Assembly: GCF_013409505.1 (NCBI RefSeq)
Contig: NZ_JACCBN010000001.1
Location: 434,001-498,000, forward strand
Length of the DNA stretch: 64,000 nucleotides
Origin: Actinomycetospora corticicola
GTDB lineage: Bacteria > Actinomycetota > Actinomycetes > Mycobacteriales > Pseudonocardiaceae
Direction: 5' to 3'
Under the pieces are notes generated by a model. It was given only the letters and a program-made list of their open reading frames with translations, was not told the DNA's origin and searched no databases. How positions within the stretch are numbered: position 1 is the stretch's first letter; every line of letters begins with the position of its first letter. Shown here in pieces: positions 1 through 64,000 of this stretch. A program made the position numbers and the translations under genes.

Positions 1-542
1 GTGGTGACGTCGAGGAACGGCAGCGTCGCGTCCGAGGCGTCGACGGTGATCTCGCCGGTCAGGCGCTGGACTAGGGCGTCCACGCAGTACCCGGCGACCC
101 GCGCCCGCTCCAGGCTCTCCGGCTCGTGCCGCGCGAGGTGGTGGATCAGCGGGCCGTGGCAGCCGGGGAAGAGCCCGGACCCGGTCCGGCCGTAGACCCG
201 CTGCACCGTCCCGTCGGCCTGCCAGGCGCGCACCGTGTCGGCCGCCCGGTCGTCGAGCCAGGAGATCGGCGGGCGGGTGGCGTACCCGTCGGCGTCGCGC
301 AGCCACAGCCCGTCGCCCTGCCCCGTGATCGCGACGGCACGGACGGGACGCCCGGCCTCCTCGACCACCCGGCGGACGACGTCGGCCGCGCTCGCCAGCA
401 CGTCCTCGAGATCCTGCTCGACGCGCCCGTCCTCGTACTGGTACAGCCGCGAGGCGCGTTCGGCGGAGGCGAGCTTCGACCCGTCGTCGTCGTAGGCGTC
501 GGCCTTCGTCATGGAGGTGCCGACGTCGAGTCCGATGATCAC
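1..542 (-). CDS. FGGY-family carbohydrate kinase, N-terminal part (cut by window edge)
   Basis: This is the first ~180 residues of an ATP-dependent sugar kinase; the rest lies beyond position 1. From the GTG at 542 the protein opens with IIGLDVGTSMTKA, the phosphate-1 loop of the FGGY/actin-fold ATPases, followed by AITGQGDGLWLRD and PPISWLDDRA, which match the sugar-facing part of FGGY domain I. The GTG overlaps the TGA of the upstream dehydrogenase gene (GTGA, 539-542), so the two are almost certainly translated together. By family it should phosphorylate a pentose, ketose or polyol-derived sugar in the cytoplasm. The substrate cannot be told from this fragment. It is distinct in sequence from the second FGGY kinase of the locus at 4642. 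Confidence 0.85.
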   Translation of the reverse strand, partial: MIIGLDVGTSMTKADAYDDDGSKLASAERASRLYQYEDGRVEQDLEDVLASAADVVRRVVEEAGRPVRAVAITGQGDGLWLRDADGYATRPPISWLDDRAADTVRAWQADGTVQRVYGRTGSGLFPGCHGPLIHHLARHEPESLERARVAGYCVDALVQRLTGEITVDASDATLPFLDVT

Positions 543-1576
543 TGCTTCCCCCCGACCGTGGTGGCCGGGTGGCGCAGCGCCTCACCGCGCAGGAAGCGCG
601 CGGCCTCACCGGCGGCGATGGTGGCGGCCCGGTGCGCGGTCTGGCGGGTCGCCCCGGCGAGGTGCGGGGTCGCGACGACGTTCGGGACGGTGTGCAGCGG
701 CCAGTCCGGCGGAGGCGGCTCGACGTCGTACACGTCGAGGGCGAGACCTCCGAGTCGCCCGGACTCGAGCGCCGCGGGCAGCGGGCGGTAGTCGAGCAGC
801 CCGCCGCGGGCGGTGTTGACCAGGACCGCGCCGTGGGGGAGGAGCTCCAGCTCGCGGGCCCCGATCATCCCGCGGGTCTCGTCGGTCAGCCGGGCGTGCA
901 GGGACACCACGCCCGAGCGTCGCAGCAGGTCGTCGAGGTCGGTGAGCTCGATGCCCTCCTCGTCGGGCGCGTAGGGGTCGGAGACGAGCACCGTGGCCCC
1001 GAAGGCCCGCAGCACCCGCGCGACGATCCGCCCGATCGCTCCGTAGCCCACCAGCCCGACGGTGGCGCCGTCGAGCTCGAGGCCGGCCTCGTCGTAGTCG
1101 TAGAAGTCCCCGCGCCACCGACCCGCCCGCAGTTCGGAAGCGGCGAGCGGGATCCGGCGCAGCGCGGCCAGGACCATCCCGACGGCGAACTCGGCGGCGG
1201 CCGCGGCATTGCGCCCGGGGGCCTGCGCCACGGCGACCCCGGCGGCGTCGGCCGCCGCGAGATCGACGTTGACCGGCCCGCCCCGGCACACCGCGACCAT
1301 CTCCAGCTCGGGACGGGCCTCGAAGACCTTCGCCGTGAAGGGCGCCATCTGGGTGAGACAGACGCGGACGCCGTCGAGGGCGGCGATCAGGTCGTCCTCG
1401 GTGCCGGAGGCCTCGTGGACGACGCTGTCCCCGGACCCGACCTCGCCGAAGGGCTCCTGGGGCCAGCCGGCGGTCAGAGTGGTCGGCTCGAACTCGCCGA
1501 CGTCCTCGGCCCGCAGGGCGTCGAGGAAGGTCTCAGGGGCGACGAAGTGGTCTCCTGCGGCGAGCACACGCAGCAT
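539..1576 (-). CDS. D-2-hydroxyacid dehydrogenase, NAD-dependent
   Basis: 345-residue protein of the D-isomer-specific 2-hydroxyacid dehydrogenase family, related to phosphoglycerate dehydrogenase. The Rossmann nucleotide site GYGAIG lies at 177-182, with Asp200 at the usual NAD-selecting position. The catalytic set is visible as Arg257 (NTARGG), Glu286 (DVYDVEPP) and His305 (ATPHLAG). Length is normal for the family. It precedes the FGGY kinase with a 4-base overlap and follows the HAD phosphatase gene on the same strand, so it probably acts in the same sugar or polyol pathway, oxidising or reducing a 2-keto/2-hydroxy acid. The exact substrate is not deducible. Confidence 0.9.
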   Translation of the reverse strand: MLRVLAAGDHFVAPETFLDALRAEDVGEFEPTTLTAGWPQEPFGEVGSGDSVVHEASGTEDDLIAALDGVRVCLTQMAPFTAKVFEARPELEMVAVCRGGPVNVDLAAADAAGVAVAQAPGRNAAAAAEFAVGMVLAALRRIPLAASELRAGRWRGDFYDYDEAGLELDGATVGLVGYGAIGRIVARVLRAFGATVLVSDPYAPDEEGIELTDLDDLLRRSGVVSLHARLTDETRGMIGARELELLPHGAVLVNTARGGLLDYRPLPAALESGRLGGLALDVYDVEPPPPDWPLHTVPNVVATPHLAGATRQTAHRAATIAAGEAARFLRGEALRHPATTVGGKQ

Positions 1577-1590
1577 CGGGTGGCTCTCCT

Positions 1591-1640
1591 CTCGGTGTCG
1601 GGCGGTGTCGGGCGGTGTCGGGCGGTGTCGGGCGGTGTCG
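1591..1640. repeat. Tandem 10-bp repeat, GGCGGTGTCG
   Basis: Four perfect head-to-tail copies of GGCGGTGTCG fill 1601-1640, and a degenerate copy (CTCGGTGTCG) precedes them at 1591. The array sits in the short gap between the HAD gene stop and the dehydrogenase start, so it lies in the leader of the dehydrogenase-kinase transcript. A 10-bp unit is close to one helical turn and is prone to slippage, so copy number may vary between strains. Confidence 0.9.
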
Positions 1641-1649
1641 GGGGTGGAG

Positions 1650-2315
1650 TCAGCGGGCGGAGAGCAGGTCGACGATCGCGCGGTGCGCGGCCGCGACGTT
1701 GTCGGTGCGGCGGGCCGCGAGGATCAGTGCCTCCGGCTTCGGCGGGTAGGAGGGGTTCGGGATCGCCACGACGGTCATCCCCGCCGCAGCGGCGGCGCGG
1801 ATGCCGTTGCCCGAGTCCTCGACCCCAATGCAGTCCCCGGGATCGACGCCGAGCCGCCGGGCGGCCTCGAGATAGACGTCGGGGGCGGGCTTGCCGTGGT
1901 CGACCTCGGCGGAGGACACGGTGGACCGGAACGCGTCGGCGAGTCCGTGGACGACGAGCACGGCGTCGACCAGTCGGCGCGGGGCCGACGTCGCGAGCGC
2001 GACGGGGACCCGCGCCGCGACGTCGTGGACCATCCCGCTCGCTCCGTCGTAGGGCTCCATCCGACCGTCCTCGAGTGCCTCGACCATGCCGTCGACCACT
2101 GCGCGCTCGCAGGCGGAGGCGTCACCGCCGCTCCGGGCGGCGAGGTACGCCGACCACTCGGGCGCACTCATGCCCTGCACGTGCGTCGTGTCCACGGCGG
2201 TCCAGGGGACGTCGTGGCACGCGGCGTACCGCGTCCACATCTCCTCCCAGAGGTGCTCGCTCTCGACGAGCACGCCGTCGAGGTCGAACACGACGGCACG
2301 GGATCGCTCGATCAT
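1650..2315 (-). CDS. HAD-superfamily sugar phosphatase / phosphoglucomutase-like
   Basis: 221-residue haloacid dehalogenase-fold hydrolase. Motif I is VVFDLDGVLVESE, with nucleophile Asp11 and acid/base Asp13. ATSAPRR supplies motif II, the Lys of HGKPAPDVY is motif III, and GVEDSGNGI is motif IV. The alpha-helical C1 cap between motifs I and II is of the beta-phosphoglucomutase/GPH subfamily. It probably dephosphorylates or isomerises a sugar phosphate. It is first in the minus-strand arm of the DeoR-controlled locus and starts ~20 bp from a candidate operator at 2336. Confidence 0.88.
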   Translation of the reverse strand: MIERSRAVVFDLDGVLVESEHLWEEMWTRYAACHDVPWTAVDTTHVQGMSAPEWSAYLAARSGGDASACERAVVDGMVEALEDGRMEPYDGASGMVHDVAARVPVALATSAPRRLVDAVLVVHGLADAFRSTVSSAEVDHGKPAPDVYLEAARRLGVDPGDCIGVEDSGNGIRAAAAAGMTVVAIPNPSYPPKPEALILAARRTDNVAAAHRAIVDLLSAR

Positions 2316-2335
2316 GGGACTCCCTCCCGTGTCTC

Positions 2336-2362
2336 TGTGAAGTTAACATTCAAAATGTGATC
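2336..2362. promoter_or_regulatory. Candidate DeoR operator in the divergent promoter region
   Basis: TGTGAAGTTAACA (2336-2348) is an imperfect palindrome (TGTGAA/TTAACA, five of six arm bases complementary), followed 6 bp later by ATGTGATC. The same two words, TGTGAAnTTnACA then ATGTGAT, recur at 3258-3290. This AT-rich patch lies between the divergent HAD and DeoR genes, where an autoregulating repressor would bind. Operator function is inference. Confidence 0.55.
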
Positions 2363-2445
2363 AAGGAAGGCTCGTCACGGACCTCATCGGAGCGACGCCG
2401 GGGTGGAGGCGTGCTCGCGCCCGCGCGTCCGGGAATGCTGGGCCG

Positions 2446-3246
2446 GTGAGCAGCGACGCGGACCCGGGCCGGGGCGGACGCTCCCGCGCCGCGCGGCAGC
2501 AACGGATCGTCGACCACGTGCTCGGGGCCGGTTCCGCCAGCGCCGCCGAGTTGGTCGAGCTCACCGGCGTCAGCCTGATGACCGTCCACCGCGACGTCGA
2601 CGAGCTCGTCCGCCGCGGCCTGGTGCGGAAGTACCGCGGCGGGGTGTCGGCCCAGCCGACGTCGGTGTTCGAGTCGCACTCCGACTACCGGCGCACCGTG
2701 CGCCGGGCGGAGAAGAACGCGATCGCGGACGCGGCCCTGGCCTTCGTCGAGCCCGGCTCATCCATCATGCTCGACGACTCCACGTCGGCGTTGGCGCTGG
2801 CAGAACGCCTGGCCGACGTCGGTCCGCTCACCGTGGTCACCAACTACCTGCCGGCGCTGGAGCTGCTCAAGGGGCTGCCCGAGATCCGGCTCCTCGCGCT
2901 CGGCGGGGACTACTCGCGCACGCACGACTCGTTCGGCGGGGTCGGCTGTCTGGAGGCGGTGGAGGCGGTGTCGGTCGACGCCGCGTTCGTCTCGACGTCC
3001 TCGATGACGGGGTCGATGACCTTCCACCAGGAGCAGGACATCGTCGTGGTGAAACGCCGGATGCTCGAGGTCGCCGACCGCTGCGTGCTGCTCATGGACT
3101 CGAGCAAGGCGCCCCGCCGCGCGCTGCACCACCTGCGGCCGCTGTCGGCGTTCGACGACCTCGTCGTCGACGCCGGGATGACGGCCGCCCTCCTCGAGGA
3201 GATGGGCGAGCACACCCGGGTCACGGTCGCGGAGGTCGGTCGTTAG
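2446..3246 (+). CDS. DeoR-family transcriptional regulator
   Basis: 266-residue repressor. Residues ~18-70 form the winged helix-turn-helix typical of DeoR proteins (ASAAELVELTGVSLMTVHRD, then RRGLVRKYRGG). The rest is a ribose-5-phosphate isomerase-like effector domain that normally senses a phosphorylated sugar; DDSTSALALAE and KRRMLEVADRCVLLMDSSK are the family's sugar-phosphate-binding signatures. The GTG start at 2446 is the first in-frame start giving the full HTH. It lies between divergent catabolic arms and is expected to repress both until a sugar phosphate appears. Confidence 0.92.
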   Translation: MSSDADPGRGGRSRAARQQRIVDHVLGAGSASAAELVELTGVSLMTVHRDVDELVRRGLVRKYRGGVSAQPTSVFESHSDYRRTVRRAEKNAIADAALAFVEPGSSIMLDDSTSALALAERLADVGPLTVVTNYLPALELLKGLPEIRLLALGGDYSRTHDSFGGVGCLEAVEAVSVDAAFVSTSSMTGSMTFHQEQDIVVVKRRMLEVADRCVLLMDSSKAPRRALHHLRPLSAFDDLVVDAGMTAALLEEMGEHTRVTVAEVGR

Positions 3247-3257
3247 TCCTGCTCGCT

Positions 3258-3290
3258 TGTGAACTTCACAGATTTTTTGTTACATGTGAT
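3258..3290. promoter_or_regulatory. Candidate DeoR operator upstream of the polyol permease
   Basis: TGTGAACTTCACA (3258-3270) is a perfect palindrome with 6-bp arms and one central base. After a T-rich spacer comes TGTTACATGTGAT (3278-3290). The arrangement matches the site at 2336, with a 13-bp instead of a 6-bp spacer. It lies 30-62 bp before the MFS start codon in an otherwise GC-rich sequence, so it is a likely binding site of the DeoR protein encoded just upstream. Confidence 0.6.
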
Positions 3291-3319
3291 GCGCCGCACT
3301 CAGACAGAAGGGCGCACTC

Positions 3320-4645
3320 ATGAGCACCACGACCGCGGACGCACCCCTCACCGGGATCGAACGGTGGGGCATCCCGTACCCCCTGCGCTGGGGGTTCGTT
3401 GGTGTCCTGATCTTCATGATCGGCGACGGCGTCGAGACCAGCTTCCTGTCCGCCTTCCTCGCCTCGCCGACCGGCGGCGGCCTCGACGGGGCCCAGGCCT
3501 CGTTCGCCACCGTCACCCTCTACGGCGTCGCGGCGCTCGTGGCGTCGTGGTTCTCGGGGACCCTCTCCGCGATCTGGGGCCCGCGCCGCGTGATGTGGCT
3601 GGGCGCCGCGATCTGGGTCGTGCTCGAGATCGTGTTCCTGTTCGTCGCCATCCCGTCCCAGGACGCCGGCCTGATCATCACCACCTACGCCGTGCGCGGC
3701 CTGGCCTATCCGCTGTTCGCGTTCGCCCTCCTGGTGTGGATCCAGACGATCGCCCGGCCGCGGATGCGCGGCTCGGCAGCGGGCTGGTTCTGGTTCGCCT
3801 TCACCGGCGAGCTGCCGACCCTGGGGGCCGCGTTCGCCGCGATCGCGATCGGCCCGCTCGGCATCAGTGAGTACGGCACGCTCGTAATCTCGCTGGTGAT
3901 CGTCGCGGTCGGGGCGGCGATCGGCTGCTTCGCCGTCACCGAACCGCAGGGGCTGCGGCCCATCGCCGACGCCTCGATGCCGAACCCGACCAGCCTGCGC
4001 CGACTCACCGAGGGCGTCGACATCCTGTGGCGCGACAGGCGGACCATCGCCGGCTTCTTCGTCCGGCTGGTCAACACCGCCCCGCAGTACGGCTTCTTCG
4101 CGATGTTCCCGTTCGTCTTCGGGCCCGAGACCCCCGGCGGCGGGTTCCTGACGACGGCGCAGGTCGCCGTCCTCGCGACCGTCGCCTACGCCGCGAACAT
4201 CGGCGCCAACCTGTTCTTCGGGGTGTTCGGCGACTTCTTCGGCTGGCGGCGCACGGTCACGGTGTTCGGGTGTCTGGGCTGCGCCGTCGCGGTACCGCTC
4301 TGGTACTTCGGCGCGATCGCCTCGCAGAGCTTCCTGGTCACCGCCATCCTGGGCGCCGTGTACGGCATCGTCCTCGCGGGCTTCGTCCCGCTCTCCGCGC
4401 TCATGCCCTCGATGGTCGAGCTCAAGGACAAGGGGGCGGCGCTGGCCGTGCTCAACACCGGGGCCGGGGGCGCGGCGCTGCTCGGCCCGCTCACCGTCAC
4501 GGCCCTGTTCCCGCTGTTCGGCGGCGGGGGCGTGGTGATCGCCTACTGCGTGATGTACCTCCTCGTCGCGGCGCTGTCGCTGGTGATCCGCTCCGACGTC
4601 GACCCGGCGGTCGCCCGGCGGCGCGAGGCCGGGGCCCCCGCGTGA
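3320..4645 (+). CDS. MFS sugar-alcohol permease (RbtT/DalT/CsbX-like)
   Basis: 441-residue major facilitator with about 12 membrane segments in two halves and a cytoplasmic loop near residues 200-235. The second half opens with GFFVRLVNTAPQYGFFAMF, which resembles the ribitol/D-arabinitol permease group; this assignment is by memory of the family. An AGAAGG ribosome site lies ~9 nt before the ATG. It is the first gene of the plus-strand arm, directly after a candidate DeoR operator, and its TGA overlaps the GTG of the following sugar kinase. It should import the polyol whose oxidation product the kinase phosphorylates. Confidence 0.88.
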   Translation: MSTTTADAPLTGIERWGIPYPLRWGFVGVLIFMIGDGVETSFLSAFLASPTGGGLDGAQASFATVTLYGVAALVASWFSGTLSAIWGPRRVMWLGAAIWVVLEIVFLFVAIPSQDAGLIITTYAVRGLAYPLFAFALLVWIQTIARPRMRGSAAGWFWFAFTGELPTLGAAFAAIAIGPLGISEYGTLVISLVIVAVGAAIGCFAVTEPQGLRPIADASMPNPTSLRRLTEGVDILWRDRRTIAGFFVRLVNTAPQYGFFAMFPFVFGPETPGGGFLTTAQVAVLATVAYAANIGANLFFGVFGDFFGWRRTVTVFGCLGCAVAVPLWYFGAIASQSFLVTAILGAVYGIVLAGFVPLSALMPSMVELKDKGAALAVLNTGAGGAALLGPLTVTALFPLFGGGGVVIAYCVMYLLVAALSLVIRSDVDPAVARRREAGAPA

Positions 4646-6126
4646 GCGGGCCGGTGTGGATCGGGGTCGACCTCGGCACGCAGAGCGTCCGGGCCGCCGC
4701 GATCGACGACGACGGGTCCGCCGGCGTCGCCGCGCGGCCGTTGACCAGCCGCCGGTGGCGCGCCGACGACGGGTCCGCCCGCCACGAGCAGGACCCGGCG
4801 GCCTGGTGCCGCGCCGTCGACGCGGTTCTCGCGGAGGTCGTCGGCGGGCTCGCCGACCCGCGCGCGGTCGCCGGGATCGCGGTCGACGGGACCTCCGGCA
4901 CCGTCGTCGCGGCGGACGACGCCGGGCATCCGACGGGCCCCGGCGTCATGTACGACGACGCGCGCGGCCACGGGCACGCCGCGCGGGTGCGGGAGGTCGG
5001 CGCCGAGGTGTGGTCCCGCCTCGGGTACCGGGTGGGCGACTCCTGGGCGCTGCCGACGCTGCTCGCGCTCGACCCGTCGCCCGGGTACCGCCACCAGACC
5101 GACGTCGTGACCGCGCACCTCACCGGCACGGTGACCGCCACCGACGCCTCGACCGCCCTCAAGACCGGGTACGACGCGCTGACGGGGCGCTGGCCCACCG
5201 AGGTCCTCGACGCCCTCGGCCTCGATCCGACGACGCTGCCCGCGGTGGTGGCACCGGGCGGCGTCCTCGGGGGCGTGGGGCGCGCGACGGCCGACCGGAC
5301 CGGGCTCGCCGTCGGGACGCCCGTCGTCGCGGGGATGACCGACGGGTGCGCCGCACAGCTCGCTGCGGGGGCGGTGGCCCCCGGGCAGTGGAACGCGGTG
5401 CTCGGCACGACGCTGGTGCTGAAGGGGGTCGCAACCGATCTCGTCCGCGACCCCGGCGGCACCGTCTACTGCCACCGCGGTCCGCAGGGCGGCTGGTGGT
5501 GGCCGGGCGGGGCGTCGAACACCGGCGCGGCCGTGCTGTCCGACGTCGTCGACCCGGCACGCTTCGACGCCGTCACCGAGGCCCTCGGCCGTGAGGCCGT
5601 GCACCCGCCCGTGGTGCTGCCGCTGCGCGGGCGGGGCGAGCGCTTCCCCTTCGACGCTCCAGAGGCCGAGGGCTTCTTCCTTCCCGACGCCGGGTCGGCG
5701 CGGCCTCTCGACGAGCTTGCCGCCGCCGTGGGGGAGACCGCCGCGTTCGCGGGCCTCGCCGAGGGCATCGCCTTCGTCGAGCGGCTCGCCTTCGAGCGGG
5801 TCGCCGCGCTCGGGGCCGACGTGTCCGGGACCCGGTCGATCAGCGGGGGAGCGACCGCGAACCGCTGGTGGAACCAGCGTCGGGCGGACGCGCTGGGCGT
5901 GCCGCTGGTGCGGCCCGAGCACGCCGAACCCGCCGTCGGGATGGCGGTGCTGGCCCGGGCGGCGGTGACGGCCGACGGGGGAGAGCCGGACCTCGTGGTC
6001 GCGGCGGGCGCGGTGCGCGCCACGGCGACCGAGGAGACCTATGACCCGCGGCCCGACGCCGCGCTCGAGGATCGCTACGGCCGTTTCCGGGCGGCCCTGG
6101 TGGAGCGGGGATGGGTGCAGGCGTGA
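4642..6126 (+). CDS. FGGY-family pentulose kinase (ribulo-/xylulokinase-like)
   Basis: 494-residue sugar kinase starting at the GTG that overlaps the permease stop (GTGA). The N-terminal ATP loop is WIGVDLGTQSVRAA. AVDGTSGTVVAAD and VMYDDARGHGHAARV resemble the D-ribulokinase/xylulokinase branch, and the second domain has MTDGCAAQLAAGA, VLGTTLVLKG and SISGGATAN (adenosine-binding). Length is normal. Beside a polyol permease, the simplest reading is phosphorylation of D-ribulose or D-xylulose made from ribitol or arabinitol. No polyol dehydrogenase gene is seen in the window, so that step would be encoded elsewhere. Confidence 0.88.
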   Translation: MSGPVWIGVDLGTQSVRAAAIDDDGSAGVAARPLTSRRWRADDGSARHEQDPAAWCRAVDAVLAEVVGGLADPRAVAGIAVDGTSGTVVAADDAGHPTGPGVMYDDARGHGHAARVREVGAEVWSRLGYRVGDSWALPTLLALDPSPGYRHQTDVVTAHLTGTVTATDASTALKTGYDALTGRWPTEVLDALGLDPTTLPAVVAPGGVLGGVGRATADRTGLAVGTPVVAGMTDGCAAQLAAGAVAPGQWNAVLGTTLVLKGVATDLVRDPGGTVYCHRGPQGGWWWPGGASNTGAAVLSDVVDPARFDAVTEALGREAVHPPVVLPLRGRGERFPFDAPEAEGFFLPDAGSARPLDELAAAVGETAAFAGLAEGIAFVERLAFERVAALGADVSGTRSISGGATANRWWNQRRADALGVPLVRPEHAEPAVGMAVLARAAVTADGGEPDLVVAAGAVRATATEETYDPRPDAALEDRYGRFRAALVERGWVQA

Positions 6127-6725
6127 CCGAACTGGTGCTGGTGCGCCACGGCGAGACCGAGTGGCACGACGGGAACCGCTACGCCGGCCGCACGGACGTG
6201 GCCCTGACCGCGCGCGGGCTGGAGCAGGCCGACGCGCTCGCGGCGTGGGCCGCCGACGCCGGGCTCGACGCGGTGGTGTGCTCCCCGCTCTCCCGCGCGC
6301 GACGGACGGCCGAACCGGCCGCCGCGGCCGCGGGCTGTCCGCTCGTCGTCGAGCCGGACCTCGTCGAGGTCGACTTCGGGGCCGGGGACGGCCTCACCCG
6401 ACCGGAGATGGCCGACCGCTTCCCCGAGGCGCTCGAGGCGTTCCTCGCCGCCCCGTCGTCGTGCCCGTTCCCCGACGGCGAGCGCGGTGATGCCGCCGTC
6501 GCGCGGGCCCGGCCGGTCCTCGACCGCGTCGTCGCCGACCGGCCGGACGGCCGGGTGCTGGTCGTCGCGCACCAGACGCTGCTGCGCCTGCTGCTGTGCG
6601 AGTACCTCGGGCTCCCGCTCGACCACTACCGGGCCGTGTTCCCGCGCCTCGAGTCGGCGGCGCGGACCGTCCTGGAGCCGGCGGCGTCCGGGCCGGCCGC
6701 GCTCCGGGCGCTCAACCTCCGCTGA
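6123..6725 (+). CDS. Histidine phosphatase family protein (phosphoglycerate mutase-like)
   Basis: About 200 residues with the phosphohistidine motif LVRHGETEW at the N terminus, CSPLSRARRTAEP, and the second catalytic His in VVAHQTLLRLLL. I place the start at the GTG at 6123, which overlaps the kinase TGA in the GTGA pattern used throughout this locus. An ATG at 6111 would add four residues. By family it is a cytoplasmic phosphatase or mutase acting on small phosphorylated sugars. As the third gene of the permease-kinase unit it may dephosphorylate a pathway intermediate. Confidence 0.88.
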   Translation: MTELVLVRHGETEWHDGNRYAGRTDVALTARGLEQADALAAWAADAGLDAVVCSPLSRARRTAEPAAAAAGCPLVVEPDLVEVDFGAGDGLTRPEMADRFPEALEAFLAAPSSCPFPDGERGDAAVARARPVLDRVVADRPDGRVLVVAHQTLLRLLLCEYLGLPLDHYRAVFPRLESAARTVLEPAASGPAALRALNLR

Positions 6726-6841
6726 TCAGGACCGCTCGACCGGGTGATCCGGGACGGTCCGACGACCGCCCGGCGCGCCGATCGACCGTTCCACGCGAAC
6801 GCACAGAGTGACATCGCTGTACTTTGCGTAGCGTCCGGCCC

Positions 6842-7102
6842 GTGACCGATCAGCACCGATGGAGTGAGCAGGCGCGGGTCGCCGCCCGCTCGGTGCTCGC
6901 CAACGTGGAGTCGCTGGACGCCCTCCCCGCGGACCGCCGCGCCGAGGTCGTCGCCCTCGCCGAGCAGCTGTGCCGGGGGCATCTGGACCATGCCGGGACG
7001 CTGTTCGCCGCGGCGCAGCTGCGGGCCCTGCTCGACCCCGTGCCGGCCCTGGCCGCCCGCACGGTCGTCTCCTGGCTCGACGATCTCCGTCTCGCCGCCT
7101 GA
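6842..7102 (+). CDS. Small hypothetical protein
   Basis: 86 residues from the GTG at 6842, helical and soluble by composition, with Leu/Ala-rich heptads and no recognisable domain. A TTG at 6824 would lengthen it by six residues. The -10-like sequence is close to the start, so the message may be leaderless. It is separated from the sugar operon by ~115 bp and followed by a small membrane protein gene in the same direction. Coding is supported by third-position GC bias; function is unknown. Confidence 0.6.
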   Translation: MTDQHRWSEQARVAARSVLANVESLDALPADRRAEVVALAEQLCRGHLDHAGTLFAAAQLRALLDPVPALAARTVVSWLDDLRLAA

Positions 7103-7122
7103 CGCGTCGATAGACTCCGACC

Positions 7123-7353
7123 ATGGTGGAACGCCTCGCAGCCCGCTTCGCGACGACGCCGATGCGCCTGCTCCTCGCGGGCTGGGCCCTCGCCGCGGTC
7201 CTGCTCCTGGCGGGGCTCGCCCTCGTCCTCACCAACGCCTCGCCCCTCGTGGGCTTCGTGCTGTTCATCGTCGGCGTGGTCCTGACGATGGGTGTCGCGG
7301 TGAACCTGCTCCGCCTCCGGGCCGCGGAGCACGCCCGCAAGACCCCGGAGTAG
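7123..7353 (+). CDS. Small two-helix membrane protein
   Basis: 76 residues with two strongly hydrophobic segments (about residues 15-37 and 42-63) joined by a short turn, and a basic C-terminal tail ending ARKTPE. No enzymatic motif is visible. The ATG at 7123 lies 21 bp after the preceding stop, so the two small genes are probably cotranscribed. The strong hairpin at 7477 ends this transcript. Confidence 0.65.
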   Translation: MVERLAARFATTPMRLLLAGWALAAVLLLAGLALVLTNASPLVGFVLFIVGVVLTMGVAVNLLRLRAAEHARKTPE

Positions 7354-7476
7354 CACTCCACCGGGTGAACTCCTGTGGTGATCGAGGGTTCGGACTGGAC
7401 GAACCTGTGGTCCGTGCCTCACTGTTTCCTCACCGACGGACGGTTGGTGTCGGTGTTCGGGGAACGCCGACTGCCC

Positions 7477-7517
7477 GGGTCGGCGGCGGTCGCTGGGGAG
7501 CGGACCGCCGCCGACCC
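7477..7517. terminator. Terminator-like 15-bp hairpin between convergent genes
   Basis: GGGTCGGCGGCGGTC at 7477-7491 pairs perfectly with GACCGCCGCCGACCC at 7503-7517 across an 11-nt loop. It lies in the 204-bp gap between the membrane protein gene and the oppositely oriented cyclase gene, so it can serve both. It has no U tract, as is usual in high-GC actinobacteria. Confidence 0.75.
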
Positions 7518-7557
7518 CGGCACCTCGTGGAACCCCCGTCGTCGGAGCCCCGCCCGG

Positions 7558-8742
7558 TCAGGACGCGGCGGTGACCCGGTAGAGGCGTTGCGCCCCCCGG
7601 ATGCCCTTGAACCGTCGGGGCGCGGCCACCCGCCAGCGGAACTCGGTGTCCTCACCGGCCCGCGCGACCACCGCGTCGTGCACGGCGGCCGTGACCACCA
7701 CCTGCCCGGGGCGGGCCGTCGTCGTGACCCGCGACGCGAGGTTGACCGGCGGACCGAACCAGTCGCCGGCGTGCGGCACGCCGATCCCGTTGGCCACGCC
7801 CACCCGGACGTCCGGACGCCCGTCGTCGGCGTCCGACCAGCGCCGCGCGAGCTCGACGGCGGCGCGGACCAGCGCCGTGGTGTCCGAGGACACGAGCATC
7901 ACCGCGTCGCCGATCGTCTTCGCGAGGCGGACCGGGCGCGTGGCGATGTCGGTGGCTGTGGCGGAGAGCTGCTCGGCCACCTCCGAGAGCTCGGCCGCCG
8001 AGACGCTCTCCCCGAGGTCGGTGAACCCGACGAGGTCGGCGAAGCACACCGACACCTCCTGGGCGCCCTGCAGCCGGCCCGCGGTCGACTCCTCGATCGC
8101 GATCGCGTGCGACCGGATGCGGTCGGCGAGGGCCACGGACACGAGGTGGGTGAGGTGCAGCATGTCCTGCTCGGCGATCCGGCGCGCCTCGATCGCGTAG
8201 CGCAGCGCCATCTCCGGTTCGGGTTCCCCGGCGGCCAGCAGCGCCTCGCCGAGCAGCCCGCCCAGCGCGTCGGCCATGTTCAGCACACCGCGTCCGATCG
8301 CCCGGACGACCGGCATCATCTCGTCGTCGGTGAAGCCCAGGGCCCGGTAGCGCTCGATGCGTTCCGCGATCTCGGCGTCCTCGTCGGTGTACATCTCCTC
8401 GTCGGGGTCGGTCGAGACCGGCCGCCCCAGCGCGCGGAACCACTTGGACACGATCTCCGGGTCCTGCCCGGTGTGGGCGCAGATCCCCGACATCGACCAG
8501 CCGTCCTCGGGGGCGAGGGTCCGCTCGATGAGCAGTAGCCCGAGCCGGTCCCGCTCGATCGCCTCGCGCATCGTCTCGATGCCCACGCCGTCGGCCGCGA
8601 GGGCGGAGAGCACCTCGACGCGGATGCGGCGCTGGTCCCCGGTGAGCCCCTCGAGCAGGCCCGCGCGGTCGTAGTCCGTCTCCGCCATCGCCGATCGCAG
8701 GCGCTGCGGGATCGGGAGCGACGTCAGGTGGCGCGGTGGCAC
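7558..8742 (-). CDS. Class III adenylate/guanylate cyclase with N-terminal regulatory domain
   Basis: 394 residues. About residues 20-200 resemble the regulatory domain of soluble mycobacterial cyclases such as Rv1264/Rv2212. The C-terminal ~165 residues are the cyclase homology domain. Metal-binding Asp236 (CFADLVGF) and Asp279 (IGDAVML) are present, Lys275 sits where adenylyl cyclases select adenine, and GPPVNLASRV carries the transition-state Asn and Arg. It should therefore be an active homodimeric cytosolic cAMP synthase. The start may instead be the internal ATG at codon 19. It stands alone, transcribed towards the 7477 hairpin and divergent from pptH. Confidence 0.9.
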   Translation of the reverse strand: MPPRHLTSLPIPQRLRSAMAETDYDRAGLLEGLTGDQRRIRVEVLSALAADGVGIETMREAIERDRLGLLLIERTLAPEDGWSMSGICAHTGQDPEIVSKWFRALGRPVSTDPDEEMYTDEDAEIAERIERYRALGFTDDEMMPVVRAIGRGVLNMADALGGLLGEALLAAGEPEPEMALRYAIEARRIAEQDMLHLTHLVSVALADRIRSHAIAIEESTAGRLQGAQEVSVCFADLVGFTDLGESVSAAELSEVAEQLSATATDIATRPVRLAKTIGDAVMLVSSDTTALVRAAVELARRWSDADDGRPDVRVGVANGIGVPHAGDWFGPPVNLASRVTTTARPGQVVVTAAVHDAVVARAGEDTEFRWRVAAPRRFKGIRGAQRLYRVTAAS

Positions 8743-8795
8743 ACCCTCATCATGACGAATCCCCGCGCGCGCGGCGCGACTACAGTGATCGCCCG

Positions 8796-9716
8796 ATGGG
8801 AGATGCAGCGGACACGGTGACGGGGCCCAGGCTGCTCGCGACGAGCGATCTCCACGTCAACCGCACCGACAACCAGGCGCTCGTGCGGGATCTGCACCCC
8901 TCCGACCCGGGGGACTGGCTGATCGTCGCGGGGGACGTCGCCGACAAGGTCGCCGACATCCGCTGGGCGCTCGCCCTGCTGGCCGACCGCTTCGAGCAGG
9001 TCATCTGGGTCCCGGGCAACCACGACCTCTGGACCCCGCCCGGCGACGACGTCCAGCTCGTCGGCCCCGAGCGCTACGACCATCTCGTGGAGGTCTGTCG
9101 CTCGCTCGGGGTGCTGACCCCCGAGGACGCGTGGCCGGTGTTCGCCGGGCACCTGATCTGCCCGATGTTCCTGCTCTACGACTACTCGTGGCGGGTGCGC
9201 CCCGACATGGCCGGGCTGTCGGTCGAGGACGCGCTCGCCGTCGCCCGCGAGGCCGGGGTGGTGGCCACCGACGAGTTCCTCATGGCCTCGCGCCCGTACG
9301 ACGGGCCCGCCGCGTGGTGTGCCGCGCGCCTGACCGAGACCCGCCGGCGGCTCTCCGAACGTCCCGCGGACCTGCCGACCGTGCTGGTCAACCACTGGCC
9401 GCTCACCGAGCTCCCGCTGCGCGTGCTGCGCCACCCCGAGTTCTCGCTGTGGTGCGGCACCACCGAGACCGCCCGCTGGCACGTCGAGCACGACGCGGCC
9501 GCCGTGGTGTACGGCCACCTCCACGTCCCGCGCACCACCTGGGAGGACGGGGTCCGCTTCGAGGAGGTGTCGGTCGGCTACCCGCGCGAGTGGCAGCGCC
9601 ACGACCTGCTGCGCGGACCGCTGCGCACCATCCTCCCGGCGCCCGAGCCGGAGGTGCCCGACCCCTTCACCGCCTGGGCGCTCCGCCAGGGCGCGCGGTG
9701 GGAGTCGGTGCGGTGA
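8796..9716 (+). CDS. pptH: Metallophosphoesterase, PptH-like (phosphopantetheinyl hydrolase)
   Basis: 306 residues of the calcineurin-like fold. Metal ligands are visible as SDLH (Asp18, His20), GD (46-47), GNHD (74-77), VNHW and YGHLH. Its stop overlaps the start of a phosphopantetheinyl transferase gene by 4 bp. The same pairing occurs in Mycobacterium tuberculosis, where PptH (Rv2795c) removes the 4'-phosphopantetheine that PptT adds to carrier proteins, so I assign that role by synteny and family. The ATG at 8796 follows a TACAGT -10 element (8781-8786), suggesting a leaderless message. Confidence 0.8.
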   Translation: MGDAADTVTGPRLLATSDLHVNRTDNQALVRDLHPSDPGDWLIVAGDVADKVADIRWALALLADRFEQVIWVPGNHDLWTPPGDDVQLVGPERYDHLVEVCRSLGVLTPEDAWPVFAGHLICPMFLLYDYSWRVRPDMAGLSVEDALAVAREAGVVATDEFLMASRPYDGPAAWCAARLTETRRRLSERPADLPTVLVNHWPLTELPLRVLRHPEFSLWCGTTETARWHVEHDAAAVVYGHLHVPRTTWEDGVRFEEVSVGYPREWQRHDLLRGPLRTILPAPEPEVPDPFTAWALRQGARWESVR

Positions 9717-10378
9717 ACCCGCTGGCAGACGTCCTGCCCGCGACCGTGGTCACCGCGGTGCGTCTCGACGACGCCGGGACCGGCCCGCTGCATCCCGACG
9801 AGGAGCCTGCCGTCGCGAAGGCCGTCGCCACGCGCCGGGCGGAGTTCACCACCGCCCGCCGCTGTGCCCGGGACGCCCTGGCCTCGCTCGGCGCCGCGGC
9901 CGACGCGGTGCCGGTGGGGGAGAAGCGGTCGCCGGTCTGGCCGCCGGGCGTGGTCGGCTCGATCACGCACACGGTGGGCTTCCGCGGCGCGGCGGTGGCG
10001 TGGTCCGCCCAGGTGCGCTCGGTGGGTGTGGACGCCGAGCAGCACGGGCCCCTGCCCGACGGCGTGCTCGAGGCGGTGTCCTCGGCGGGGGAGCGGTCGG
10101 TCCTCGCCGCGCTGGCGGCCGACCACCCATACGTCCACTGGGACCGGCTGCTCTTCTCGGCGAAGGAGTCGGTCTACAAGACCTGGTTCCCGCTGACCGG
10201 CCGCTGGCTGGGCTTCGAGGAGGCGTTCCTGACGCCGGGTCCCGACGGCACCTTCCGCGCGGAGCTGCTCGTGCCCGGGCCGGTCGTCGACGGGGTCACG
10301 GTGTCGGAGTTCCACGGCCGCTGGACCGTGTCCGGCGCCCACCTCGTGACGGCGATCGCGCTGCCGCCGCAGGGCTGA
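9713..10378 (+). CDS. pptT: 4'-phosphopantetheinyl transferase, PptT/EntD-like
   Basis: 221 residues starting at the GTG that overlaps the PptH stop. The Sfp/EntD signatures are present: VGVDAE (Mg ligands Asp107 and Glu109) and FSAKESVYK (Lys151, Glu152, Lys156), with the CoA-contacting GSITHT near 82-87. It transfers phosphopantetheine from CoA onto acyl and peptidyl carrier domains of fatty-acid, polyketide and non-ribosomal peptide synthases. Coupled translation with its hydrolase means activation and removal are made together. The MbtH gene at 43897 indicates that NRPS clients exist in this genome. Confidence 0.9.
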   Translation: MNPLADVLPATVVTAVRLDDAGTGPLHPDEEPAVAKAVATRRAEFTTARRCARDALASLGAAADAVPVGEKRSPVWPPGVVGSITHTVGFRGAAVAWSAQVRSVGVDAEQHGPLPDGVLEAVSSAGERSVLAALAADHPYVHWDRLLFSAKESVYKTWFPLTGRWLGFEEAFLTPGPDGTFRAELLVPGPVVDGVTVSEFHGRWTVSGAHLVTAIALPPQG

Positions 10379-10390
10379 CCGGGCCCGCCC

Positions 10391-10542
10391 GCGAGATTTA
10401 CATGGGGCAGATTCCGGCGCGCGCGGAGTTGCGTGGTGTCACTCTCGCGGCGGCCGGGCCTGGCGTGGTGGCCCGCCCCGTCGCGAGGTTCACGTAGGGC
10501 AGGTTCCGGGCCGCGCGAACCTGCCTGGTGTCACTCTCGTGG
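10391..10542. repeat. Two diverged copies of a ~60-bp palindromic element
   Basis: Copy one (about 10391-10450) and copy two (about 10483-10542) share the same order of words: GCGAG, TTCACGTAGGGCAG or its variant, a G/C core, then TGGTGTCACTCTCG. Copy two can fold on itself: GGCAGGTTC pairs with GAACCTGCC, flanked by GTTCAC...GTGTCAC and CGAG...CTCG. They fill the gap between the convergent pptT and sbcC-like genes and probably terminate both. Confidence 0.7.
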
Positions 10543-10561
10543 TGGGCGGCCACACGCGGAG

Positions 10562-13402
10562 TCAGCCGGTCTCGCGGAAGCCGTCCTGATCGGATGACCC
10601 GGCCTCGTCGTCGTCCCGGTCCTGCTCCGCGTCGGCCACGGCCTGCGGCGGCGGGTAGGACGGGTTGAGCGTGACCGTGCGGGTGGCGCCGATGCCCCGG
10701 TAGCGCGCGGGTGTGCAGGTGAGCACCACCACCTGGTGCGACGAGCCGGCCGCCGCGGCCCCGAACACGGCCGCGAGCCGTTCCAGCCGGCCCGGGTCCG
10801 AGTGCCCGAGCGCGTCGTCGATGAGTACCGGCACGCCGTCCTCGGCGTCCACGAGCGCGGCCACCGCCAAGCGGGCGCAGAGCCCGAGTTGTTCCTTCGC
10901 CCCGCTCGACAAGGCGTCGAAGGGCACCGTGACGCCGTTCAGCGTGCGCGACACGATCCGCAGCGCCGGGTCGACCTCCAACGCCAGGGACGGCCCGAAC
11001 ACGATGCGCGCCAGACGCTCCACCTCGCGCCGGAACGGGGCGACGTACGCCCGCCGCACCTCGTCACGTCGGCGCGCCAGGGTCTCGTGCAGGCGGGTCG
11101 CCGCCGCGGCACGGCGGGACACCGACGCGTGCTCGCGCTCCGCGGCCGCGAGTTCGGACCGGGCGGCGACCAACCGGTCGTGCCGGCCCTCGCCCCCGGC
11201 GACCTGGAGACGGCCGGTGACCTCCGCCCGTCGCCGCTCGACGTCGGCGGTGCGGGAGGACAGCGACTCGACGGCTCGCTTCGCCGTGGCGTACAGCGCC
11301 TCCACCGTGGTCGGGTCGTCCGCCTCCAGGGCAGCGGCCCGCTGCTCGTGGTCGGCCTCGTAGCGCCGGGCGCGGGCGAGGGCGTCCGTCGCCGCCGCGG
11401 CCAGCGCCTCGTCGGTGTGCTCCGCCCGGGCGTCGCGCAGCTCGGCAGCGCGCCGGTCGGCCTCGCTCCGGGCCACCGCCAATGCCGTGCGGGCGGCCAC
11501 GACCTCCGCGCCCGCCGTCGTCACCGACGCGTCGAGCCGGCGCCAGGCCTCCTCGGCGCCGCGGGCCTCCCGGTGGGCCTCGTCGGCGACGTCGAGGGTG
11601 CGGACCGCCTCGACCCGCAGCGGCTCGAGGTCCTCGGGTTCCGGGTCGGCGGACGCGTCGTCGAGCAGCCCCGCCTCCTCGAACAGGCCCGGCTCGTCGG
11701 TCGCCGGACGGCGCGCGCCGCGCCGCCGGACCGGCTCGGGCGCGACCTCGGCCGGGACCCGCTCGGCGAGCACCGCGATCGCGGCGCGCACGTCGTCGAG
11801 CGACCGGCCGTCCAGCTCGCGTTCCACCACGGCGGCGAGCTCCCGCACGCGGGCCGCCGCCTCCCCGGCCGTCCGCAGCGCCACGCGCGCCTCGGCGACG
11901 TCGGCCACCCCGAGCGCCGTGCACGCCTCGTCCCGGGCGGCGCGGGCTTCAGCGACCCGGCGTCGGGCGGCCGCACCGTCGAGACCCGGCCGCACCGTCA
12001 TCCGCACCACGCCCGGGACGTCGATCGCGACCGCGTCCGCCACCGGCAGCGTGGTGCTCCCGCCCGCGTCGATCTCCCGCTCGACGCCATCGACGGCCAG
12101 CGTGGTCCGTGCGGCGGTCCCGGTGAGCTCGACCGTCGCCGCGCCCGCGGCGAGTTCGGCCTCGGCCTGCACCACGGCGCGGTCGAGCCCTTCCAGGCGG
12201 TCGACCGCGGCGGCGTCGGCGCAGGGCCCGCCGGCGGCGCGCGCAGCCTCCCGACGGGCCTCCTCGGCGGTCCCGGCCCGCCGCAGCCGACCGCGCAGGT
12301 CGGCGAGCTCGGTCCGGTCGCGGGCGAGCGTCAGGGCCTCGGCGGCCGCGCGGGCCGCTGCGGTGGCGGCGTCGGAGGCCGCGACCGCGCGATCGGCCTC
12401 GGCCCGCCGTTCCGCGAGGTCCTCCCGGCGGGCGTGGTCCCCGGTCTCCAGACCCGCCAGGGTCCGCCCGGCCTGGTCGGCGGCCCGCTCCGCGGCCTCG
12501 GCGGCCGCGACGAGCCGGGCCCGGGCGTCCTGGCGTTCGGTGGCACGGCCGGCCCGCTCCCGCGCGGCCTCGGCCCGTTCCGCACTGGTGGCGACCTCCT
12601 GCTGCCGGGCCTGGAGCGCCGACCAGCGGTCCTCCAGCTCGCGGACCCGGTCGTTCTGCCCGCGCCGCTCCTCGGCCAACGCCGTGGCCTCGCGGTCGAG
12701 GTCGGCGCGCAGCTCGACGTCGCGTTCGACCTCGGACACCGAGGCCGCGGCGACCTCGGCCTCGGTGCGCGCGGCGGCCACCCGCTCGCCGGCCTCCCGC
12801 AGCGGCCCGACCGGCCGGCCGTGGCCGCCGAGGTAGCGCCGGACCTCCGCGAGTGCCCGTTCGACGAGGCCCTCCGCGGCCGCGTCCGCCGCGGGCCCCA
12901 CCGCCTCGGCGCCCGCACCGCCCGCCGCCCGGTCGAGCGCCCGGGTCAGCGCGTCGTGCCCGCCGAGGTCGGCCTGGCCGAGCGGGGTGTGCTGCTCGAC
13001 CCGCAGCGCGAGCCACAGGTCGCGGTCCATCGTCTCGTCGAGGATCGCGAGCAACCGGTCGTGTGCCTCGCGGCCGGTGAGCTGCTCGGTCGAGGGGCCC
13101 GTGACGGTCAGCTCGGTGAGCCTGCGCCGCAGCCACCGCTTCCGGTAGACGACGCGGTACGGCCCGGTGACGAACTCGGCCTCCACCTCGGGCCCGGCGT
13201 CGCGACCGGACGGGGCCGCGGCGCGGACCGGCGCGGCCTTCGAGTCGTCGCGGAAGTCGATCAGCAGGTCCAGGGCGACGACGGTGGAGGTCTTGCCGAC
13301 CTCGTTCTCGCCCTCGAGCACCGTCACGCCGGACTCGGCGAGGTGGACCTCGCGGTCGTGCACCCCGCGGAAGTCGCGCAGGCGGATGCGGAGCAGCCTC
13401 AC
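10562..13402 (-). CDS. SbcC/YhaN-like AAA ATPase of a DNA-repair nuclease complex
   Basis: 946-residue SMC/Rad50-type ATPase. The Walker A loop is GENEVGKTST near residues 31-40. A very long Glu/Arg/Ala-rich coiled coil follows, then the ABC signature LSSGAKEQLGL and Walker B PVLIDDALGHSD close to the C terminus. The start is the GTG at 13402, which overlaps the TGA of the partner nuclease gene. No CxxC zinc hook is visible at the coil tip, unlike classical Rad50/SbcC and as in YhaN proteins. With the nuclease it should process double-strand ends or hairpins. Confidence 0.85.
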   Translation of the reverse strand: MRLLRIRLRDFRGVHDREVHLAESGVTVLEGENEVGKTSTVVALDLLIDFRDDSKAAPVRAAAPSGRDAGPEVEAEFVTGPYRVVYRKRWLRRRLTELTVTGPSTEQLTGREAHDRLLAILDETMDRDLWLALRVEQHTPLGQADLGGHDALTRALDRAAGGAGAEAVGPAADAAAEGLVERALAEVRRYLGGHGRPVGPLREAGERVAAARTEAEVAAASVSEVERDVELRADLDREATALAEERRGQNDRVRELEDRWSALQARQQEVATSAERAEAARERAGRATERQDARARLVAAAEAAERAADQAGRTLAGLETGDHARREDLAERRAEADRAVAASDAATAAARAAAEALTLARDRTELADLRGRLRRAGTAEEARREAARAAGGPCADAAAVDRLEGLDRAVVQAEAELAAGAATVELTGTAARTTLAVDGVEREIDAGGSTTLPVADAVAIDVPGVVRMTVRPGLDGAAARRRVAEARAARDEACTALGVADVAEARVALRTAGEAAARVRELAAVVERELDGRSLDDVRAAIAVLAERVPAEVAPEPVRRRGARRPATDEPGLFEEAGLLDDASADPEPEDLEPLRVEAVRTLDVADEAHREARGAEEAWRRLDASVTTAGAEVVAARTALAVARSEADRRAAELRDARAEHTDEALAAAATDALARARRYEADHEQRAAALEADDPTTVEALYATAKRAVESLSSRTADVERRRAEVTGRLQVAGGEGRHDRLVAARSELAAAEREHASVSRRAAAATRLHETLARRRDEVRRAYVAPFRREVERLARIVFGPSLALEVDPALRIVSRTLNGVTVPFDALSSGAKEQLGLCARLAVAALVDAEDGVPVLIDDALGHSDPGRLERLAAVFGAAAAGSSHQVVVLTCTPARYRGIGATRTVTLNPSYPPPQAVADAEQDRDDDEAGSSDQDGFRETG

Positions 13403-14532
13403 CGGGTCACCGCCAGCCGGTGGAGCAGGGCGAGCGCGTCGAGGGCCTCCGGGTCGGTCGCCTCCGCGAGCTCGCGGGCCGCGTCGGCGGCGAAGCCGGT
13501 GAGCCCGAGCGCCTCGACGTCCGCGTCGTCGGGGCGCGTGGCCACCCCCGCGACGTCCACCTCCAGGGCCGCGAGCACCGGGGCGTGCGCCTCGACGACC
13601 TCGTCGAGCCGGGCACGCTGCCGCAGCGTCACCGTGCCCTCGAGCACCAGCCGCAGCGCGGTGCGTTCCGGGGCGTCGAGCGCGTCGAGCCGAGCGTCGA
13701 GCGCCGCGAGGTCCTCGTCGGTGTCGACCACCGCGTGCTCGCGGACGAAGGCCCACCGCCCGACCCGCACCGGCCGCACCGACGCCGCCCCGTCGGCCCC
13801 GACGTCGACCACCAGCACGTTGCCGGGATCGGTCTCCTCGTGCGAGGTGACCTCGGGCGCGCCCGAGTACGCGATCCGCGGCTCGCCGTGCAGCTGCCAG
13901 GTGGAGTGCCGGTCGCCCAGCGCCACGTAGTGGACCCGCCCGTCGGCGAGCGCCGCGCGGCACTCGGCCGTGTGGATCACCGCCGGGTTCCGGTCGTCCG
14001 GGCTCAGGACGTCGACCGCGCCGTGCCCGGCGAGCACCCGCACCACGCCCTCGGGCGCCGGGTCGAGCGCCCGCAGCCGGTCGGCCACGAGGTCGGAGAG
14101 CGGGCGCTTCGTGGCCCAGGTCGCCGCGACGACCTCGACACCGGGCGCCACCTCGTGCACGCCGGGACGGTCGAGCACCGTCACGTGCGGCGGGCACCGC
14201 CGAGCGAAGTCCGCTCGGCGCATCACGAGCGAGGCGTCGGCGGGATCGTGGTTCCCGGGCAGGAGCAGCACCGGCACGGTGAAGGAGCGCAGCGCCTCGC
14301 ACGCGCGGCCCACCACGTCGGGGCCCACGAGGTTCGACTCGAACACGTCCCCGCACACGACGACGAAGGCCGCACCCTCCTCGGCCGCGACCCGACCGAG
14401 CGCGGTCACCGCGTCGAGGCGGGCCTGCGCGAAGCGTGCCTGCGCCTCACCGACCGCCTGCCCGACCCGACCCGCGCCGAGGAACCGCCGGGTCATCCCC
14501 AGCTGCCAGTCGGCGGTGTGGACGAAGCGCAT
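13399..14532 (-). CDS. SbcD/YhaO-like DNA-repair exonuclease subunit
   Basis: 377 residues from an ATG at 14532 behind a strong GGAGGTGA ribosome site 5 nt upstream, which decides this start over longer in-frame options. Metallophosphoesterase motifs are HTADWQLG (Gln replaces the second His of classical SbcD, as in YhaO types), VVCGDVFES, GNHDPAD, AGHGAVD and ALGDRHS. It is translationally coupled to the ATPase gene downstream and forms the Mre11-like half of that complex, acting on DNA ends in the nucleoid. Confidence 0.88.
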   Translation of the reverse strand: MRFVHTADWQLGMTRRFLGAGRVGQAVGEAQARFAQARLDAVTALGRVAAEEGAAFVVVCGDVFESNLVGPDVVGRACEALRSFTVPVLLLPGNHDPADASLVMRRADFARRCPPHVTVLDRPGVHEVAPGVEVVAATWATKRPLSDLVADRLRALDPAPEGVVRVLAGHGAVDVLSPDDRNPAVIHTAECRAALADGRVHYVALGDRHSTWQLHGEPRIAYSGAPEVTSHEETDPGNVLVVDVGADGAASVRPVRVGRWAFVREHAVVDTDEDLAALDARLDALDAPERTALRLVLEGTVTLRQRARLDEVVEAHAPVLAALEVDVAGVATRPDDADVEALGLTGFAADAARELAEATDPEALDALALLHRLAVTR

Positions 14533-14642
14533 GCTCACCTCCCCGCACGAGCACCGTAGGCCGCGTGGCCGGTGGCCCTCCCACCGACACCCCACGGCGA
14601 CCATGATCAGGAGAGCACAGGGGTCCGACAGTCACGTCCGGA

Positions 14643-15194
14643 TCAGGTCAACGCGTCGAGATCGAGCGTCACGCCGAGTTGCAGCGCCGCCGTCCCGCGG
14701 TGCACCGCCACCTGCCGGTACCCGCCCTCCACGAGGGAGAACTCGGTCAGCTCCACCGGCGGCCCCGGGTCGACCACCAGGTAGGTCGGGATCCCGGCGT
14801 CGGCGTACTCGTGGAACTTGACGATCCGGTCGAGCCGGCGGCTGCCGGGTGAGAGGACCTCGACCGCGGCGAGGACCTCGTCCGCCGTCCACCGCGGCAC
14901 GGTCGCGGAGACGTCCGGTCCGACCAGGACGACGTCGGGCGCGCGCACGGTGGCGGCGGGCGCGTCCTCGATCACGACCTCGACCTCGGGGAACGCCTCC
15001 CACCGGCCGTCGGCGCCGTCGTCGAGCTGCGTGAGGAGGCGCTTCACGATGCGTTGGTGGACGGGGAGCGGCTTCGGGGCCACCAGCAGGACTCCTTCGG
15101 CCAGCTCGATCTGCCGACCGGAGTCCTCGGGGAGCGCGTCCCACTGCGCCAGGTCGAGGAGGTGGCCGGGATAGACGATGGACACGAGGCTCAC
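14643..15194 (-). CDS. Uma2-family putative endonuclease (DUF820)
   Basis: 183 residues with the PD-(D/E)xK-type layout of Uma2 proteins: FPEVEVVIED, VRAPDVVLVGPD and AAVEVLSPGSRRLDRIVKF, where Asp, Glu and Lys of the active site fall, followed by the tail strand IPTYLVVDPG. Family members are common in actinobacteria and cyanobacteria and their biological role is unsettled. Two GTG starts are possible (15194, or 15185 with a better GAAGGGAG spacing). It is divergent from the crotonase gene. Confidence 0.75.
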   Translation of the reverse strand: MSLVSIVYPGHLLDLAQWDALPEDSGRQIELAEGVLLVAPKPLPVHQRIVKRLLTQLDDGADGRWEAFPEVEVVIEDAPAATVRAPDVVLVGPDVSATVPRWTADEVLAAVEVLSPGSRRLDRIVKFHEYADAGIPTYLVVDPGPPVELTEFSLVEGGYRQVAVHRGTAALQLGVTLDLDALT

Positions 15195-15247
15195 ACTCCC
15201 TTCGACGCAGCCCAGCCTAGAACGGTTCCACCTGGCAGGGTCGGCCC

Positions 15248-16045
15248 GTGACCTCCCCGATCCGCGTCGAGACCGGCACCGACCCCGCCCTCGCGGTGGT
15301 GACCGTCGACCACCCGCCGCTGAACCTCTACGACCGTGAGCTGCACACCGCACTCACCGAGGTCGTGACCCAGCTCGAGGCCGAGCGCCCCCGCGGAGCC
15401 CTGTTCCGCGCCGAGGGGAAGGTCGTCAGCGGCGGGGTGAACGTCCGCGACTCGTTCCTGCCGATCGCGCAGAACGGGGACGTCGAGGCCGGGACCCGCT
15501 ACTTCGCCGAGCTCGTCGAGCTGGGGGAGCGCGTCCACCGCCTCCCGTTCCCGACCGTCTTCGCCGCCCACGGCCTCACCCTCACCTGGGCGTTCGAGCT
15601 CGCCCTCGCGTGCGACCTCATCGTCGCCGCCGAATCGGCGAGCTTCGGGCTCATCGAGGCCACGGTCGGCCTCACGCCGGCGATGGGCGGCACGCAACGC
15701 CTCGCGGAGCGCTGCGGCCAGGGCCGCGCCAAGTACTTCGTCATGACGGCGGGTCGCTTCGGCGCCGCGGAGATGGAGCGCTGGGGCGCGGTCGACCGGG
15801 TCGTTCCCGACGACGAGCTCGACGGCTCCGCACGCACGCTCGCCGCGGAGCTCGCGGCCGGCCCGACGGTGGCGCACGCCGCCACCAAGGAGATCCTCGC
15901 GTCGCTGGCCGACGGCGGGCTCGACACCGCCAACGCCCGGACCGCGGGCATCGCCGGGAAGCTCTTCGCCACCGCCGACCTGCGCGGCGCGATGGACTCC
16001 TTCGTCGAGAAGGGCCACGGGCGTGCCGTGTTCCACGGCAGGTGA
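15248..16045 (+). CDS. Enoyl-CoA hydratase/isomerase family protein
   Basis: 265-residue crotonase-fold enzyme. The glutamate-bearing helix GLIEATVGLTPAMGGTQRL is intact and matches the family. The first oxyanion region reads GKVVSGGVNV, and the second reads AAHGLTLTWAFELALACDL, where most members have a run of glycines (GLALGGG). The unusual second segment suggests a modified reaction, such as a dehydratase/lyase or decarboxylase variant. It starts at a GTG and its TGA is the first three bases of the 38-bp palindrome downstream. No pathway neighbours help to name the substrate. Confidence 0.8.
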   Translation: MTSPIRVETGTDPALAVVTVDHPPLNLYDRELHTALTEVVTQLEAERPRGALFRAEGKVVSGGVNVRDSFLPIAQNGDVEAGTRYFAELVELGERVHRLPFPTVFAAHGLTLTWAFELALACDLIVAAESASFGLIEATVGLTPAMGGTQRLAERCGQGRAKYFVMTAGRFGAAEMERWGAVDRVVPDDELDGSARTLAAELAAGPTVAHAATKEILASLADGGLDTANARTAGIAGKLFATADLRGAMDSFVEKGHGRAVFHGR

Positions 16046-16095
16046 GCAGAAAGTGGGGCTATAGCCCCACTTTCTGCTCACGGGCGCGAAAGCGC
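16043..16095. terminator. Perfect 38-bp palindrome plus GCGC-GAAA-GCGC hairpin between convergent genes
   Basis: The bases TGAGCAGAAAGTGGGGC (16043-16059), a TATA centre and the exact complement to 16080 form a perfect palindrome that includes the crotonase TGA. A second hairpin with a GAAA tetraloop follows at 16084-16095, just before the stop of the phosphatase gene. A related element with the same 3' tail is at 37103-37140. Bidirectional termination is the likely role. Confidence 0.8.
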
Positions 16096-16100
16096 ACCCC

Positions 16101-17756
16101 CTACGTCAGCGGCAGCACGCTGATCGGCTCCAGGCCGCCCTCGCGGGTGGAGCGCTCGAAGCGGACCCGGGCGCTGCGTCCGGTGAGCTCGAGGGTGGCG
16201 ATCGCGTTGCCGAAGTAGGGCCCGCCGATCGCGTCCCAGTCGACCGGCTCGGGCGGCACGCCCCAGCGCCGCCCGATCCGGCGCGCCACGCGGGTCGCCG
16301 ACCGCGTCCAGCCCGCGGAGAACACGTACTCCATGAACCAGGGCACCGCGTTGCGGACCGGCGACGCGGTGAGCTGGTAGACGTGCGAGTGCGTCGGGGT
16401 CGGGAACGTCGCCCGCGCCGCGTAGCAGTGGTGGACGTCCCCGGACAGCACGCAGATCGTCGCCGGCGCGGCCGAGGACGCCGCGGTGCGCTCGACGAGG
16501 CGGGCGAGCCGGTCGAACGACGCCCGGAACGCCGGCCAGTGCTCGAGGTCGACCGCCTGCCGGAGCCACTCCGCGACCCGGCTGCCCCGCGTGGCGGAGC
16601 GCTCGTCCATCGACTGCACCTGGCTGATCGCGGGCGGCATCAGCCAGGGGATCGACGAGCCGATCAGCACGTGGTCGAGGTCCGGTGCGGCGGCCTCCTC
16701 CTCGAGCCAGGCGAACGTGTCGTCGTTGATCATCAGCCGGTCGTCGTCGTTGAGCACCCGGCCGCACCGCGAGTCGACCATCAGCAGGCGGGTGCCGCCG
16801 AGGTCCCAGTGATAGCTCCAGCGGATGCCCGCCGGCCGTCCGACGGCGGCGTCGGCCCGCGCCGCGAACTCCTCGAGCACCGGGTAGGCGTCGCCCTCAC
16901 ACGCCATGACCTTGCGGTAGACGTCGTCGGACTCCAGCGTCGCCGGGTCCATGTTGCCCAGGTGCTGGTAGACCCAGTACGAGGCCAGCCCCGCCCGGAT
17001 GCGGGTGGGCCACCAGTCGAGCTGCGCCATCTCCTCCCGCCACGCCTGGGAGGTGTTCCAGTCGTCGCGGATGTCGTGGTCGTCGAAGATCATCGCGACG
17101 GGGGCGGTGGAGAGCAGCCAGCGCACCTCCGGGTCGCACCACGTCTCGGCGTAGAGGTGGGCGTACTCCGGATAGTCGGCGATCTCCGTGCCGGCGCCCT
17201 CCTCGGCACCGCGGCGCTCCCGGATCCACCGCTGCGTGCGGGGCGTCGTCTCGTCGGCGTAGACCTGGTCGCCAAGCAGGGCGATGACGTCGGGCAGCTC
17301 GGCGGCCGCGGCGTCGGCGTCGGGCGCGGCCGTCACCCGGCCCAGCAGGCGGGCGGCGTACGCGTCGAGGGCGTCGACCCCGAGGGTCGCCTCGAGCTCC
17401 GGGTCGCCGGTCGGGGGGTAGCGGCAGGAGCCGAACACGACGCGCCGGGTCCGGTCGCCCGAGACGTCGTCGCGGGTGCGGATGCGCGACGGCGGGAAGC
17501 CGTCGACGGGCCAGATGCGCTCGCCGTCGAGGTGGACCTCGTAGGTCTGCACGCTGCCGGGCTCGAGGTCGCGCACCACCACGAGCGCGTAGTGCTCCCC
17601 GCACACGGTGAACGTGGGGGCCGCATGACCCAACACCTCCACCGTCCCCGGGTGGTCCACCTCGACCCACACCGTCGCCGTCGTCGTCCCGACGTGGCGC
17701 AGCAGGGGGCCGAGGACGAGTGCAGTGCTGTCGGTCACCCCGACAGCGTGCCTCAC
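16101..17756 (-). CDS. PhoD-like phosphodiesterase/alkaline phosphatase family protein
   Basis: 551 residues. Metallophosphoesterase motifs are VVFGSCRYPP, IALLGDQVYADE, MIFDDHDIRDDWNTS and LSGDVHHCYA, in the order and spacing of PhoD-like proteins; an N-terminal beta-domain (~residues 10-95) precedes them. No export signal is visible, unlike secreted PhoD, so it may act in the cytosol. The chosen GTG at 17756 overlaps the upstream stop in the GTGA pattern; GTG 17738 is an alternative. It should hydrolyse phosphate mono- or diesters. Confidence 0.85.
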   Translation of the reverse strand: MRHAVGVTDSTALVLGPLLRHVGTTTATVWVEVDHPGTVEVLGHAAPTFTVCGEHYALVVVRDLEPGSVQTYEVHLDGERIWPVDGFPPSRIRTRDDVSGDRTRRVVFGSCRYPPTGDPELEATLGVDALDAYAARLLGRVTAAPDADAAAAELPDVIALLGDQVYADETTPRTQRWIRERRGAEEGAGTEIADYPEYAHLYAETWCDPEVRWLLSTAPVAMIFDDHDIRDDWNTSQAWREEMAQLDWWPTRIRAGLASYWVYQHLGNMDPATLESDDVYRKVMACEGDAYPVLEEFAARADAAVGRPAGIRWSYHWDLGGTRLLMVDSRCGRVLNDDDRLMINDDTFAWLEEEAAAPDLDHVLIGSSIPWLMPPAISQVQSMDERSATRGSRVAEWLRQAVDLEHWPAFRASFDRLARLVERTAASSAAPATICVLSGDVHHCYAARATFPTPTHSHVYQLTASPVRNAVPWFMEYVFSAGWTRSATRVARRIGRRWGVPPEPVDWDAIGGPYFGNAIATLELTGRSARVRFERSTREGGLEPISVLPLT

Positions 17757-18388
17757 GACGGCTCGGTGAGCCGCTGCAACCGCCGCTGGACCTCGTCCAG
17801 CCGCGCCTGCAGGAGGGTGACCTCGGCGGAGAGCAACGGGATCTCGGCCTCCGGCGGCAGCGCCGCGGACCCGCTGTCGGGACCGCTCAGGGGGGCCAGC
17901 GGGGCCAGCACGGACCGCTCCGCACCCTCGTCGACGGTGACCGGAACGCCCGCGAGGCGCGTCAGCTGCTCGAGCGAGAGGACCGCGCGGCGCCCCGCGC
18001 ACTCGCGGCACACCGCCTCGAGCCGGCGCCACCCGACGATCCCGCCGCCGACGTCGTCCAGGGCCGCCGCGGTCCGTCCGCAGCGGCAGCGGCCGAGGTG
18101 CACCGAGCGCACCGTCTGGCGCTGGTAGCGCAGCCCGAGCTCGTAGGACACGTAGCGGCCGGACGCGAGCACCTCGAGCAGCACGCTGCGCTCGTACTGC
18201 TCGTCGCAGGCGAGACCGCGCGCCTGGTCGGCGTCGTGGAAGCAGTAGAAGCCGCAGTCGCACCAGGTCGAGGGACAGCGGTGCCGCGGAGACTGCACGC
18301 ACACCGCCTCGGCCACCGTGCCGTAGACCTGGCTGCGGCCCAGGGCCACGCCGTTGAACCCGACCGCGGTGCCGTCCGCGGACAGCAT
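17753..18388 (-). CDS. Cysteine-rich hypothetical protein, start uncertain
   Basis: At least 211 residues, counted from the only in-frame ATG (18388). Coding bias continues upstream to about 18490, so the true start may be a non-ATG codon. Cysteine pairs (CDCGFYC, CRCG, CREC) suggest one or two zinc-ribbon-like sites. The C-terminal ~40 residues form a predicted coiled coil (VTLLQARLDEVQRRLQ). It is coupled to the PhoD-like gene by a GTGA overlap. I do not recognise the family and assign no function. Confidence 0.6.
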   Translation of the reverse strand: MLSADGTAVGFNGVALGRSQVYGTVAEAVCVQSPRHRCPSTWCDCGFYCFHDADQARGLACDEQYERSVLLEVLASGRYVSYELGLRYQRQTVRSVHLGRCRCGRTAAALDDVGGGIVGWRRLEAVCRECAGRRAVLSLEQLTRLAGVPVTVDEGAERSVLAPLAPLSGPDSGSAALPPEAEIPLLSAEVTLLQARLDEVQRRLQRLTEPS

Positions 18389-18485
18389 CGGGTAGGCGAT
18401 CTTCCATCCGGGCAGGGCGGGCCGCTGACCCGCCTCCGCCCCGTCGTCCGGCTCGGCGCGGCCGCGCCGCGAGAGCGGGCGCAGC

Positions 18486-18644
18486 TCAGCCCCCGGTGCC
18501 GATCGGGTCGGGCGTGCGCGCCTCGGCGGGCTCCGCGACGGGCTCCGCCGTCCCGACGACGGGTGCGGGCGTCCGGGGCTCGGCGGGGACCGGGGCGGGC
18601 GGGTCCTCCGCGACACCGGAGGAGAGTCGACGTCCCAGGCGCAT
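18486..18644 (-). CDS. Short Pro/Ala/Glu-rich hypothetical protein
   Basis: 52 residues starting at an ATG 6 nt after GGAGG. After a basic start (MRLGRRLSSG) the sequence is almost only Pro, Ala, Glu, Val and Thr and is probably disordered. It contains APVVGT, encoded by one copy of the dispersed TCCCGACGACGGGTGCG motif (18551-18570). It lies directly upstream of the cysteine-rich gene. It may be a real small protein or a remnant; function is unknown. Confidence 0.4.
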   Translation of the reverse strand: MRLGRRLSSGVAEDPPAPVPAEPRTPAPVVGTAEPVAEPAEARTPDPIGTGG

Positions 18645-18816
18645 GGCTGCCTCCACGAGGTCGGGTCCCGTCGATGGAACGCCGCTCGTGCGCGGATGTC
18701 CAGAGATGGCACGTGATCGCAACGAACCCGGCCCCGGGACGCTGATCGCCGACCCGGGACCGGTCGCCCGATAGGGTCGGCGACGCGGCGTCCCCACCCG
18801 GTGCGCGGGCCCGCAC

Positions 18817-18894
18817 GGGGCAGTAGCTCAGCTGGTCAGAGCAGCGGACTCATAATCCGTCAGGTCGTCGGTTCGAGCCCGACCTGCCCCACCA
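18817..18894 (+). tRNA. tRNA-Met (anticodon CAT)
   Basis: The acceptor stem GGGGCAG/CTGCCCC, D arm GCTC...GAGC, anticodon stem GCGGA/TCCGT with loop CTCATAA, T arm with GGTTCGAGCCC and an encoded CCA give a complete cloverleaf. The CAT anticodon and stem resemble actinobacterial elongator tRNA-Met; a lysidine-modified tRNA-Ile cannot be excluded by eye. Its 3' part is the attachment site of the integrated element that follows. Confidence 0.92.
18855..18889 (+). repeat. attL: 35-bp core in the tRNA-Met 3' part
   Basis: The core begins ATCCGTCAGG and ends CCCGACCTGCCC. It covers the anticodon 3' strand, T arm and most of the acceptor 3' strand, so integration keeps the tRNA functional. It is identical to 32664-32698; the next base is C here and T at the other end. 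Confidence 0.93.
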
Positions 18895-18957
18895 TTTACC
18901 CTGGTCAGCGACCTGCGCTAGGTCTGCTACCAACATCAACACCCACTTTATCCCCAC

Positions 18958-20130
18958 TTATTGCACGCTTTCCTCGTCGAAGCCTGATCCGAGCGCGGCG
19001 TCGAAGGCATCTGCCGCCGCCCGTCCGTCGGCCCGCTTGTCCATGTAGACGTCCTGGGTGATCGAGGGCCGGGCGTGCCCGATGTGCCCGGCGATCGCGC
19101 GGGCGGAGAGCCCGGCCTGGTCGAGGATCGTGGCGGCGGTCTTGCGGAAGACGTGGCTGGTGACCCACTCGTAGCCGGCCGCGTCGAGGGCCTCACGGAG
19201 CCGGGCGCCGGTGTTCTGCGGGTCGCGCCAGGACCCACGCCCGAGGTCGTGGCCGCGCGAGTTGGGGAAGACCATCGAGGTCGGGACCACGTCGTCCGGG
19301 CGTCGCTCGCAGAGCATCTCCACGACGAAGGCGGGCAGCGGCAGCAGGCGGCGCGCGGCGAACGTCTTGCCCTCGTGGCGGACCAGCCCCACCCGCTTCA
19401 CGCGCACGATGTTGGCGACGATCGCGACCTCGCCGGCCTCCCACGCCACGGCGTCGTCCTGGAGCGCGATCACCTCGCCGATCCGGGCGCCCGTCCCGAG
19501 CATGAATCGGCAGAGGTCGGGCAGGTCCCGGCGGTACGCGTCCTCGTCGGCGTCGAGCTTGGCCAGCAGGTCGACCCGCTCGGCGCGGACCAGGGCGCGC
19601 ACGGTCGAGGTGGTGCCCTCGATCCGCCCGGCGTCGCGGACGGGGTTGGTGGGGATTGCGCCGAGGCGGGCGGCGTACCCGAGCACCCCGGAGAGGACCG
19701 TGCGGATGCTGCGGACCGTGTTGGCCGCGAGCCGGATCTCACAGGCGCGCAGGAACGCGTCGACCCGCGCCACGCTCGCTTCCCGCAGCCGCAGGGCGCC
19801 GAGGGCCGGGACGACGTGGTTGCGGGCGTGCAGGGCGTACGTGTCGTACGTGGTGCCGCGCCGGCGCCGCTTGACCTCCTCCAAGAACAGGGCCACGACG
19901 TCGGCGATCTTCGAGTCGCCGGTCACGGCGCCACCGGTCGGCGTGGTCCGCTCCTGCAGCGCCTTCTTCAACGCCCGTTCAGCAGCCGCCCGGGACCGAC
20001 CGGAGCGCTCGACCTCGCGCGTGACGCCGTCCCCGTCGCGGACCTTCGTCTTGGCCCGGAAGCCGCCCGAGGCCAGCTCGTAGGTGCGGACCTTCCCGTG
20101 GGTTCCGACCGGCAGCGGTGGACGGCCCAT
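18958..20130 (-). CDS. Tyrosine-recombinase integrase of the AICE
   Basis: 390 residues starting at an ATG two bases after the excisionase stop. The N-terminal part (~60-150) is a SAM-like core-binding domain. The catalytic domain has GTGARIGEVIALQ (first Arg), HVFRKTAATILD (His-x-x-Arg), GHIGH and DVYMDKRA, whose Tyr is the nucleophile. Length is normal for pSAM2-type integrases. It lies right beside attL, transcribed towards the tRNA, and would catalyse recombination between the 35-bp cores. It is the last gene of the minus-strand operon starting at 22864. Confidence 0.95.
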   Translation of the reverse strand: MGRPPLPVGTHGKVRTYELASGGFRAKTKVRDGDGVTREVERSGRSRAAAERALKKALQERTTPTGGAVTGDSKIADVVALFLEEVKRRRRGTTYDTYALHARNHVVPALGALRLREASVARVDAFLRACEIRLAANTVRSIRTVLSGVLGYAARLGAIPTNPVRDAGRIEGTTSTVRALVRAERVDLLAKLDADEDAYRRDLPDLCRFMLGTGARIGEVIALQDDAVAWEAGEVAIVANIVRVKRVGLVRHEGKTFAARRLLPLPAFVVEMLCERRPDDVVPTSMVFPNSRGHDLGRGSWRDPQNTGARLREALDAAGYEWVTSHVFRKTAATILDQAGLSARAIAGHIGHARPSITQDVYMDKRADGRAAADAFDAALGSGFDEESVQ

Positions 20131-20132
20131 CC

Positions 20133-20324
20133 TCAGGCCACCTCGTCGGAGAGCCCGTCGAACCACGCTTCGACGTCGGCCGGGTCGAAGCGCACGTAGC
20201 GGCCGACCTTCTTGCCCTTCGGGCCGTAGCCCTGTGAGCGCCAGGCGTAGATCGTCTTCGGCGGCACCCCCAGGAACTCGGCGAGGTCCTGGACGGTCCA
20301 GAGCTTGGCGAGACGAGGGTTCAT
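20133..20324 (-). CDS. Excisionase / AlpA-like winged HTH protein
   Basis: 63 residues: the N-terminal LWTVQDLAEFLGVPPKTIYA is a helix-turn-helix and GKKVGRYVRFDPADVEAWF is the wing, as in MerR/AlpA-type excisionases of actinobacterial elements. It ends two bases before the integrase ATG, the usual xis-int arrangement. It probably bends the att region to drive excision. Confidence 0.88.
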   Translation of the reverse strand: MNPRLAKLWTVQDLAEFLGVPPKTIYAWRSQGYGPKGKKVGRYVRFDPADVEAWFDGLSDEVA

Positions 20325-20327
20325 GTC

Positions 20328-20678
20328 TCAGTCCTCCGTGATGAGTCGGCCGAGGTGGCCGAGCTGGTTGTGGGCGGTGGTGAGCTGGTCGTGGAGCGGG
20401 CCGAGGTGGCGGTGGGCTTCGACGAGGGCGTCGTCGGCGCGGTCGAGGGCCTCCGCGGGGTCGCGGCCGCGGTCGTCGTAGTGCGCGGCGACCTCAGCGC
20501 GGCGCAGGGACCGTGCGAGGTAGTCGAGGAGCTGGGGCAGCCGCCCGGTCAGCTCGACGAGGTTCCCGACGACGGCGAAGGCGCCGGGGCCGTCGACCAG
20601 GCCGTGGTGGGAGGCGTGGCAGGCGTCTCTGAGTGCCTCGGCGGCGCGTTCGACATCGCGGGCGACGGGGTGGCTCAT
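20328..20678 (-). CDS. AICE hypothetical protein, helical
   Basis: 116 residues, hydrophilic, largely helical by composition, with several His and Asp clusters (HASHHGLVDG, YDDRGRDPAEALDRADDAL) and a predicted coiled coil near the C terminus. Its ATG overlaps the preceding stop (ATGA). Small proteins of this sort are common between tra and int genes of AICEs. I recognise no domain. Confidence 0.65.
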   Translation of the reverse strand: MSHPVARDVERAAEALRDACHASHHGLVDGPGAFAVVGNLVELTGRLPQLLDYLARSLRRAEVAAHYDDRGRDPAEALDRADDALVEAHRHLGPLHDQLTTAHNQLGHLGRLITED

Positions 20679-20896
20679 CGCGCCTCCTGGACGTTGGCGG
20701 CGCGGTCGGCGGCGGAGCCGAGTTGGCGGGCGAACTCGGCGGTACCGGAGGTGACGGCAGGCCCGAGTGCGGGGATGGCGGCGAAGAGCAGGCAGACGGT
20801 GACGATCCCGGAGAGGGCGGCGGGGCCGGCCTTGTGGCTCTTGGCGAGCAGCAGGGTCACGAGCAAGGCGATGACGACGAAGGCGGCGAGGTTCAC
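20675..20896 (-). CDS. AICE small membrane protein
   Basis: 73 residues with two hydrophobic stretches (about 3-19 and 28-48). The GTG start overlaps the stop of the translocase gene. A small membrane protein right after traB recalls the Spd proteins that help plasmid spread along mycelium, but there is no sequence motif to prove it. Confidence 0.65.
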   Translation of the reverse strand: MNLAAFVVIALLVTLLLAKSHKAGPAALSGIVTVCLLFAAIPALGPAVTSGTAEFARQLGSAADRAANVQEAR

Positions 20897-22107
20897 GACG
20901 CCCTCCTGCCGTGGCGTGCGATCCGGTCGCAGAACTCGCCGTAGTCCCCGAGGTAGGGCGCGCGCAGCCGGGTGCAGTCGTGGCCCGGAGCCGATAGGTA
21001 GGCGATCCCGGGGGCGCTGTTGGCGTGTTCGGGGCCGAGCTTGCGGGCGTCTTCGCCGTGGAGCATGACCAGCGATTCGCCCGGCACGCGGAAGGAGAGG
21101 CGCAGGGCGAACTGGTCGCGGGCGTAGCCGCCTCCGACCGCGTTGGCCTCGAACCGCTGGGCCAGCATCAGGACCCGGAACGCGGCCTTCCGGCCCTCCG
21201 AAACGAGGCGGAGCACCGCGGAGGTGATCCGCTCAGCGAGCTTCTTGTCCTTCGCCTGGGCCGCCCGCAACAACCCCGGGAACTCCTCCAGCACGACGAG
21301 GACGAGCGGGGTCGTCGTGGTCGGGATGATCTTGTCGCGGCGCGGCGGCATGGTGTCGAGACGGCGGTCCATCTCGGCGACGAGCCGGTCCAGGAGCGCG
21401 GCGTGGGCGAGCAGGTCGCGGGTGCCGGTGGTCTGCCAGTCGTGGTGAGCGGTGCCGGTCCAGGCGCGGCCTAGGACGAGGCCGGTGATGTCGGAGCCCG
21501 CGATGAGGACGTCGGGGGCGGCGCAGACCTGGGCGAGCAGGCCGTAGGTGAAGGCGGACTTCCCGGCGCCGTTCTGTCCCTGGACGGCGAGGTGGGCGGC
21601 GTCGGCGAGGGCGTGGCCGAGGGTGACCCCGTCCTCGGCGCGGCCGAGGATCACGGTCTCGTCGGCGCGGGTGGTGATGAGCCGGCGGAGCGCGAAGCCG
21701 TCGCGGAGCGGGTCGGAATCGAGCAGGACGATGCGGACCCACCGGCCGCCGATCGGATCGACGCGCAGCCCGTGGAAGCCGAGGGAGTGGGCGAGCCGGA
21801 GTGCGTGTTTGGTGATGTCCTCGGGCTCGCCGCCGGGCAGCAGCTCCGTGGTGAACGTCGTGCGGCCCCTGACGACCCGTAGCGCGCCGAAGCGCGGAGT
21901 CCGCACGGTGAGCCCGGCCGCGACCGAGATGTACTGGCACAGGCCGACTCCGGCGCAGGCTTCGCGCCACAGCCCTCGCAGGTCGTCCTCGAGGCGGGCG
22001 TGCGCCTCGAGTCGGCGCTGCTCGGCCCAGCGGGCGCGGAGGCCGTCGAACAGGCCGCGGCTCCCGCGCCAGTCGCGATGAAGCGGCCGGGTTGCAGGGG
22101 TGGTCAT
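20893..22107 (-). CDS. FtsK/SpoIIIE-type DNA translocase, TraB-like
   Basis: 404 residues starting at an ATG overlapping the WhiB-like gene stop. The motor domain has Walker A GQNGAGKSAFTYGL and Walker B LVLVVLEEFPGLL, plus LRLVSEGRKAAFRVLMLAQR in the position of the FtsK/TraB sensor region. AICEs move double-stranded DNA through one hexameric ATPase of this family at mycelial contacts, so this is the presumed transfer protein. It is at the short end for TraB and has no obvious membrane segment. Anchoring may come from the small membrane protein encoded next. Confidence 0.85.
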   Translation of the reverse strand: MTTPATRPLHRDWRGSRGLFDGLRARWAEQRRLEAHARLEDDLRGLWREACAGVGLCQYISVAAGLTVRTPRFGALRVVRGRTTFTTELLPGGEPEDITKHALRLAHSLGFHGLRVDPIGGRWVRIVLLDSDPLRDGFALRRLITTRADETVILGRAEDGVTLGHALADAAHLAVQGQNGAGKSAFTYGLLAQVCAAPDVLIAGSDITGLVLGRAWTGTAHHDWQTTGTRDLLAHAALLDRLVAEMDRRLDTMPPRRDKIIPTTTTPLVLVVLEEFPGLLRAAQAKDKKLAERITSAVLRLVSEGRKAAFRVLMLAQRFEANAVGGGYARDQFALRLSFRVPGESLVMLHGEDARKLGPEHANSAPGIAYLSAPGHDCTRLRAPYLGDYGEFCDRIARHGRRAS

Positions 22108-22469
22108 CACGCGGCCCTCCGTTCCTGGCAGCGGGTGCAGAGGTCGCCGTCGACCGCAGGTAGGGCGAACAGCAGCGAGCAGGCCGGACACATCGGTTCG
22201 GCATCGGCGACCGAGTCCGGGACGCCGGCCAGGCGTCCGCGACGGATGGCGCGGCGATCGGTGGGGGTGGTGGCGGCCCAGAGGCCGTGTTCCTGCCCTG
22301 TGTCGAGCGCCCAGCGCAGGCAGTCCGTGGAGACCTGGCAGCGCGAGCAGATCGGCGCGACGGCCATTTTGTGGCGCGCAGCGATCAGGCTGGTGTCGTC
22401 GTCGGTAGGCGGGAAGAACAGCTCCGGGTCGGCGTCGCGGCACGCGGCCCGGGCCTGCCAGCCGGTCAC
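22107..22469 (-). CDS. WhiB-like protein with an added C-terminal zinc ribbon
   Basis: 120 residues. Cys10, Cys41, Cys44 and Cys50 give the four-cysteine iron-sulfur signature (C-x30-C-x2-C-x5-C) and HGLWAATTP is a variant of the GVWGG turn. After the basic segment RRAIRRGRLAG comes a second cysteine set, CPAC (94-97) and CTRC (111-114), which looks like a zinc ribbon and is not part of a normal WhiB protein. The GTG start overlaps the upstream stop. It probably regulates transfer or excision genes in response to redox or NO state. Confidence 0.85.
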   Translation of the reverse strand: MTGWQARAACRDADPELFFPPTDDDTSLIAARHKMAVAPICSRCQVSTDCLRWALDTGQEHGLWAATTPTDRRAIRRGRLAGVPDSVADAEPMCPACSLLFALPAVDGDLCTRCQERRAA

Positions 22470-22864
22470 GCCGCCTCACCCTCAACAGCGCGACGACCCC
22501 GGGCGGGAGCAGTGGCGGGTCGGATGGACTCGGCAGAGAAGGCGACGTCGACGCCCTTGCCGCCGTTGCGGGCCTGGCGGACCTTGGCGACCAGGCCGAC
22601 GAGCTCCACCGGGGCGTAGGGCGCGAGCTCGGGGACCTCGTGGGAGATGACGCGCACGCCGTGCAGCTCGTGGCGGCCGTCGCGACCGGTGGGGAGCATG
22701 ACGTCGTAGACGCGGACCGGGGCGCCGGTGGCCTCGTCGATGAGCGGCTGGCCGGAGGAGCGGCGTCCGGCGGGGGTGTCCTCCCAGCGCTCCATGGTCT
22801 GGGCGTGGCCGGTGGCGACGCCCTGCATCAGGTTGGTGTCGATGGGTGCGTTGAACTCGAACAT
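22466..22864 (-). CDS. AICE hypothetical protein, first gene of the transfer operon
   Basis: 132 residues, beta-rich (VRVYDVMLPTGRD, ELHGVRVISHEVPELAPYA, PVELVGLVAKVRQA) with a basic disordered tail (APARGRRAVEG). The layout would fit a small OB-fold nucleic-acid-binding protein, but there is no diagnostic motif. It is the promoter-proximal gene of a chain in which each downstream gene overlaps or nearly abuts the last, ending with xis and int. It is divergent from the XRE-TPR regulator. Confidence 0.65.
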   Translation of the reverse strand: MFEFNAPIDTNLMQGVATGHAQTMERWEDTPAGRRSSGQPLIDEATGAPVRVYDVMLPTGRDGRHELHGVRVISHEVPELAPYAPVELVGLVAKVRQARNGGKGVDVAFSAESIRPATAPARGRRAVEGEAA

Positions 22865-22897
22865 GGACCAACCGTGCTGGCGAATGCCGGTCGTCTC

Positions 22898-22970
22898 GTA
22901 GTCCGTGGAAGTCGTCCCCGCCTAGTCCCGGAACTAGTCCCTACGAGCGCAGTCGATCATTTATGCTAGA
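22898..22970. promoter_or_regulatory. Divergent promoter region with CTAGTCCC direct repeats
   Basis: CTAGTCCC occurs at 22922-22929 and again at 22934-22941, with a weaker CGTAGTCCG at 22897-22905. Around the second copy is the palindromic word ACTAGT. TATGCT (22962-22967) is a -10 candidate for the regulator gene. The repeats lie between the transfer operon and the XRE gene and are plausible binding sites for that regulator. Confidence 0.5.
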
Positions 22971-22976
22971 TCCGAA

Positions 22977-24398
22977 GTGTCCAGAGCTATCGGCGGTGAG
23001 CAGGACATGTCCGGTGTTGAGAACTGCCCTTCGTTGAAGGCTCTGCGACAGCAGCGCCGCTGGACGCAACGCTTCGTTGCCGAACAACTCCAGGCGCTCG
23101 CGTTCCACAAGTACAAGGATCGCTCGGCTGCCGTGAACGCGGACATGGTCTCGAAGTGGGAACGCGGGGAGAAGGGCGTGAGCCCGTTCTACTGCGATCT
23201 ACTCTGCACGCTTTTCGAATCGGATGCCGCGACCCTGGGCCTGCCCGTCGCGGCGCCCCCTCCCACCACCTCGTCTATGGTTGCGTCCGAGCACGGTGCA
23301 GACATCGACCTGGCCGGAGCAATGCAGGAGACCTCAGCATTGCTCTCGCAGCTCGGTCCTGCGGCCGTCCTGCTTGAGCCGAGAATGGTCGATGTGTGGA
23401 GGAGCGAGGCAATGCGCCGCAGGACGTTGTTGAAGCTGGCCGGGCTGGCGCCTGTCGCTCCTGCGGTGTCAAAGCTCGGGGGCCGGTCCACGTCCTCGGC
23501 GGTTGCTTCTATTCGCGACCTCGACGACCTGGCCGACCGATACCAAACGCTCTACCACTCCGCGAGACCGGCGACGCTGATCCAGCCCGTCCTCGCTCAC
23601 CTCGAAACCGTCGGCGACGCGGTCCGTAGCGCGCGGGATGCGGTATCACGGACGAAGCTCCTGGCCAATCGGGCGCGCGTGTCGTTGCTTGCCGGCCGCC
23701 TGTCGTTCTTCGACCTGGACGACCCCATGTCCGCTCGCGGCTACTACAACCTGTCCGTTGAGGCAGCGTCAGAAGCGGGCGACCGGCACCAGGCCGCCGC
23801 AGCACTAGGGCACATGGCATTCATCCCGGCTGCCGAGTACGGCATGTCCGCCGCGCTCCAGTACCTCGACGGTGCGAAGTCGCAGGTTGAGCGTGACCCG
23901 CACGGTCCACTGACCTCATGGGTGCACGCCATCGAGTCCGAGTTCCACTCGCACGCGGGCAACCATGGCGCAGCGCTGCGAGCCATCGACGAAGCGAAGG
24001 CCGCTTACGCGTCCACAGCGCTGCAGCGCGATCTCAGGTGGTTCGATTACTTCGACGAGAATCGTTTGGCTGGCTTCGCGGGCTACGCCAATCTGCAGGC
24101 GGGTCGTTACGACGACGCGGCGACCGAGCTGCACGACGCACTCGACCTCCCAATGTCCGCAATTAAGCAGCGGTCGGTGTTCCTCGCCGACCTAGCGACT
24201 GTTCATCACTACGCAGGTGACCTGGACCGCGCCTGCCAGATTGCAGGAGACGCAGCGGACGAGCTGCGCCGTGCCGGCTACGCGCCTGGAGTTGGTCGCC
24301 TCCGTGAGTTCCATGATCTAGTCTCGCCGCACAGCTCAACGCAGGCTGTCCGGGTCTTCTCCGAGCGGCTTGCGGCCCTGCAACTGGAGGAGGCCTAG
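22977..24398 (+). CDS. XRE-family regulator with C-terminal TPR-like domain
   Basis: 473 residues (463 if the ATG at 23007 is used). Residues ~18-75 are a helix-turn-helix (LRQQRRWTQRFVAEQLQ, then NADMVSKWERGEKGVSPFY). From ~170 on, repeated helical pairs such as AARDAVSRTKLLANRARVSL and ALQRDLRWFDYFDENRLAGF form a TPR array, which in such regulators binds a peptide or other effector. Actinomycete plasmids and AICEs often carry this type as the switch between maintenance and transfer. It is divergent from the transfer operon and immediately followed by a HAD gene. Confidence 0.8.
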   Translation: MSRAIGGEQDMSGVENCPSLKALRQQRRWTQRFVAEQLQALAFHKYKDRSAAVNADMVSKWERGEKGVSPFYCDLLCTLFESDAATLGLPVAAPPPTTSSMVASEHGADIDLAGAMQETSALLSQLGPAAVLLEPRMVDVWRSEAMRRRTLLKLAGLAPVAPAVSKLGGRSTSSAVASIRDLDDLADRYQTLYHSARPATLIQPVLAHLETVGDAVRSARDAVSRTKLLANRARVSLLAGRLSFFDLDDPMSARGYYNLSVEAASEAGDRHQAAAALGHMAFIPAAEYGMSAALQYLDGAKSQVERDPHGPLTSWVHAIESEFHSHAGNHGAALRAIDEAKAAYASTALQRDLRWFDYFDENRLAGFAGYANLQAGRYDDAATELHDALDLPMSAIKQRSVFLADLATVHHYAGDLDRACQIAGDAADELRRAGYAPGVGRLREFHDLVSPHSSTQAVRVFSERLAALQLEEA

Positions 24399-25064
24399 GT
24401 GCCCATTCGCGCTGTCTGGTTCGACGTCGGCGAAGCACTGATCGACGAGACGCGCGAGTACGGCACGTGGGCGGACTGGCTCGGCGTGCCTCGGCACACA
24501 TTCTCAGCGGTTTTTGGTGCAGTTATTGCCCGAGGAGAAGATTATAGATCTGTCTTCCAGCATTTCCGCCCCGGCTTTGACCTGGCGAAGGAACGACAGG
24601 CTCGTTTGGAAGCCGGCCAAGGCGAGTATCTAAACGCACTAGACCTTTACGCGGACGTTCGGCGCTGTTTAACTAGTCTCCAACGGGCCGCGTTTTTCGT
24701 CGGCGTCGCAGGAAATCAAACAGAGAGAGCTGGACGATTCATTCGCGAACTAAATTTGCCGGCCGACGTTATCGCCACCTCCGATGATTGGGGTGTCGCT
24801 AAGCCTGACCTGGCATTCTTCACCAAGCTAATCGAAGTATCGCAATGCTCACCAGCAGAGATTCTCTACGTCGGTGATCGACTGGACAACGACATCTCTC
24901 CGGCTTCAGCCTCAGGCATCAAGACCGCGTTGATCTGTCGAGGACCCTGGGGAAAGATCCTTTCCGCCGATTCCTTCGAAGTGAAACCCGATCTCATACT
25001 AGATAATCTCGACGAACTGGTGGGGGCTCTCTGCGGTGCAGACCCTTCCAGAAACGGGCTGTAG
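24399..25064 (+). CDS. HAD-superfamily hydrolase, AICE cargo
   Basis: 221 residues. Motif I is VWFDVGEALIDE: the nucleophile Asp is present but Gly replaces the second Asp, as in several HAD subgroups. VAGNQTERAGRF, DDWGVAKPDLAFF (Lys) and ILYVGDRLDNDISPA complete motifs II-IV. The GTG start is immediately after the regulator stop, so the two are cotranscribed. Codon use changes within this gene from GC-rich to clearly lower GC, marking the start of the foreign-looking cargo. The substrate is unknown; coupling to the regulator may mean it makes or removes a signal. Confidence 0.8.
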   Translation: MPIRAVWFDVGEALIDETREYGTWADWLGVPRHTFSAVFGAVIARGEDYRSVFQHFRPGFDLAKERQARLEAGQGEYLNALDLYADVRRCLTSLQRAAFFVGVAGNQTERAGRFIRELNLPADVIATSDDWGVAKPDLAFFTKLIEVSQCSPAEILYVGDRLDNDISPASASGIKTALICRGPWGKILSADSFEVKPDLILDNLDELVGALCGADPSRNGL

Positions 25065-25065
25065 G

Positions 25066-26184
25066 GTGTCGGAATTCCGGACATTCTCTGGGTGGCACGA
25101 TGCTGCTCTTCTCGGAACGCTCGGCAGTGAGCTTCGGGGATGGCAGGAAGCCCCAAGCGCCCAGATAGTTTGGAATGAAATTGACTTTCTATCTTCAGTT
25201 AAGTCAGCCGGAACTAACAGGTTTACGGGGACACAAAAGGAGCGCAACCGAAAATGGCAGGCGGTAAACGATTTCACTCGACAAGCCAAGGCCTATTACG
25301 ACGCGCTTGAGCACGTGCGAGGTACTTCTAGAGCGCTCCTCGCTTACTACGCCTTCCTGAACCTCGCAAAGGCGGAACTGGTCCACTCCCATCCCGACCA
25401 AGTGATCGAGCAAAAGATTAAGCATGGGCTTTGGTTCGATGTTGGTCGTCAGTCGACCATAAGAAGTGATCAAGTAAACGTGCAGGACGGCGTCTTTCGT
25501 CTCCTCTACGAAGCCCGCACGGGCGAAGTGCTGACGAGAGGATCGACTTTGCAGGTTCAGCGCCTACTCGGGCACGTACCTGAAGTCGGACACGAATACT
25601 ACCGCGCATTCGGGGACCGTAGCTCAGTGGTCCGTGGTTGGTGCCGGATTCTGCAAAACGGCTCTGCCGCTTGGCCGGTGCTCCTTCTAGATTGTTCTCG
25701 GCGCGACCTAGACAAGATCGGCGGCTCGAAGCGTATAGAGGCTTCTTTCGAGCACGTCGAACTTCCACCGAACTGGCGACTGTTCGCTGCGAATATTGGG
25801 GCCCATACTCGTCCGCAGATCGTCCTACAGAGCAAGAGAACTTTTGATATCGCTAGTCCTAGATGGGGATACGACGCATTCCATTGGGCTTGCGCAGCGC
25901 TGGGCAACCGCGTGCACATGGCCGTCGAGAACAATGCCGATTTTCTCTACGTGCCTGACCTTCTAAAGTCGCGCAAGTCAGCAATGCCGCCATCTTTAGC
26001 CCGGTACGCTATCATGTTCTACATATCGTCGCTGGTACGCTATCGGCCTTCTCGACTAAATCCTGAACGGCAGCAGCTAACTGTGTGGCTGCTTGAGGCT
26101 TTCGCACAACAATCCCCCCTCTTCATGCTAATTGATTCGCTAGCTGGCCTCGATCAAGCTCCGCACATGTTTAACATGCTTTGA
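25066..26184 (+). CDS. YaaC-like protein
   Basis: About 372 residues from the GTG at 25066, two bases after the HAD stop; a GTG at 25036 would overlap it. The helical segments LLAYYAFLNLAKAELV, GVFRLLYEARTGE and PSLARYAIMFYISSLVRYRP followed by WLLEAFAQQSPLFMLIDSL have the order and spacing I know from Bacillus YaaC-like proteins. No catalytic motif is evident and the function of the family is not established. The gene is AT-richer than its flanks and lies ~125 bp before the PIN-Mrr nuclease in the same orientation, so the two may form one cargo module. Confidence 0.7.
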   Translation: MSEFRTFSGWHDAALLGTLGSELRGWQEAPSAQIVWNEIDFLSSVKSAGTNRFTGTQKERNRKWQAVNDFTRQAKAYYDALEHVRGTSRALLAYYAFLNLAKAELVHSHPDQVIEQKIKHGLWFDVGRQSTIRSDQVNVQDGVFRLLYEARTGEVLTRGSTLQVQRLLGHVPEVGHEYYRAFGDRSSVVRGWCRILQNGSAAWPVLLLDCSRRDLDKIGGSKRIEASFEHVELPPNWRLFAANIGAHTRPQIVLQSKRTFDIASPRWGYDAFHWACAALGNRVHMAVENNADFLYVPDLLKSRKSAMPPSLARYAIMFYISSLVRYRPSRLNPERQQLTVWLLEAFAQQSPLFMLIDSLAGLDQAPHMFNML

Positions 26185-26297
26185 GTGAGACACGTCCATT
26201 GCTCCCAGGACCTTCGCGACAGCTTGAGCTTAGTCTCCCCATAACGGAGCTGCGGTGCTACTGACCTAGGGGGTTTCGCTTCGCTGTTCCTGATGCT

Positions 26298-26303
26298 TAA
26301 AAT
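26298..26303 (+). promoter_or_regulatory. -10 element (TAAAAT) for a leaderless nuclease gene
   Basis: TAAAAT lies six bases before the GTG at 26310, so transcription would begin at or beside the start codon. The 125-bp gap after the YaaC-like gene is AT-rich in this part. The nuclease therefore probably has its own leaderless promoter besides any read-through. Confidence 0.55.
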
Positions 26304-26309
26304 GATCAG

Positions 26310-27734
26310 GTGACATCGGAATCGGAGCACGAGCTCTCAAGGAGCCTCAGGCGCAACTACTGGTCATGGACTGGCATGAAGACGTCGGTAGGTCAGGAGC
26401 AGATCACCGAGGGCATGGTCGTCTTCGATACGAATACCCTACTCGCGCTCTACGAAGTGGGAGCAAGTTCGCGTGGGGAGATTCTTGCAGTTCTTGGACT
26501 CCTGGGAGACCGTCTTTGGTTGCCACATCAGGTCGCGCTTGAATTCTCTCGGAATCGAAGGCGAGTCGTTCTCGATCGAGTAAGTAGATTTAAGAAGGCA
26601 ACTCAGTCGATCAGGAGTGCAACTGCTGAGGCGGTCGACGTCCTGGAGAAAGCGGTTGGCGTTGTAGTCTCGTTGCGGGCCAGAAACCGCACCGCTCGTT
26701 CGTGGAGCGCGGCAGACGTCGGTCTAGACAGAGAATCGCTTGCACAGAGGCTTGAGGGGGCGCTTGGCGCAGCGCTAGCTGAAGTGCGAGCGTTAGAAGC
26801 AGAGCATGACCTACGTCCCGTGGATGTTTCTGGACTCGACCAATTGTTCGAAGAAGTCGATTCACTTACGGCTGGCCGAATTGGCGCACCTCCGTCCTCT
26901 AAGGTCTTACGTGACCGAGTTAGAGAGGCACTAGATTTCCGATATCCTAATAGGATTCCGCCTGGATACCTCGACCGCGGTAAGGCGACTGAACTAGAAG
27001 GTGCCGGAGACTACTTACTGTGGCGCGAAATTCTTGATGAGGCCAAGCGTCGCCAGGCCTTACAGAGTCGTGTACTTCTCGTCACAGACGAGGAGAAGCC
27101 AGATTGGTGGGTTATAAACGAGCGAGACGAGATATTGCACGCGCGACCGGAACTAGTGCAGGAGATGGAGTCGGAAGCTCCCGGAACTCAGCTGACCCTG
27201 ATTTCGTTGTCGGCGTTCCTTCACGCCGCCCGCGAATACCTAGCTGCCAGCGTTTCTGACGAAACAGTGGAAGACGTGGTGGCTAGCGTTTCGAGAGATT
27301 CCACGTATGATTTAGACGTCCAATTCTTCGAATTATTGCGGAGTCGATCCTCGGCGTTTCTAGACAATCTCCGGCATCTGTTCCTAGCAATGGGGTACTC
27401 CGTTGATGAACGTCGGACCAATCGAGATGAAGGTTTCGATCTGATCCTTATCGACCACACGGGCCCGCTGCCACGCACTGTTGGTGTCGAAGTCAAGATG
27501 TACTCGCGACCGGTTCCAGCCCAAGTTCTTGACCAAGCGGTCCGGATGGCCAGCCGCGCTAGTGTGGACGAAGTCATTATCGTCACGACAGGCCACTTCT
27601 CATCTCGCGCTAGAAATCTGGCCGAATCTCGTGGCGTTCAACTAATAGATGGCCGGGAACTAAGACGGCTCCACGAGGAATGGCTTCCTCGCGAAGAGCT
27701 TCCCCTAGAATTGCCAGAAGTCGATGATGATTAG
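26310..27734 (+). CDS. PIN_8-domain and Mrr-like nuclease fusion protein
   Basis: 474 residues with two nuclease domains. Residues ~35-270 match the PIN_8 (DUF4935) pattern: VVFDTNTLLALYE (Asp40, Asn42), LWLPHQVALEFSRNR (Glu78), a helical insertion, then PPGYLDR, GDYLLWREIL (Asp234) and LLVTDEEKPDWW (Asp260). PIN domains cut RNA. Residues ~335-455 are an Mrr-type PD-(D/E)xK fold: GYSVDERR, FDLILID (Asp377), VGVEVKM (Glu394, Lys396), VLDQAVRMA, EVIIVTTGHFSSRARNLAES, GVQLIDGREL. Both catalytic sets look complete. Fusion of a likely RNase with a DNase on a mobile element points to phage or plasmid defence. The leaderless GTG start is supported by TAAAAT upstream. Confidence 0.85.
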   Translation: MTSESEHELSRSLRRNYWSWTGMKTSVGQEQITEGMVVFDTNTLLALYEVGASSRGEILAVLGLLGDRLWLPHQVALEFSRNRRRVVLDRVSRFKKATQSIRSATAEAVDVLEKAVGVVVSLRARNRTARSWSAADVGLDRESLAQRLEGALGAALAEVRALEAEHDLRPVDVSGLDQLFEEVDSLTAGRIGAPPSSKVLRDRVREALDFRYPNRIPPGYLDRGKATELEGAGDYLLWREILDEAKRRQALQSRVLLVTDEEKPDWWVINERDEILHARPELVQEMESEAPGTQLTLISLSAFLHAAREYLAASVSDETVEDVVASVSRDSTYDLDVQFFELLRSRSSAFLDNLRHLFLAMGYSVDERRTNRDEGFDLILIDHTGPLPRTVGVEVKMYSRPVPAQVLDQAVRMASRASVDEVIIVTTGHFSSRARNLAESRGVQLIDGRELRRLHEEWLPREELPLELPEVDDD

Positions 27735-27769
27735 CTGTCAGTGTCGTACTTATACTCGCCTGCCGCAAC

Positions 27770-29158
27770 TCACGCCCCGAATCCTCGGAGAATCGATCGG
27801 GAATCATCACGCATGCAGTCAGGTTGGACTTGCACGCGCGAAGGACCATCGCCGGGTTCGGCGAGGAACCAGGCCAAGCCATAAGTATCTAGCCACCTTC
27901 GGGCGCCATTGACGCCGTCACGTTCGGCAGCGGCGAGCAATGTGGTCTCCCGGCGAGCAGCAACGATTGCTGCCCAGGCGTCGCGGGGAACCGCAATGCG
28001 TTCCTCGGCCTCCTGGTCTTCGGCGGCGATCTCTTCGTCGCTAGTTTCCTTCCCAAGTCCGGCAAGTGCGCGCAGGTCCCGGCGTCCGGTGGACCAGGTG
28101 AGCTGCCGCCGGCCGTCCGAAGCTGCCTCCCATTCCCACCAGCGAGCCATGTCGCCGGCCTCGTAGGTTTCGATGGTGTCGCCGAGGAGCTGCATCGGGG
28201 TCCGCCCGCCGTGGCGGTGTCCTTCCTTGCGATGCCCGGAGGTGACCTCGTGGGCCATCTTCGTGAAGTAGTCCGCGAGGTCCCCGTCCCCGAGCTGCGC
28301 CCGACGCAGGTCCCACCCGTGCTCCGGGGACGCTGAGAACCCGCGCCGTTCGAGGGCGCGAGACCAGCGACCGAACACCCGGGGGCCAAGTGCGGCGCGG
28401 GCCAGGTCGGCAGAGACCTGCTCCCGGAAGCACAGCAACACGTGGACGTGCACATGCCACCCGTTCGCCCCGTGGGTGACCTCGACAGCGCGAGCCCACC
28501 CGAGGAGCCCTCCGAAGCGTTCGGTGTCGGCCTGCCACATCGCTCCAGAGGTGACCGAGCGCCAGGCGTACGAGAGGACGTCCCAGCCGCCCTCGGAGGC
28601 GTCGAGCTTGGCTAGCTCGTCGTCCTCGCGGGCGGCGGTGTCCTCGTCAACGTCGTCCCCGGCCTGGCGGGCGAGGTCACGGCGCCACGCCCGGTCCTCC
28701 AGCTCAGTCCGTCGGGCTCGTTCGGGGCGGGAGAGGCCGAGGCGGTCGCCTCGGGTGTGGCGCATGGTCAGGGTCAGCAGGAACGCCGACCCGCCGAGGT
28801 CGTCGACGGTGCGCATGACAGTGGCGAGGTCATCGGCGCGGCGGGTGGCGATCTTCGCCGCGCACACCGGGCAGGACCACACCGACCCACACGTGGTGAG
28901 CCCGCCATAGGCGGCGGAGCGGGAGCCCGACGGGTTCGTGATCACCCCGAGCGTCACCCCCGACTCGCTCGTGGTCGACGACCCGCAGGTCCGGATGCGG
29001 CGCAGGCCTGTGAACCTCTTCAACGACCGGCGGCGCTCCCACCGCGACGCCCGAGCCGTCTGGGCCTGGACCAGCTTGTCCGGAGCAGCTGAACCTTCGC
29101 GGCGTCGGCGGTCGGGACGAAGAGTTGTTACCCCTTTACCGAGAGCGGGCCGGGTCAC
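27770..29158 (-). CDS. Rolling-circle replication initiator, RepSA-like
   Basis: 462 residues from a GTG at 29158; the start is inferred, since upstream sequence becomes Arg/Pro noise. TCGSVWSCPVCAAKI is the N-terminal cysteine motif, SYAWRSVTSG follows, GWHVHVHVLL is the metal-binding HUH motif, and LADYFTKMAHEV carries the likely nucleophile Tyr and its Lys. This order is typical of Rep proteins of pSAM2/pIJ101-type replicons. It would nick the double-strand origin and start replication of the excised circle. It faces the nuclease gene, leaving only ~35 bp between stops. Confidence 0.85.
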   Translation of the reverse strand: MTRPALGKGVTTLRPDRRRREGSAAPDKLVQAQTARASRWERRRSLKRFTGLRRIRTCGSSTTSESGVTLGVITNPSGSRSAAYGGLTTCGSVWSCPVCAAKIATRRADDLATVMRTVDDLGGSAFLLTLTMRHTRGDRLGLSRPERARRTELEDRAWRRDLARQAGDDVDEDTAAREDDELAKLDASEGGWDVLSYAWRSVTSGAMWQADTERFGGLLGWARAVEVTHGANGWHVHVHVLLCFREQVSADLARAALGPRVFGRWSRALERRGFSASPEHGWDLRRAQLGDGDLADYFTKMAHEVTSGHRKEGHRHGGRTPMQLLGDTIETYEAGDMARWWEWEAASDGRRQLTWSTGRRDLRALAGLGKETSDEEIAAEDQEAEERIAVPRDAWAAIVAARRETTLLAAAERDGVNGARRWLDTYGLAWFLAEPGDGPSRVQVQPDCMRDDSRSILRGFGA

Positions 29159-29676
29159 CGTGCACCGCCAGCCCTGTACGGGGCCGGCGCTGACGCGCCG
29201 GGGGCGCCCGGCCCCTGCGGGCCGGGCACGCTTCCCCTCCTGTCTTCGACCCGGGGCGCGCGCCCAGCCCGGGGGCCCGGCACCACGACGACGACAGCAC
29301 CAGGCAGCGCCACGACGGCGAGCACCAGGACGACGAGCCCAGCTCGAGGCACAGGGACAGCACCCGCCGGGCCGTGACGCACCGCAGGGCAGTTCAAGGC
29401 CACGCGGCCAAGAACCCCGAGGAACCGGCTTCGCCGGGCTGCCGCGTCGGCGGCGGCTGAGTTTGAACGGCCGTCCCTCACCAGCAAGGGCCGCAAACCA
29501 TCTTCCCCGCCAGCAGACGAGGACCTGGGGGCTACGGGGGAGGGGCGGTGAAGATCGTTTGCTTCCTCCCTTGCTGGCGAGCCTCCGACGGCCGAACGGG
29601 CCGCAGGCGCGGTGGAGCCGGGGACGGCCCCACCCACAGCGCCCGCCGCCGACACGGCACACCACCGGAGGCCCCC
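29159..29676. other. Non-coding region with candidate replication origin
   Basis: This 518-bp gap upstream of the initiator gene has no convincing gene; its open frames are Arg/Pro-rich and lack a ribosome site. The centre (29481-29587) is a long inverted repeat: CCAGCAAGGG (29481) pairs with CCCTTGCTGG (29578-29587), and GCAAACCATCTTCCCC (29493-29508) pairs, with two mismatches, with GGTGAAGATCGTTTGC (29557-29572 region). The loop includes CTACGGGGGAGGGG. Position and shape fit a rolling-circle dso, but a nick site cannot be proved by eye. Confidence 0.45.
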
Positions 29677-30000
29677 ATGACCAACCTCGCCGCCCTCCTC
29701 GACACCTGGCAGCAGTGGAACGCCCACCACGTCATGGCTCACGTCCCCGCGCACGAGGCAGGGGAGCCGGCCGTCAGCGCCCTGGAGGCGTTGCGGGACA
29801 GCCGCGAGCTCGTCGAGCTGCTCAGCGGGTGGCAGTGGCAGGCTGTCCACGCTGCTCGGCGTGACGGGACGAGCTGGGAGCAGATCGCCGCCACGAGCGG
29901 GACCACGGACGAGCAGGCCCGAGCGGAGTACGTGGCCGTGCTCGACCGTCAGGAGGCCGTCCTCGGCCGGGACGTGCGCGCCTACCGCGAGGTCCTGTGA
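29677..30000 (+). CDS. AICE hypothetical protein, helical
   Basis: 107 residues from an ATG with a GGAGG ribosome site 6 nt upstream. The second half, WQAVHAARRDGTSWEQIAAT followed by TTDEQARAEYVAVLDRQE, looks like a sigma-like or XRE-like helix-turn-helix (SWEQIAATSGTTDEQAR). It may be a small DNA-binding protein. It is divergent from the initiator gene across the candidate origin. No firm family assignment. Confidence 0.7.
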   Translation: MTNLAALLDTWQQWNAHHVMAHVPAHEAGEPAVSALEALRDSRELVELLSGWQWQAVHAARRDGTSWEQIAATSGTTDEQARAEYVAVLDRQEAVLGRDVRAYREVL

Positions 30001-30023
30001 CAGCACCACGTCGCGTCGGAGGG

Positions 30024-30059
30024 ATGCCCCTTTCGCAGGAGGCATCTCGGAGGGGGCAT
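30024..30059. terminator. Hairpin overlapping the ribosome site of a small frame
   Basis: ATGCCCC (30024-30030) can pair with GGGGCAT (30053-30059), enclosing GGAGGCATCTCGGAGG. It follows the stop at 30000 and includes the ribosome site and start codon of the frame at 30058. It could terminate the upstream gene or block translation of the next one. Confidence 0.4.
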
Positions 30060-30297
30060 GTCCCAATCCATCGTGTCCGATACGATCGGGCACGGTCGTT
30101 CTCGCGGCCACTGTCCCCCCGGTGGCTGCGGGGGCGGCCGCTCCCACGTCGGCGCCCTCGTACCGATGCGCAACCACGCACGGACTCGACGGAGCGCCGG
30201 CAGCGCGGTCCCGCTCGACGTTGAGCAGCCAGCGTCCGCGGGACCGCGCCTGCACGAACCCGGCGCGACGCCGGTCACGACGAGCGCCGACGACTGA
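30058..30297 (+). CDS. Possible small Cys/Gly-containing protein, doubtful
   Basis: 79 codons from an ATG directly behind GGAGGGGGC. Third positions are about 75% G/C, lower than in the sure genes here. The product has a short CPPGGCGGG stretch and no other feature. Upstream sequence can hide the start in a hairpin. It may be a genuine small AICE gene or only a leader of the ANTAR-like gene; I keep it because of the good ribosome site. Confidence 0.3.
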   Translation: MSQSIVSDTIGHGRSRGHCPPGGCGGGRSHVGALVPMRNHARTRRSAGSAVPLDVEQPASAGPRLHEPGATPVTTSADD

Positions 30298-30445
30298 CAG
30301 GAAGCGTTGCCACATGAGCCGCCATTCGGGTGGCGACACGACTTCAAACCTCCCGTTAGACTCGGTTGTGCACGACCGGAGTCCGGGGGCTCCCGGCAGG
30401 TGTTGCGCCCGGCGCACCTGCGCTTCGACGGAGGGAGCCCGCGAG

Positions 30446-30877
30446 GTGGCAGAACCCGCTGAGTGCACGTTGCTGGAGTTCCTCGACCGGCCGCAGACCG
30501 AGCCATCGCCGGAGTGGATCGCAGCAGCGACCGACCGGGACGGGCCGCAGAGCCAGTCCGACCGCGCCGAACAGGTCCTCGCCGTCCGCCGCGAAGCTGA
30601 GAACACCGAACGGCGCTTGGCGAGTCTCCGCGCCCGTCCGGACGCCTCGCGCGACGACGAGGTGGTGGGCATCCTGGCCGCCGCGTTCAACGTCAGCCGG
30701 GCCCGGGCGTTCGAGTGCCTGCTGTGGATCAGCCAGCAAACCGGGACACCCGTCCCGACGGTGGCCGACCAGTTCATGGCTCGCGTCGAAGTTCTGGGCA
30801 CGAACGCCCACGACCGGGAAGCGCTCCTCGGGCTGCTGTCCAAGCTGGCGGGACCGGTCAACACCTCTGCCCGCTGA
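30446..30877 (+). CDS. ANTAR-like small protein of the AICE
   Basis: 143 residues from the GTG at 30446 behind GGAGGGA; an ATG at 30314 would add 44 residues but that stretch has weaker codon bias. A helical segment (DRAEQVLAVRREAENTERRL) is followed by DEVVGILAAAFNVSRARAFE and LLWISQQTGTPVPTVADQFM. That three-helix pattern, with AxxxF and late A/L positions, is reminiscent of ANTAR RNA-binding domains. If so it would act as an antiterminator. This is a weak structural guess. Confidence 0.55.
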   Translation: MAEPAECTLLEFLDRPQTEPSPEWIAAATDRDGPQSQSDRAEQVLAVRREAENTERRLASLRARPDASRDDEVVGILAAAFNVSRARAFECLLWISQQTGTPVPTVADQFMARVEVLGTNAHDREALLGLLSKLAGPVNTSAR

Positions 30878-30910
30878 ACAACAGGATCGGAACGGCCGCC
30901 ACGGGGTCGA

Positions 30911-31065
30911 GCAAGATCCATGCAGCATTGAGGCAGCACGAGCCCCAGCAGCAGGCTCAGCGGCTCTGGACGTAGAAGCACAAAACAGCGGGTCAGCGCC
31001 CATGCGACGGCAGTGGGGGAGACCCCGGAATCGACCGCGGGCCCGTTCACACCGAAGAGGACGCT
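30911..31065. repeat. Copy A of a ~155-bp duplicated element
   Basis: Begins GCAAGATCCATGCAGCATTG and ends near ACACCGAAGAGGACGCT. It aligns without gaps to 32024-32178 with roughly 16 differences (about 89% identity by hand). It follows the stop of the ANTAR-like gene and precedes, after ~110 bp, a leaderless gene for a two-helix membrane protein. The element has no clear gene on the plus strand. Confidence 0.85.
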
Positions 31066-31176
31066 CGCACTCGCATGGTCGGCGTGGCAGCGCAGAGCCC
31101 GCGCCGCCGGAGGAAAGGCCCCGGAGCCCGTCCGCTTGCGCTGGCGGAACGTTCGGAGCGTCGTACGCTGCCGACC

Positions 31177-31377
31177 GTGTCGAGGTGGCTGCGGTCGTGG
31201 AAGGCGTCCGCGCTCTTCGCCGCCGTCTTCCTCGCTATCGGAGTCTCTTGGCTCGCCGTGGGCCTCTATGACGGGGAGTCCTGGTTCCTCTACCTGTGGT
31301 TCGGCCTCGCCGCGCTCCACGGGTACTTCGCGTGGCGGGACTATCGGCACGAGCACGGGTCCGCTGCGCGGCGCTAG
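31177..31377 (+). CDS. Small two-helix membrane protein, leaderless (module A)
   Basis: 66 residues from a GTG at 31177; TACGCT at 31164-31169 is a -10 placed so that transcription starts at the GTG. Two hydrophobic segments (about 9-28 and 32-50) contain SWLAVGLYDG and WFLYLWFGLAALHGYFAW, followed by the basic tail RDYRHEHGSAARR. No known family. Its gene position after a copy of the 155-bp element mirrors the gene at 32272. Confidence 0.6.
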   Translation: MSRWLRSWKASALFAAVFLAIGVSWLAVGLYDGESWFLYLWFGLAALHGYFAWRDYRHEHGSAARR

Positions 31378-31707
31378 AAGGGAGCGGGTGCTGCGGAACG
31401 TCGGCACCCGTCGCGGTGGCCAGGGAGCCCTACGGCGCGGGACCCGGAACCAACACGGAACGCCGAAGTGGACGAGGCATCGAAGCAGCAGCATCGTCGC
31501 AGGTGAAAGGGCGTCCCTGACGTCAGCGGTCAGGTACTGCGCAAGGACGTCAGCGCCTGCCGCGCGGTGCTTTGAGCTGCCGGGGACGCGGCTGGCCAAC
31601 GCCCTCAGGCATCGACCAGTCCTCGGCGATACGAGCTTTTCGGTCGGATTGCCCGTAAGATCTTGGTTCGCCGGTGCCCCAGCGGCACTGCAGGGAGGAG
31701 CGCCGCC
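31378..31707. other. Intergenic region with hairpin and promoter
   Basis: No gene is supported here. Just after the stop, GCGGGTGC...GGCACCCGT (about 31384-31412) can form a terminator-like hairpin. Towards the right end, TAAGAT (31657-31662), with GAGCTT 17 bp upstream, is a promoter candidate for the gene at 31708. Confidence 0.45.
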
Positions 31708-31983
31708 ATGCTCGCAATCGTCCTGGCCGTGGTCATGATCGCGCTCGTGCTCGTCGGGGCGGTGAGGATCACCTACCAGCGGCGTCACCGCGATGCCGAT
31801 GTCGAGCCTCGCGAGGTTCCCAGCGGCCCGGCCATCGGCTACGTGCCGGGTTACATGCCGGGAATTCAGCAGAAGGCAGAACGGCGCGAGGAGGTGGCGA
31901 CCGAACTGGTCGAGCCCCCGCACCGTCGCGACGCCGCCGTCGACCTCGACTCGAACACGGTGCGCGTACGCCGGAGTTCGTGA
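31708..31983 (+). CDS. Single-pass membrane protein of the AICE
   Basis: 91 residues from an ATG 8 nt after GGGAGGAG. One N-terminal hydrophobic segment (MLAIVLAVVMIALVLVGAV) is followed by a basic stop-transfer (RITYQRRHR) and a ~65-residue hydrophilic domain with GYVPGYMPGI. It would be anchored in the membrane with a cytoplasmic tail. Function unknown; it lies between the two copies of the 155-bp element. Confidence 0.65.
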   Translation: MLAIVLAVVMIALVLVGAVRITYQRRHRDADVEPREVPSGPAIGYVPGYMPGIQQKAERREEVATELVEPPHRRDAAVDLDSNTVRVRRSS

Positions 31984-32023
31984 TCCCCGCTCTGCCGGCT
32001 TGCCGGTCCAGCCCGTAGCCGGT

Positions 32024-32178
32024 GCAAGATCAATGCAGCAATGAGGCAGCACGAGGCCCAGCAGCAGGCCGTGAGGCGCTGGACGTAGGAGCACGAAACA
32101 ACAGGTCAGCGCCCATGCGACGGCAGCGGAGGAGACCCCGGAATCGACCGCAGGCCCGCTCACACCGAAGAGAGCGCC
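32024..32178. repeat. Copy B of the ~155-bp duplicated element
   Basis: Begins GCAAGATCAATGCAGCAATG and ends near ACACCGAAGAGAGCGCCT. It is the second copy of 30911-31065, 1,113 bp downstream in the same orientation. Like copy A it follows a stop codon by a few tens of bases and precedes a leaderless small membrane-protein gene by ~95 bp. Confidence 0.85.
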
Positions 32179-32271
32179 TAGATACTCCGCAGGAGTCCAG
32201 CTAGGCAGAGTTCGCGCAGTCCGTCCCAGGTACTGCGAGCCGGGTGATTCGAGAGGCCTACGGTGCTCGGC

Positions 32272-32475
32272 ATGGCCCGCTCTCGCCGGACGCTTGCGCT
32301 GGCGTCCGCTGCTGTCCTCGCGATCATCGTAGCGGCCATCGTGTTGGACACGCTCGTAGGTAGCGACCTCGTCATGTGGGCCGGGCTGGCGCTGGTCGTC
32401 GGCGCCTGGACGATAATTCTGGTCATGCTGGCGCGACGCTACGGATGGCACAGCGGAGGACCAGGAAACGGCTGA
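32272..32475 (+). CDS. Small two-helix membrane protein, leaderless (module B)
   Basis: 67 residues from an ATG at 32272; TACGGT at 32259-32264 is a -10 that would start transcription at the ATG. After a basic start (MARSRRTL) there are two hydrophobic segments (about 10-27 and 33-54), then RRYGWHSGGPGNG. The sequence is not obviously homologous to the protein at 31177, but size, topology, leaderless start and the preceding repeat are the same. It is the last gene of the AICE. Confidence 0.6.
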   Translation: MARSRRTLALASAAVLAIIVAAIVLDTLVGSDLVMWAGLALVVGAWTIILVMLARRYGWHSGGPGNG

Positions 32476-32500
32476 GGCAGCGTCTACCCCGGCGCTGCCT
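32475..32500. terminator. Terminator-like 8-bp hairpin at the right end of the AICE
   Basis: AGGCAGCG (32475-32482) pairs with CGCTGCCT (32493-32500) around a 10-nt loop, beginning at the last base of the membrane protein stop codon. It isolates AICE transcripts from the chromosome. The rest of the gap to 32885 holds attR and the chromosomal leader of the next gene, and nothing else I can identify. Confidence 0.6.
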
Positions 32501-32663
32501 AGGGCTGGAGCCGATCCAAGATCGTCTCCCCACCTTTCCCCCACGGAAGCGCGAGAAGTGGGCGCAACCGCTCGGTAGGAGCGTTGAGCAGTCGCCAGAC
32601 GTTCCAGCAGCTCACAGGCCACATCACGGGCCGCCGGCAGACGGCCGGTTGCTCCGACGCGAC

Positions 32664-32698
32664 ATCCGTCAGGTCGTCGGTTCGAGCCCGACCTGCCC
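32664..32698 (+). repeat. attR: 35-bp copy of the tRNA-Met 3' part
   Basis: Identical over 35 bp to 18855-18889 but followed by TACCG instead of CACCA, and preceded by sequence unrelated to the tRNA 5' half. It is therefore not a second tRNA gene but the right attachment site. Confidence 0.92.
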
Positions 32699-32885
32699 TA
32701 CCGTCCCCCGCCCGGCCGTCGAGGTCCGGCCCGCCCGGGTCGTGTCGACGGCTCGGCACCTCCCTCTCCGGGGTCCTGCTCCTGGGGCCCGCCGCGGACG
32801 ACGGGGTGTGCCGTGCGCGCCCGAGCGGGTATCGGCGGCAGCGCCACGGGGGTCTCCCGACGCGTCGTCGACCGGAAGGACGCGT

Positions 32886-33266
32886 GTGCAGGAGCGTGCC
32901 CGGCACGTGGTCCGCTACCGCCTGCGGGACGCGGCAGTGGTCCGCGACCACGTGCTGCAGTCGGTGCTCTTCCGCGAGCTCGTCCACCAGCGCCCGGCCT
33001 GGCTCACGTGCGCCACGTACGAGCTCGACGGCCACGGACGGGCCCTGCTGCTCGAGGTCGACGACCTGGCCCGGCTCCGGGGGAGCGCGGCCCTGAGCTA
33101 CTACCTCGACGGCCTCCCCGGGCGGTGCGAGGAGCCCTATCGCGGACTCCTCCCGGACTCCGCCGTGCCGCCCGCCTCCATGCTGGTCGGGTGCTGGGAC
33201 CCGGTGCACGACCAGTGGTGCGTGCCCTACCGCGGCCGGCCGGAGGAGGTCGAGCCCTTCGCGTGA
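32886..33266 (+). CDS. Hypothetical protein beside attR
   Basis: 126 residues from a GTG at 32886 behind GGAAGGA. Mixed alpha/beta composition with YRLRDAAVVRDHVLQSVLF, ATYELDGHGRALLLEV and a C-terminal GCWDPVHDQWCVPYRGR. No family recognised. Before the AICE inserted, this gene lay directly downstream of the tRNA, so it belongs to the chromosome. Confidence 0.6.
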   Translation: MQERARHVVRYRLRDAAVVRDHVLQSVLFRELVHQRPAWLTCATYELDGHGRALLLEVDDLARLRGSAALSYYLDGLPGRCEEPYRGLLPDSAVPPASMLVGCWDPVHDQWCVPYRGRPEEVEPFA

Positions 33267-33529
33267 GTCACCCGGACGGAGCAACGCCGGTCGAGGACCG
33301 ACCCGCCACACGATCGGGTGGTCACGGTCTCGTCGCGGTCCGCGTTCGCGGGCGTTCCGCGCTGGTTCACCGGAGTGATCACGGCACGGGTGCCGGGCGT
33401 GTCATCACGGAACGATCACCGCCGGGCCCGCGGTCGTACGGAGATCGGGCGAATCGGGGCGTCGTCCCGGCCGGCGGCGCACTGCGGCCGCGCATCAAGT
33501 CCACGGACCGGGCGGCCGTCGAAGGGGAC

Positions 33530-33763
33530 ATGACCGTCTCCCTCGACCACCTCGCCGTCCCGACGTCCCGCGAGCCGGCCTCCGGCGCGTTCCCGGCCGT
33601 GCGGTCCGGGATCCCCGGTGCGGTCGCCGCGCTGCGGCAGGCCGTCGCGGACGGCACCGTGCACCACCACGGGACCACCCCCGTCGTCGCGGTCGTGCGG
33701 GCGTGGGCCGCCGGCGGCGACCTCGAGGCGCAGCGGCACGCCTGCCCCACCTGCGGCGGCTGA
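33530..33763 (+). CDS. Small hypothetical protein with C-terminal CPTCGG
   Basis: 77 residues from an ATG behind GAAGGGGA. The C terminus HACPTCGG has a CxxC pair that could bind metal or be redox-active; the middle (PGAVAALRQAVADGTVHHH) is helical. It sits 23 bp before the AMP-forming ligase gene in the same direction, so cotranscription is likely. Function unknown. Confidence 0.55.
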   Translation: MTVSLDHLAVPTSREPASGAFPAVRSGIPGAVAALRQAVADGTVHHHGTTPVVAVVRAWAAGGDLEAQRHACPTCGG

Positions 33764-33786
33764 TCCGAGGGGGCAGGCTCCCGGGC

Positions 33787-35226
33787 GTGATCCCCGAGCC
33801 CGCCCTCCCCGAGCACCCGACCCCGCTGGGCACGCGGCTGCGGGACCTCGCCGCGGAGGCACCGGGCGCGCCCGCGGTCTCCGACGGGGACGCCGCGTTC
33901 ACCCGCGACGAGCTCGACCGGCACACGAACCGGCTCGCGCGCACCCTCGCCGCGCGCGGGGTGGGGCGCGGGGACCTCGTGGCGATCGCGCTGCCCAACA
34001 CCGTGCACCACGTCGCGGCCAGTGTCGCGGCGTGGAAGCTCGGCGCGGTCCCGATGCCGCTCTCGGCCCGCTTGCCCGCCGCGGAACGGGACGCGGTCCT
34101 CGCCGTCGCGCGACCCGTCGTCGTGATCGACCGGGAGCTCCCCCTGGAGAGCGCCGACGACTCCCCGCTCCCGCCGGTCGTCGGCCCCTCCTGGAAGGCA
34201 CCCACCTCGGGCGGCTCGACCGGCACCCCGAAGGTCATCGTCGCCGGGCAGGCCGCGTGCACCGAGCACGTGCTCGCTCGCACTGACGGCCTGCGGATCG
34301 ACCGGGACGGCGTCTTCCTCGCGACCGCCCCGCTGCACCACAACGCGCCCTACATGTTCAGCCTCATGGCGCTCCTGCAGGGCCACCACGTCGTGCTCAT
34401 GCAGCGCTTCGACGCCGCCCGCACGCTCGAGCTCGTCGCCGAGCACCGCGTCACCTGGCTCTACCTCGTGCCGACGATGATGTCGCGGATCCTGCGCACC
34501 GTTCCCGACGCCGGGTGGGGCGGCCTGGGCAGCCTGCGCACCGCCCTGCACGTCGGGGCGCCGTGCCCGCCGGAGGTCAAGCGCGGCTGGCTGGCGCGGC
34601 TGCCGCGCCCGGAGATCCTCGTCGAGCTCTACGCGGGTACCGAGTCGCAGGCCAGCGCGATGATCGACGGGCGGGACTGGCTCGCGCACCCCGGCTCGGT
34701 CGGCCGCATCACCCGCGGACACGTGCGGATCACCGACGACGAGGGCCGCGAGGTACCGCCCGGCGTCGTGGGGGAGATCTGGATGCGGCCGGAGGGCGCC
34801 CCGACCTACCGCTACCTGGGCGCCGAGCCGCGGGCCCGCGACGGCTGGGAGTCCCTCGGCGACCTCGGGTCCTTCGACGACGAGGGCTACCTCTACCTCG
34901 CCGACCGGCGGGCCGACATGGTCGTGGTCGGCGGCGCCAACGTCTATCCGGCGGAGGTGGAGGCGGCCCTGCTCGGGCACCCGGCGGTCAGCGACGCCGT
35001 GGTGGTCGGGGTCCCCGACGACGACCTCGGCCGCGTGGTGCACGCGGTGGTCCAGGCGGACCCGTCGTCGGGACCGGAGCTCGGGCCGGAGCTGGAGGCC
35101 CTCGTGGCCGAGCGGCTCAGCCGCCACAAGCAGCCGCGGGGGTACACGTTCGTCGACCACCCGCTGCGCGACGACGCCGGGAAGGTCAGGCGCGCTGCCG
35201 TCGCAGCCGCGCTCCCAGCTCGGTAG
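33787..35226 (+). CDS. AMP-forming acyl-CoA synthetase / ligase
   Basis: 479 residues of the ANL superfamily. The phosphate loop is SGGSTGTPKVI, the adenine motif is ELYAGTESQ, the hinge region is LGDLGSFDDEGYLYLADRR, and the C-terminal catalytic Lys is in DDAGKVRRA. It activates a carboxylic acid with ATP to an acyl-adenylate and transfers it to CoA. The N-terminal domain is compact, close to the short-chain/aryl or FadD-like actinobacterial members; the substrate is not readable. Its 3' end overlaps the convergent GGDEF-EAL gene by 41 bp. Confidence 0.88.
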   Translation: MIPEPALPEHPTPLGTRLRDLAAEAPGAPAVSDGDAAFTRDELDRHTNRLARTLAARGVGRGDLVAIALPNTVHHVAASVAAWKLGAVPMPLSARLPAAERDAVLAVARPVVVIDRELPLESADDSPLPPVVGPSWKAPTSGGSTGTPKVIVAGQAACTEHVLARTDGLRIDRDGVFLATAPLHHNAPYMFSLMALLQGHHVVLMQRFDAARTLELVAEHRVTWLYLVPTMMSRILRTVPDAGWGGLGSLRTALHVGAPCPPEVKRGWLARLPRPEILVELYAGTESQASAMIDGRDWLAHPGSVGRITRGHVRITDDEGREVPPGVVGEIWMRPEGAPTYRYLGAEPRARDGWESLGDLGSFDDEGYLYLADRRADMVVVGGANVYPAEVEAALLGHPAVSDAVVVGVPDDDLGRVVHAVVQADPSSGPELGPELEALVAERLSRHKQPRGYTFVDHPLRDDAGKVRRAAVAAALPAR

Positions 35227-36712
35227 CCGCCACCGGCGCGCTCCAGTGATAGCCCTGCGCGTAGCGGCAGCCGAGCCGGCGCAGCGCCTCGGCCTCACCC
35301 GCCGTCTGGACGCCCTCGGCGATCGGGACGAGGTCGAACGCGTGCGCCATCACGAGGATGGCCGCGGTGATCCGCAGCTGGTGCTCGTCGACGTCGAGGT
35401 CGGTGACCAGCGAGCGGTCGATCTTCACCTCGTCGACGAAGGCGCGGCGCGCGTAGCCGAGGGAGGAGCTGCCGGTGCCGAAGTCGTCGATCGCGACGCC
35501 CACACCCGCCGTCCGGAGCCCCTCCAGCGCCTCCCGGGTGAGGGCGTCGTCGCCGAGGAGACGGTGCTCGGTGATCTCGAGGGCGACGTCCTGCGGGGCG
35601 AGGCCGTGGCGGCGGGTGCAGTCCACGATGTCCTCGACGAAGTGCGGCGCTCGCAGCTCGACGGGGGAGACGTTGACGTGGACCGTGAACGGCTCGTCGC
35701 CGAGCACGTCCGTCCGCCACCGCGCGACCTGCGCCGCGGCGGTCTCGAGCACCCACAGGTCGAGGGCGGTGATGAGGCCGGTGTCCTCGGCGACCGAGAG
35801 GAACAGGTCCGGCGTGAGGAAGCCGCGCTCCGGGTGCCGCCAGCGGGCGAGCGCCTCGACGGCGACGACGCGGTCGGTCTCCAGGTCCATGATCGGCTGG
35901 TAGAGGACGACGAGCTGGCCGGTGATCAGCGCGGTCCGGAGCTCGTCGGCGAGCCGCGTGCGGGCCTGCGCCTCGCGGCGCATCGCGGGGGCGAACACGC
36001 TGACGCCGCCCCGCGAGCGGGACTTCGCGCGGTACATCGCGGTGTCCGCGTCCCGCAGGAAGTCGTCGGTCGAGCCGCCGCGTCGGGTGCCCATCCGGAC
36101 CCCGACACTCGCGCTCACCCAGCAGGTCCGCCCCGCCACGACGACGGGGGCGGCGAGGGTGGCGCGGACCCGCTCGGCGACGTCGAGGGCCTGCTCCGAG
36201 GTCGCGTCCTGCAGGAGGATCGCGAACTCGTCGCCCCCGAGGCGGGCCACGGTGTCGGTCTCGCGCACCACGCCGCGGAGCCGGTCGGCCACGGCGAGGA
36301 GCAGGGCGTCGCCGACCTCGTGGCCGAAGCTGTCGTTGACGGCCTTGAACCCGTCGAGGTCGAGCACGAGCACCGCGGGGACGGCGGCCGACCGCTCGAC
36401 CTCGCGGAGCCGCTCGTGGAGCAGGGTGCGGTTCGCGAGCCCGGTCAGCGGGTCAGAGTGCGCCAGCAGCTCCAGCGCGGCGTGCGCGTCGGCCAGCTCC
36501 CGCGTGCGCGCGCTGACACGGCCCTCGAGGTCGTGGGTCAGCCCCTGCAGCTCTCCGGCGAGCATGTTGAGCCCGACGACGATGGCGTCGATCTCGTCGG
36601 ACTCGTCCGTGGGGTCGAGGCGGGCGTCCAGGCGTCCCGCGGCGAGCTCCACCACGAAGCCCGCCAGCTCGTCGAGCCGCCGGGCGAGATCCTCACCGGT
36701 GTGCGCGGTCAT
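35186..36712 (-). CDS. GGDEF-EAL protein for cyclic di-GMP turnover
   Basis: 508 residues. An N-terminal HAMP-like helical segment without membrane helices (about 1-80) is followed by a GGDEF domain with RLGGDEFAILL and LDLDGFKAVNDSFGH, then an EAL domain with EALARWRHP, DDFGTGSSSLGY, KIDRSLV and AEGVQTAGEAEALRRLG. All catalytic residues of both domains look intact, so it may make and degrade c-di-GMP. It is soluble, suggesting control by a cytosolic partner. It runs into the ligase gene at its 3' end. Confidence 0.93.
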   Translation of the reverse strand: MTAHTGEDLARRLDELAGFVVELAAGRLDARLDPTDESDEIDAIVVGLNMLAGELQGLTHDLEGRVSARTRELADAHAALELLAHSDPLTGLANRTLLHERLREVERSAAVPAVLVLDLDGFKAVNDSFGHEVGDALLLAVADRLRGVVRETDTVARLGGDEFAILLQDATSEQALDVAERVRATLAAPVVVAGRTCWVSASVGVRMGTRRGGSTDDFLRDADTAMYRAKSRSRGGVSVFAPAMRREAQARTRLADELRTALITGQLVVLYQPIMDLETDRVVAVEALARWRHPERGFLTPDLFLSVAEDTGLITALDLWVLETAAAQVARWRTDVLGDEPFTVHVNVSPVELRAPHFVEDIVDCTRRHGLAPQDVALEITEHRLLGDDALTREALEGLRTAGVGVAIDDFGTGSSSLGYARRAFVDEVKIDRSLVTDLDVDEHQLRITAAILVMAHAFDLVPIAEGVQTAGEAEALRRLGCRYAQGYHWSAPVAATELGARLRRQRA

Positions 36713-36792
36713 CAGGGCGCCGTTCGTTCGACACCTCGACGAGCCTACGGCAGCACTGGGCCATAAGGGTTAGAAGCGTTAGCTCTTTCGGT

Positions 36793-37080
36793 CTACTCGC
36801 GGAGGCGCCGCGCCTCGGCGCCGGTCTCCTCCGCGTACGCGGGGTCGTCGCCGGCCACCCGTCCGACGAACTCGTCGGTGTCGCCGGTCCCGGTCGTCGA
36901 CATCTCGTCCCAGCGCGTCTCGTCGTCGGGGTGCGCTCCGCCCGTCGCGCGGCTGCTCGCCACCCTCGGGTCCTGCGGCACGTCCTGCTCGGACGGCTCC
37001 CCGGTGGCGGGCTCCGGGAGGGGACCGTCCTCACCCTTGATCGTGTTCGCGGCCTTCGAGATCGCGTCCTTGATGCCCAT
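36793..37080 (-). CDS. Small acidic hypothetical protein
   Basis: 95 residues, very rich in Asp, Glu, Pro, Gly and Thr and probably disordered, after a short amphipathic start (MGIKDAISKAANTIKGEDG). The start ATG at 37080 has an acceptable GGGG site upstream. No domain recognised. It lies alone between the GGDEF-EAL gene and a palindromic terminator. Confidence 0.55.
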   Translation of the reverse strand: MGIKDAISKAANTIKGEDGPLPEPATGEPSEQDVPQDPRVASSRATGGAHPDDETRWDEMSTTGTGDTDEFVGRVAGDDPAYAEETGAEARRLRE

Positions 37081-37102
37081 TCCCCAGGGTGCCTCCGGCC
37101 CG

Positions 37103-37140
37103 TGAGTACTAATCCGTGTCCGGGCACGGAAAAGTGCTCA
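37103..37140. terminator. 38-bp imperfect palindrome downstream of the exporter gene
   Basis: TGAGTACTAATCCGTG (37103-37118) pairs with CACGGAAAAGTGCTCA (37125-37140) with a two-base internal mismatch and a TCCGGG loop. The following CGGGCGCGCAGCGCACC matches the tail of the element at 16043-16100, and in both cases a minus-strand stop codon follows within ~20 bp. It is a recurring terminator type. Confidence 0.7.
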
Positions 37141-37158
37141 CGGGCGCGCAGCGCACCT

Positions 37159-38796
37159 CTAGTGGGCCATCGCCGGTCCGTCCGAGGGCGCCGGCTTCCC
37201 GTGGCGCAGCATCAGGGCGAGGGGGACGCCGAGCGCCGTCAGGATCGCGGTGGCGTAGAGCAGGTCGTTCATGGCGGTGACGAACGAGAGGCTCTGCAGC
37301 TTGGAGTACATCTGGTACTCCATCATCATCCCGCCGGTGCCGCCCGAGCCCGACCCGTCCGGCATCGAGGCCATCCCGGTGCGGTCGGCCGAGGCCTGCG
37401 CCTGCTGGATCGTCATCATCGCGGTCATGGCCGCGAGGCCGATCGCCGACGACGCGCGCTGCACCAGGGTGTTCACCGCGCTGCCGTTCTCGGAGAGGAA
37501 CGAGGGCAGCGACCCGAGCCCGCCCGTCATGATCGGCATCATCGCGAGCCCGATCCCCGCGGCGCGGGCCGCGAGCAGCATCTCCAGGTGCCCGTGGGAG
37601 ACGTCGATCGTCATCCCGGCGAGCTCCCACGTCGTCCAGGAGACGATCGCGAGGCCGAGCGCGGCGGGGACGCGCGCGCCGATCTTGTCGTAGATGAAGC
37701 CGGCCGCGGGCATCACGAAGGCCATCACCAGCGCCTGCGGCAGCAGGAGCAGACCGGTCTCGAAGGCGCCCAGACCCTGGTACTGCTGCAGGAAGACCGG
37801 GATGTAGAAGAGCACCCCGAACAGGCCCATCGAGATGATCGCGATGAGCAGCAGCGAGTTCGTGAACGGCCAGTGGGCGAACACGCGCAGGTCCAGCAGC
37901 GGCTCGTCGACCTCGAGCTCGATGACGACGAACAGCGCCAGCGCCAGCACCCCGACGGTCAGCAGGATCAGCGTCGGGTACGAGGTCCAGCCCCAGGTCG
38001 GGCCCTCGTGCAGGGCCAGCAGCATCGAGAAGAGCCCGACCGCGACCGCGGCGAACCCCGGGACGTCGAGCTTCCGGCCGCGCGTCTGGGAGAACGTCGG
38101 GAGGAAGAAGATCGCCGCGAGGACGCCCACGACGCCGATCGGCACGTTGATGAAGAAGATCAGGCGCCAGTTGACGTACTCGACGAGGTAGCCGCCGAGG
38201 GTCGGGCCGATCGCCGGCGCGAAGATGATCCCCAGCCCGTAGATGCCCATGGCGGCGCCGAGCTTGTCCTTCGGCACGATCTTGTAGAGGGCCGCCAGCG
38301 CCACCACCGGGATCACGCCGCCGGGGATCGCCTGCAGGATGCGGAACGCGATGATCGAGTTGATGTCCCACGCGAAGCCGCACAGCGTGGAGAAGATCGC
38401 GAAGAAGATCATCGCGATCGTGTAGACGCGGCCGAGCCCGTAGCGGATGCCCAGCCAGGCGCTCGCCGGGACGACGACGCCCTCGGCCAGCGAGTACGCC
38501 GTCGACACCCACTGCATCTCGTCGGTGGTGGCGCCGAAGTCGTTCTGCATCGTCGTGATCGCGACGTTCACGATGCTGATGTCGAGCACCGACATGAACA
38601 TCCCGGCCACCAGCACCAGCAGCGGGACGATCCACGGGTTCCCGCCGCTCTTCCCGCCCGTCCCCGGTTCCGACGACGGGTCGGGCGGGGTCGGGCGGTC
38701 GACTGCCGGCGCCGTCGGGCGCGCGACCGGCGCGGCGGCCCGTGGCGCGTCGTCGACGGTCACGGATCGGGCGTCGAGGTCGGTGTCGGTCGACAT
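37159..38796 (-). CDS. DHA2-family MFS multidrug exporter (EmrB/QacA-like)
   Basis: 545 residues with about 14 membrane segments. After an acidic Pro-rich N terminus (to ~55) comes NPWIVPLLVLVAGMFMSVLD, then DEMQWVSTAYSLAEGVVVP, the motif A equivalent WLGIRYGLGRVY, motif C ALGPTLGG-like IGPTLGGYLVEYVNWRLIFF and the C-terminal MMMEYQMYSK loop rich in Met. It exports drugs or metabolites by proton antiport. It appears as a single gene without an adjacent regulator, divergent from nothing close. Confidence 0.9.
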   Translation of the reverse strand: MSTDTDLDARSVTVDDAPRAAAPVARPTAPAVDRPTPPDPSSEPGTGGKSGGNPWIVPLLVLVAGMFMSVLDISIVNVAITTMQNDFGATTDEMQWVSTAYSLAEGVVVPASAWLGIRYGLGRVYTIAMIFFAIFSTLCGFAWDINSIIAFRILQAIPGGVIPVVALAALYKIVPKDKLGAAMGIYGLGIIFAPAIGPTLGGYLVEYVNWRLIFFINVPIGVVGVLAAIFFLPTFSQTRGRKLDVPGFAAVAVGLFSMLLALHEGPTWGWTSYPTLILLTVGVLALALFVVIELEVDEPLLDLRVFAHWPFTNSLLLIAIISMGLFGVLFYIPVFLQQYQGLGAFETGLLLLPQALVMAFVMPAAGFIYDKIGARVPAALGLAIVSWTTWELAGMTIDVSHGHLEMLLAARAAGIGLAMMPIMTGGLGSLPSFLSENGSAVNTLVQRASSAIGLAAMTAMMTIQQAQASADRTGMASMPDGSGSGGTGGMMMEYQMYSKLQSLSFVTAMNDLLYATAILTALGVPLALMLRHGKPAPSDGPAMAH

Positions 38797-38909
38797 GCCG
38801 TCTCCTGCTCGCGCGGTCGGATGGGGTCCACTGATCGTGGCACCCGCTGCATCGCGAATGTGGCAGTGAGTGTCAGCAAGTCTCGGGGAGAGCTAGCTCA
38901 CCCTGTTCG

Positions 38910-39740
38910 TCAGCGGATGCGGCCGAACGAGTAGTCCCCGAACAGGTTGCCGAGCTTCACGGTCTGTCCGGTCTCGGGCGCGGTCCACATCTTCCCGCCG
39001 CCCGCGTAGATCGCGACGTGGTAGATGCTGTTCTCCCCGCCCATGAAGACCAGGTCGCCGGGCTGGGCCTGGCTCTGCGAGATGTGCTGGGCCTTGTCGT
39101 ACTGCTGCTGGGCGGTGCGGGGCAGGCTGATGCCCATCTTCCCGAACACGTACTTGGTCAGGCCGGAGCAGTCGAACCCGCTCGGGGTGGTGCCGCCCCA
39201 TTCGTAGGGCGTGCCCTTGAACTCCGCGGCCTGGGCGACGATCCGCTGACCGAGCGATCCGAGGCTCGCGACGCTCGACGAGTCGGCCTTCTTCGCCGCG
39301 GCCTTCTGCTGGGTGGCCTTCGCAGCGGCGGCCTTCTCCGAGGCGGCCTGCGCGGTGGCGGCCTTCTGCGCCGGGGACACCGTCTTGACGGCGGGCGCGG
39401 CCACCGCGGGCGCGGCGGCGAGCGACACCGGCGTGACGGTCGCCGCGCGGGGCGCCGGCACGGCGGCGGCGTCCGCGGAGGACACGGACAGCAGGTTCGT
39501 ACCGGTCGAGGTCACGTCGGAGTCCGAGAGCGCCGGGAAGGTCCCCGTCGATCCGGCGACCGCGGCGGCGCTCGCGGTGACGAGAGCAGCGGCGATGCCG
39601 GCGCGGGTGAGGGAACCGGTGCTCATCGGGCCGGACGCGGTGCGGGGACCACTACGGCGGGAGCGGGAGGGCGTCGGGAGCTCGATCGCACCGAACGGCG
39701 CGGTGAACGGGCTGCCGGCGACGGCGGCGTGTCGTCCCAT
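38910..39740 (-). CDS. Secreted NlpC/P60 peptidoglycan endopeptidase
   Basis: 276 residues starting at an ATG with AGGAG upstream. The N terminus has basic residues then a hydrophobic export segment (GIAAALVTASAAAVAG). A long Ala/Lys coiled region (about 100-160, KAATAQAASEKAAAAKATQQ) precedes the C-terminal NlpC/P60 domain with catalytic Cys in FDCSGLTKYVFG, His in YHVAIYAGGG, and PETGQTV near the third residue. It should cut peptide cross-links in the wall during growth and division, like RipA-type enzymes. Confidence 0.9.
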   Translation of the reverse strand: MGRHAAVAGSPFTAPFGAIELPTPSRSRRSGPRTASGPMSTGSLTRAGIAAALVTASAAAVAGSTGTFPALSDSDVTSTGTNLLSVSSADAAAVPAPRAATVTPVSLAAAPAVAAPAVKTVSPAQKAATAQAASEKAAAAKATQQKAAAKKADSSSVASLGSLGQRIVAQAAEFKGTPYEWGGTTPSGFDCSGLTKYVFGKMGISLPRTAQQQYDKAQHISQSQAQPGDLVFMGGENSIYHVAIYAGGGKMWTAPETGQTVKLGNLFGDYSFGRIR

Positions 39741-40236
39741 GGGGAGTTCTCCTGGCCGGACACGGTGGGTCGGGGTCCCACCGCTCCCGTCCTGCGGCCG
39801 CTCGGGTGAGCACCGGATCGCTGGGGATCGGTCCGGCGTCCACACGCGGTCGTCCTCGCTCGACGCCCGGGGAGCGGGTCACCGGGACGGGTCGGTGACC
39901 CGGGCGGAGAGCGCGGTGGCCCGTCGGGTGACGAGCCGCCGTGACCGTACCGAGACCTTTTCGTGATCTACAGACCTCGCGGTCGCCGGCTGTCGCGCGG
40001 GACCTCGACCGTTGGTCGCGCGGGGACGCGACCGCCCGGCGCGGTCCCGGCCGCACCCGTCGTCGGGAAGGGCTGGTCGTACGGCCGGGTGGCCGAGCCG
40101 GCGTGCGATCGCCGGACCGCCGACCGCGCGGCCGCCGTCCCGCTCGCGAGGTCTGTCCGGTTCCCGGCGCGCGCCCGCCGGTCGTCCGACGGCGGTGAGT
40201 GGGCGACACTCCCGCAAGGAGTACAGTTCGAGATGA
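39741..40236. other. Divergent intergenic region with one dispersed-motif copy
   Basis: About 500 bp between the NlpC/P60 gene (minus) and the MarR gene (plus). No gene is supported. It contains CGCACCCGTCGTCGGGAA (40052-40069), one copy of the dispersed motif in reverse orientation, and TACAGT (40222-40227), a possible -10 for the MarR gene. The NlpC/P60 leader is long and could be regulatory, but I see no known riboswitch pattern. Confidence 0.5.
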
Positions 40237-40250
40237 ACAGTCTGGACTGT
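40237..40250. promoter_or_regulatory. Candidate MarR operator
   Basis: ACAGTC-TG-GACTGT is a perfect inverted repeat 20 bp before the MarR start codon and just after the TACAGT -10 candidate, so a bound dimer would block transcription. A weaker GTTC-GAGAT-GAAC lies directly upstream. Autorepression by the encoded MarR protein is the natural reading. Confidence 0.6.
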
Positions 40251-40269
40251 CTATCGTCGGGAGGCGCGG

Positions 40270-40695
40270 ATGGACGGATCGGCGGAGGACACCGCGCGGG
40301 CCGTGCGCCTGACGCTCGGCCGGTTGCGGCGTCGCCTGCGCGAGCACTACGACCGTGCCGAGTTGACCGCCTCGCAGCTCGGCGTGCTCACCCGGCTCGA
40401 CCGGGAGGGTCCGGCCACGGTCAGCGACCTCGCCGCGGCCGAGGGGGTGCGGCCGCAGTCGATGGCGATGGCGGTGGGAGCGGTGATCGAGCGGGGGCTC
40501 GTGCGCCGGGACCCCGATCCCGACGACGGGCGGCGGCAGGTTGCGTCGTTGACCCCGGCCGGGCAGGAGTTCGTGACGAGCTCCCGGGCCGCCGGGCAGG
40601 GCTGGTTGGCGGGGGTGCTCGGCGAGCGGCTGACCGCCGAGGAGCGGATGCACGTGCTCGAGGCGATGGCGCTGCTGGAGAAGGTGGTGGCGTGA
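40270..40695 (+). CDS. MarR-family transcriptional regulator
   Basis: 141 residues with the MarR winged helix: ELTASQLGVLTRLDREGPAT, SDLAAAEGVRPQSMAMAVG (recognition helix), then the wing LVRRDPDPDDGRRQVASLTPAG. Helices at both ends form the dimer. The GTGA overlap with the next gene shows it controls the DHA2 exporter, probably releasing its operator when a toxic phenolic or drug binds. Confidence 0.92.
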   Translation: MDGSAEDTARAVRLTLGRLRRRLREHYDRAELTASQLGVLTRLDREGPATVSDLAAAEGVRPQSMAMAVGAVIERGLVRRDPDPDDGRRQVASLTPAGQEFVTSSRAAGQGWLAGVLGERLTAEERMHVLEAMALLEKVVA

Positions 40696-42083
40696 CCGCC
40701 GTGCGCGCGTCCGCGTTCGACCGTCGGCTCCTCGCGCCGATGGTGCTGGGCTCGATCCTCAACCCGGTCAACTCCACGCTGATCGCGGTGGCCCTGGTGC
40801 CGATCGGCATCGCGTTCGGGGCGCCCGCGTCGCAGACGGCGTGGCTGGTCTCGGGGCTGTACCTCGCGACGGCCGTCGGGCAGCCGGTCACCGGACGGCT
40901 CGTCGACCTCTACGGTCCGCGCCCGCTCTACCTCGTCGGCACCGCCCTCGTCGGGCTCGGTGGCCTGCTCGGCCTCCTCGCCGCCGACCTCGGCGTCCTG
41001 GTGGCGGCGCGGGTGGTGATCGGGCTCGGGACCTGCGCGGGCTATCCGGCGGCGATGGCGCTGGTGCGGCGGGAGTCGCGGCGCACGGGGCAGGACAGCC
41101 CCGAGACGGTGCTGACGGTGCTGTCGGTGGCCACGCAGACGATCGCCGTGATCGGGCCGACGCTCGGCGGGCTGCTCATCGGGCTGGGCGGCTGGCGCAC
41201 CACGTTCGCGGTGAACCTGCCCCTCGCGGTGCTCGCACTGGTGGTCGGGTGGTGGCGGCTCCCGCGCGGGGCGGGGGAGCGGTCGGCGGGGGAGCGGGTG
41301 GTCTCGCTCGTCGACCCGGCGGGCATCGCCCTGTTCACCGTCACCCTGGTGACGCTGCTCCTCGTGCTGGAGCGCCCGGCGCTCTGGCCGCTCGCGATCG
41401 TCACGGCGGCGGCCGCGGCGGGCCTGGTGTGGTGGGAACGGCGGGCCGCGCACCCGTTCCTCGACGTCCGGGTGCTCGCCGGGAACGTCCCGCTGCTGCT
41501 GACGTTCCTGCGCGCCCTGCTCGGGGCGACGGTCTCCTACGCCATCCTCTACGGCTACACGCAGTGGCTCGAGCAGGGCCGCGGGCTGTCGGCCTCCGGC
41601 GCCGGCCTCGCGCTGCTGCCGATCTTCCTCGGCGGGATCGGGGTCGCGGCTCTCACCGGACGCCGTCGTGAGATCCGCGGGAAGCTGCTCGTGGGCGCGG
41701 CCGGTCAGATCGTCGTCGCGGTCCTGCTGCTGTTCCTCGGCCCGACGAGCCCGATCTGGCTGATCGTGGTGGTCGCCCTCGTCGCCGGGGTGCCACAGGG
41801 ACTGAACAACCTCGCCATCCAGAACGCGGTGTACCGGCAGGCCGACCCGGAGCGCACCGCGTCGTCCGCGGGCCTCATGCGCACCTTCTTCTACCTGGGC
41901 GCGATCGCTGCCGGCACCACGGGCGGGTTCGCGTTCGCCGACGGCGGCGCCACGACCGCGGGTCTGCACGTCCTCGCCGTGGTGATGCTCGTGGCGGCCG
42001 GGCTCTTCCTGCTCGTCACCGTGGTCGACCGATCCCTCGCCCGCCTGGAGGCTCCGGCCCCGGGTCTACCGTCGGGCCGATGA
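40692..42083 (+). CDS. DHA2-family MFS exporter controlled by MarR
   Basis: 463 residues with ~13-14 hydrophobic segments, starting at a GTG that overlaps the MarR stop. Typical DHA2 features are NSTLIAVALVPIGIAFGA, QTAWLVSGLYLATAVGQP, RLVDLYGPRPLYLVGTALV (motif A) and VIGPTLGGLLIGLGGWRTTF (motif C). It differs from the exporter at 37159 in lacking the long N-terminal tail. With its regulator it forms a self-contained, inducible efflux unit. Confidence 0.9.
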   Translation: MTAVRASAFDRRLLAPMVLGSILNPVNSTLIAVALVPIGIAFGAPASQTAWLVSGLYLATAVGQPVTGRLVDLYGPRPLYLVGTALVGLGGLLGLLAADLGVLVAARVVIGLGTCAGYPAAMALVRRESRRTGQDSPETVLTVLSVATQTIAVIGPTLGGLLIGLGGWRTTFAVNLPLAVLALVVGWWRLPRGAGERSAGERVVSLVDPAGIALFTVTLVTLLLVLERPALWPLAIVTAAAAAGLVWWERRAAHPFLDVRVLAGNVPLLLTFLRALLGATVSYAILYGYTQWLEQGRGLSASGAGLALLPIFLGGIGVAALTGRRREIRGKLLVGAAGQIVVAVLLLFLGPTSPIWLIVVVALVAGVPQGLNNLAIQNAVYRQADPERTASSAGLMRTFFYLGAIAAGTTGGFAFADGGATTAGLHVLAVVMLVAAGLFLLVTVVDRSLARLEAPAPGLPSGR

Positions 42084-42532
42084 GCGAGACCAGCACCGTC
42101 GCGATCGAGATCGTCGAGCGCGTCGACGACGCCCTGCTCGAGGCGGTCCGGCGCCTCCTGCCCCAGCTCTCGCGCTCGGCGACGTTCGACGAGCAGACGA
42201 TCGCGTGGGTGGTGGCGCACGAGGCGTGCACGCTGTTCACCGCCTCGCTGGACGGAGAGGTCGTCGGGGCGCTGACCCTCGTGACCTACCCGCTGCCCAC
42301 CGGTCTGCGGGCCCACGTCGACGACGTCGTGGTCGACGACGCCGCGCGGGGTCGGGGCGTCGGCGAGGTGCTGGTGCGGGCGGCCCTGGACCGGGCGGTG
42401 GAGGTCGGCGCACGCACCGTCGACCTCACCTCGCGACCCTCCCGGGAGGCGGCGATCCGGCTCTACGAGCGGTGCGGCTTCGGCCGCCGTGACTCCACCC
42501 TCTTCCGGTGGACGCCGCCCGAGGCGGGGTAA
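42080..42532 (+). CDS. GNAT-family N-acetyltransferase
   Basis: 150 residues. The acetyl-CoA motif A is VDDVVVDDAARGRGVGEVLV (RGRGVG pyrophosphate loop) and motif B is LTSRPSREAAIRLYERCGFG. The ATG overlaps the exporter stop by 4 bp (ATGA), so it is cotranscribed with the MarR-exporter pair and may modify a compound that the pump also handles. Specific substrate unknown. Confidence 0.88.
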   Translation: MSETSTVAIEIVERVDDALLEAVRRLLPQLSRSATFDEQTIAWVVAHEACTLFTASLDGEVVGALTLVTYPLPTGLRAHVDDVVVDDAARGRGVGEVLVRAALDRAVEVGARTVDLTSRPSREAAIRLYERCGFGRRDSTLFRWTPPEAG

Positions 42533-42541
42533 CCCACCGTC

Positions 42542-43159
42542 GTGACCGATCTCCCCGCGGCGGACGCGAAGGACTGGGGCGGGCGACTGCCCCGCAACGA
42601 GTCGATCGACCTCGACGACGACCAGCAGGCCGCCGCCGAACGGATCCACCAACGTCAGCAGCGCTGGGCCGAGAAGTCCGGCTTCGCCGCGACCGACGCC
42701 CAGGGCGGCCTCATCGGACCGTTCAACTCGTTCGTGCTCCGCCCGGGGCAGAGCGCCGGGTTCAATCAGTGGGTCGCGAACGACCAGCGGAACTCCTCGC
42801 TGCCCGCGCCGATCCGCGAGGTCGTCATCCTCACCGTCGGCGTCGCCTGGGACGCGGCCTACGAGATCTACGCGCACGTGGCCGTCGCGCGGTCGGTCGG
42901 GCTGTCGGAGACCGTGATCGAGGGGATCCGCACCCGCTCGACCGAGGGGTTCACCGGCGCCGAGCTCGCCGCGCACCGGTTCACCGCCGAGCTCGTACGC
43001 GAGCACCGGGTGGCCGACGCGACCTACGCCGCCGCGGAGGCCGCCTTCGGCCGCGACGGGGTGCTCGACATGGTCCACCTCATCGGCATGTACCTCGCGA
43101 CCTCCGCGCTGCTCAACGCCTTCGAGGTCCCGGCCCCGGAGATCCCGCCGGCGCCGTGA
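42542..43159 (+). CDS. Carboxymuconolactone decarboxylase-like (AhpD-fold) protein
   Basis: 205 residues of the CMD/AhpD-like helical fold: PAPIREVVILTVGVAWDAAYEI holds the conserved Glu/His region (YEIYAHVAVARSVGLSE) and DMVHLIGMYLATSALLNAFE the last core helices. The CxxC pair of peroxidase-type members is absent, so a redox role is unlikely; gamma-carboxymuconolactone decarboxylase-like chemistry is possible. It begins at a GTG 10 bp after the acetyltransferase gene and overlaps the methyltransferase gene by 4 bp. Confidence 0.82.
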   Translation: MTDLPAADAKDWGGRLPRNESIDLDDDQQAAAERIHQRQQRWAEKSGFAATDAQGGLIGPFNSFVLRPGQSAGFNQWVANDQRNSSLPAPIREVVILTVGVAWDAAYEIYAHVAVARSVGLSETVIEGIRTRSTEGFTGAELAAHRFTAELVREHRVADATYAAAEAAFGRDGVLDMVHLIGMYLATSALLNAFEVPAPEIPPAP

Positions 43160-43854
43160 GCGACCCGTACTCCGACCACGCCGCCGCGTACGCCGCCCAC
43201 AACGCGGTCGCCCCGTACAACGCGCTCTACGAGCGGCCGGCGCTGCTCGACCTCGCGAACGACGTGGCCGGGCTGGACGTGCTCGATCTCGGCTGCGGCC
43301 CCGGCGTCACGACGGCGGAGCTGGTCCGGCGGGGCGCCCGGGTCACTGGGCTCGACCGGAGCGCGGCACTGGTGGAGCACGCCCGAGGGCTCTCCGGAGC
43401 CGAGTTCCTCGTGCACGACCTCGCCGACCCGCTGCCCCTGACGGACGCTGCCGTCGACCTCGTAGTCGCCGGTCTCGTCCTGCACTACCTCGACGACTGG
43501 AGCGCGGTCCTCGCCGAGGTGTACCGCGTGCTGCGGCCCGGTGGCCGGTTCGTCGCGAGCGTCCACCACCCGCTCACCGATGTGCGGATCGCGAGCCTGG
43601 AACCCCACGGCGCCTACCTCGAGAGCTACCGCATCGCTGACGTCTGGGAGATGGCCGGCGAGGAGGTCGTCGTCTGGTTCTGGCACCACCCGCTGGGATC
43701 GATGACCGGATGGATCGCGGGCGCCGGGCTCACCCTCACCGACGTCGTCGAGCCCCGTCCGCTGCCGTCGATGGCCGACTCCCACCCGGAGTCCTTCGTC
43801 CGCCTGTCCGCGGAGCCGGCCTTCCTCCTCCTCGAGACCCGCCGTCTGGGTTAG
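43156..43854 (+). CDS. SAM-dependent class I methyltransferase
   Basis: 232 residues beginning at a GTG overlapping the preceding stop. Motif I is VLDLGCGPGVTTAEL, with the acidic residue of the second strand in VTGLDRSAAL, motif II VDLVVAGLVLHYLDD and motif III EVYRVLRPGGRFV. This is the UbiE/Methyltransf_11 group. It probably methylates a small molecule in the same pathway as the preceding gene. The stop codon lies inside the iron-box-like palindrome that precedes mbtH. Confidence 0.88.
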   Translation: MSDPYSDHAAAYAAHNAVAPYNALYERPALLDLANDVAGLDVLDLGCGPGVTTAELVRRGARVTGLDRSAALVEHARGLSGAEFLVHDLADPLPLTDAAVDLVVAGLVLHYLDDWSAVLAEVYRVLRPGGRFVASVHHPLTDVRIASLEPHGAYLESYRIADVWEMAGEEVVVWFWHHPLGSMTGWIAGAGLTLTDVVEPRPLPSMADSHPESFVRLSAEPAFLLLETRRLG

Positions 43855-43864
43855 GGTGACCTAA
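43846..43864 (+). promoter_or_regulatory. Iron box (IdeR/DmdR-type) upstream of mbtH
   Basis: The 19-mer ending GTGACCTAA agrees with the actinobacterial iron-box consensus TTAGGTTAGGCTAACCTAA at 15 of 19 positions, counted by hand; its core TTAGG-GTGA-CCTAA is palindromic. It lies ~33 bp before the MbtH start codon. IdeR/DmdR with Fe(II) would repress transcription, so MbtH should be induced under iron limitation. Confidence 0.65.
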
Positions 43865-43896
43865 CTGCAGCCGGGTCTCCAGGAGGTCGCCGCGCC

Positions 43897-44127
43897 ATGA
43901 CCAATCCGTTCGACGACGAGAACGGCCGTTTCCGCGTGTTGGTCAACGCGGAGGACCAGCACAGCCTGTGGCCGGTGTTCGCCGAGGTGCCGAGCGGGTG
44001 GACCGTCGTGTTCGGCGAGGGCTCCGACGGGGCGGAGCGTGCCGCGTGCGTGAGCTATGTCGAGGAGCACTGGACCGACCTGCGCCCCCGCAGCCTGCGG
44101 GAGCGGTTGGCGGCCGACGCGTCATGA
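43897..44127 (+). CDS. MbtH-family NRPS accessory protein
   Basis: 76 residues with the full MbtH signature: [36 protein letters not shown] and [14 protein letters not shown]. MbtH proteins bind and activate adenylation domains of non-ribosomal peptide synthetases. There is no synthetase in the window, so this is an orphan copy working in trans. The iron box upstream suggests service to a siderophore NRPS. AGGAGGT lies 10 nt before the ATG, and the TGA sits inside the palindrome that follows. Confidence 0.95.
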
Positions 44128-44189
44128 TCAACGAGCACCCTCGGCGGTCGGGCCTGCCCGGGCACCACCGAGGGTGCTCGTTGATCATG
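44123..44189. repeat. Inverted-repeat element, copy 1
   Basis: The 22-bp arms, beginning CATGATCAACGAGC (44123-44144) with the exact complement at 44168-44189, enclose a 23-nt loop. The arms supply the TGA stop codons of both convergent neighbours (mbtH and the DUF559 gene). A second copy with the same arms and loop length is at 45091-45155. Confidence 0.88.
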
Positions 44190-45093
44190 TGAGCTTGCGA
44201 CGAAAGCGCTCCACGAGTTTCGCGGCGTGCCGTGGGACGGCCAGTTGCACCTGCGCGACGCGGGTGATGTCCCAGTCCAGGTCGTCGAGGTCCCCGTCGC
44301 GGAGGTGGTCCTTGCCCTGACCGCGCGGGGTGCGGTGTTCGGGGCCGTCGTACTCGGCACCGACCGGCCGGCGGCCCGGAGGCGGGTCGGGCCAGCCGAG
44401 GTCGAGTTCGATGTCGAACCCGGACCGGAGGCTGACCGGGTACTGGGTGACGGGCCTGGGCAGGCCCGCGAGCACGAACAGGAGGCGGAGCCTGGTCTCC
44501 GGGGGCGACATCGCGCCGGGGTCCATGAGGTCGGCGACCCGGCGTACCTGCACCGACCCGCGGACGCCCGGGTGTCGGTCCGCCACCTCGAGCAGGTGTT
44601 CCGCCGTGAGGTGGCAGCGGTAGGCCAGAGCATCGACGGCGGCGACCGCTTCGACGAGGGGCGCGCGTCGGGCCAGGTCGAACGCGGTCCGGGCGGGCGT
44701 GGTGACCGGGATCCCGAACCGCTCGGTCACCTCGTCGGCGTGCAACCGATCGGTCCGCACCCGGGTGTTCGGCGGCGCGAGACGACGCGGGCTGGGGAGG
44801 ACCAGTTCGGCGTCGTCCCAGGGGCAGTCGGCTCGCCACGCCAGAGCAGCGAGCGGCCCGGCGACGACTCCCACGCCCCCGCTCCAGGTCCCGAGGGTCC
44901 GGACGCGCAGCCGCACGTCGTCCTCGGACCCCACGGCCACCCAGGTGTCCGCCGCGAGCCGCACGTAGCCGGGCCCGCGGAGCCGGGCCCAGGTCGTCTC
45001 GCCGGCGGCCACGGCCTCGGAGGCGCGGAAGGGGTCCACACCCGTTCGGACTGCGCACGGCGGCGGTCGGTTCCGACGGATTCCGGCCCGCAT
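44185..45093 (-). CDS. DUF559 / AbiEi-like protein flanked by inverted repeats
   Basis: 302 residues if the ATG at 45093 is used. That ATG lies in an inverted repeat, and a GTG at 45039 (VDPFRASEAV) fits the usual family start better. The N-terminal ~90 residues resemble the AbiEi-type antitoxin/transcriptional fold (TTWARLRGPGYVRLAADTWV). The C-terminal half (SPPETRLRLLFVLAG, DIELDLGWPD, GAEYDGPEH, WDITRVAQVQL) has the Vsr-like PD-(D/E)xK core of DUF559. Such genes are frequent single genes in actinobacteria; a nuclease role is inferred. It is bracketed exactly by two copies of one palindrome. Confidence 0.75.
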   Translation of the reverse strand: MRAGIRRNRPPPCAVRTGVDPFRASEAVAAGETTWARLRGPGYVRLAADTWVAVGSEDDVRLRVRTLGTWSGGVGVVAGPLAALAWRADCPWDDAELVLPSPRRLAPPNTRVRTDRLHADEVTERFGIPVTTPARTAFDLARRAPLVEAVAAVDALAYRCHLTAEHLLEVADRHPGVRGSVQVRRVADLMDPGAMSPPETRLRLLFVLAGLPRPVTQYPVSLRSGFDIELDLGWPDPPPGRRPVGAEYDGPEHRTPRGQGKDHLRDGDLDDLDWDITRVAQVQLAVPRHAAKLVERFRRKLT

Positions 45094-45155
45094 GATCAAC
45101 GAGCACCCTCGGCGGTCGGCCGTGCCCCCGGACCACCGAGGGTGCTCGTTGATCA
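45091..45155. repeat. Inverted-repeat element, copy 2
   Basis: Left arm 45091-45112 (22 bp, identical to copy 1) pairs with 45136-45155 over 20 bp around a 23-nt loop differing at a few bases. It lies at the 5' edge of the DUF559 gene and upstream of the amidohydrolase gene. Confidence 0.88.
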
Positions 45156-45163
45156 CCGCGCCC

Positions 45164-45199
45164 CGACCCGTCGTCGGGAAGGCTTCCGACGACGGGTCG
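45164..45199. repeat. Two head-to-head copies of the dispersed motif
   Basis: CGACCCGTCGTCGGGAA (45164-45180) faces TTCCGACGACGGGTCG (45184-45199), giving an inverted repeat with 11-bp arms just before the amidohydrolase start. The same 16-19 bp motif occurs at several other places in the window. It may also overlap the -35 region of that gene. Confidence 0.7.
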
Positions 45200-45220
45200 A
45201 CCACCGGCACACTCGCCGGT

Positions 45221-46471
45221 GTGGGGACGACGATCGTGGGCGCGCGCGTGTTCGACGGGGAACGGTCGATCGGGCCCGCGACGGTGGTGCTGTCCGACGC
45301 GGGAACGATCGACGCCGTCGAGCCGGGGGAGCGGGAGCCGGTCGAGGGTGAGGTGGACGCCCGCGGGCGCACCCTGCTGCCGGGGTTGATCGACGCGCAC
45401 GTGCACCTGCGTGGCGCGGGGAACCTCGGCCAGGACCTGCGGCACGGGGTGACCACCGTGCTCGACATGTTCTCGGCGCCCCCGCAATTCACCGCGATGC
45501 TGCGGCGGCGGGCGTACAGCCGGGACGACGAGGCCGACCTGCGCAGCTCCGGGCTGATGGCGGGCGCGGTGGACGGCTGGCCCGCCGTGATGCTGCCGCC
45601 CGACCCCACCGGCTGGCGCATGCCCGGGCTCGCGGGGCCGGACGACGCCGAGCGGTTCGTCGCCGACCGGGAGCGCGAGGGGTCGGACTACCTCAAGGTG
45701 TTCGTGGAGAACGCCGCCGACGTCACACGACCCACGCTGAGCCCGGAGACGGTGGCCGCGGTGTGCGGGGCGGCCCGCCGCCGGCGGCTCCTGACGGTGG
45801 CGCACGCCCCGACCCGGTGGGCCTTCGCCACGGCGCGCGCCGCCGGGGTCGACGTGCTCACCCACCTGCCCCTCGACGGGACCGCGGAGGTGGCGGCGGA
45901 CCTGACGGTGGTGCCGACGATGACCATGATGGCCGCCCTGACCAGCCAGGACTCGGTCCGGGCCCTGCTCGACGACCCCCGCCTCACGGCACGCCTGTCG
46001 AGCGAGGTGGTGGCCGGGCTCGAGGCGGGGGACCGGGGCGGGCTGCCGACGTCGTCGGCGGTCGGCGCCTCGTACGCGCACGCCGAGGACAACCTCGCGC
46101 GGCTGCTGGAGGCGGGCGCGACGGTCGTCGCGGGCACCGACGCGAACGACGTCCCGGGACGTCCTGCCGCGGTGCTGCACGGCACCTCGATGCACCTGGA
46201 ACTGGAGCTGCTCGTCCGTGCGGGGATGTCGCCCGCCGATGCGCTCGCGGCCGCGACCTCGCGGGCCGCGGACGTCTTCGCGCTCGCCGACCGCGGTCGC
46301 ATCGCCCCCGGACGGCGGGCCGACCTGCTCCTCGTCGACGGCGACCCGCTCTCCGACGTGACGGCGACGCGGGACCTGCGGACGGTGTGGCGGCGCGGGG
46401 TCGAGCACGACCTGTCGTCGCCCGTGCACGCCCCCGGACGGGACGTCGTGGGCCCGCCGCGACGTCGCTAG
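45221..46471 (+). CDS. Amidohydrolase-family protein (imidazolonepropionase-like)
   Basis: 416 residues. Metal-binding LIDAHVHL follows an N-terminal beta-sandwich strand set; DYLKVFVE carries the candidate bridging Lys, VAHAP and LTHLPLDG give two His ligands, and VAGTDAND the catalytic Asp. GRIAPGRRADLLLVDGDPL is the usual closing strand. It hydrolyses a C-N bond in a cyclic or linear amide. The GTG at 45221 is chosen because upstream codons are repeat sequence. Its stop shares the bases CTAG with the convergent gene. Confidence 0.88.
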   Translation: MGTTIVGARVFDGERSIGPATVVLSDAGTIDAVEPGEREPVEGEVDARGRTLLPGLIDAHVHLRGAGNLGQDLRHGVTTVLDMFSAPPQFTAMLRRRAYSRDDEADLRSSGLMAGAVDGWPAVMLPPDPTGWRMPGLAGPDDAERFVADREREGSDYLKVFVENAADVTRPTLSPETVAAVCGAARRRRLLTVAHAPTRWAFATARAAGVDVLTHLPLDGTAEVAADLTVVPTMTMMAALTSQDSVRALLDDPRLTARLSSEVVAGLEAGDRGGLPTSSAVGASYAHAEDNLARLLEAGATVVAGTDANDVPGRPAAVLHGTSMHLELELLVRAGMSPADALAAATSRAADVFALADRGRIAPGRRADLLLVDGDPLSDVTATRDLRTVWRRGVEHDLSSPVHAPGRDVVGPPRRR

Positions 46472-46824
46472 TCGTCCGCGCCGAACTCCAGCGTCGCGGC
46501 GCCGTCGCGGACCGACGTGATCCGGTACGTCACGTCGTCCACGGTGTTCGACCCGCCGGTGCCGGAGGTGATCCGGGAGCCGCCGGAGGTGGTGGTGACG
46601 GTGTCCGTCCCGACGTCGGTGACGGTCACCGTGCCTGCGTCACCGAGGTCGATCACGGTGCCCGGCGTGACCGTCACGGTGCACTGTGCGTCGGGGCACG
46701 CGACGGTCTTCTCGGGAGCGGGCTGGTTCCCGACGGCGGGTGCGGGCTCGGCCGCGCAGGCCGTGCCGCCCAGGCCGAGCAGACCCGTCGTCAGGAACAG
46801 GGCGAGACGTGGCAGGACCCCCAT
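46468..46824 (-). CDS. Putative small lipoprotein
   Basis: 118 residues with a signal peptide (LALFLTTGLLGLGG) and a lipobox-like GTAC, so Cys23 may be acylated. The mature part is beta-rich with Thr/Gly repeats (TVTVTPGTVIDLGDAGTVTVTDVGTDTV), likely a small beta-sandwich at the cell surface. APAVGN is encoded by a copy of the dispersed motif (46727-46745). Function unknown. Confidence 0.65.
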   Translation of the reverse strand: MGVLPRLALFLTTGLLGLGGTACAAEPAPAVGNQPAPEKTVACPDAQCTVTVTPGTVIDLGDAGTVTVTDVGTDTVTTTSGGSRITSGTGGSNTVDDVTYRITSVRDGAATLEFGADD

Positions 46825-46851
46825 GGCGGGGGAGTGTGGCAGCGCCGGCGG

Positions 46852-46879
46852 CACCGGGTGGGCAGCGACCCACCCGGTG
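46852..46879. terminator. 11-bp hairpin downstream of the acetate-type transporter gene
   Basis: CACCGGGTGGG (46852-46862) pairs perfectly with CCCACCCGGTG (46869-46879) around CAGCGA. It lies 11 bp after the transporter stop on the minus strand and before the lipoprotein gene, so it probably ends the transporter message. Confidence 0.7.
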
Positions 46880-46890
46880 ACACCTGTGGG

Positions 46891-47523
46891 TTAGCGCGGC
46901 GCCGTCGGCAGGACCTGGCGGCCCCACGTGGCGTTCGTGACCACGGCGAACGAGGCGTACCAGGCCGCGAGCGCGGTCAGGATGCCGACGTAGCCGCCGA
47001 TGGTCGCGATGCCGTCGGTGCCGGTCAGGTCGCCGATCGCGAGCAGCAGGAACGTCAGGAACAGCAGCACGAACACGGCGATGAGGGCGCCCGTGGTGCG
47101 CAGCGACGCGATCATCATGTAGCCGGTGAAGATGGCCCAGCCGAGCAGGAAGAGCCCGGCGGCGGTGGTGGCCTGACCGGACGGCAGGCCCGGCTCGACG
47201 AACTTGACGAACGCCGCGAACGCGAGCCAGAACGACCCGTACGAGACGAACGCGGTGGCGCCGAAGGTGTTGGCCTTGCGGAACTCGAAGAGCCCCGCGA
47301 TCAGCTGCGCGAGCCCGCCGTAGAACAGGGCGAGTGGCAGCACCGTGGACTCCAGCGCCTCGGGGGCCAGCCCGGCGTTGAAGAGACTGAGCAGGAACGT
47401 GGTCAGGGCGAAGGCCGCGAGCCCGAGGGGACCCGGATCGGCGAAGTGCCGGGTCGGATCGGCGGCGTGCTCGTCCATCGTGGATGCGTGCGCAGCGGCA
47501 CGGCTCTCACTGGTCGTGGACAT
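46891..47523 (-). CDS. GPR1/FUN34/SatP-family acetate uptake transporter
   Basis: 210 residues with six membrane segments. The family signature near the first helix is present in variant form, DPGPLGLAAFALTTFLLS (usual NPAPLGL). FYGGLAQLIAGLFEFRKANTFGATAF is the second conserved block. SatP-type proteins are hexameric channels or symporters for acetate or succinate. The ATG at 47523 has a GGGGAGGA site; upstream ATGs would add a basic tail. Confidence 0.9.
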   Translation of the reverse strand: MSTTSESRAAAHASTMDEHAADPTRHFADPGPLGLAAFALTTFLLSLFNAGLAPEALESTVLPLALFYGGLAQLIAGLFEFRKANTFGATAFVSYGSFWLAFAAFVKFVEPGLPSGQATTAAGLFLLGWAIFTGYMMIASLRTTGALIAVFVLLFLTFLLLAIGDLTGTDGIATIGGYVGILTALAAWYASFAVVTNATWGRQVLPTAPR

Positions 47524-47676
47524 CGGTGTCCTCCCCGTTGGCATGATCGAACGCCTCCGAGGTTCCACCCAGCGTGCAATCTCAATCACATTCGGTGCCC
47601 TTGGTTCACTGAACCGAGCGAGTAGGACGAAGAGGACGCTAAAATGCGGCCTCTCGGCGGTTCGTCCGGTTCCGCC

Positions 47677-48186
47677 TCACGCGCGGCGGGCGATGCCGGC
47701 GACGAACGCGGCCTGCCCGGCGTGCTGGATGTCGTCGTCGAGCACGCTGATGATGCGCACGCCCCGGGTGACGGGCGGGTCCCACGCGTCGTCGATGACC
47801 GTGTCGAGATCCTCGTCGGAGAGGGTGCGCAGGTAGTCGACGGTGCGGTCGTGCACGGCGTCGTAGTAGCCGACGAGCAGGGCCGGGTCGGTGACGTGGA
47901 CGGCGGCCACCTGCTCCGTGGTGTGGCCGTAGCCGATGGACGCCGGGTCGAGGTCGAAGCCGAAGGACTCCGCCCAGCCCTGCGACGTGTAGGCCTGCTG
48001 GACGCCGGCGAGGTCGGCGATGTGGTCGTCCTGGACGCGGGTGAGGTGCCAGACGAGCCAGCCGACCGGGTTGGCGTCGCCGTCGAGCCGCAGGTTGAGG
48101 GCACGCTCGTCCAGGCCCTCCACCGCGCGGTGCACGTCGGAGCGGACCCGGCCGAAGGCGTCCACGAGGACATCGGAGCTGTTCAC
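47677..48186 (-). CDS. DinB-fold protein (DUF664-like)
   Basis: 169 residues, a four-helix metalloprotein. WLVWHLTRVQDDHIADLAG and DDDIQHAGQAAFVAGIA carry the three histidines of the DinB metal triad, and VLVDAFGRVRSDVHRAVEGL is helix one. Such proteins often act with mycothiol as transferases in actinobacteria. The GTG start is set by the conserved first helix. Third-strand context gives no pathway. Confidence 0.82.
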   Translation of the reverse strand: MNSSDVLVDAFGRVRSDVHRAVEGLDERALNLRLDGDANPVGWLVWHLTRVQDDHIADLAGVQQAYTSQGWAESFGFDLDPASIGYGHTTEQVAAVHVTDPALLVGYYDAVHDRTVDYLRTLSDEDLDTVIDDAWDPPVTRGVRIISVLDDDIQHAGQAAFVAGIARRA

Positions 48187-48362
48187 GCCTCTCGGTGTAC
48201 CCCGGGGCGGACCGGTGGTCACGGACGACGCGCATGCCGTCGGGGTCCGCGTCCACCCGGATCCACACATCGAGTGGACCCGACGTTCGCGCCGCGCGTC
48301 CCCGTAACGACGCTCCGGAGCCGCCCCGAGACCCGCCCGTGCGGCGACGAGAGGAAACGGTC

Positions 48363-49010
48363 ATGGGGACGGGGCAGCGGATGGTGCGGCGTTCGGCCGG
48401 GGTGCTCGCGGGGCTGGTCCTCGGCGGGGCGGCGGTGGGAGTGGGGGTCGCCCACGCCGACGGGATCGTGTGGGGCTGCCCGTCGGACTACTCGCTCGAG
48501 GGCACCAGCTGCCGGGCGGCGGACGGGTCGACCATCGGGGCCCTGGGCCTCGTGCCGGGCGACGTCGACCCGACGACGGGGCGCGTCCTGCTGCCCCTCA
48601 CGGGTTCGACGGATGCGGAGCCACCGGTGACGGTGCCGCCTGTGTCGACGCCGCCGGTGACGGTGCCTCCGACGACGACGCCGGTGACGCCGGTGACCAC
48701 GACGCCGCCGCCGACGACGACGCCGGTGCCGCCGGTGACCACGACGACGCCGCGGCCGGCGTCCACGCCGGTGCCGGTGCCGCCCGTCCGGCCGTGCTCG
48801 ACCGCGACGTCACCCGTCACCGGGAGCTCGGACGTGACCCGGACCGCCGCTGCGGTCGACGAGGCGCGGGCGCGGTTGGCGGCCGACCTCCGCCGGGGCG
48901 CGTCGCCGGCCACCATCAGCGCGGACGCCCAGGCCCTCACGGCGGCGATCAAGGCCCATGCGGGCGCCCTCGCGGCCTCCCGCGCGCCGGTCGTCTGTCC
49001 CGTCCGTTAG
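48363..49010 (+). CDS. Secreted Pro/Thr-rich protein
   Basis: 215 residues from an ATG after GAGAGGA. A signal peptide ends near VGVAHADG. The mature protein begins WGCPSDYSLEGTSCRAADG, with two Cys likely in a disulfide. A ~75-residue mucin-like stretch of VPP and TTTP repeats follows, encoded by an imperfect CCGACGACGACGCCGGTG array (~48620-48785). A C-terminal helical domain has two more Cys. It may span or coat the wall; function unknown. Confidence 0.7.
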   Translation: MGTGQRMVRRSAGVLAGLVLGGAAVGVGVAHADGIVWGCPSDYSLEGTSCRAADGSTIGALGLVPGDVDPTTGRVLLPLTGSTDAEPPVTVPPVSTPPVTVPPTTTPVTPVTTTPPPTTTPVPPVTTTTPRPASTPVPVPPVRPCSTATSPVTGSSDVTRTAAAVDEARARLAADLRRGASPATISADAQALTAAIKAHAGALAASRAPVVCPVR

Positions 49011-49020
49011 CGCAGCGGGA

Positions 49021-49053
49021 CGACGTCGCCGGGCGCCGAGTTCGGCGACGTCG
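49021..49053. terminator. 11-bp hairpin between convergent genes
   Basis: CGACGTCGCCG (49021-49031) pairs perfectly with CGGCGACGTCG (49043-49053) across an 11-nt loop, in the short gap between the secreted protein stop and the HNH endonuclease stop. Bidirectional terminator. Confidence 0.75.
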
Positions 49054-49066
49054 CCCCGCCTGCGGC

Positions 49067-50992
49067 CTACCTGATCGGGACCTGCCAGGGGCGGTTGTGT
49101 CGGGGTGTTCGGGTGGGGTCGAGCCAGGCCGGTGGGGTGAACCAGGGCAGGTGGTCGATCATCGCGACCTGCCATCCGGCGTGGTGGACGAGGTCGTGGT
49201 GATACCGACAGAGGCAGACCAGGTTGTCCAGGGCGGTGTCGCCGCCGTGGGCCCAGTGGACGATGTGGTGGAGCTGGGTGGTGCGGGCGCGGCGGCGGCA
49301 GCCGGGGAAGGCGCAGTGCCGGTCGCGGTGGATGACGGCGCGGGCGATGCCGGCAGGGACGGCGCGGGTCTTGCGGCCGATGTCGAGGACCTCGCCCTTG
49401 GCTCCGAGGACGACGGGGATGATCTCGGCGTCGCACGCGAGGCGGCGGGCGGTCTCCGGGCTAACCCAGGTGGAATCGCCGAGCAGCGCCAACGCTCCGC
49501 TGGCGTCGGTGAGCTGTTGGCGCAACGTCTGGTAGTCCAGGGTGACGGTGAGCGTCACCCGCTCCCGGCCGGGTAGTGACATCGCGTCGAAGTCCGGTGG
49601 GGTCCACGGCCGTTGCGGTGGCGGCTCGTCGGCAGGTGGTCCGTCGCCGAACAGTGGCTGCCCGGGGTCGGCCTCCTCGGTCGGTGGCCTGTCCGCCGCG
49701 CTGTGTTCGTCGTCGGCCGCGGCGGCGCCCGCGGTGGTGTCCGCGGTGTCGTCGTTCTGTTCGTCCTCGGCCGCAGCACCAACAGTCGATTCGGCGTCGT
49801 CATGCCGGCCGGCGTGCGCATCAGTGGGTGCGGGTTCGGTGGGCCAGGCGGTGGTGTCGCCGTGGTCGTCGAGGTCCGGGAGTGGCATGGACGCGGTGGG
49901 GCTGCCGGGGTGCTGCTCGTCGGCGCCGTGATCGAGCCCGGCTCGGTGGCTGGCCGAGATGAGGTCGAGCAGTCCGGAGGCCTGCCGGTTCGGCTTCGAA
50001 TCCCGGGCCTCGACCCGCGGGTCCACCCCCACCCGCCGCCCGTCCACCTCGTCGGCGACGGGCGGGAGCCCCGTGTCCGGGTCGGCGGTCACCGCGGAGG
50101 CGGGGGCGGGGGTGGCGGCGCGGACGGCGTCTTCGAACAACGCCGCCGCGGCCGGCTCTCGCAGCACCAGCTTCGCGGCGAGCTGCCCGTTGCGGCGCCT
50201 GGTCATGTGCAGCTCGTTGCCGGTCGGGTCGTCGTCCTTCGGGGCGGCGCCGTCGGGGTCGAGCCGGTCGGCGACCGTCTTCGCCGCCGACGCCAACGCC
50301 CGCGGCGAATGCGTCGCCGCTACGGCGGCGAGCTGCTCCTCCGCCACCGCGAGCACGCCGTCGTCCAACTCGGGGACTTTCCGCAGCCGGTCCATGGTCT
50401 TGGTGATGATCTCGACGTGCTGCCCGTCGATCACCCCGTCGTCCACCGCCGCGGCGGTGGCGGGCAGCTGGGCGGGGGTGGTCGCCCCGGTCGGGGTGAC
50501 GTGCGGGTGCAGCGCTTCGGCGTGCCGGTCGAGCCTCGTGACGGTCTGCGGGTCGAGCCGGACGTGGTCCTCCAACAACCGCGGCAGCCGCTGATACCGG
50601 GTCTCGGCCAGCACGTCACTGGCCCGCAACGCCGTCAGGGACCGGTACACCCGGGCTCCGGCCAACCTCCACGCGGTGGTCGCGGCGTCGACCTCGTCGA
50701 GCACCGCCTGCGAGGAGGCGGACAACCCGTCGTCCGACGCGGTGGGGGTTGCGGTGACACCCGGGACCGCCCACCCCGGCTCATCACCACGGGGCTCCCC
50801 GGTCAGGGGCGCGTGGTCCTGCGGGTCGTCGGGTTCGAAGAACGGAGGCTCCGGCTCGGGCAACCACGGGAACAACGCCTCGAACTCGGCGTCGGAGAGC
50901 GGCCGCCAGGTGGGCTCGTCGGGGTCCTCGGGTTCCCAGGGCGGCAGCGGCTCGGGCCCCGTCCAGGGGTCGAACGCCGCGTCGATCGCCAT
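49067..50992 (-). CDS. DUF222 HNH endonuclease (13E12 repeat family)
   Basis: 641 residues. An acidic Pro-rich N terminus (to ~100) leads into the DUF222 helical domain (TTAWRLAGARVYRSLTALRA through KLVLREPAAAALFEDAV). A long Asp/Glu/Ala linker follows, and the C-terminal HNH nuclease has HCAFPGC, TQLHHIVHWAHGG, DNLVCLCRYHHDLVH. The ATG at 50992 is the +1 of a promoter with a perfect LexA box, so the mRNA is leaderless and SOS-regulated. These proteins are multicopy in actinobacteria; DNA nicking in damage or recombination is inferred. Confidence 0.9.
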   Translation of the reverse strand: MAIDAAFDPWTGPEPLPPWEPEDPDEPTWRPLSDAEFEALFPWLPEPEPPFFEPDDPQDHAPLTGEPRGDEPGWAVPGVTATPTASDDGLSASSQAVLDEVDAATTAWRLAGARVYRSLTALRASDVLAETRYQRLPRLLEDHVRLDPQTVTRLDRHAEALHPHVTPTGATTPAQLPATAAAVDDGVIDGQHVEIITKTMDRLRKVPELDDGVLAVAEEQLAAVAATHSPRALASAAKTVADRLDPDGAAPKDDDPTGNELHMTRRRNGQLAAKLVLREPAAAALFEDAVRAATPAPASAVTADPDTGLPPVADEVDGRRVGVDPRVEARDSKPNRQASGLLDLISASHRAGLDHGADEQHPGSPTASMPLPDLDDHGDTTAWPTEPAPTDAHAGRHDDAESTVGAAAEDEQNDDTADTTAGAAAADDEHSAADRPPTEEADPGQPLFGDGPPADEPPPQRPWTPPDFDAMSLPGRERVTLTVTLDYQTLRQQLTDASGALALLGDSTWVSPETARRLACDAEIIPVVLGAKGEVLDIGRKTRAVPAGIARAVIHRDRHCAFPGCRRRARTTQLHHIVHWAHGGDTALDNLVCLCRYHHDLVHHAGWQVAMIDHLPWFTPPAWLDPTRTPRHNRPWQVPIR

Positions 50993-50998
50993 GCACCC

Positions 50999-51027
50999 AG
51001 TATCGAACACCAGTTCGATGAGATCAA
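50999..51027 (-). promoter_or_regulatory. LexA-controlled leaderless promoter of the HNH gene
   Basis: On the minus strand: TTGATC (-35, 51027-51022), a 17-bp spacer and GATACT (-10, 51004-50999), with +1 at the ATG. The spacer contains TCGAAC-TGGT-GTTCGA (51018-51003), an exact match to the actinobacterial SOS box TCGAAC-N4-GTTCGA. LexA binding there would occlude RNA polymerase. Confidence 0.85.
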
Positions 51028-51160
51028 GCGGCGAACGGAGCAACTCGACCGCGTCATGCACCAGACACGCCACTCGAGGACCTAGCGACCACCAGACGAT
51101 CGGCCTGGTCCTGACGTGAATTCTCCGCTGCGCGCTGCGGCGAGCGGAGCAACGTGGCGA

Positions 51161-51176
51161 CGCCCGCCGTCGGGAA
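51161..51176 (-). repeat. Intergenic copy of the dispersed motif
   Basis: CGCCCGCCGTCGGGAA, the reverse complement of TTCCCGACGGCGGGCG, lies in the gap between the HNH gene and the next small gene and outside any reading frame I would accept. Confidence 0.65.
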
Positions 51177-51240
51177 GGTGTGGCCGAAGATCCGTCGAAT
51201 CGTGACCCTTCGGCCCGGACCCGTCCCTAGCGTGCGAGCG

Positions 51241-51528
51241 ATGAGCGCGAACCCGTACGCCGTCTCGTGGGACACGCCCCCGTGGCTGCGCGAGCGCGGT
51301 CGGCGCCGGCGGCCGGGGGCGGTGCTCGCGGCGGTGGTCGGGGGCTTCGTGCTGTGCCTGCTCCTCGTGGCGACCGCGGTGCTGCTCGGGGCCCCGGCGG
51401 CGCGCTCGGTCCCGGCCGACCCGGGTCCGCTGCTGCAGATCCCGATCAGCGGACCGGTCGCAGCGACTCCGGGCCCCCCGACGCCGGGCGAGGTGCTCGC
51501 GGACCTGATGGCGCGAGCGGGGGGTTAG
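51241..51528 (+). CDS. Small single-pass membrane protein
   Basis: 95 residues. A basic N-terminal segment (WLRERGRRRRPG) precedes one hydrophobic helix (AVLAAVVGGFVLCLLLVATAVLL) and a Pro-rich outside tail. No known domain. The stop overlaps the stop of the convergent gene (TTAG, 51525-51528). Function unknown. Confidence 0.55.
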   Translation: MSANPYAVSWDTPPWLRERGRRRRPGAVLAAVVGGFVLCLLLVATAVLLGAPAARSVPADPGPLLQIPISGPVAATPGPPTPGEVLADLMARAGG

Positions 51529-52109
51529 GCCAGGCCGAGCCGGCGACGCATCGCTCGTCGGACGAAGCCCATCGCCCCGAGGACGGCGAGACCGAGCTCG
51601 ACGCCCCCCAGCACGAGGACGCCGGTCCCGGGGCTGATCTGCTCGGAGAGGCGGGGCGACAGCGCGCCTGCGCCCTGGGAACCCGCGACCAGGGCCAGCG
51701 CGAGGGTCACCTGCATCCCGAGGGCGGCAGGGAAGGCCAACCACGGAGTGAGGCGCTCGCGACCCAGGACCAGGTCGACGACCGGCAGCAGGGTCAGGAC
51801 ACCGAAGGCGACGAGGAGCAGGACGGCGGGTCCATCGGCGAGGTCGAGTGCCGTGATCCCGGCTCCGCCGGCGTCCCGGGCGAGGGGCAGGAACATCCCG
51901 ACGATGCCGAGGATGCAGAGTGCGAAGGCGGCCCAGGGTCGGCTCGTCGGGCCGCAGGTCGTCAGCCACCAGCGCGCCCGGAGACGGAGTCCGCGCGTGC
52001 CCTCGACGACGAACCGGTCGTGCGGCACGCGCTCGAGCGGGGTGAGCGGCGGGCGGCGGACGTCGTCGTTCTCCGCGAATTCGTCCCGGGCGAACTCTCC
52101 GGCCGACAT
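51525..52109 (-). CDS. Four-helix membrane protein
   Basis: 194 residues with a hydrophilic N-terminal ~55 and four membrane segments (FALCILGIVGMFLPLA, AVLLLVAFGVLTLLPVVDL, FPAALGMQVTLALALVA and GVLVLGGVELGLAVLG). No family recognised. It is convergent with the small membrane protein gene and starts 236 bp from the fcl gene; no terminator is needed between the overlapping stops. Confidence 0.65.
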   Translation of the reverse strand: MSAGEFARDEFAENDDVRRPPLTPLERVPHDRFVVEGTRGLRLRARWWLTTCGPTSRPWAAFALCILGIVGMFLPLARDAGGAGITALDLADGPAVLLLVAFGVLTLLPVVDLVLGRERLTPWLAFPAALGMQVTLALALVAGSQGAGALSPRLSEQISPGTGVLVLGGVELGLAVLGAMGFVRRAMRRRLGLA

Positions 52110-52345
52110 AAGGACCTCCCGCCGCGCGTCCTGCTGGTCGCGCAGCGGCTACCCCGGGTTCACGAAGATCACGCGGAACACACGCACCGTCACATTCCGA
52201 GACCGTCGTGTTCAGCGGATCCGGTGGACGCTGAAGGCCATCGGTGACTCCGTGGAGCGCATCCGCGACCGGCACGCGGAAGTGTGATGCGCGCCGGATG
52301 GCCTAGCCATCGGGGATCCCGACACTCTCCGCTACCTTCAGGGTC

Positions 52346-53299
52346 ATGGTCGAGCTGGATCGTTCCGCGCGGGTGCTGGTGGCCGGTTCCGGGGGGCTGG
52401 TCGGTTCGGCGGTGGTGCGGGCGTTGGGCGCGGCGGGGTTCTCGGACGTGGTCGGGGCGCGGTCGGCGCAGGTGGATCTGCGCGATGCGGACGCGGCGCG
52501 GGAGTTCGTGACGGCGGCCCGGCCGGATGTGGTGGTGGATGCGGCTGCACGGGTGGGTGGTATCGCGGCGAACAACGCGCGGCCGGTGGAGTTCCTGCAC
52601 GACAATCTGCGTATCCAGGCGAATCTGTTGGACGCGGCGCACGCTGCGGGCACCGAGCGGTTGTTGTTCCTGGGCTCGTCGTGCATCTATCCGAAGTTCG
52701 CGGAGCAGCCGATCCGGGAGGACTCGTTGCTGACGGGGGCGTTGGAGCCGACCAATGATGCGTACGCGATCGCGAAGATCGCGGGGATCATGGGGGTGCA
52801 GTCCTATCGCCGGGAGTACGACCGGCGGTGGATTTCGGCGATGCCGACGAATCTGTACGGGCCGGGGGACAACTTCGATCTGGAGTCCTCGCACGTGTTG
52901 CCGGCGTTGATCCGGAAGTTCCACGAGGCCACCGTGAACGGCGACGCGACGGTGACGGTGTGGGGGACGGGGTCGCCGCGGCGTGAGTTCCTGCACGTGG
53001 ACGATCTGGCGGCGGCGTGCGTGCATCTGCTGGAGGCCTACGACGACCCGGCGCCGATCAACGTGGGCACGGGTGAGGACGTGACGATCGCGGAGCTGGC
53101 CTCGCTGGTGGCACAGACGGTGGGCTTCACGGGCGAGATCGTCTACGACACGTCGCGTCCGGACGGCACGCCGCGCAAGGTGCTGGACGTCTCGCGGATC
53201 GCCGGGACGGGCTGGAAGCCGCGGATCGGGCTGGCCGAGGGCCTGGCCTCGACCTATCGCTGGTATCTCGACAACTACGTGAACGAGGGAGCTCGATGA
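52346..53299 (+). CDS. fcl: GDP-L-fucose synthase
   Basis: 317 residues of the extended SDR family. [16 protein letters not shown] is the NADP Rossmann site, [17 protein letters not shown] the serine/cysteine segment and the catalytic Tyr-Lys is in [10 protein letters not shown]. It performs the 3,5-epimerisation and 4-reduction of GDP-4-keto-6-deoxymannose to GDP-L-fucose. A TACCTT -10 at 52333 suggests a leaderless start. Codons here use more TTG/GTG than the neighbours, hinting at acquisition with gmd. Here fcl precedes gmd, with an ATGA overlap. Confidence 0.92.
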
Positions 53300-54279
53300 A
53301 GCGGGCGCTGATCACCGGTATCACCGGCCAGGACGGGTCGTACCTGACCGAGTTGCTGCTCTCGAAGGGCTACGAGGTGCACGGGATCATCCGTCGTTCC
53401 TCGACGTTCAACACGGGTCGGATCGAGCACCTCTACCAGGACCCGCACGACCCGGACCAGCGGCTGGTGTTGCATTACGGGGATCTGACCGACTCGAGCC
53501 GTCTGGTGACGTTGATCGAGAAGGTCCGGCCGGACGAGATCTATCACCTGGCGGCGCAGTCGCACGTGCGGGTGTCGTTCGACGAGCCGGAGTACACGGG
53601 GAACACGACCGGGGTCGGGACGACGCGGTTGCTCGAGGCGATCCGGATGGTGGGGATCGACACCCGCTACTACCAGGCGTCGAGCTCGGAGATGTTCGGG
53701 GCGACGCCGCCGCCGCAGTCGGAGGAGACGCCGTTCTATCCGCGCTCCCCGTACGGGGCGGCGAAGGTCTACGGGTACTGGATGGCGCGGAACTACCGTG
53801 AGGCGCACGGGATGTTCGCGGTGAACGGGATCCTGTTCAACCACGAGTCCCCGCGGCGCGGGGAGACGTTCGTGACCCGCAAGATCGCCCGGGCGGCAGC
53901 CAGGATCGCGCAGGGCAAGGAGCAGTTCGTCTACCTGGGCAACCTGGATGCGGTCCGGGACTGGGGCTATGCCCCGGAGTACGTGGAGGGCATGTGGCGG
54001 ATGCTGCAGGCCGAGCAGGGTGACGACTACGTGCTGGCGACCGGGACCGCGACCACGGTCCGGGAGTGGGTGCAGTACTGCTTCGGGGCGGTGAACCTGG
54101 ACTGGGAGTCCCATGTCCGGTTCGACGAGACCTACCTGCGCCCGACCGAGGTCGACGCGCTGATCGGTGATGCCTCGAAGGCGGAGAAGTTGCTGGGCTG
54201 GAAGGCGCAGACCATGCCCGACCAGCTCGCCCGCATCATGGTCGAGGCCGAGATGAAGGATCTCGACGCCGCCCGATGA
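53296..54279 (+). CDS. gmd: GDP-mannose 4,6-dehydratase
   Basis: 327 residues. [19 protein letters not shown] is the NADP-binding signature of Gmd, followed by [41 protein letters not shown] and the catalytic [10 protein letters not shown]. It converts GDP-mannose to GDP-4-keto-6-deoxymannose, the substrate of fcl. The ATG overlaps the fcl stop and its own stop overlaps the flippase start, so the three are one translational unit making and exporting a deoxysugar-containing glycan. Confidence 0.95.
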
Positions 54280-55541
54280 AGGGCGGGCTGGGGCTCTTCC
54301 TGGGGCGCGTCGGGGGAGTGGCGGGCGCGCTCGTCCTCGGTCAGGTCGTACTCGGCCTGACCTTCGTGGTGGGTGCTCGCTCGATGCCCCCGACCACCCT
54401 CGGCCTGATCGCGACGTGCGCCGCCATCGGTCAGGTGGCGGCCACCGTCGTCGACTTCGGGCTGATCAACTACCTGGTGCGGGAGACGGCGTCCGGACGG
54501 GTCACCACCGCCCACGCCCGGGCGCTGACGGCCGCCAAGCGCCCCTGGGCGCTCGCGGTGCTGCTCGTCGTCGGGGGCGGGTCGAGCCTGCTGCTGGCGC
54601 CGGACCCCGTCGCCGGCCTGCTGTTGACGTTCGTCGGCGCGGGGGTGTGGGAGGCGCAGAACGCGAACGGTCTGCTGCGCGCGCAGGAGCGGTTCGCCCA
54701 GGCCTCGACGGGACAGATCCTCGGGCGGGTCGGCGGACTCGTCGTGGTCGCCGTCCTGGCGTTCGTCGGCGCCGGGACCATCGCGCTCGCGGCCGCCATT
54801 CCGGCGTCGTTCGTCCTCGAGGCGATCCTCGACCGGGTCTTCCTGGGCCGGGGTGACGGACGTCGGCGGGGTGCGACCGCCGAGATCGTCGCCGCACACC
54901 GCGAGTCCGTCGGGTTCGGGCTCGCCACCCTCGCGGTCTCCGCCCAACAACTCGACACCCCGCTCGCGACGGCGGGTGGCGGCGCCTACGAGGGCGGTCT
55001 CTACGCCGCCGGCGGTCGGCTCATCGGGCCGTTGAACTTCCTCGCGAACTCCATCGGCCTGGTCGCCGGACCCTGGCTGGCGCGGGCAGGCACCGACCCC
55101 GCGGCCCTGCGGGTCGAGGAGCGGCGGGTGCTCCGGGTCAGCGTGGCGCTGTGCGTCGCGCCGCTGCTGCTCGCGGTCGTCGGCCCGCCGTTGATCCCGC
55201 TGCTGCTCGGTGAGCAGTACGCGAGCTCCGGCACCGTCTTCGCCGTCCTCGCCGTGGGCGCCGTGATCGTGACGCTCAACCAGCCGTTCGCGGTGATCCT
55301 GCAGAACCGGGGGCGGCCGCAGGTGGTCGCGGTGGGGATCGCGATCGGCCTGGGGGTCGGCCTGGTCGCGACGTTCGTGTTCGCCCTGTTCGGCGGTGCC
55401 GTGTGGGCCGCCGTCGGCTACGTCGTCAGCCAGCTCGTGATCTTCGGGATCCTCGGGCTGGCGGCCCGCCGGGCTCGTCGCGACGGCGTGATGGCCGTGT
55501 CGCCCCCGGGCGCGTCGGTGGAGGGGTCCGAGGCGTCCTGA
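54276..55541 (+). CDS. Wzx-like polysaccharide flippase
   Basis: 421 residues with about 12 membrane segments in the pattern of the MATE/MOP polysaccharide transporters ([74 protein letters not shown]). It would flip undecaprenyl-linked repeat units from the inner to the outer leaflet. It is coupled to gmd by ATGA and ends at a strong hairpin terminator at 55551. Confidence 0.85.
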
Positions 55542-55550
55542 CCTGCGGTG

Positions 55551-55581
55551 GGTCGTCCGAGCCGGATCGGCTCGGACGACC
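55551..55581. terminator. 14-bp perfect hairpin between convergent polysaccharide genes
   Basis: GGTCGTCCGAGCCG (55551-55564) pairs exactly with CGGCTCGGACGACC (55568-55581) around GAT. It sits between the flippase stop and the stop of the Wzc-like gene and can terminate both. Confidence 0.82.
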
Positions 55582-55595
55582 TGCGCGGGAGGGCC

Positions 55596-57812
55596 TCAGG
55601 ACGACGTCGGGGTCGGTCGCACCGCACGACGACGCCGCCGGGCGTGCGGGCCGTGACCGTTGGTCCCGGTGCCGTTCGAGGCGCTGCCGTTGGTCCCGGT
55701 GCCGTTCGCGCCGGGGACCGAGCCGTTGGACCGCGGGCCCGCATGGCCGTTGGACCGCGACTCGACGTCCTCCGCAGCGGGCTCCGGGGCGACCGTCGGC
55801 TCCGACCACGAGGACGTCACCCGCCGGTGTCCCCGTCGCCGGGGCGCGGATCCGTTCCCGACGGCGGGTGCGGTCGGCTCGGAGCTCGCGGGCTCCGCGG
55901 CGGCAGGGGCCGACGGGGGAGCCACGGCCGGGACCGGCTCGGACCCGGTGCGGGCGGCCGGCACCACGGGCTGCGCGGGACCGCGCGCCGGGATGCGTCC
56001 GGTGACCTCGCCCGGCTCCGCGGTCCGGGCCAGCGGGGCTGCGGGCTCGGGCGCGGCGAGCTCAGCGTTCCCGACGACGGGTGCGAGCTCGGGCTCGGCG
56101 GCAGCCGGCTCGGGCTCTGCCGGCGCGACGGACGAGGTGGGCTGGTCCTCGATCGGGGTGGCGCGCTTCGCGGTGGCGGGCTCGGCAGCGACCGGCTCGG
56201 AGGCGACCGGCTCGGCGGCGACCGGGGCGGCGGCGACCGGCTCAGTGGCGACGGGGGCGGACGCAGCGACGGGCTTGGCGGCCTCGGGCTTGGCGGCCTC
56301 GGGCTCGGAGGCGACCGGGGCGGTGGCGACCGGGGCGGACGCAGCGACCGGCTCGGGCGCGGCCGGGGACGCCGGGGCCGCGGGCGGGGTCACCGGTCGG
56401 GCCGGCTCGGCCGCGGACCGCTTCCGACCGGCCGGGAGGGCCTTGCGGGTCTCGACCGGGGCCTCCGGGACGTCCACGGCGAAGGTGAACACGGCACCGA
56501 TCGCCGTGGCGTCGACGGTGCGCAGCCCGGCGGCCGCGGCGTCGAGGTCCTCCGGGCGGGCGGAGCCGCGACGGGCGACCACGACCACGCCGTCGGCCAG
56601 CCGCGCCAGGTCCAGCGCGGCGGGGCTCCCGCTCAGCGGCTCGGCGTCGAGCAGGACCCACGAGTAGGTCGAGCGCAGCGCGGTGAGCACCGCGGCACCG
56701 GCGGGCGACCCCCACACCTCGCCCGGCCGCTCCACGGCGGAGCCGGCGGTGAGCACGTCGAACGAGCCGGCGGGGAACCGCTGCACCCCGACGACGCCGC
56801 CCGAGGACCCCTTCGCGCGCAGCGCGTCGGCGAGACCGGGCTCCTCCGGCAGGCGCAGCGCGGTGGCCACCGCGGGGCGCTGCAGGTCGGCGTCCACCAG
56901 GACGACCGACTCGCCGGCGAGGGCGAGCGCGACGGCGAGGTCGACCGCGACCGTGGTCGTGCCCTGCTCGGACCGGACGCCCGTGACCACCAGACACCGC
57001 CGGTCGCCCGCGCCCGCCACCACGGCGGTGCGCAGGCGACGCACGGCGGCGGCCCGGTCGCGGGCCTGCGCGGCGGCGCGACCGCGGCGGCCGGCGACCG
57101 GCTCGCCCAGGAGGGCGGGACGTTCCGGACGACGGGCGAGCGCGGGCACCGCGGCCAGCAGCGGGGTGTCGAGCCCCTCGGCGAGCATCTCCGCGGAGTC
57201 CACCGCGCGGCGCAGGGCGCGGCGTCCGAGCGCCGCCCCGACCCCGAGGACCACGCCCGCGAGCAGGCCGGCGGCGAGCAGCATCGTCGTGCCGGGGCCG
57301 GCGGGGTAGATCGGCATGGTCGGCGGGTAGATCAGCTCGGTCGACACGACGGGCCGGTTCACGGCCTGCCCGGTGGACTCGATGCTGTTCACGAGGCGGG
57401 TGAACGCCGTGGTCACGGCGGTGCCCACGAGCTGGGCGTCCTCCGGGGTCGGCCGGGTGACGCCGACGTTGAGCACCACGGTCTCGGCCACCGCGTCCGC
57501 GCTGATCGAGTTCTGGATCTCGTCCGCGGTCGGGGTGCCCCCGAGCAGCGCCGAGGCGTCGGCCGCCACGCGGGGGCCGGTGATCAGCTCGGTGTAGGAC
57601 TTCACGCGCTCGGTGGAGAGCTGCGCGCCCTGGTAGGACTCGGTCGAGCTCGACGCGGTCTGCTGCGCGGCCACGTAGAACACGGCGTTCGAGGTGTAGG
57701 TGCGCGGCAGCAGCAGTGCCACGGCGGCGGCGATCGCCACGCAGACGACGACGATGCCGCCGATCAGCAGGCGGTCCTCACGCAGCACGGTCCAGTACTC
57801 GCGCACGTTCAC
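55596..57812 (-). CDS. Wzc/Wzz-like chain-length protein with degenerate ATPase and disordered tail
   Basis: 738 residues from a GTG overlapping the polymerase gene stop. Two membrane helices (about 15-37 and ~215-235) flank a Wzz domain (TYTSNAVFYVAAQQTAS, VSTELIYPPTMPIYPAGPG). The BY-kinase-like domain has VVLVDADLQRPAVA (Walker A'/B) but the P loop reads GVRSEQGTTTVAVD: the essential Lys is Thr. From ~470 the tail is PVA(A/S/T)EPVA repeats, then Asn/Gly repeats (NGTGTNGSASNG) and basic residues; there is no tyrosine cluster. It probably regulates polymer length without being an active kinase. Confidence 0.85.
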   Translation of the reverse strand: MNVREYWTVLREDRLLIGGIVVVCVAIAAAVALLLPRTYTSNAVFYVAAQQTASSSTESYQGAQLSTERVKSYTELITGPRVAADASALLGGTPTADEIQNSISADAVAETVVLNVGVTRPTPEDAQLVGTAVTTAFTRLVNSIESTGQAVNRPVVSTELIYPPTMPIYPAGPGTTMLLAAGLLAGVVLGVGAALGRRALRRAVDSAEMLAEGLDTPLLAAVPALARRPERPALLGEPVAGRRGRAAAQARDRAAAVRRLRTAVVAGAGDRRCLVVTGVRSEQGTTTVAVDLAVALALAGESVVLVDADLQRPAVATALRLPEEPGLADALRAKGSSGGVVGVQRFPAGSFDVLTAGSAVERPGEVWGSPAGAAVLTALRSTYSWVLLDAEPLSGSPAALDLARLADGVVVVARRGSARPEDLDAAAAGLRTVDATAIGAVFTFAVDVPEAPVETRKALPAGRKRSAAEPARPVTPPAAPASPAAPEPVAASAPVATAPVASEPEAAKPEAAKPVAASAPVATEPVAAAPVAAEPVASEPVAAEPATAKRATPIEDQPTSSVAPAEPEPAAAEPELAPVVGNAELAAPEPAAPLARTAEPGEVTGRIPARGPAQPVVPAARTGSEPVPAVAPPSAPAAAEPASSEPTAPAVGNGSAPRRRGHRRVTSSWSEPTVAPEPAAEDVESRSNGHAGPRSNGSVPGANGTGTNGSASNGTGTNGHGPHARRRRRAVRPTPTSS

Positions 57813-59143
57813 GATGGGGCTCCACTGGTCTCGCGGATTCCGAGCCGGCGTTGGAGCCGGCGGGGCAGGAGAGCGCCGGGCGCGTGGCGCTCGGTCTCGG
57901 TCAGGTCGTCGCAGGCGAGCGCCAGGGCGACGAGGACGAACACCCACGTCGACGCGGCGGCGGGCTGGGACAGCAGGAGGGTGGCGAACACGACGAACGC
58001 GACGGGTGCCGCCCGGCCGCGCACGCCGGGGGCGGGCCGCACGAGCAGCAGCGGCACCAGCAGGGCCGCGGTGACGAGCAGGACGAACGGCAGCCCGTTG
58101 ACGGCGATGTCGGAGATCAGGTTGATCCCGGCCTGCTTCTCGGTGCCCTGACCGCCCCAGGGCTTCGTGGTGATGGCGCGGACGCCGGCGGCGGTGGCGT
58201 CGGAGCGCTCGTCGAGCGAGGTCTCGTTCGACGTCTGCTTGGCCTGCAGGCCCAGGACCGGGGCGTAGAGCGCGACCCAGGCCGCCCCACCGATGGCGCC
58301 GAGGCCCCCGACCTGACGCAGGAACCCGCCGAGCCCGATCCCGCCGCGCGGGAGCAGGAACGCCTCGACGGCCAGGACGACCACGAAGACGCCGAACCCG
58401 GCCGTGGACAGCGTCCCGACCAGGCCGGCGAGGATCAGTCCCTTGACCACCCACGACCGGTAGCCCACGGCCTGCGCGAGGAACCAGCCCGCCGCGCAGT
58501 ACATGGCCATCCAGCCCGATTCCCGGCCGATCCCGGTCAGCCGGGGCACGTCGGTGCCGAACACCGCCGAGGTCGAGTAGCTGACGGTGAAGGGCAGGTA
58601 GACCGGCTGCGGACCGACGGTGCCGACCGGGATCATCCCGATCTGCCCGGTGCCCACGCCCATCACGGCCCACCACAGCGCCGTGACCAGCCAGGACGCC
58701 CCGACGAGACAGAGGACCACCACGAAGCCGCGCCCGACGGCGAGCCGCGTCCGCGGGTCGGAGAAGACGAGCACGGCCGCGACCAGCGATCCCACCGTGA
58801 GCACGAAGTCCTGGAACTGGCTCCGGATCCGCAGGAGGTCGTCGACCCACACCGAGTGCAGGACCAGCCAGACGTACGCCGCGACGACGAGCGCCAGGAG
58901 CGCCGAGACCGCCCGCGACGGACGCGTCGGGGCGAACTCCCGGCGCAGCATCGCGGCCACGCCGGCGGCGAGCGCGAGCCCGCACCCGACGAGGGCCGTG
59001 TACTCCCCGAGCGTGCCCGGCCGGAGCAGGGGCAGCGAGAGGAGGAGCAGTCCGGCGGGGACCGCCGCGGGGACGCGCGGGGTGGTCGCGCTACCCCGGG
59101 TCTTCCGGACGACGGGTGCGGGGCCGTCGGACACCGTGGTCAC
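57809..59143 (-). CDS. O-antigen ligase/polymerase-like membrane protein
   Basis: 444 residues with ~11 hydrophobic segments and one large outside loop (about 185-225 and 285-330, with SRLTGIGRESGWMAM and RSDATAAGVRAI). RESGWMAMY resembles the RxxG-type motif of the Wzy/WaaL family. It should polymerise or ligate the flipped oligosaccharide outside the membrane. It is translated together with the Wzc-like protein, consistent with a chain-length complex. The start GTG at 59143 is followed by the short tail APVVRK encoded by a dispersed-motif copy. Confidence 0.8.
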   Translation of the reverse strand: MTTVSDGPAPVVRKTRGSATTPRVPAAVPAGLLLLSLPLLRPGTLGEYTALVGCGLALAAGVAAMLRREFAPTRPSRAVSALLALVVAAYVWLVLHSVWVDDLLRIRSQFQDFVLTVGSLVAAVLVFSDPRTRLAVGRGFVVVLCLVGASWLVTALWWAVMGVGTGQIGMIPVGTVGPQPVYLPFTVSYSTSAVFGTDVPRLTGIGRESGWMAMYCAAGWFLAQAVGYRSWVVKGLILAGLVGTLSTAGFGVFVVVLAVEAFLLPRGGIGLGGFLRQVGGLGAIGGAAWVALYAPVLGLQAKQTSNETSLDERSDATAAGVRAITTKPWGGQGTEKQAGINLISDIAVNGLPFVLLVTAALLVPLLLVRPAPGVRGRAAPVAFVVFATLLLSQPAAASTWVFVLVALALACDDLTETERHAPGALLPRRLQRRLGIRETSGAPS

Positions 59144-59238
59144 TCGTCGTCACCTCCCCCTGGCGGACACGACAGGTCATCTTCCGCCGATCAGCCTAAC
59201 GAACGGGTGAAGAAACGCCTACGGTCGCGGGGTAGTGG

Positions 59239-60357
59239 TCACAACACGTCGCCGAGCAGTCCCCGGACGAAGTCCTCGGTGCCCAACCGGGCCCGGGCCC
59301 GTCGGGCAGCGGTCGCCCGGCGGGGATGGGCGGCCCGGAGGCGGCGCACGGCGTCCGCCACGCCGTCCACCGCGTCCGGCCCCGACACCTCGGCGACCTC
59401 GCCGATCCCCGTGCCGGTGACCATGCTCGACGCCCACCCGCGGGCCGGGCCGAGCACGGGGACCCCGCGGGCGGCGGCCTCGGCCACGATCCCGCTCGGG
59501 GCGTCGTTGTCGTGCAGCACCGCCACGGCGTCGACCCCCGCGATCGCGGCGTCGAACTCGGCCTCGGAGAGCAGGCGGTCGTCGACGTGCAGCCGCCCCT
59601 GCGCGGAGAGGGAGGACGCGGTGAGCGCCGCGGCGACGTCCGCGTCGCAGCGTCCGGCGAGCACCAGGTGCACGTCGGGCACCCGCTCGAGGGCGGCCAG
59701 CAGCAGCGGCACGTTCTTGCGGGCGCTGATCACGCCGAACACGCCGAGCCGGAAAGGGGCGTCGGGGTCCCGGGGTGCCCGGGGCCCGTCGTCGGGGACG
59801 GCGACCGGGTCGCGGACCGGCTCGATCCCGGGGAAGCCGCGTCGACGGACGACCACGCCGAAGGCGTCGGTCAGGAAGCGCACCCGCACCCCGGGCAGCC
59901 GCGCCAGCAGCGCGGCCAGGGGCGGCTTGACGGCCATGCCGGGGGTGGTGCGCTCGGAGCCGCCCGGCAGCACGGTGCGCATGAGCAGCAGCGACACCCC
60001 GGGGCGCGCGGCGCGGCCGGCGCGGGCCAGGGCGACGAGGAGGGGGGCGACGTTCTTGTCGCCGTCGGGGACGACGAGGCGGGCGCCGGCCGCGGCGGCC
60101 GTCGCCACCGCCGCCCGCACTGCGGCGGACCGGTCGCCGGGGACCTCGACCACCTCGGCCGCCACGTCGGCGAGGTGCTCGGCGAACTCGGGGGAGGACC
60201 GCACGGCCGCCGGGACGAGGAGCAGCGGGAGCCCGGCGTCGGGGGCCGCGGTGAGCAGGAGGCGGACGTAGCGCAGCCGGTGCCCGAGCGGGTCGAGCTC
60301 CAGGACGGCGATCCGTCCGTATGCGGACGGTGACGCTCCGTCCGCTTCGCGTGCCAT
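59239..60357 (-). CDS. Glycosyltransferase, GT4-like
   Basis: 372 residues of the GT-B fold. The C-terminal half has GVFGVISARKNVPLLLAALE (donor-binding), DRLLSEAEFDAAIAGVDAV and PSGIVAEAAARGVPVLG, where the E-x7-E acid/diphosphate motif is reduced to one clear Glu. The N-terminal half is short and Ala-rich. It transfers a sugar from a nucleotide donor to the growing lipid-linked unit in the cytosol. The ATG is at 60357; a second GT gene diverges 60 bp away. Confidence 0.82.
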   Translation of the reverse strand: MAREADGASPSAYGRIAVLELDPLGHRLRYVRLLLTAAPDAGLPLLLVPAAVRSSPEFAEHLADVAAEVVEVPGDRSAAVRAAVATAAAAGARLVVPDGDKNVAPLLVALARAGRAARPGVSLLLMRTVLPGGSERTTPGMAVKPPLAALLARLPGVRVRFLTDAFGVVVRRRGFPGIEPVRDPVAVPDDGPRAPRDPDAPFRLGVFGVISARKNVPLLLAALERVPDVHLVLAGRCDADVAAALTASSLSAQGRLHVDDRLLSEAEFDAAIAGVDAVAVLHDNDAPSGIVAEAAARGVPVLGPARGWASSMVTGTGIGEVAEVSGPDAVDGVADAVRRLRAAHPRRATAARRARARLGTEDFVRGLLGDVL

Positions 60358-60417
60358 CACAGCCACGTGTGCCACATCCCGCTGTCCCTGTCGCCCGGTT
60401 GAACCATAATCACCCGT

Positions 60418-61569
60418 GTGGCGGACACCGTAGGTCACGACGACGGGGACACGGGCATGAAGATCGCGTGGCTCACGGACGCCCAGGCGCCGTACCGCGA
60501 ACCCCTGTTCTGCGAGCTCGCCGCCCGGTGTGACTTCCGGGTGCACTTCCTGTTCGCCGAGGAGCCCGAGCGGCACTTCCGCTTCCGACCGCACCCCGGG
60601 TACCGGTCGGGGGTGCTCCCCGCGGTGCCGATCCCGCTGCCGCGCCCCGTGGCCCGCCGTCTGGACTCCTACCAGGCGGCGCTGCGGCCCGGGGTGACCC
60701 GACGGGTGCTCGACGCGGCCGAGGTCGTCGTGATCCCGACCTGGGCGCAGGTGGCGAGCGCCTGGACGATGCTGCGGGCCCACCGCCGCGGGGTGCCGTA
60801 CGTGATCTTCTCGGAGTCGACGCTGGACTCCCGGCAGTTCGACCGCGGTCCGGTCGCGTGGCTGCGCCGCCGGCTGTTCACCCGGGCCGGCGCGGTGGTG
60901 GTCCCCGGGCCGTCCGCCCGCGACGCCGCCCTGCACACGGGCGTGGCCCGCGACCGCATCGTCGAGTCGGTCAACTCGATCGACCTGGAGGCCTTCGGCA
61001 CCCGGCCGCGCGAGCTGCGCGCCGCCGCGGGGGAGGGGCGCGGCCCGGGCGCGGCCCACCACCGGTTCGCGGTGATCGGCCAGCTCATCCCGCGCAAGAA
61101 CGTGCACACGCTGCTCGACGCCTTCGCGCGCCTCGACGGCACGCCGACCCTCGACGTCGCCGGGGACGGGGTCGACCGGGACGCCCTGGAGGAGCAGGCC
61201 CGCGCCCTCGGGGTGGCCGACCGGGTGCGCTTCCTGGGGTTCCTCGAGGAGTCCGGCGTCGTGGAGGTGCTCGCCCGCGCGCAGACCCTGGTGCTGCCCT
61301 CGACCGAGGAGGTCTACGGGTTCACCGCCCTGGAGGCGCAGGTCGCGGGCCTGCAGGTGGTCGTGTCGGCGCGGGCCGGGATCGCGGAGAACCTCGCCGA
61401 CGTCGACGGCGCCTGGGTGGTGGAGCCCGACGTCGGGGGAGTGCTCGGCGGGCTCGAGGCGGCGCGCCGGGCCTGGACCGGCTGGACCGACGAGGTCCCC
61501 GCGGACGCCGCGTCGCCCAAGCGCAGCGCCGACGACGTGCTCGCCGCCGCGGCTCGCGCCCTGCGCTGA
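60418..61569 (+). CDS. Glycosyltransferase, GT4 family
   Basis: 383 residues (370 from an internal ATG at 60457). KIAWLTDAQAPYREPLFCEL is the GT4 N-terminal start; the second domain has VIGQLIPRKNVHTLLDAFARL, LDVAGDGVDRDALEE and STEEVYGFTALEAQVAG with the E-x7-E motif. CATAAT (60405-60410) is a -10 that would start transcription at the GTG at 60418, favouring a leaderless longer form. It adds a sugar to the repeat unit; donor unknown. It ends 31 bp from the convergent beta-helix gene. Confidence 0.85.
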   Translation: MADTVGHDDGDTGMKIAWLTDAQAPYREPLFCELAARCDFRVHFLFAEEPERHFRFRPHPGYRSGVLPAVPIPLPRPVARRLDSYQAALRPGVTRRVLDAAEVVVIPTWAQVASAWTMLRAHRRGVPYVIFSESTLDSRQFDRGPVAWLRRRLFTRAGAVVVPGPSARDAALHTGVARDRIVESVNSIDLEAFGTRPRELRAAAGEGRGPGAAHHRFAVIGQLIPRKNVHTLLDAFARLDGTPTLDVAGDGVDRDALEEQARALGVADRVRFLGFLEESGVVEVLARAQTLVLPSTEEVYGFTALEAQVAGLQVVVSARAGIAENLADVDGAWVVEPDVGGVLGGLEAARRAWTGWTDEVPADAASPKRSADDVLAAAARALR

Positions 61570-61600
61570 ACCCGGCTCGACGCGGACACCGGGTCGCGGC

Positions 61601-62887
61601 TCAGTCGGCGGCGTTCGACCCGACCGCGATCCGGGTGGCGCCGTCGAGGACCAGGGCGTCGTCCAGGGACAGCCCGGCGACCCGATTGCCGGTGATCGAG
61701 CCGCCGTCGACGCCGCGGAAGGCGACGGCGACGACGTCCGTGGAGAGCCGGAACTCGTTGCCGGTGACCGTCACCGCGGTCGGCGGCACCACCGGTCGGC
61801 CGCCGGCGGTGTCCCCCCGGCCGCCCGCGAGGGCGTTCACCACGGCGATGTCGGAGGTGTTCGCGGTGGCGTCGAAGGTGTTGCCGCGCACCACCACGCG
61901 GGTGCAGCCCTGGATGACCTGGACGAACGCGAACTCGGAGAGCCCGCAGGCGGTCATCCGGTTGTCGGTGACCGCGACGTCGGAGGACCAGTCCTCGACG
62001 TGCACGGCCTCCATCCGGTAGTTCGTCATCGAGCACCGGGTGACCGTGACGTCGGCGCAGTAGGCGATCCCCACCGCGAAACCGGGGGAGTCGTTGTCCC
62101 GGAAGGTGTTGTCGTGCACCCGCACGCGGCGGAACGAGCCGCTCGGGCTGTTGAACTCCAGGTCGGTGTTGGCGTTCCGCGCGAACGTGCAGCCCGCGAC
62201 CTCGACCCCCGTCGTGACGGCGGGCGAGTCGTTGGCCTGGTAGAGCCCGTAGGTGAGCCGGTGCAGCAGCGAGTCGCGCAGCACCAGCGCCGTCGAGGTG
62301 TCCCCGGCGACGCCGAGCTGGATGCCGTGGCAGAACGACTCCCACACGTCCGCCGCGCCGGAGAACACCAGCCGCGACAGCGTGAGCCGGTCGACCTGCC
62401 CCACCCGCAGCAGCACGGTCTCCACGTCGCCCGCCCGGGCCAGCTCGAGCCCGTCGAGCCCGCAGTCGGCGCCGCCCACGACGATGGCCGCGGTCGCCCG
62501 CGGCGTCATCCGCAGCACCGACCGGCCGGGCTCGCCGGCGAACAGCACGCCCGTCGACACGGTCAGCGGCTGCGGCAGCACCAGGTGGTAGGTCCCGGCC
62601 GGGACGAACACGGTGTCGCCCGGCCCGGCCGCCGCCAGCGCCCGGGCGAACGCGGCCGCGTCGTCGGTGACGCCGTCCCCGGTCGCGCCCGCCGCGCGCA
62701 CGTCATGCACGGTGCCGCGGCGCAGGGGGGCGCCGGTCGGGCGCGGCAGGTCGGGATCGGCGGCGGGGGGCCCCGTCGGCCGGGAGCCGACGAGCGAGGC
62801 ACAGGCCGCGGTCCCGACGACGGCCGCGCCCGCGGCCATCGTCGTCGTCAGCACCCGTCGTCGGGACAGCGCGGGGAAGGGGGTCAC
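61601..62887 (-). CDS. Exported right-handed beta-helix protein (Pectate_lyase_3-like)
   Basis: 428 residues. The N terminus has a twin-arginine signal (SRRRVLTTTMAAGAAVVG) ending TAACAS, so it may be a Tat-exported lipoprotein. VRAAGATGDGVTDDAAAFARALAAA is the glycan-lyase/polygalacturonase opening strand, followed by many ~22-residue coils with N-T-F/G-N-x-x turns (VHDNTFRDND, VTDNRMTAC, VRGNTFDAT, VTGNEFRLS, ITGNRVAG). Such proteins cleave or bind polysaccharides. The GTG overlaps the sugar transferase stop, so it is made with the enzyme that starts the glycan. Confidence 0.82.
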   Translation of the reverse strand: MTPFPALSRRRVLTTTMAAGAAVVGTAACASLVGSRPTGPPAADPDLPRPTGAPLRRGTVHDVRAAGATGDGVTDDAAAFARALAAAGPGDTVFVPAGTYHLVLPQPLTVSTGVLFAGEPGRSVLRMTPRATAAIVVGGADCGLDGLELARAGDVETVLLRVGQVDRLTLSRLVFSGAADVWESFCHGIQLGVAGDTSTALVLRDSLLHRLTYGLYQANDSPAVTTGVEVAGCTFARNANTDLEFNSPSGSFRRVRVHDNTFRDNDSPGFAVGIAYCADVTVTRCSMTNYRMEAVHVEDWSSDVAVTDNRMTACGLSEFAFVQVIQGCTRVVVRGNTFDATANTSDIAVVNALAGGRGDTAGGRPVVPPTAVTVTGNEFRLSTDVVAVAFRGVDGGSITGNRVAGLSLDDALVLDGATRIAVGSNAAD

Positions 62888-64000
62888 CGCCCCTTGGCGA
62901 AGAGCACCTCGGAGACGGTGCGGAGCAGCACCTTCACGTCGAGCCACAGTGACCAGTTCTCGATGTAGTAGTTGTCGAAGCGCGCCCGGTCGGAGATCGG
63001 GGTGTCGCCGCGCAGGCCGGAGACCTGCGCGAGCCCCGTGAGTCCCGCGGGCACGCGGTGCCGGTGACCGTAGCGCGGGTGCTCGGCGGAGAACTGCTCC
63101 ACGAAGTGCGGACGCTCGGGGCGCGGCCCGACGATCGTCATCTCGCCGCGCAGGATGTTGACCAGCTGGGGCAGCTCGTCGAGCGACGTCGCCCGGAGCA
63201 CGCGACCGACCGGGCCGACGCGGTCGTCGTGGGCGATCGACCAGCGGGTGTCGCCCTCGGCGCTGGTGGCCGGACGCATCGAACGGAACTTCAGGCACTC
63301 GAAGCGCCGCCCGTCACGGCCGACGCGGACCTGACGGAACAGGATGCCCGGGCCGCCCTCGAGGCGGACGGCGAGCGCGCAGGCCAGGAGCACGGGGGAC
63401 AGCAGCAGCAGCGCCAGCGACGAGGCCACCACGTCGACCGCGCGCTTGAGCGCCCGCGCGGGCCCGTCGAGCGCGGGGGTGCGGATCCGCATGACCGGAA
63501 GCGACCCGATGTGGTCACCGGCCCCGGTGGCGGTGGCGAACGCGTGCAGGCGGGGCACGACGAGCAGGTCGCAGCCGCGCGTGGCGGGGGTGCGCACGCG
63601 GTCGAGCAGCTCCATCTCGTCGAAGGCGCCGTCGCCGACCAGCAGCACGTCGGCCCGGAGGTCGTCGACGAGGCGGTCCAGGTCGTCGAGGGTGCCCAGC
63701 CAGGGCACGGAGGCCGACGCCGGGCCCGGCACGGTGTCGACGTAGCCGGCGACGGTGAGCCCGTAGCGGGAGTAGCGGTCGAGGAGGGTGGCGACGTCGC
63801 CGCTCAGCGCCCCGCCGCCGATCAGCACGGTGCGGTGGGCGACGATCCGGCGCCGGCGCGCGGTGAGCACGACGGCCGTGGACAGCGCCCGTCCGGCGAC
63901 GACGAGCCCGACGGACGCGAGGGAGGCGAGGACGAACTCGGTGACGCCCACGTTGTCGTGACGCACCGCGAACACGGCGGCCACGAGCGCGATGGCGACC
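62884..64000 (-). CDS. Polyprenyl glycosylphosphotransferase (WcaJ/initiating transferase), 5' end outside window
   Basis: The visible 371 residues lack the start, which lies beyond 64000. The first ~170 are the variable domain: a membrane helix, then a Rossmann-like part (RTVLIGGGALSGDVATLL, ADVLLVGDG). The C-terminal ~200 residues are the PglC/WcaJ catalytic domain: ALKRAVDVVASSLALLLLSP, the RQVRVGRDGRRFECLKFRSM block, TSLDELPQLVNILRGEMTIVGPRPE and GLTGLAQVSG. It transfers a sugar phosphate to undecaprenyl phosphate, the first committed step. Tight coupling to the beta-helix gene follows. Confidence 0.92.
   Translation of the reverse strand, partial: VAIALVAAVFAVRHDNVGVTEFVLASLASVGLVVAGRALSTAVVLTARRRRIVAHRTVLIGGGALSGDVATLLDRYSRYGLTVAGYVDTVPGPASASVPWLGTLDDLDRLVDDLRADVLLVGDGAFDEMELLDRVRTPATRGCDLLVVPRLHAFATATGAGDHIGSLPVMRIRTPALDGPARALKRAVDVVASSLALLLLSPVLLACALAVRLEGGPGILFRQVRVGRDGRRFECLKFRSMRPATSAEGDTRWSIAHDDRVGPVGRVLRATSLDELPQLVNILRGEMTIVGPRPERPHFVEQFSAEHPRYGHRHRVPAGLTGLAQVSGLRGDTPISDRARFDNYYIENWSLWLDVKVLLRTVSEVLFAKGR

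Follow-up and report, generated by a model that had tools for sequence, protein, structure and literature searches.

PIN nucleases are common toxins, and Mrr-type or type IV restriction enzymes (PF04471; PADLOC mREase_IV) possess a PD-(D/E)xK domain with an aspartate and an ExK motif. In the AbiJ-NTD and HEPN/Toprim-NTD fusions, as presented in the passages of PMC3710099 dealing with them, one N-terminal domain is combined with varied effector domains, the Mrr type included. A protein joining a PIN_8 to an Mrr-type domain is encoded in the window, by which the whole analysed stretch of 64,000 nt from Actinomycetospora corticicola is meant. A preliminary description of this DNA knew of no described system of such composition, and none was found in a library of open-licence papers. 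A comparison with PADLOC 2.0.0 gave no match of the whole protein to a named system; the five models with a match are confined to residues 305-469.

The gene (26310..27734, + strand), defined by its ORF and Pfam, specifies a protein of 474 aa. Residues 36-282 (26415..27155, +) match PIN_8 (PF18476; E 4.3e-48, 164.7 bits, cut-off 26.1) and residues 349-454 (27354..27671, +) the Mrr-type PD-(D/E)xK domain (Mrr_cat, PF04471; E 6.9e-19, 68.5 bits, cut-off 21). With both matches above the curated cut-offs, the fusion that had been proposed was confirmed, while the family named for its first part, PF16289/DUF4935, was not: PF16289 (PIN_12) does not match the protein at E<=1, and it was rejected since PF18476 fits better. 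PF16289 matches 33 of 43 PIN_8 family members at E<=0.01. The PIN_8 acids of the window protein are D40, E78, D234, E261, and D265. Among the 43 PIN_8 proteins, D40 is found in all, E78, D234, and D265 in 42 each, and D or E occupies position 261 in 41. Of the PIN residues named before, D40, E78, and D234 are thus conserved, but Asp260 is D in just 13 of 43. The predicted Mrr site, D377 and E394-x-K396, is present. No convincing PDB sequence match was obtained for PIN_8-Mrr, and Pfam detected no further domain in it able to read modified bases. The sequence TAAAAT (26298..26303, +), seven bases ahead of GTG 26310, may represent the -10 box of a leaderless transcript beginning with this codon; a promoter scan gave no site there.

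The PIN_8-Mrr pairing recurs at four other loci, L068, L069 (=L048), L076, and L182. Complete active sites in both domains, as claimed originally, are seen in four of the five PIN_8-Mrr proteins. The D/E/K triad is kept in the window, Catenulispora, Micromonospora, and Streptosporangiaceae MAG proteins, and D377, E394, and K396 are invariant in the window, L068, L069, and L076 (n=4). In the fifth member, L182, the Mrr glutamate is lost, so that DNA cutting is not required in every member. Judged from these sequences, Mrr is one rare tail among PIN_8 proteins. Pfam detected Mrr in four of the 43 proteins and GIY-YIG in one, which by subtraction, with the GIY-YIG member taken as distinct, leaves 38 with no match to Mrr_cat or GIY-YIG; a motif search for the GIY-YIG-tailed protein yielded no match. 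The 65 PIN_8 tails form 28 BLAST sequence clusters. Other tails as hidden Mrr folds were considered and rejected: when the Mrr tail profile was compared by hhalign with the 28 tail groups, leaving out 12 tails that all belong to clusters already represented, L182 reached 82% and the other 27 stayed under 1%. A single Mrr clade is rejected by the tree, both for all five rows (p-AU 1.6e-13) and for the four rows with an intact triad alone (p-AU 1e-4). Nearest to the window's protein in the tree is the PIN_8-Mrr of C. pinisilvae.

Two readings address these observations directly. PIN_8 proteins could be unrecognised polymorphic immune effectors encoded by one gene, with a constant nuclease head and tails that are exchanged by recombination and set the trigger; the Mrr version would then couple a restriction-like DNA sensor directly with an RNA-cutting head, and on detection foreign DNA would be cut and translation stopped. 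We regard this generalization as possible, though doubtful. If the head and tail pattern does reflect immunity, the widespread PIN_8 family would offer a source of single-gene defences open to testing, and in the Mrr version DNA recognition of the restriction type would be combined with another nuclease on the same polypeptide. According to the second reading, the protein would be a type IV-like restriction enzyme, in which Mrr cuts modified DNA and PIN_8, as a FEN-like DNase, processes the ends, no RNA being targeted. The triad intact in four of five members is consistent with such an enzyme, as are the five near-invariant PIN_8 acids, which would suit two metals, and a weak alignment to the N-terminal part of LlaBIII (4xqk), a type ISP enzyme (E 0.027, motif D and K on D and K). 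However, one member is without the Mrr Glu, most PIN_8 proteins have no detected DNase tail, and no domain reading modified bases was found by Pfam. Restriction of this kind therefore appears unlikely.

PIN_8-Mrr is cargo of an AICE-like element of about 13.8 kb, spanning approximately positions 18855-32698. A perfect direct repeat of 35 bp is located at its ends, the left copy (18855..18889, +) inside tRNA-Met (18817-18894) and the right copy at 32664..32698 (+); in 100 shuffles, the repeat gave no match. In three relatives (L141, L143, L153) the site is present in single copy, and both window flanks were recognised. The gene of a tyrosine integrase (18958..20166, -; Phage_integrase 1.5e-14) adjoins the tRNA. 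A tRNA attachment site with direct repeats and a tyrosine integrase, as expected of an AICE, are thus present, and the earlier placement in the cargo of an integrative element holds. An FtsK/SpoIIIE-like transfer protein (20893..22485, -) is weakly assigned, PF01580 with E 0.014 being below the cut-off, and produced no PDB match at E<=0.01. The backbone comprises an NsdA-family HTH/TPR regulator (22977..24398, +; NF053720 2e-55) with a counterpart in the sister element L146, a HAD-type hydrolase (24399..25064, +; HAD_2 2.6e-12), and a Rep-like protein (27770..29665, -; Rep_1 4.5e-7, 30.0 bits, below the cut-off of 33.2), whose gene can in large part be aligned to L146.

In L146, which is from a congener, the backbone is kept and unrelated genes, ZIP-type and DinB-type, occupy the slot of YaaC and PIN_8-Mrr. 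The segment of the window with no DNA counterpart in L146 (24905..28004, no strand assigned) contains the 3' end of the HAD gene, YaaC, PIN_8-Mrr, and the 3' end of the rep gene, and is low in GC. As noted before, its GC is below that of the flanks: 0.546-0.563 across three consecutive 1-kb bins (25001-28000) compared with 0.657 (23001-24000) and 0.591 (24001-25000) ahead of it and 0.714 (28001-29000) behind. Within the HAD gene, GC and identity to the sister element both fall from about position 24529. These sequence comparisons support PIN_8-Mrr as an exchangeable cargo. The neighbouring Rep-like gene could be taken to indicate a function outside defence, in nucleic-acid metabolism aiding transfer or replication of the element, but a sister element with the same backbone has no counterpart and PIN_8 kin reside on unrelated carriers, which makes this function very improbable.

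The distribution is sporadic. PIN_8 matches at E<=1e-20 were obtained in 25 of 394 genomes of the class, and a full-length PIN_8-Mrr match in two of 397 genomes of the order, the window's included. The window genome is the only one with such a match among 18 searched in its genus, and in the genus of C. pinisilvae one of ten genomes has it.

The YaaC-like gene (25066..26184, +; PF14175 E 9.3e-25, above the curated cut-off) precedes the nuclease gene as described before, and specifies 372 aa from GTG 25066 or 382 aa from the first start codon of the frame, GTG 25036. The two genes could constitute one system, a sensor or antitoxin plus an effector. They are adjacent on the same strand in the same low-GC segment and both missing from the sister element; YaaC is rare, with three holders, one of them the window's genome, among 396 genomes of the phylum; and C. 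pinisilvae, with the nearest PIN_8-Mrr in the tree, also has YaaC. There, the genes are located at ends of different contigs, so that they may be adjacent. On the other hand, YaaC lies 1 nt behind the HAD gene or overlaps it, depending on the start, whereas 125 nt, a gap in which the longest ORFs reach 58 aa, separate it from PIN_8-Mrr. The genomes of the three remaining PIN_8-Mrr loci (L069, L076, which is a MAG, and G1007) gave no YaaC. An HMM search of 50 selected genomes with PIN_8 detected PF14175 in three, including a Bacillus, and never on the contig that carries PIN_8. Three YaaC loci in two further actinobacteria contained no PIN_8-Mrr by tblastn. The tblastn tests of neighbouring genes for YaaC are weak, since the query used overlooked HMM-positive YaaC loci. 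Plasmids gave no YaaC match. A conserved partner, sought after the preliminary description, was not confirmed, nor was YaaC shown to be an obligate one; we regard it as a neighbour carried along with the nuclease gene and not as a necessary part of the system. A two-gene system is accordingly judged quite improbable.

Homologues of PIN_8 are found on plasmids and in apparent prophages, some beside restriction or AIPR genes, which agrees with the presumed link to mobile elements and defence genes. A Psychrobacter plasmid of 4.2 kb has four annotated genes, repM, a 65-aa ORF directly before PIN_8, PIN_8 itself, and mobV, and on a Streptomyces plasmid PIN_8 has a gene for a restriction endonuclease and one for an AIPR protein in its vicinity. 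From reading translations, L175 and L176 appear to be P2-like prophages with PIN_8. Phage records contained no PIN_8 match; a profile scan gave seven PIN_8 loci, and single-sequence scans of viral contigs none that was confirmed. In M. musae, a pair of methylase and specificity genes ends 228 nt upstream of PIN_8-Mrr, and the surroundings also include an AIPR/AbiU-like gene and a Schlafen-like one. Some PIN_8 genes sit among unrelated genes, and no neighbour recurs in more than eight of 68 PIN_8 loci. PADLOC counts yielded no clean defence enrichment: 165 families for 139 proteins near PIN_8, 30 for 134 far from it, and 52 for 85 random ones, all inflated by redundant models. Such counts do not measure enrichment cleanly, since a single protein is matched by many models and the output lists families instead of proteins. 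The near set consisted of 139 of 144 genes, five long ones being left out, one of which (L071:11472-14600) is type I HsdR; neither the near nor the far set included ten loci that were redundant or partial, and the random set comprised 85 of 92 genes, the other seven running to the stretch end.

These carriers could also suit a toxin that stabilises the element by harming cells which lose it. PIN nucleases are frequent among toxins, the gene is on a mobile element, and its kin occur on small plasmids, one with the 65-aa ORF mentioned above. Furthermore, PIN_8-Mrr shares its last nucleotides with a 62-aa ORF (27724-27912, +), and in three sets, each of three to four related loci, small neighbours on the same strand are found repeatedly. 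Yet no small neighbour is common to most of the 68 loci, a weak negative since the gene caller ignored ORFs under 70 aa, and the diversity of tails would be odd for a plain toxin. Addiction is hence considered improbable.

Conserved catalytic residues, a domain pairing that recurs at four other loci without forming one clade, a constant PIN_8 with variable tails, exchangeable cargo, sporadic distribution, and kin on mobile carriers and in some cases near restriction or AIPR genes are the basis for regarding PIN_8-Mrr as directed against invaders. It is put forward tentatively, at slightly less than an even chance, as a single-gene anti-invader nuclease, carried by an AICE-like element and acting by DNA-sensing growth arrest. 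The Mrr tail would engage the DNA of an incoming phage or element, recognised as modified or as foreign in another way, and might cut it as well. Engagement would turn on the PIN_8 nuclease, which would cleave RNA or, less likely, DNA, leading to arrest of the cell or the invader. That PIN_8 acts as an RNase is presumed on account of its PIN fold; its conserved acids would be compatible with a DNase as well. The context suggests a defence role, perhaps of one gene against phages or rival elements.

The window protein can be compared with several known groups. With PIN_8 proteins (PF18476) it shares the N-terminal domain with D40, E78, D234, E/D261, and D265, but its tail is of the Mrr type, whereas 38 of 43 match neither Mrr_cat nor GIY-YIG. 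From Mrr-type and type IV enzymes, with which it shares the PD-(D/E)xK domain, it differs by the joined PIN_8 and, according to Pfam, in having no modified-base-reading domain. PADLOC PDC-S02 candidates align with the Mrr part, at best with E 1.6e-9 over residues 350-458, but leave PIN_8 unmatched. The same is true for LlaBIII, a protein of 1578 aa, of which residues 15-161 align weakly to profile positions 309-452. The AbiJ-NTD and HEPN/Toprim-NTD fusions resemble PIN_8 proteins in their constant N-terminal domain with varied partners; the relevant passages of PMC3710099 do not describe their constant domain as a nuclease, whereas the PIN_8 head has a nuclease fold.

The 474-aa product of the gene at 26310-27734 (+ strand) joins a PIN_8 domain (PF18476, residues 36-282, E 4.3e-48) to an Mrr_cat domain (PF04471, residues 349-454, E 6.9e-19), in agreement with the preliminary description. 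The YaaC-like protein said to precede it was also recovered (25066-26184; PF14175, 9.3e-25). Two more genes precede it, one encoding an NsdA-family regulator (22977-24398; NF053720, 2e-55) and the next, at 24399-25064, a HAD hydrolase. Between 25001 and 28000, GC in 1-kb bins is 0.546-0.563. Residues 22-84 of YaaC match CagA models weakly (E 0.01-0.08), most likely by chance.

The proposed location in an integrative element was borne out. A tRNA-Met gene (18817-18894) is adjoined by a tyrosine integrase gene, and a perfect 35-bp repeat (18855-18889 and 32664-32698) bounds about 13.8 kb. The element is labelled AICE-like because its transfer and replication genes match FtsK (0.014) and Rep_1 (4.5e-7, below the cut-off) weakly. 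In stretches around this tRNA from 17 other genomes of the genus, some of them short so that a second copy may lie further out, the repeat is present twice in six (L142, L144, L145, L146, L147, L151) and once in eleven; the single copy in L141, L143 and L153 lies between recognisable counterparts of the two window flanks. Within the genus, this tRNA-Met is a hotspot of integration, with two-copy stretches that differ in contents.

One of them, L146 from genome G785, contains a sister element whose backbone is 76-77% identical to window positions 18808-20338, 20690-24904, and 28005-30000. No DNA counterpart of 24905-28004 is present in L146; a gene for a ZIP-type transporter and one of DinB type occupy the slot there. 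YaaC and PIN_8-Mrr are therefore cargo, and the regulator and HAD genes belong to the backbone. From about 24529, inside the HAD gene, identity to L146 and GC both drop, which could indicate a recombination point. Since the start of this gene (24405-24584, about 180 bp) shares 72-76% DNA identity with HAD genes carried by several Streptomyces plasmids, some of the drop could equally come from uneven conservation. The remainder of the gene diverges. Elsewhere in the element, 30911-31060 and 32024-32172 align with one and the same 150-bp segment of L146 and appear to form a direct repeat.

In the phylum sample of 296 genomes, five have a match that covers the PIN part, among them the window's, and the order sample has 30 among 397, three being short partial matches; the class sample yielded 25 of 394 genomes at E<=1e-20. 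Matches extending through the Mrr end are rare; the counts given here are minimum values, as a diverged tail would fail to align. The order sample has them in the window and in G419 (Micromonospora musae), the class sample in the window and in G1007, whose match reaches position 428 of 464. In the window's genus only its own genome of 18 has one, and in the genus of C. pinisilvae one of 10. A non-exhaustive genome scan with two peptide patterns gave 48 loci, with such matches in L068 (Catenulispora), L069 (M. musae), and L076 (a Streptosporangiaceae MAG). When the window protein was aligned with 42 of these loci, leaving out six short or redundant ones, Mrr_cat was found in four and GIY-YIG in one of the 43 proteins (E<=0.01). 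D40 is invariant (43/43), E78, D234, and D265 are each present in 42, and position 261 is D or E in 41. Among the PIN acids named previously, Asp260 was not upheld, occurring in only 13 of 43. Single-linkage BLAST clustering split the 65 tails longer than 40 aa, from 69 proteins including some duplicates, into 28 groups, of which the largest has 26 members.

A PIN_8 tree of 65 rows placed the window protein, L068, and L069 in one clade (support 96/88). L076, with weakly supported placement (80/47), and L182, the fifth PIN_8-Mrr protein, fall outside. Grouping all five was rejected (p-AU 1.6e-13), as was grouping the four with an intact Mrr triad (p 1e-4); the groups were defined by domain make-up, independently of the tree. 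The Mrr label requires three changes, which could reflect several joinings, tail exchange, or one gain with losses. In L182 (1381-2724), valine replaces the Mrr glutamate, which argues that cutting by the tail is not required in every member. The claim of complete active sites holds for four of the five PIN_8-Mrr proteins, this relative being the exception. The Mrr lysine of L182 is seemingly kept, read by eye where the MAFFT rows are one column off.

As a protein query, YaaC matched neither plasmids nor any of the 396 other genomes in the order sample. HMM searches detected it in 3 of 396 phylum genomes, the window's included. In one of the other two, YaaC has type I restriction genes and a TrwC relaxase in its vicinity; the second has a DNA methylase one gene away and another, partial YaaC match (L123), screened by tblastn only. 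The tblastn tests for YaaC neighbours were too insensitive, the same query missing HMM-positive loci. Among 50 chosen PIN_8-bearing genomes, HMMs found YaaC in three (Bacillus safensis, Saccharothrix deserti, C. pinisilvae), on a different contig from PIN_8 each time. In C. pinisilvae both genes lie at contig ends and might adjoin each other, the YaaC frame starting at base 619 and PIN_8-Mrr ending 5 nt before its contig's end; no exact 15-300 nt overlap connects this end with the opening of the YaaC contig.

In M. musae, PIN_8-Mrr lies 228 nt downstream of a methylase gene and a specificity gene (PADLOC), with AIPR/AbiU-like and Schlafen-like genes close by; no HsdR was seen among the proteins scanned there. 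This island spans L069 1366-11371, and its methylase has an HSDR_N_2 domain. At locus L071, a type I HsdR gene adjoins PIN_8. The plasmid search returned 26 records with PIN_8 matches, none covering 80% of the query. A 4.2-kb Psychrobacter plasmid carries repM, a 65-aa ORF, PIN_8, and mobV, and a Streptomyces plasmid has restriction endonuclease and AIPR genes near PIN_8. Neighbours are mostly unrelated on a Rhodococcus and a Rhizobium plasmid, the latter with a DUF4297 'anti-phage-associated' gene about 7 kb off. PIN_8 is also present on seven viral contigs. As read from translations alone, an integrase-like gene stands beside it in L174, and L175 and L176 look like P2-type prophages. The PIN_8 genes of the latter two (5851-7302 and 5941-7344) have low third-position GC, 0.58-0.59. 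Across 68 PIN_8 loci, any one neighbour was shared by at most 8, and PADLOC counts did not establish defence-gene enrichment.

The PIN_8-Mrr gene shares its last bases with a 62-aa ORF (27724-27912, +) that runs antisense to the Rep-like ORF, and the screen for small antitoxin-like neighbours ignored ORFs below 70 aa. On both grounds, an element-stabilising toxin was weighted slightly up, to an improbable alternative, and the main reading slightly down. With domain make-up, conserved residues, cargo position, sporadic spread, and varied tails observed directly, we tentatively regard PIN_8-Mrr as a single-gene anti-invader nuclease carried as cargo, at a little under even chances. Its tail would recognise invader DNA, the PIN_8 head would cleave RNA, and the outcome would be arrest. 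A description of the head-and-tail PIN_8 family was not found in the open-licence papers searched. Within this larger family, PIN_8-Mrr is a real, rare domain pairing and, judged from sequence, a candidate defence gene.
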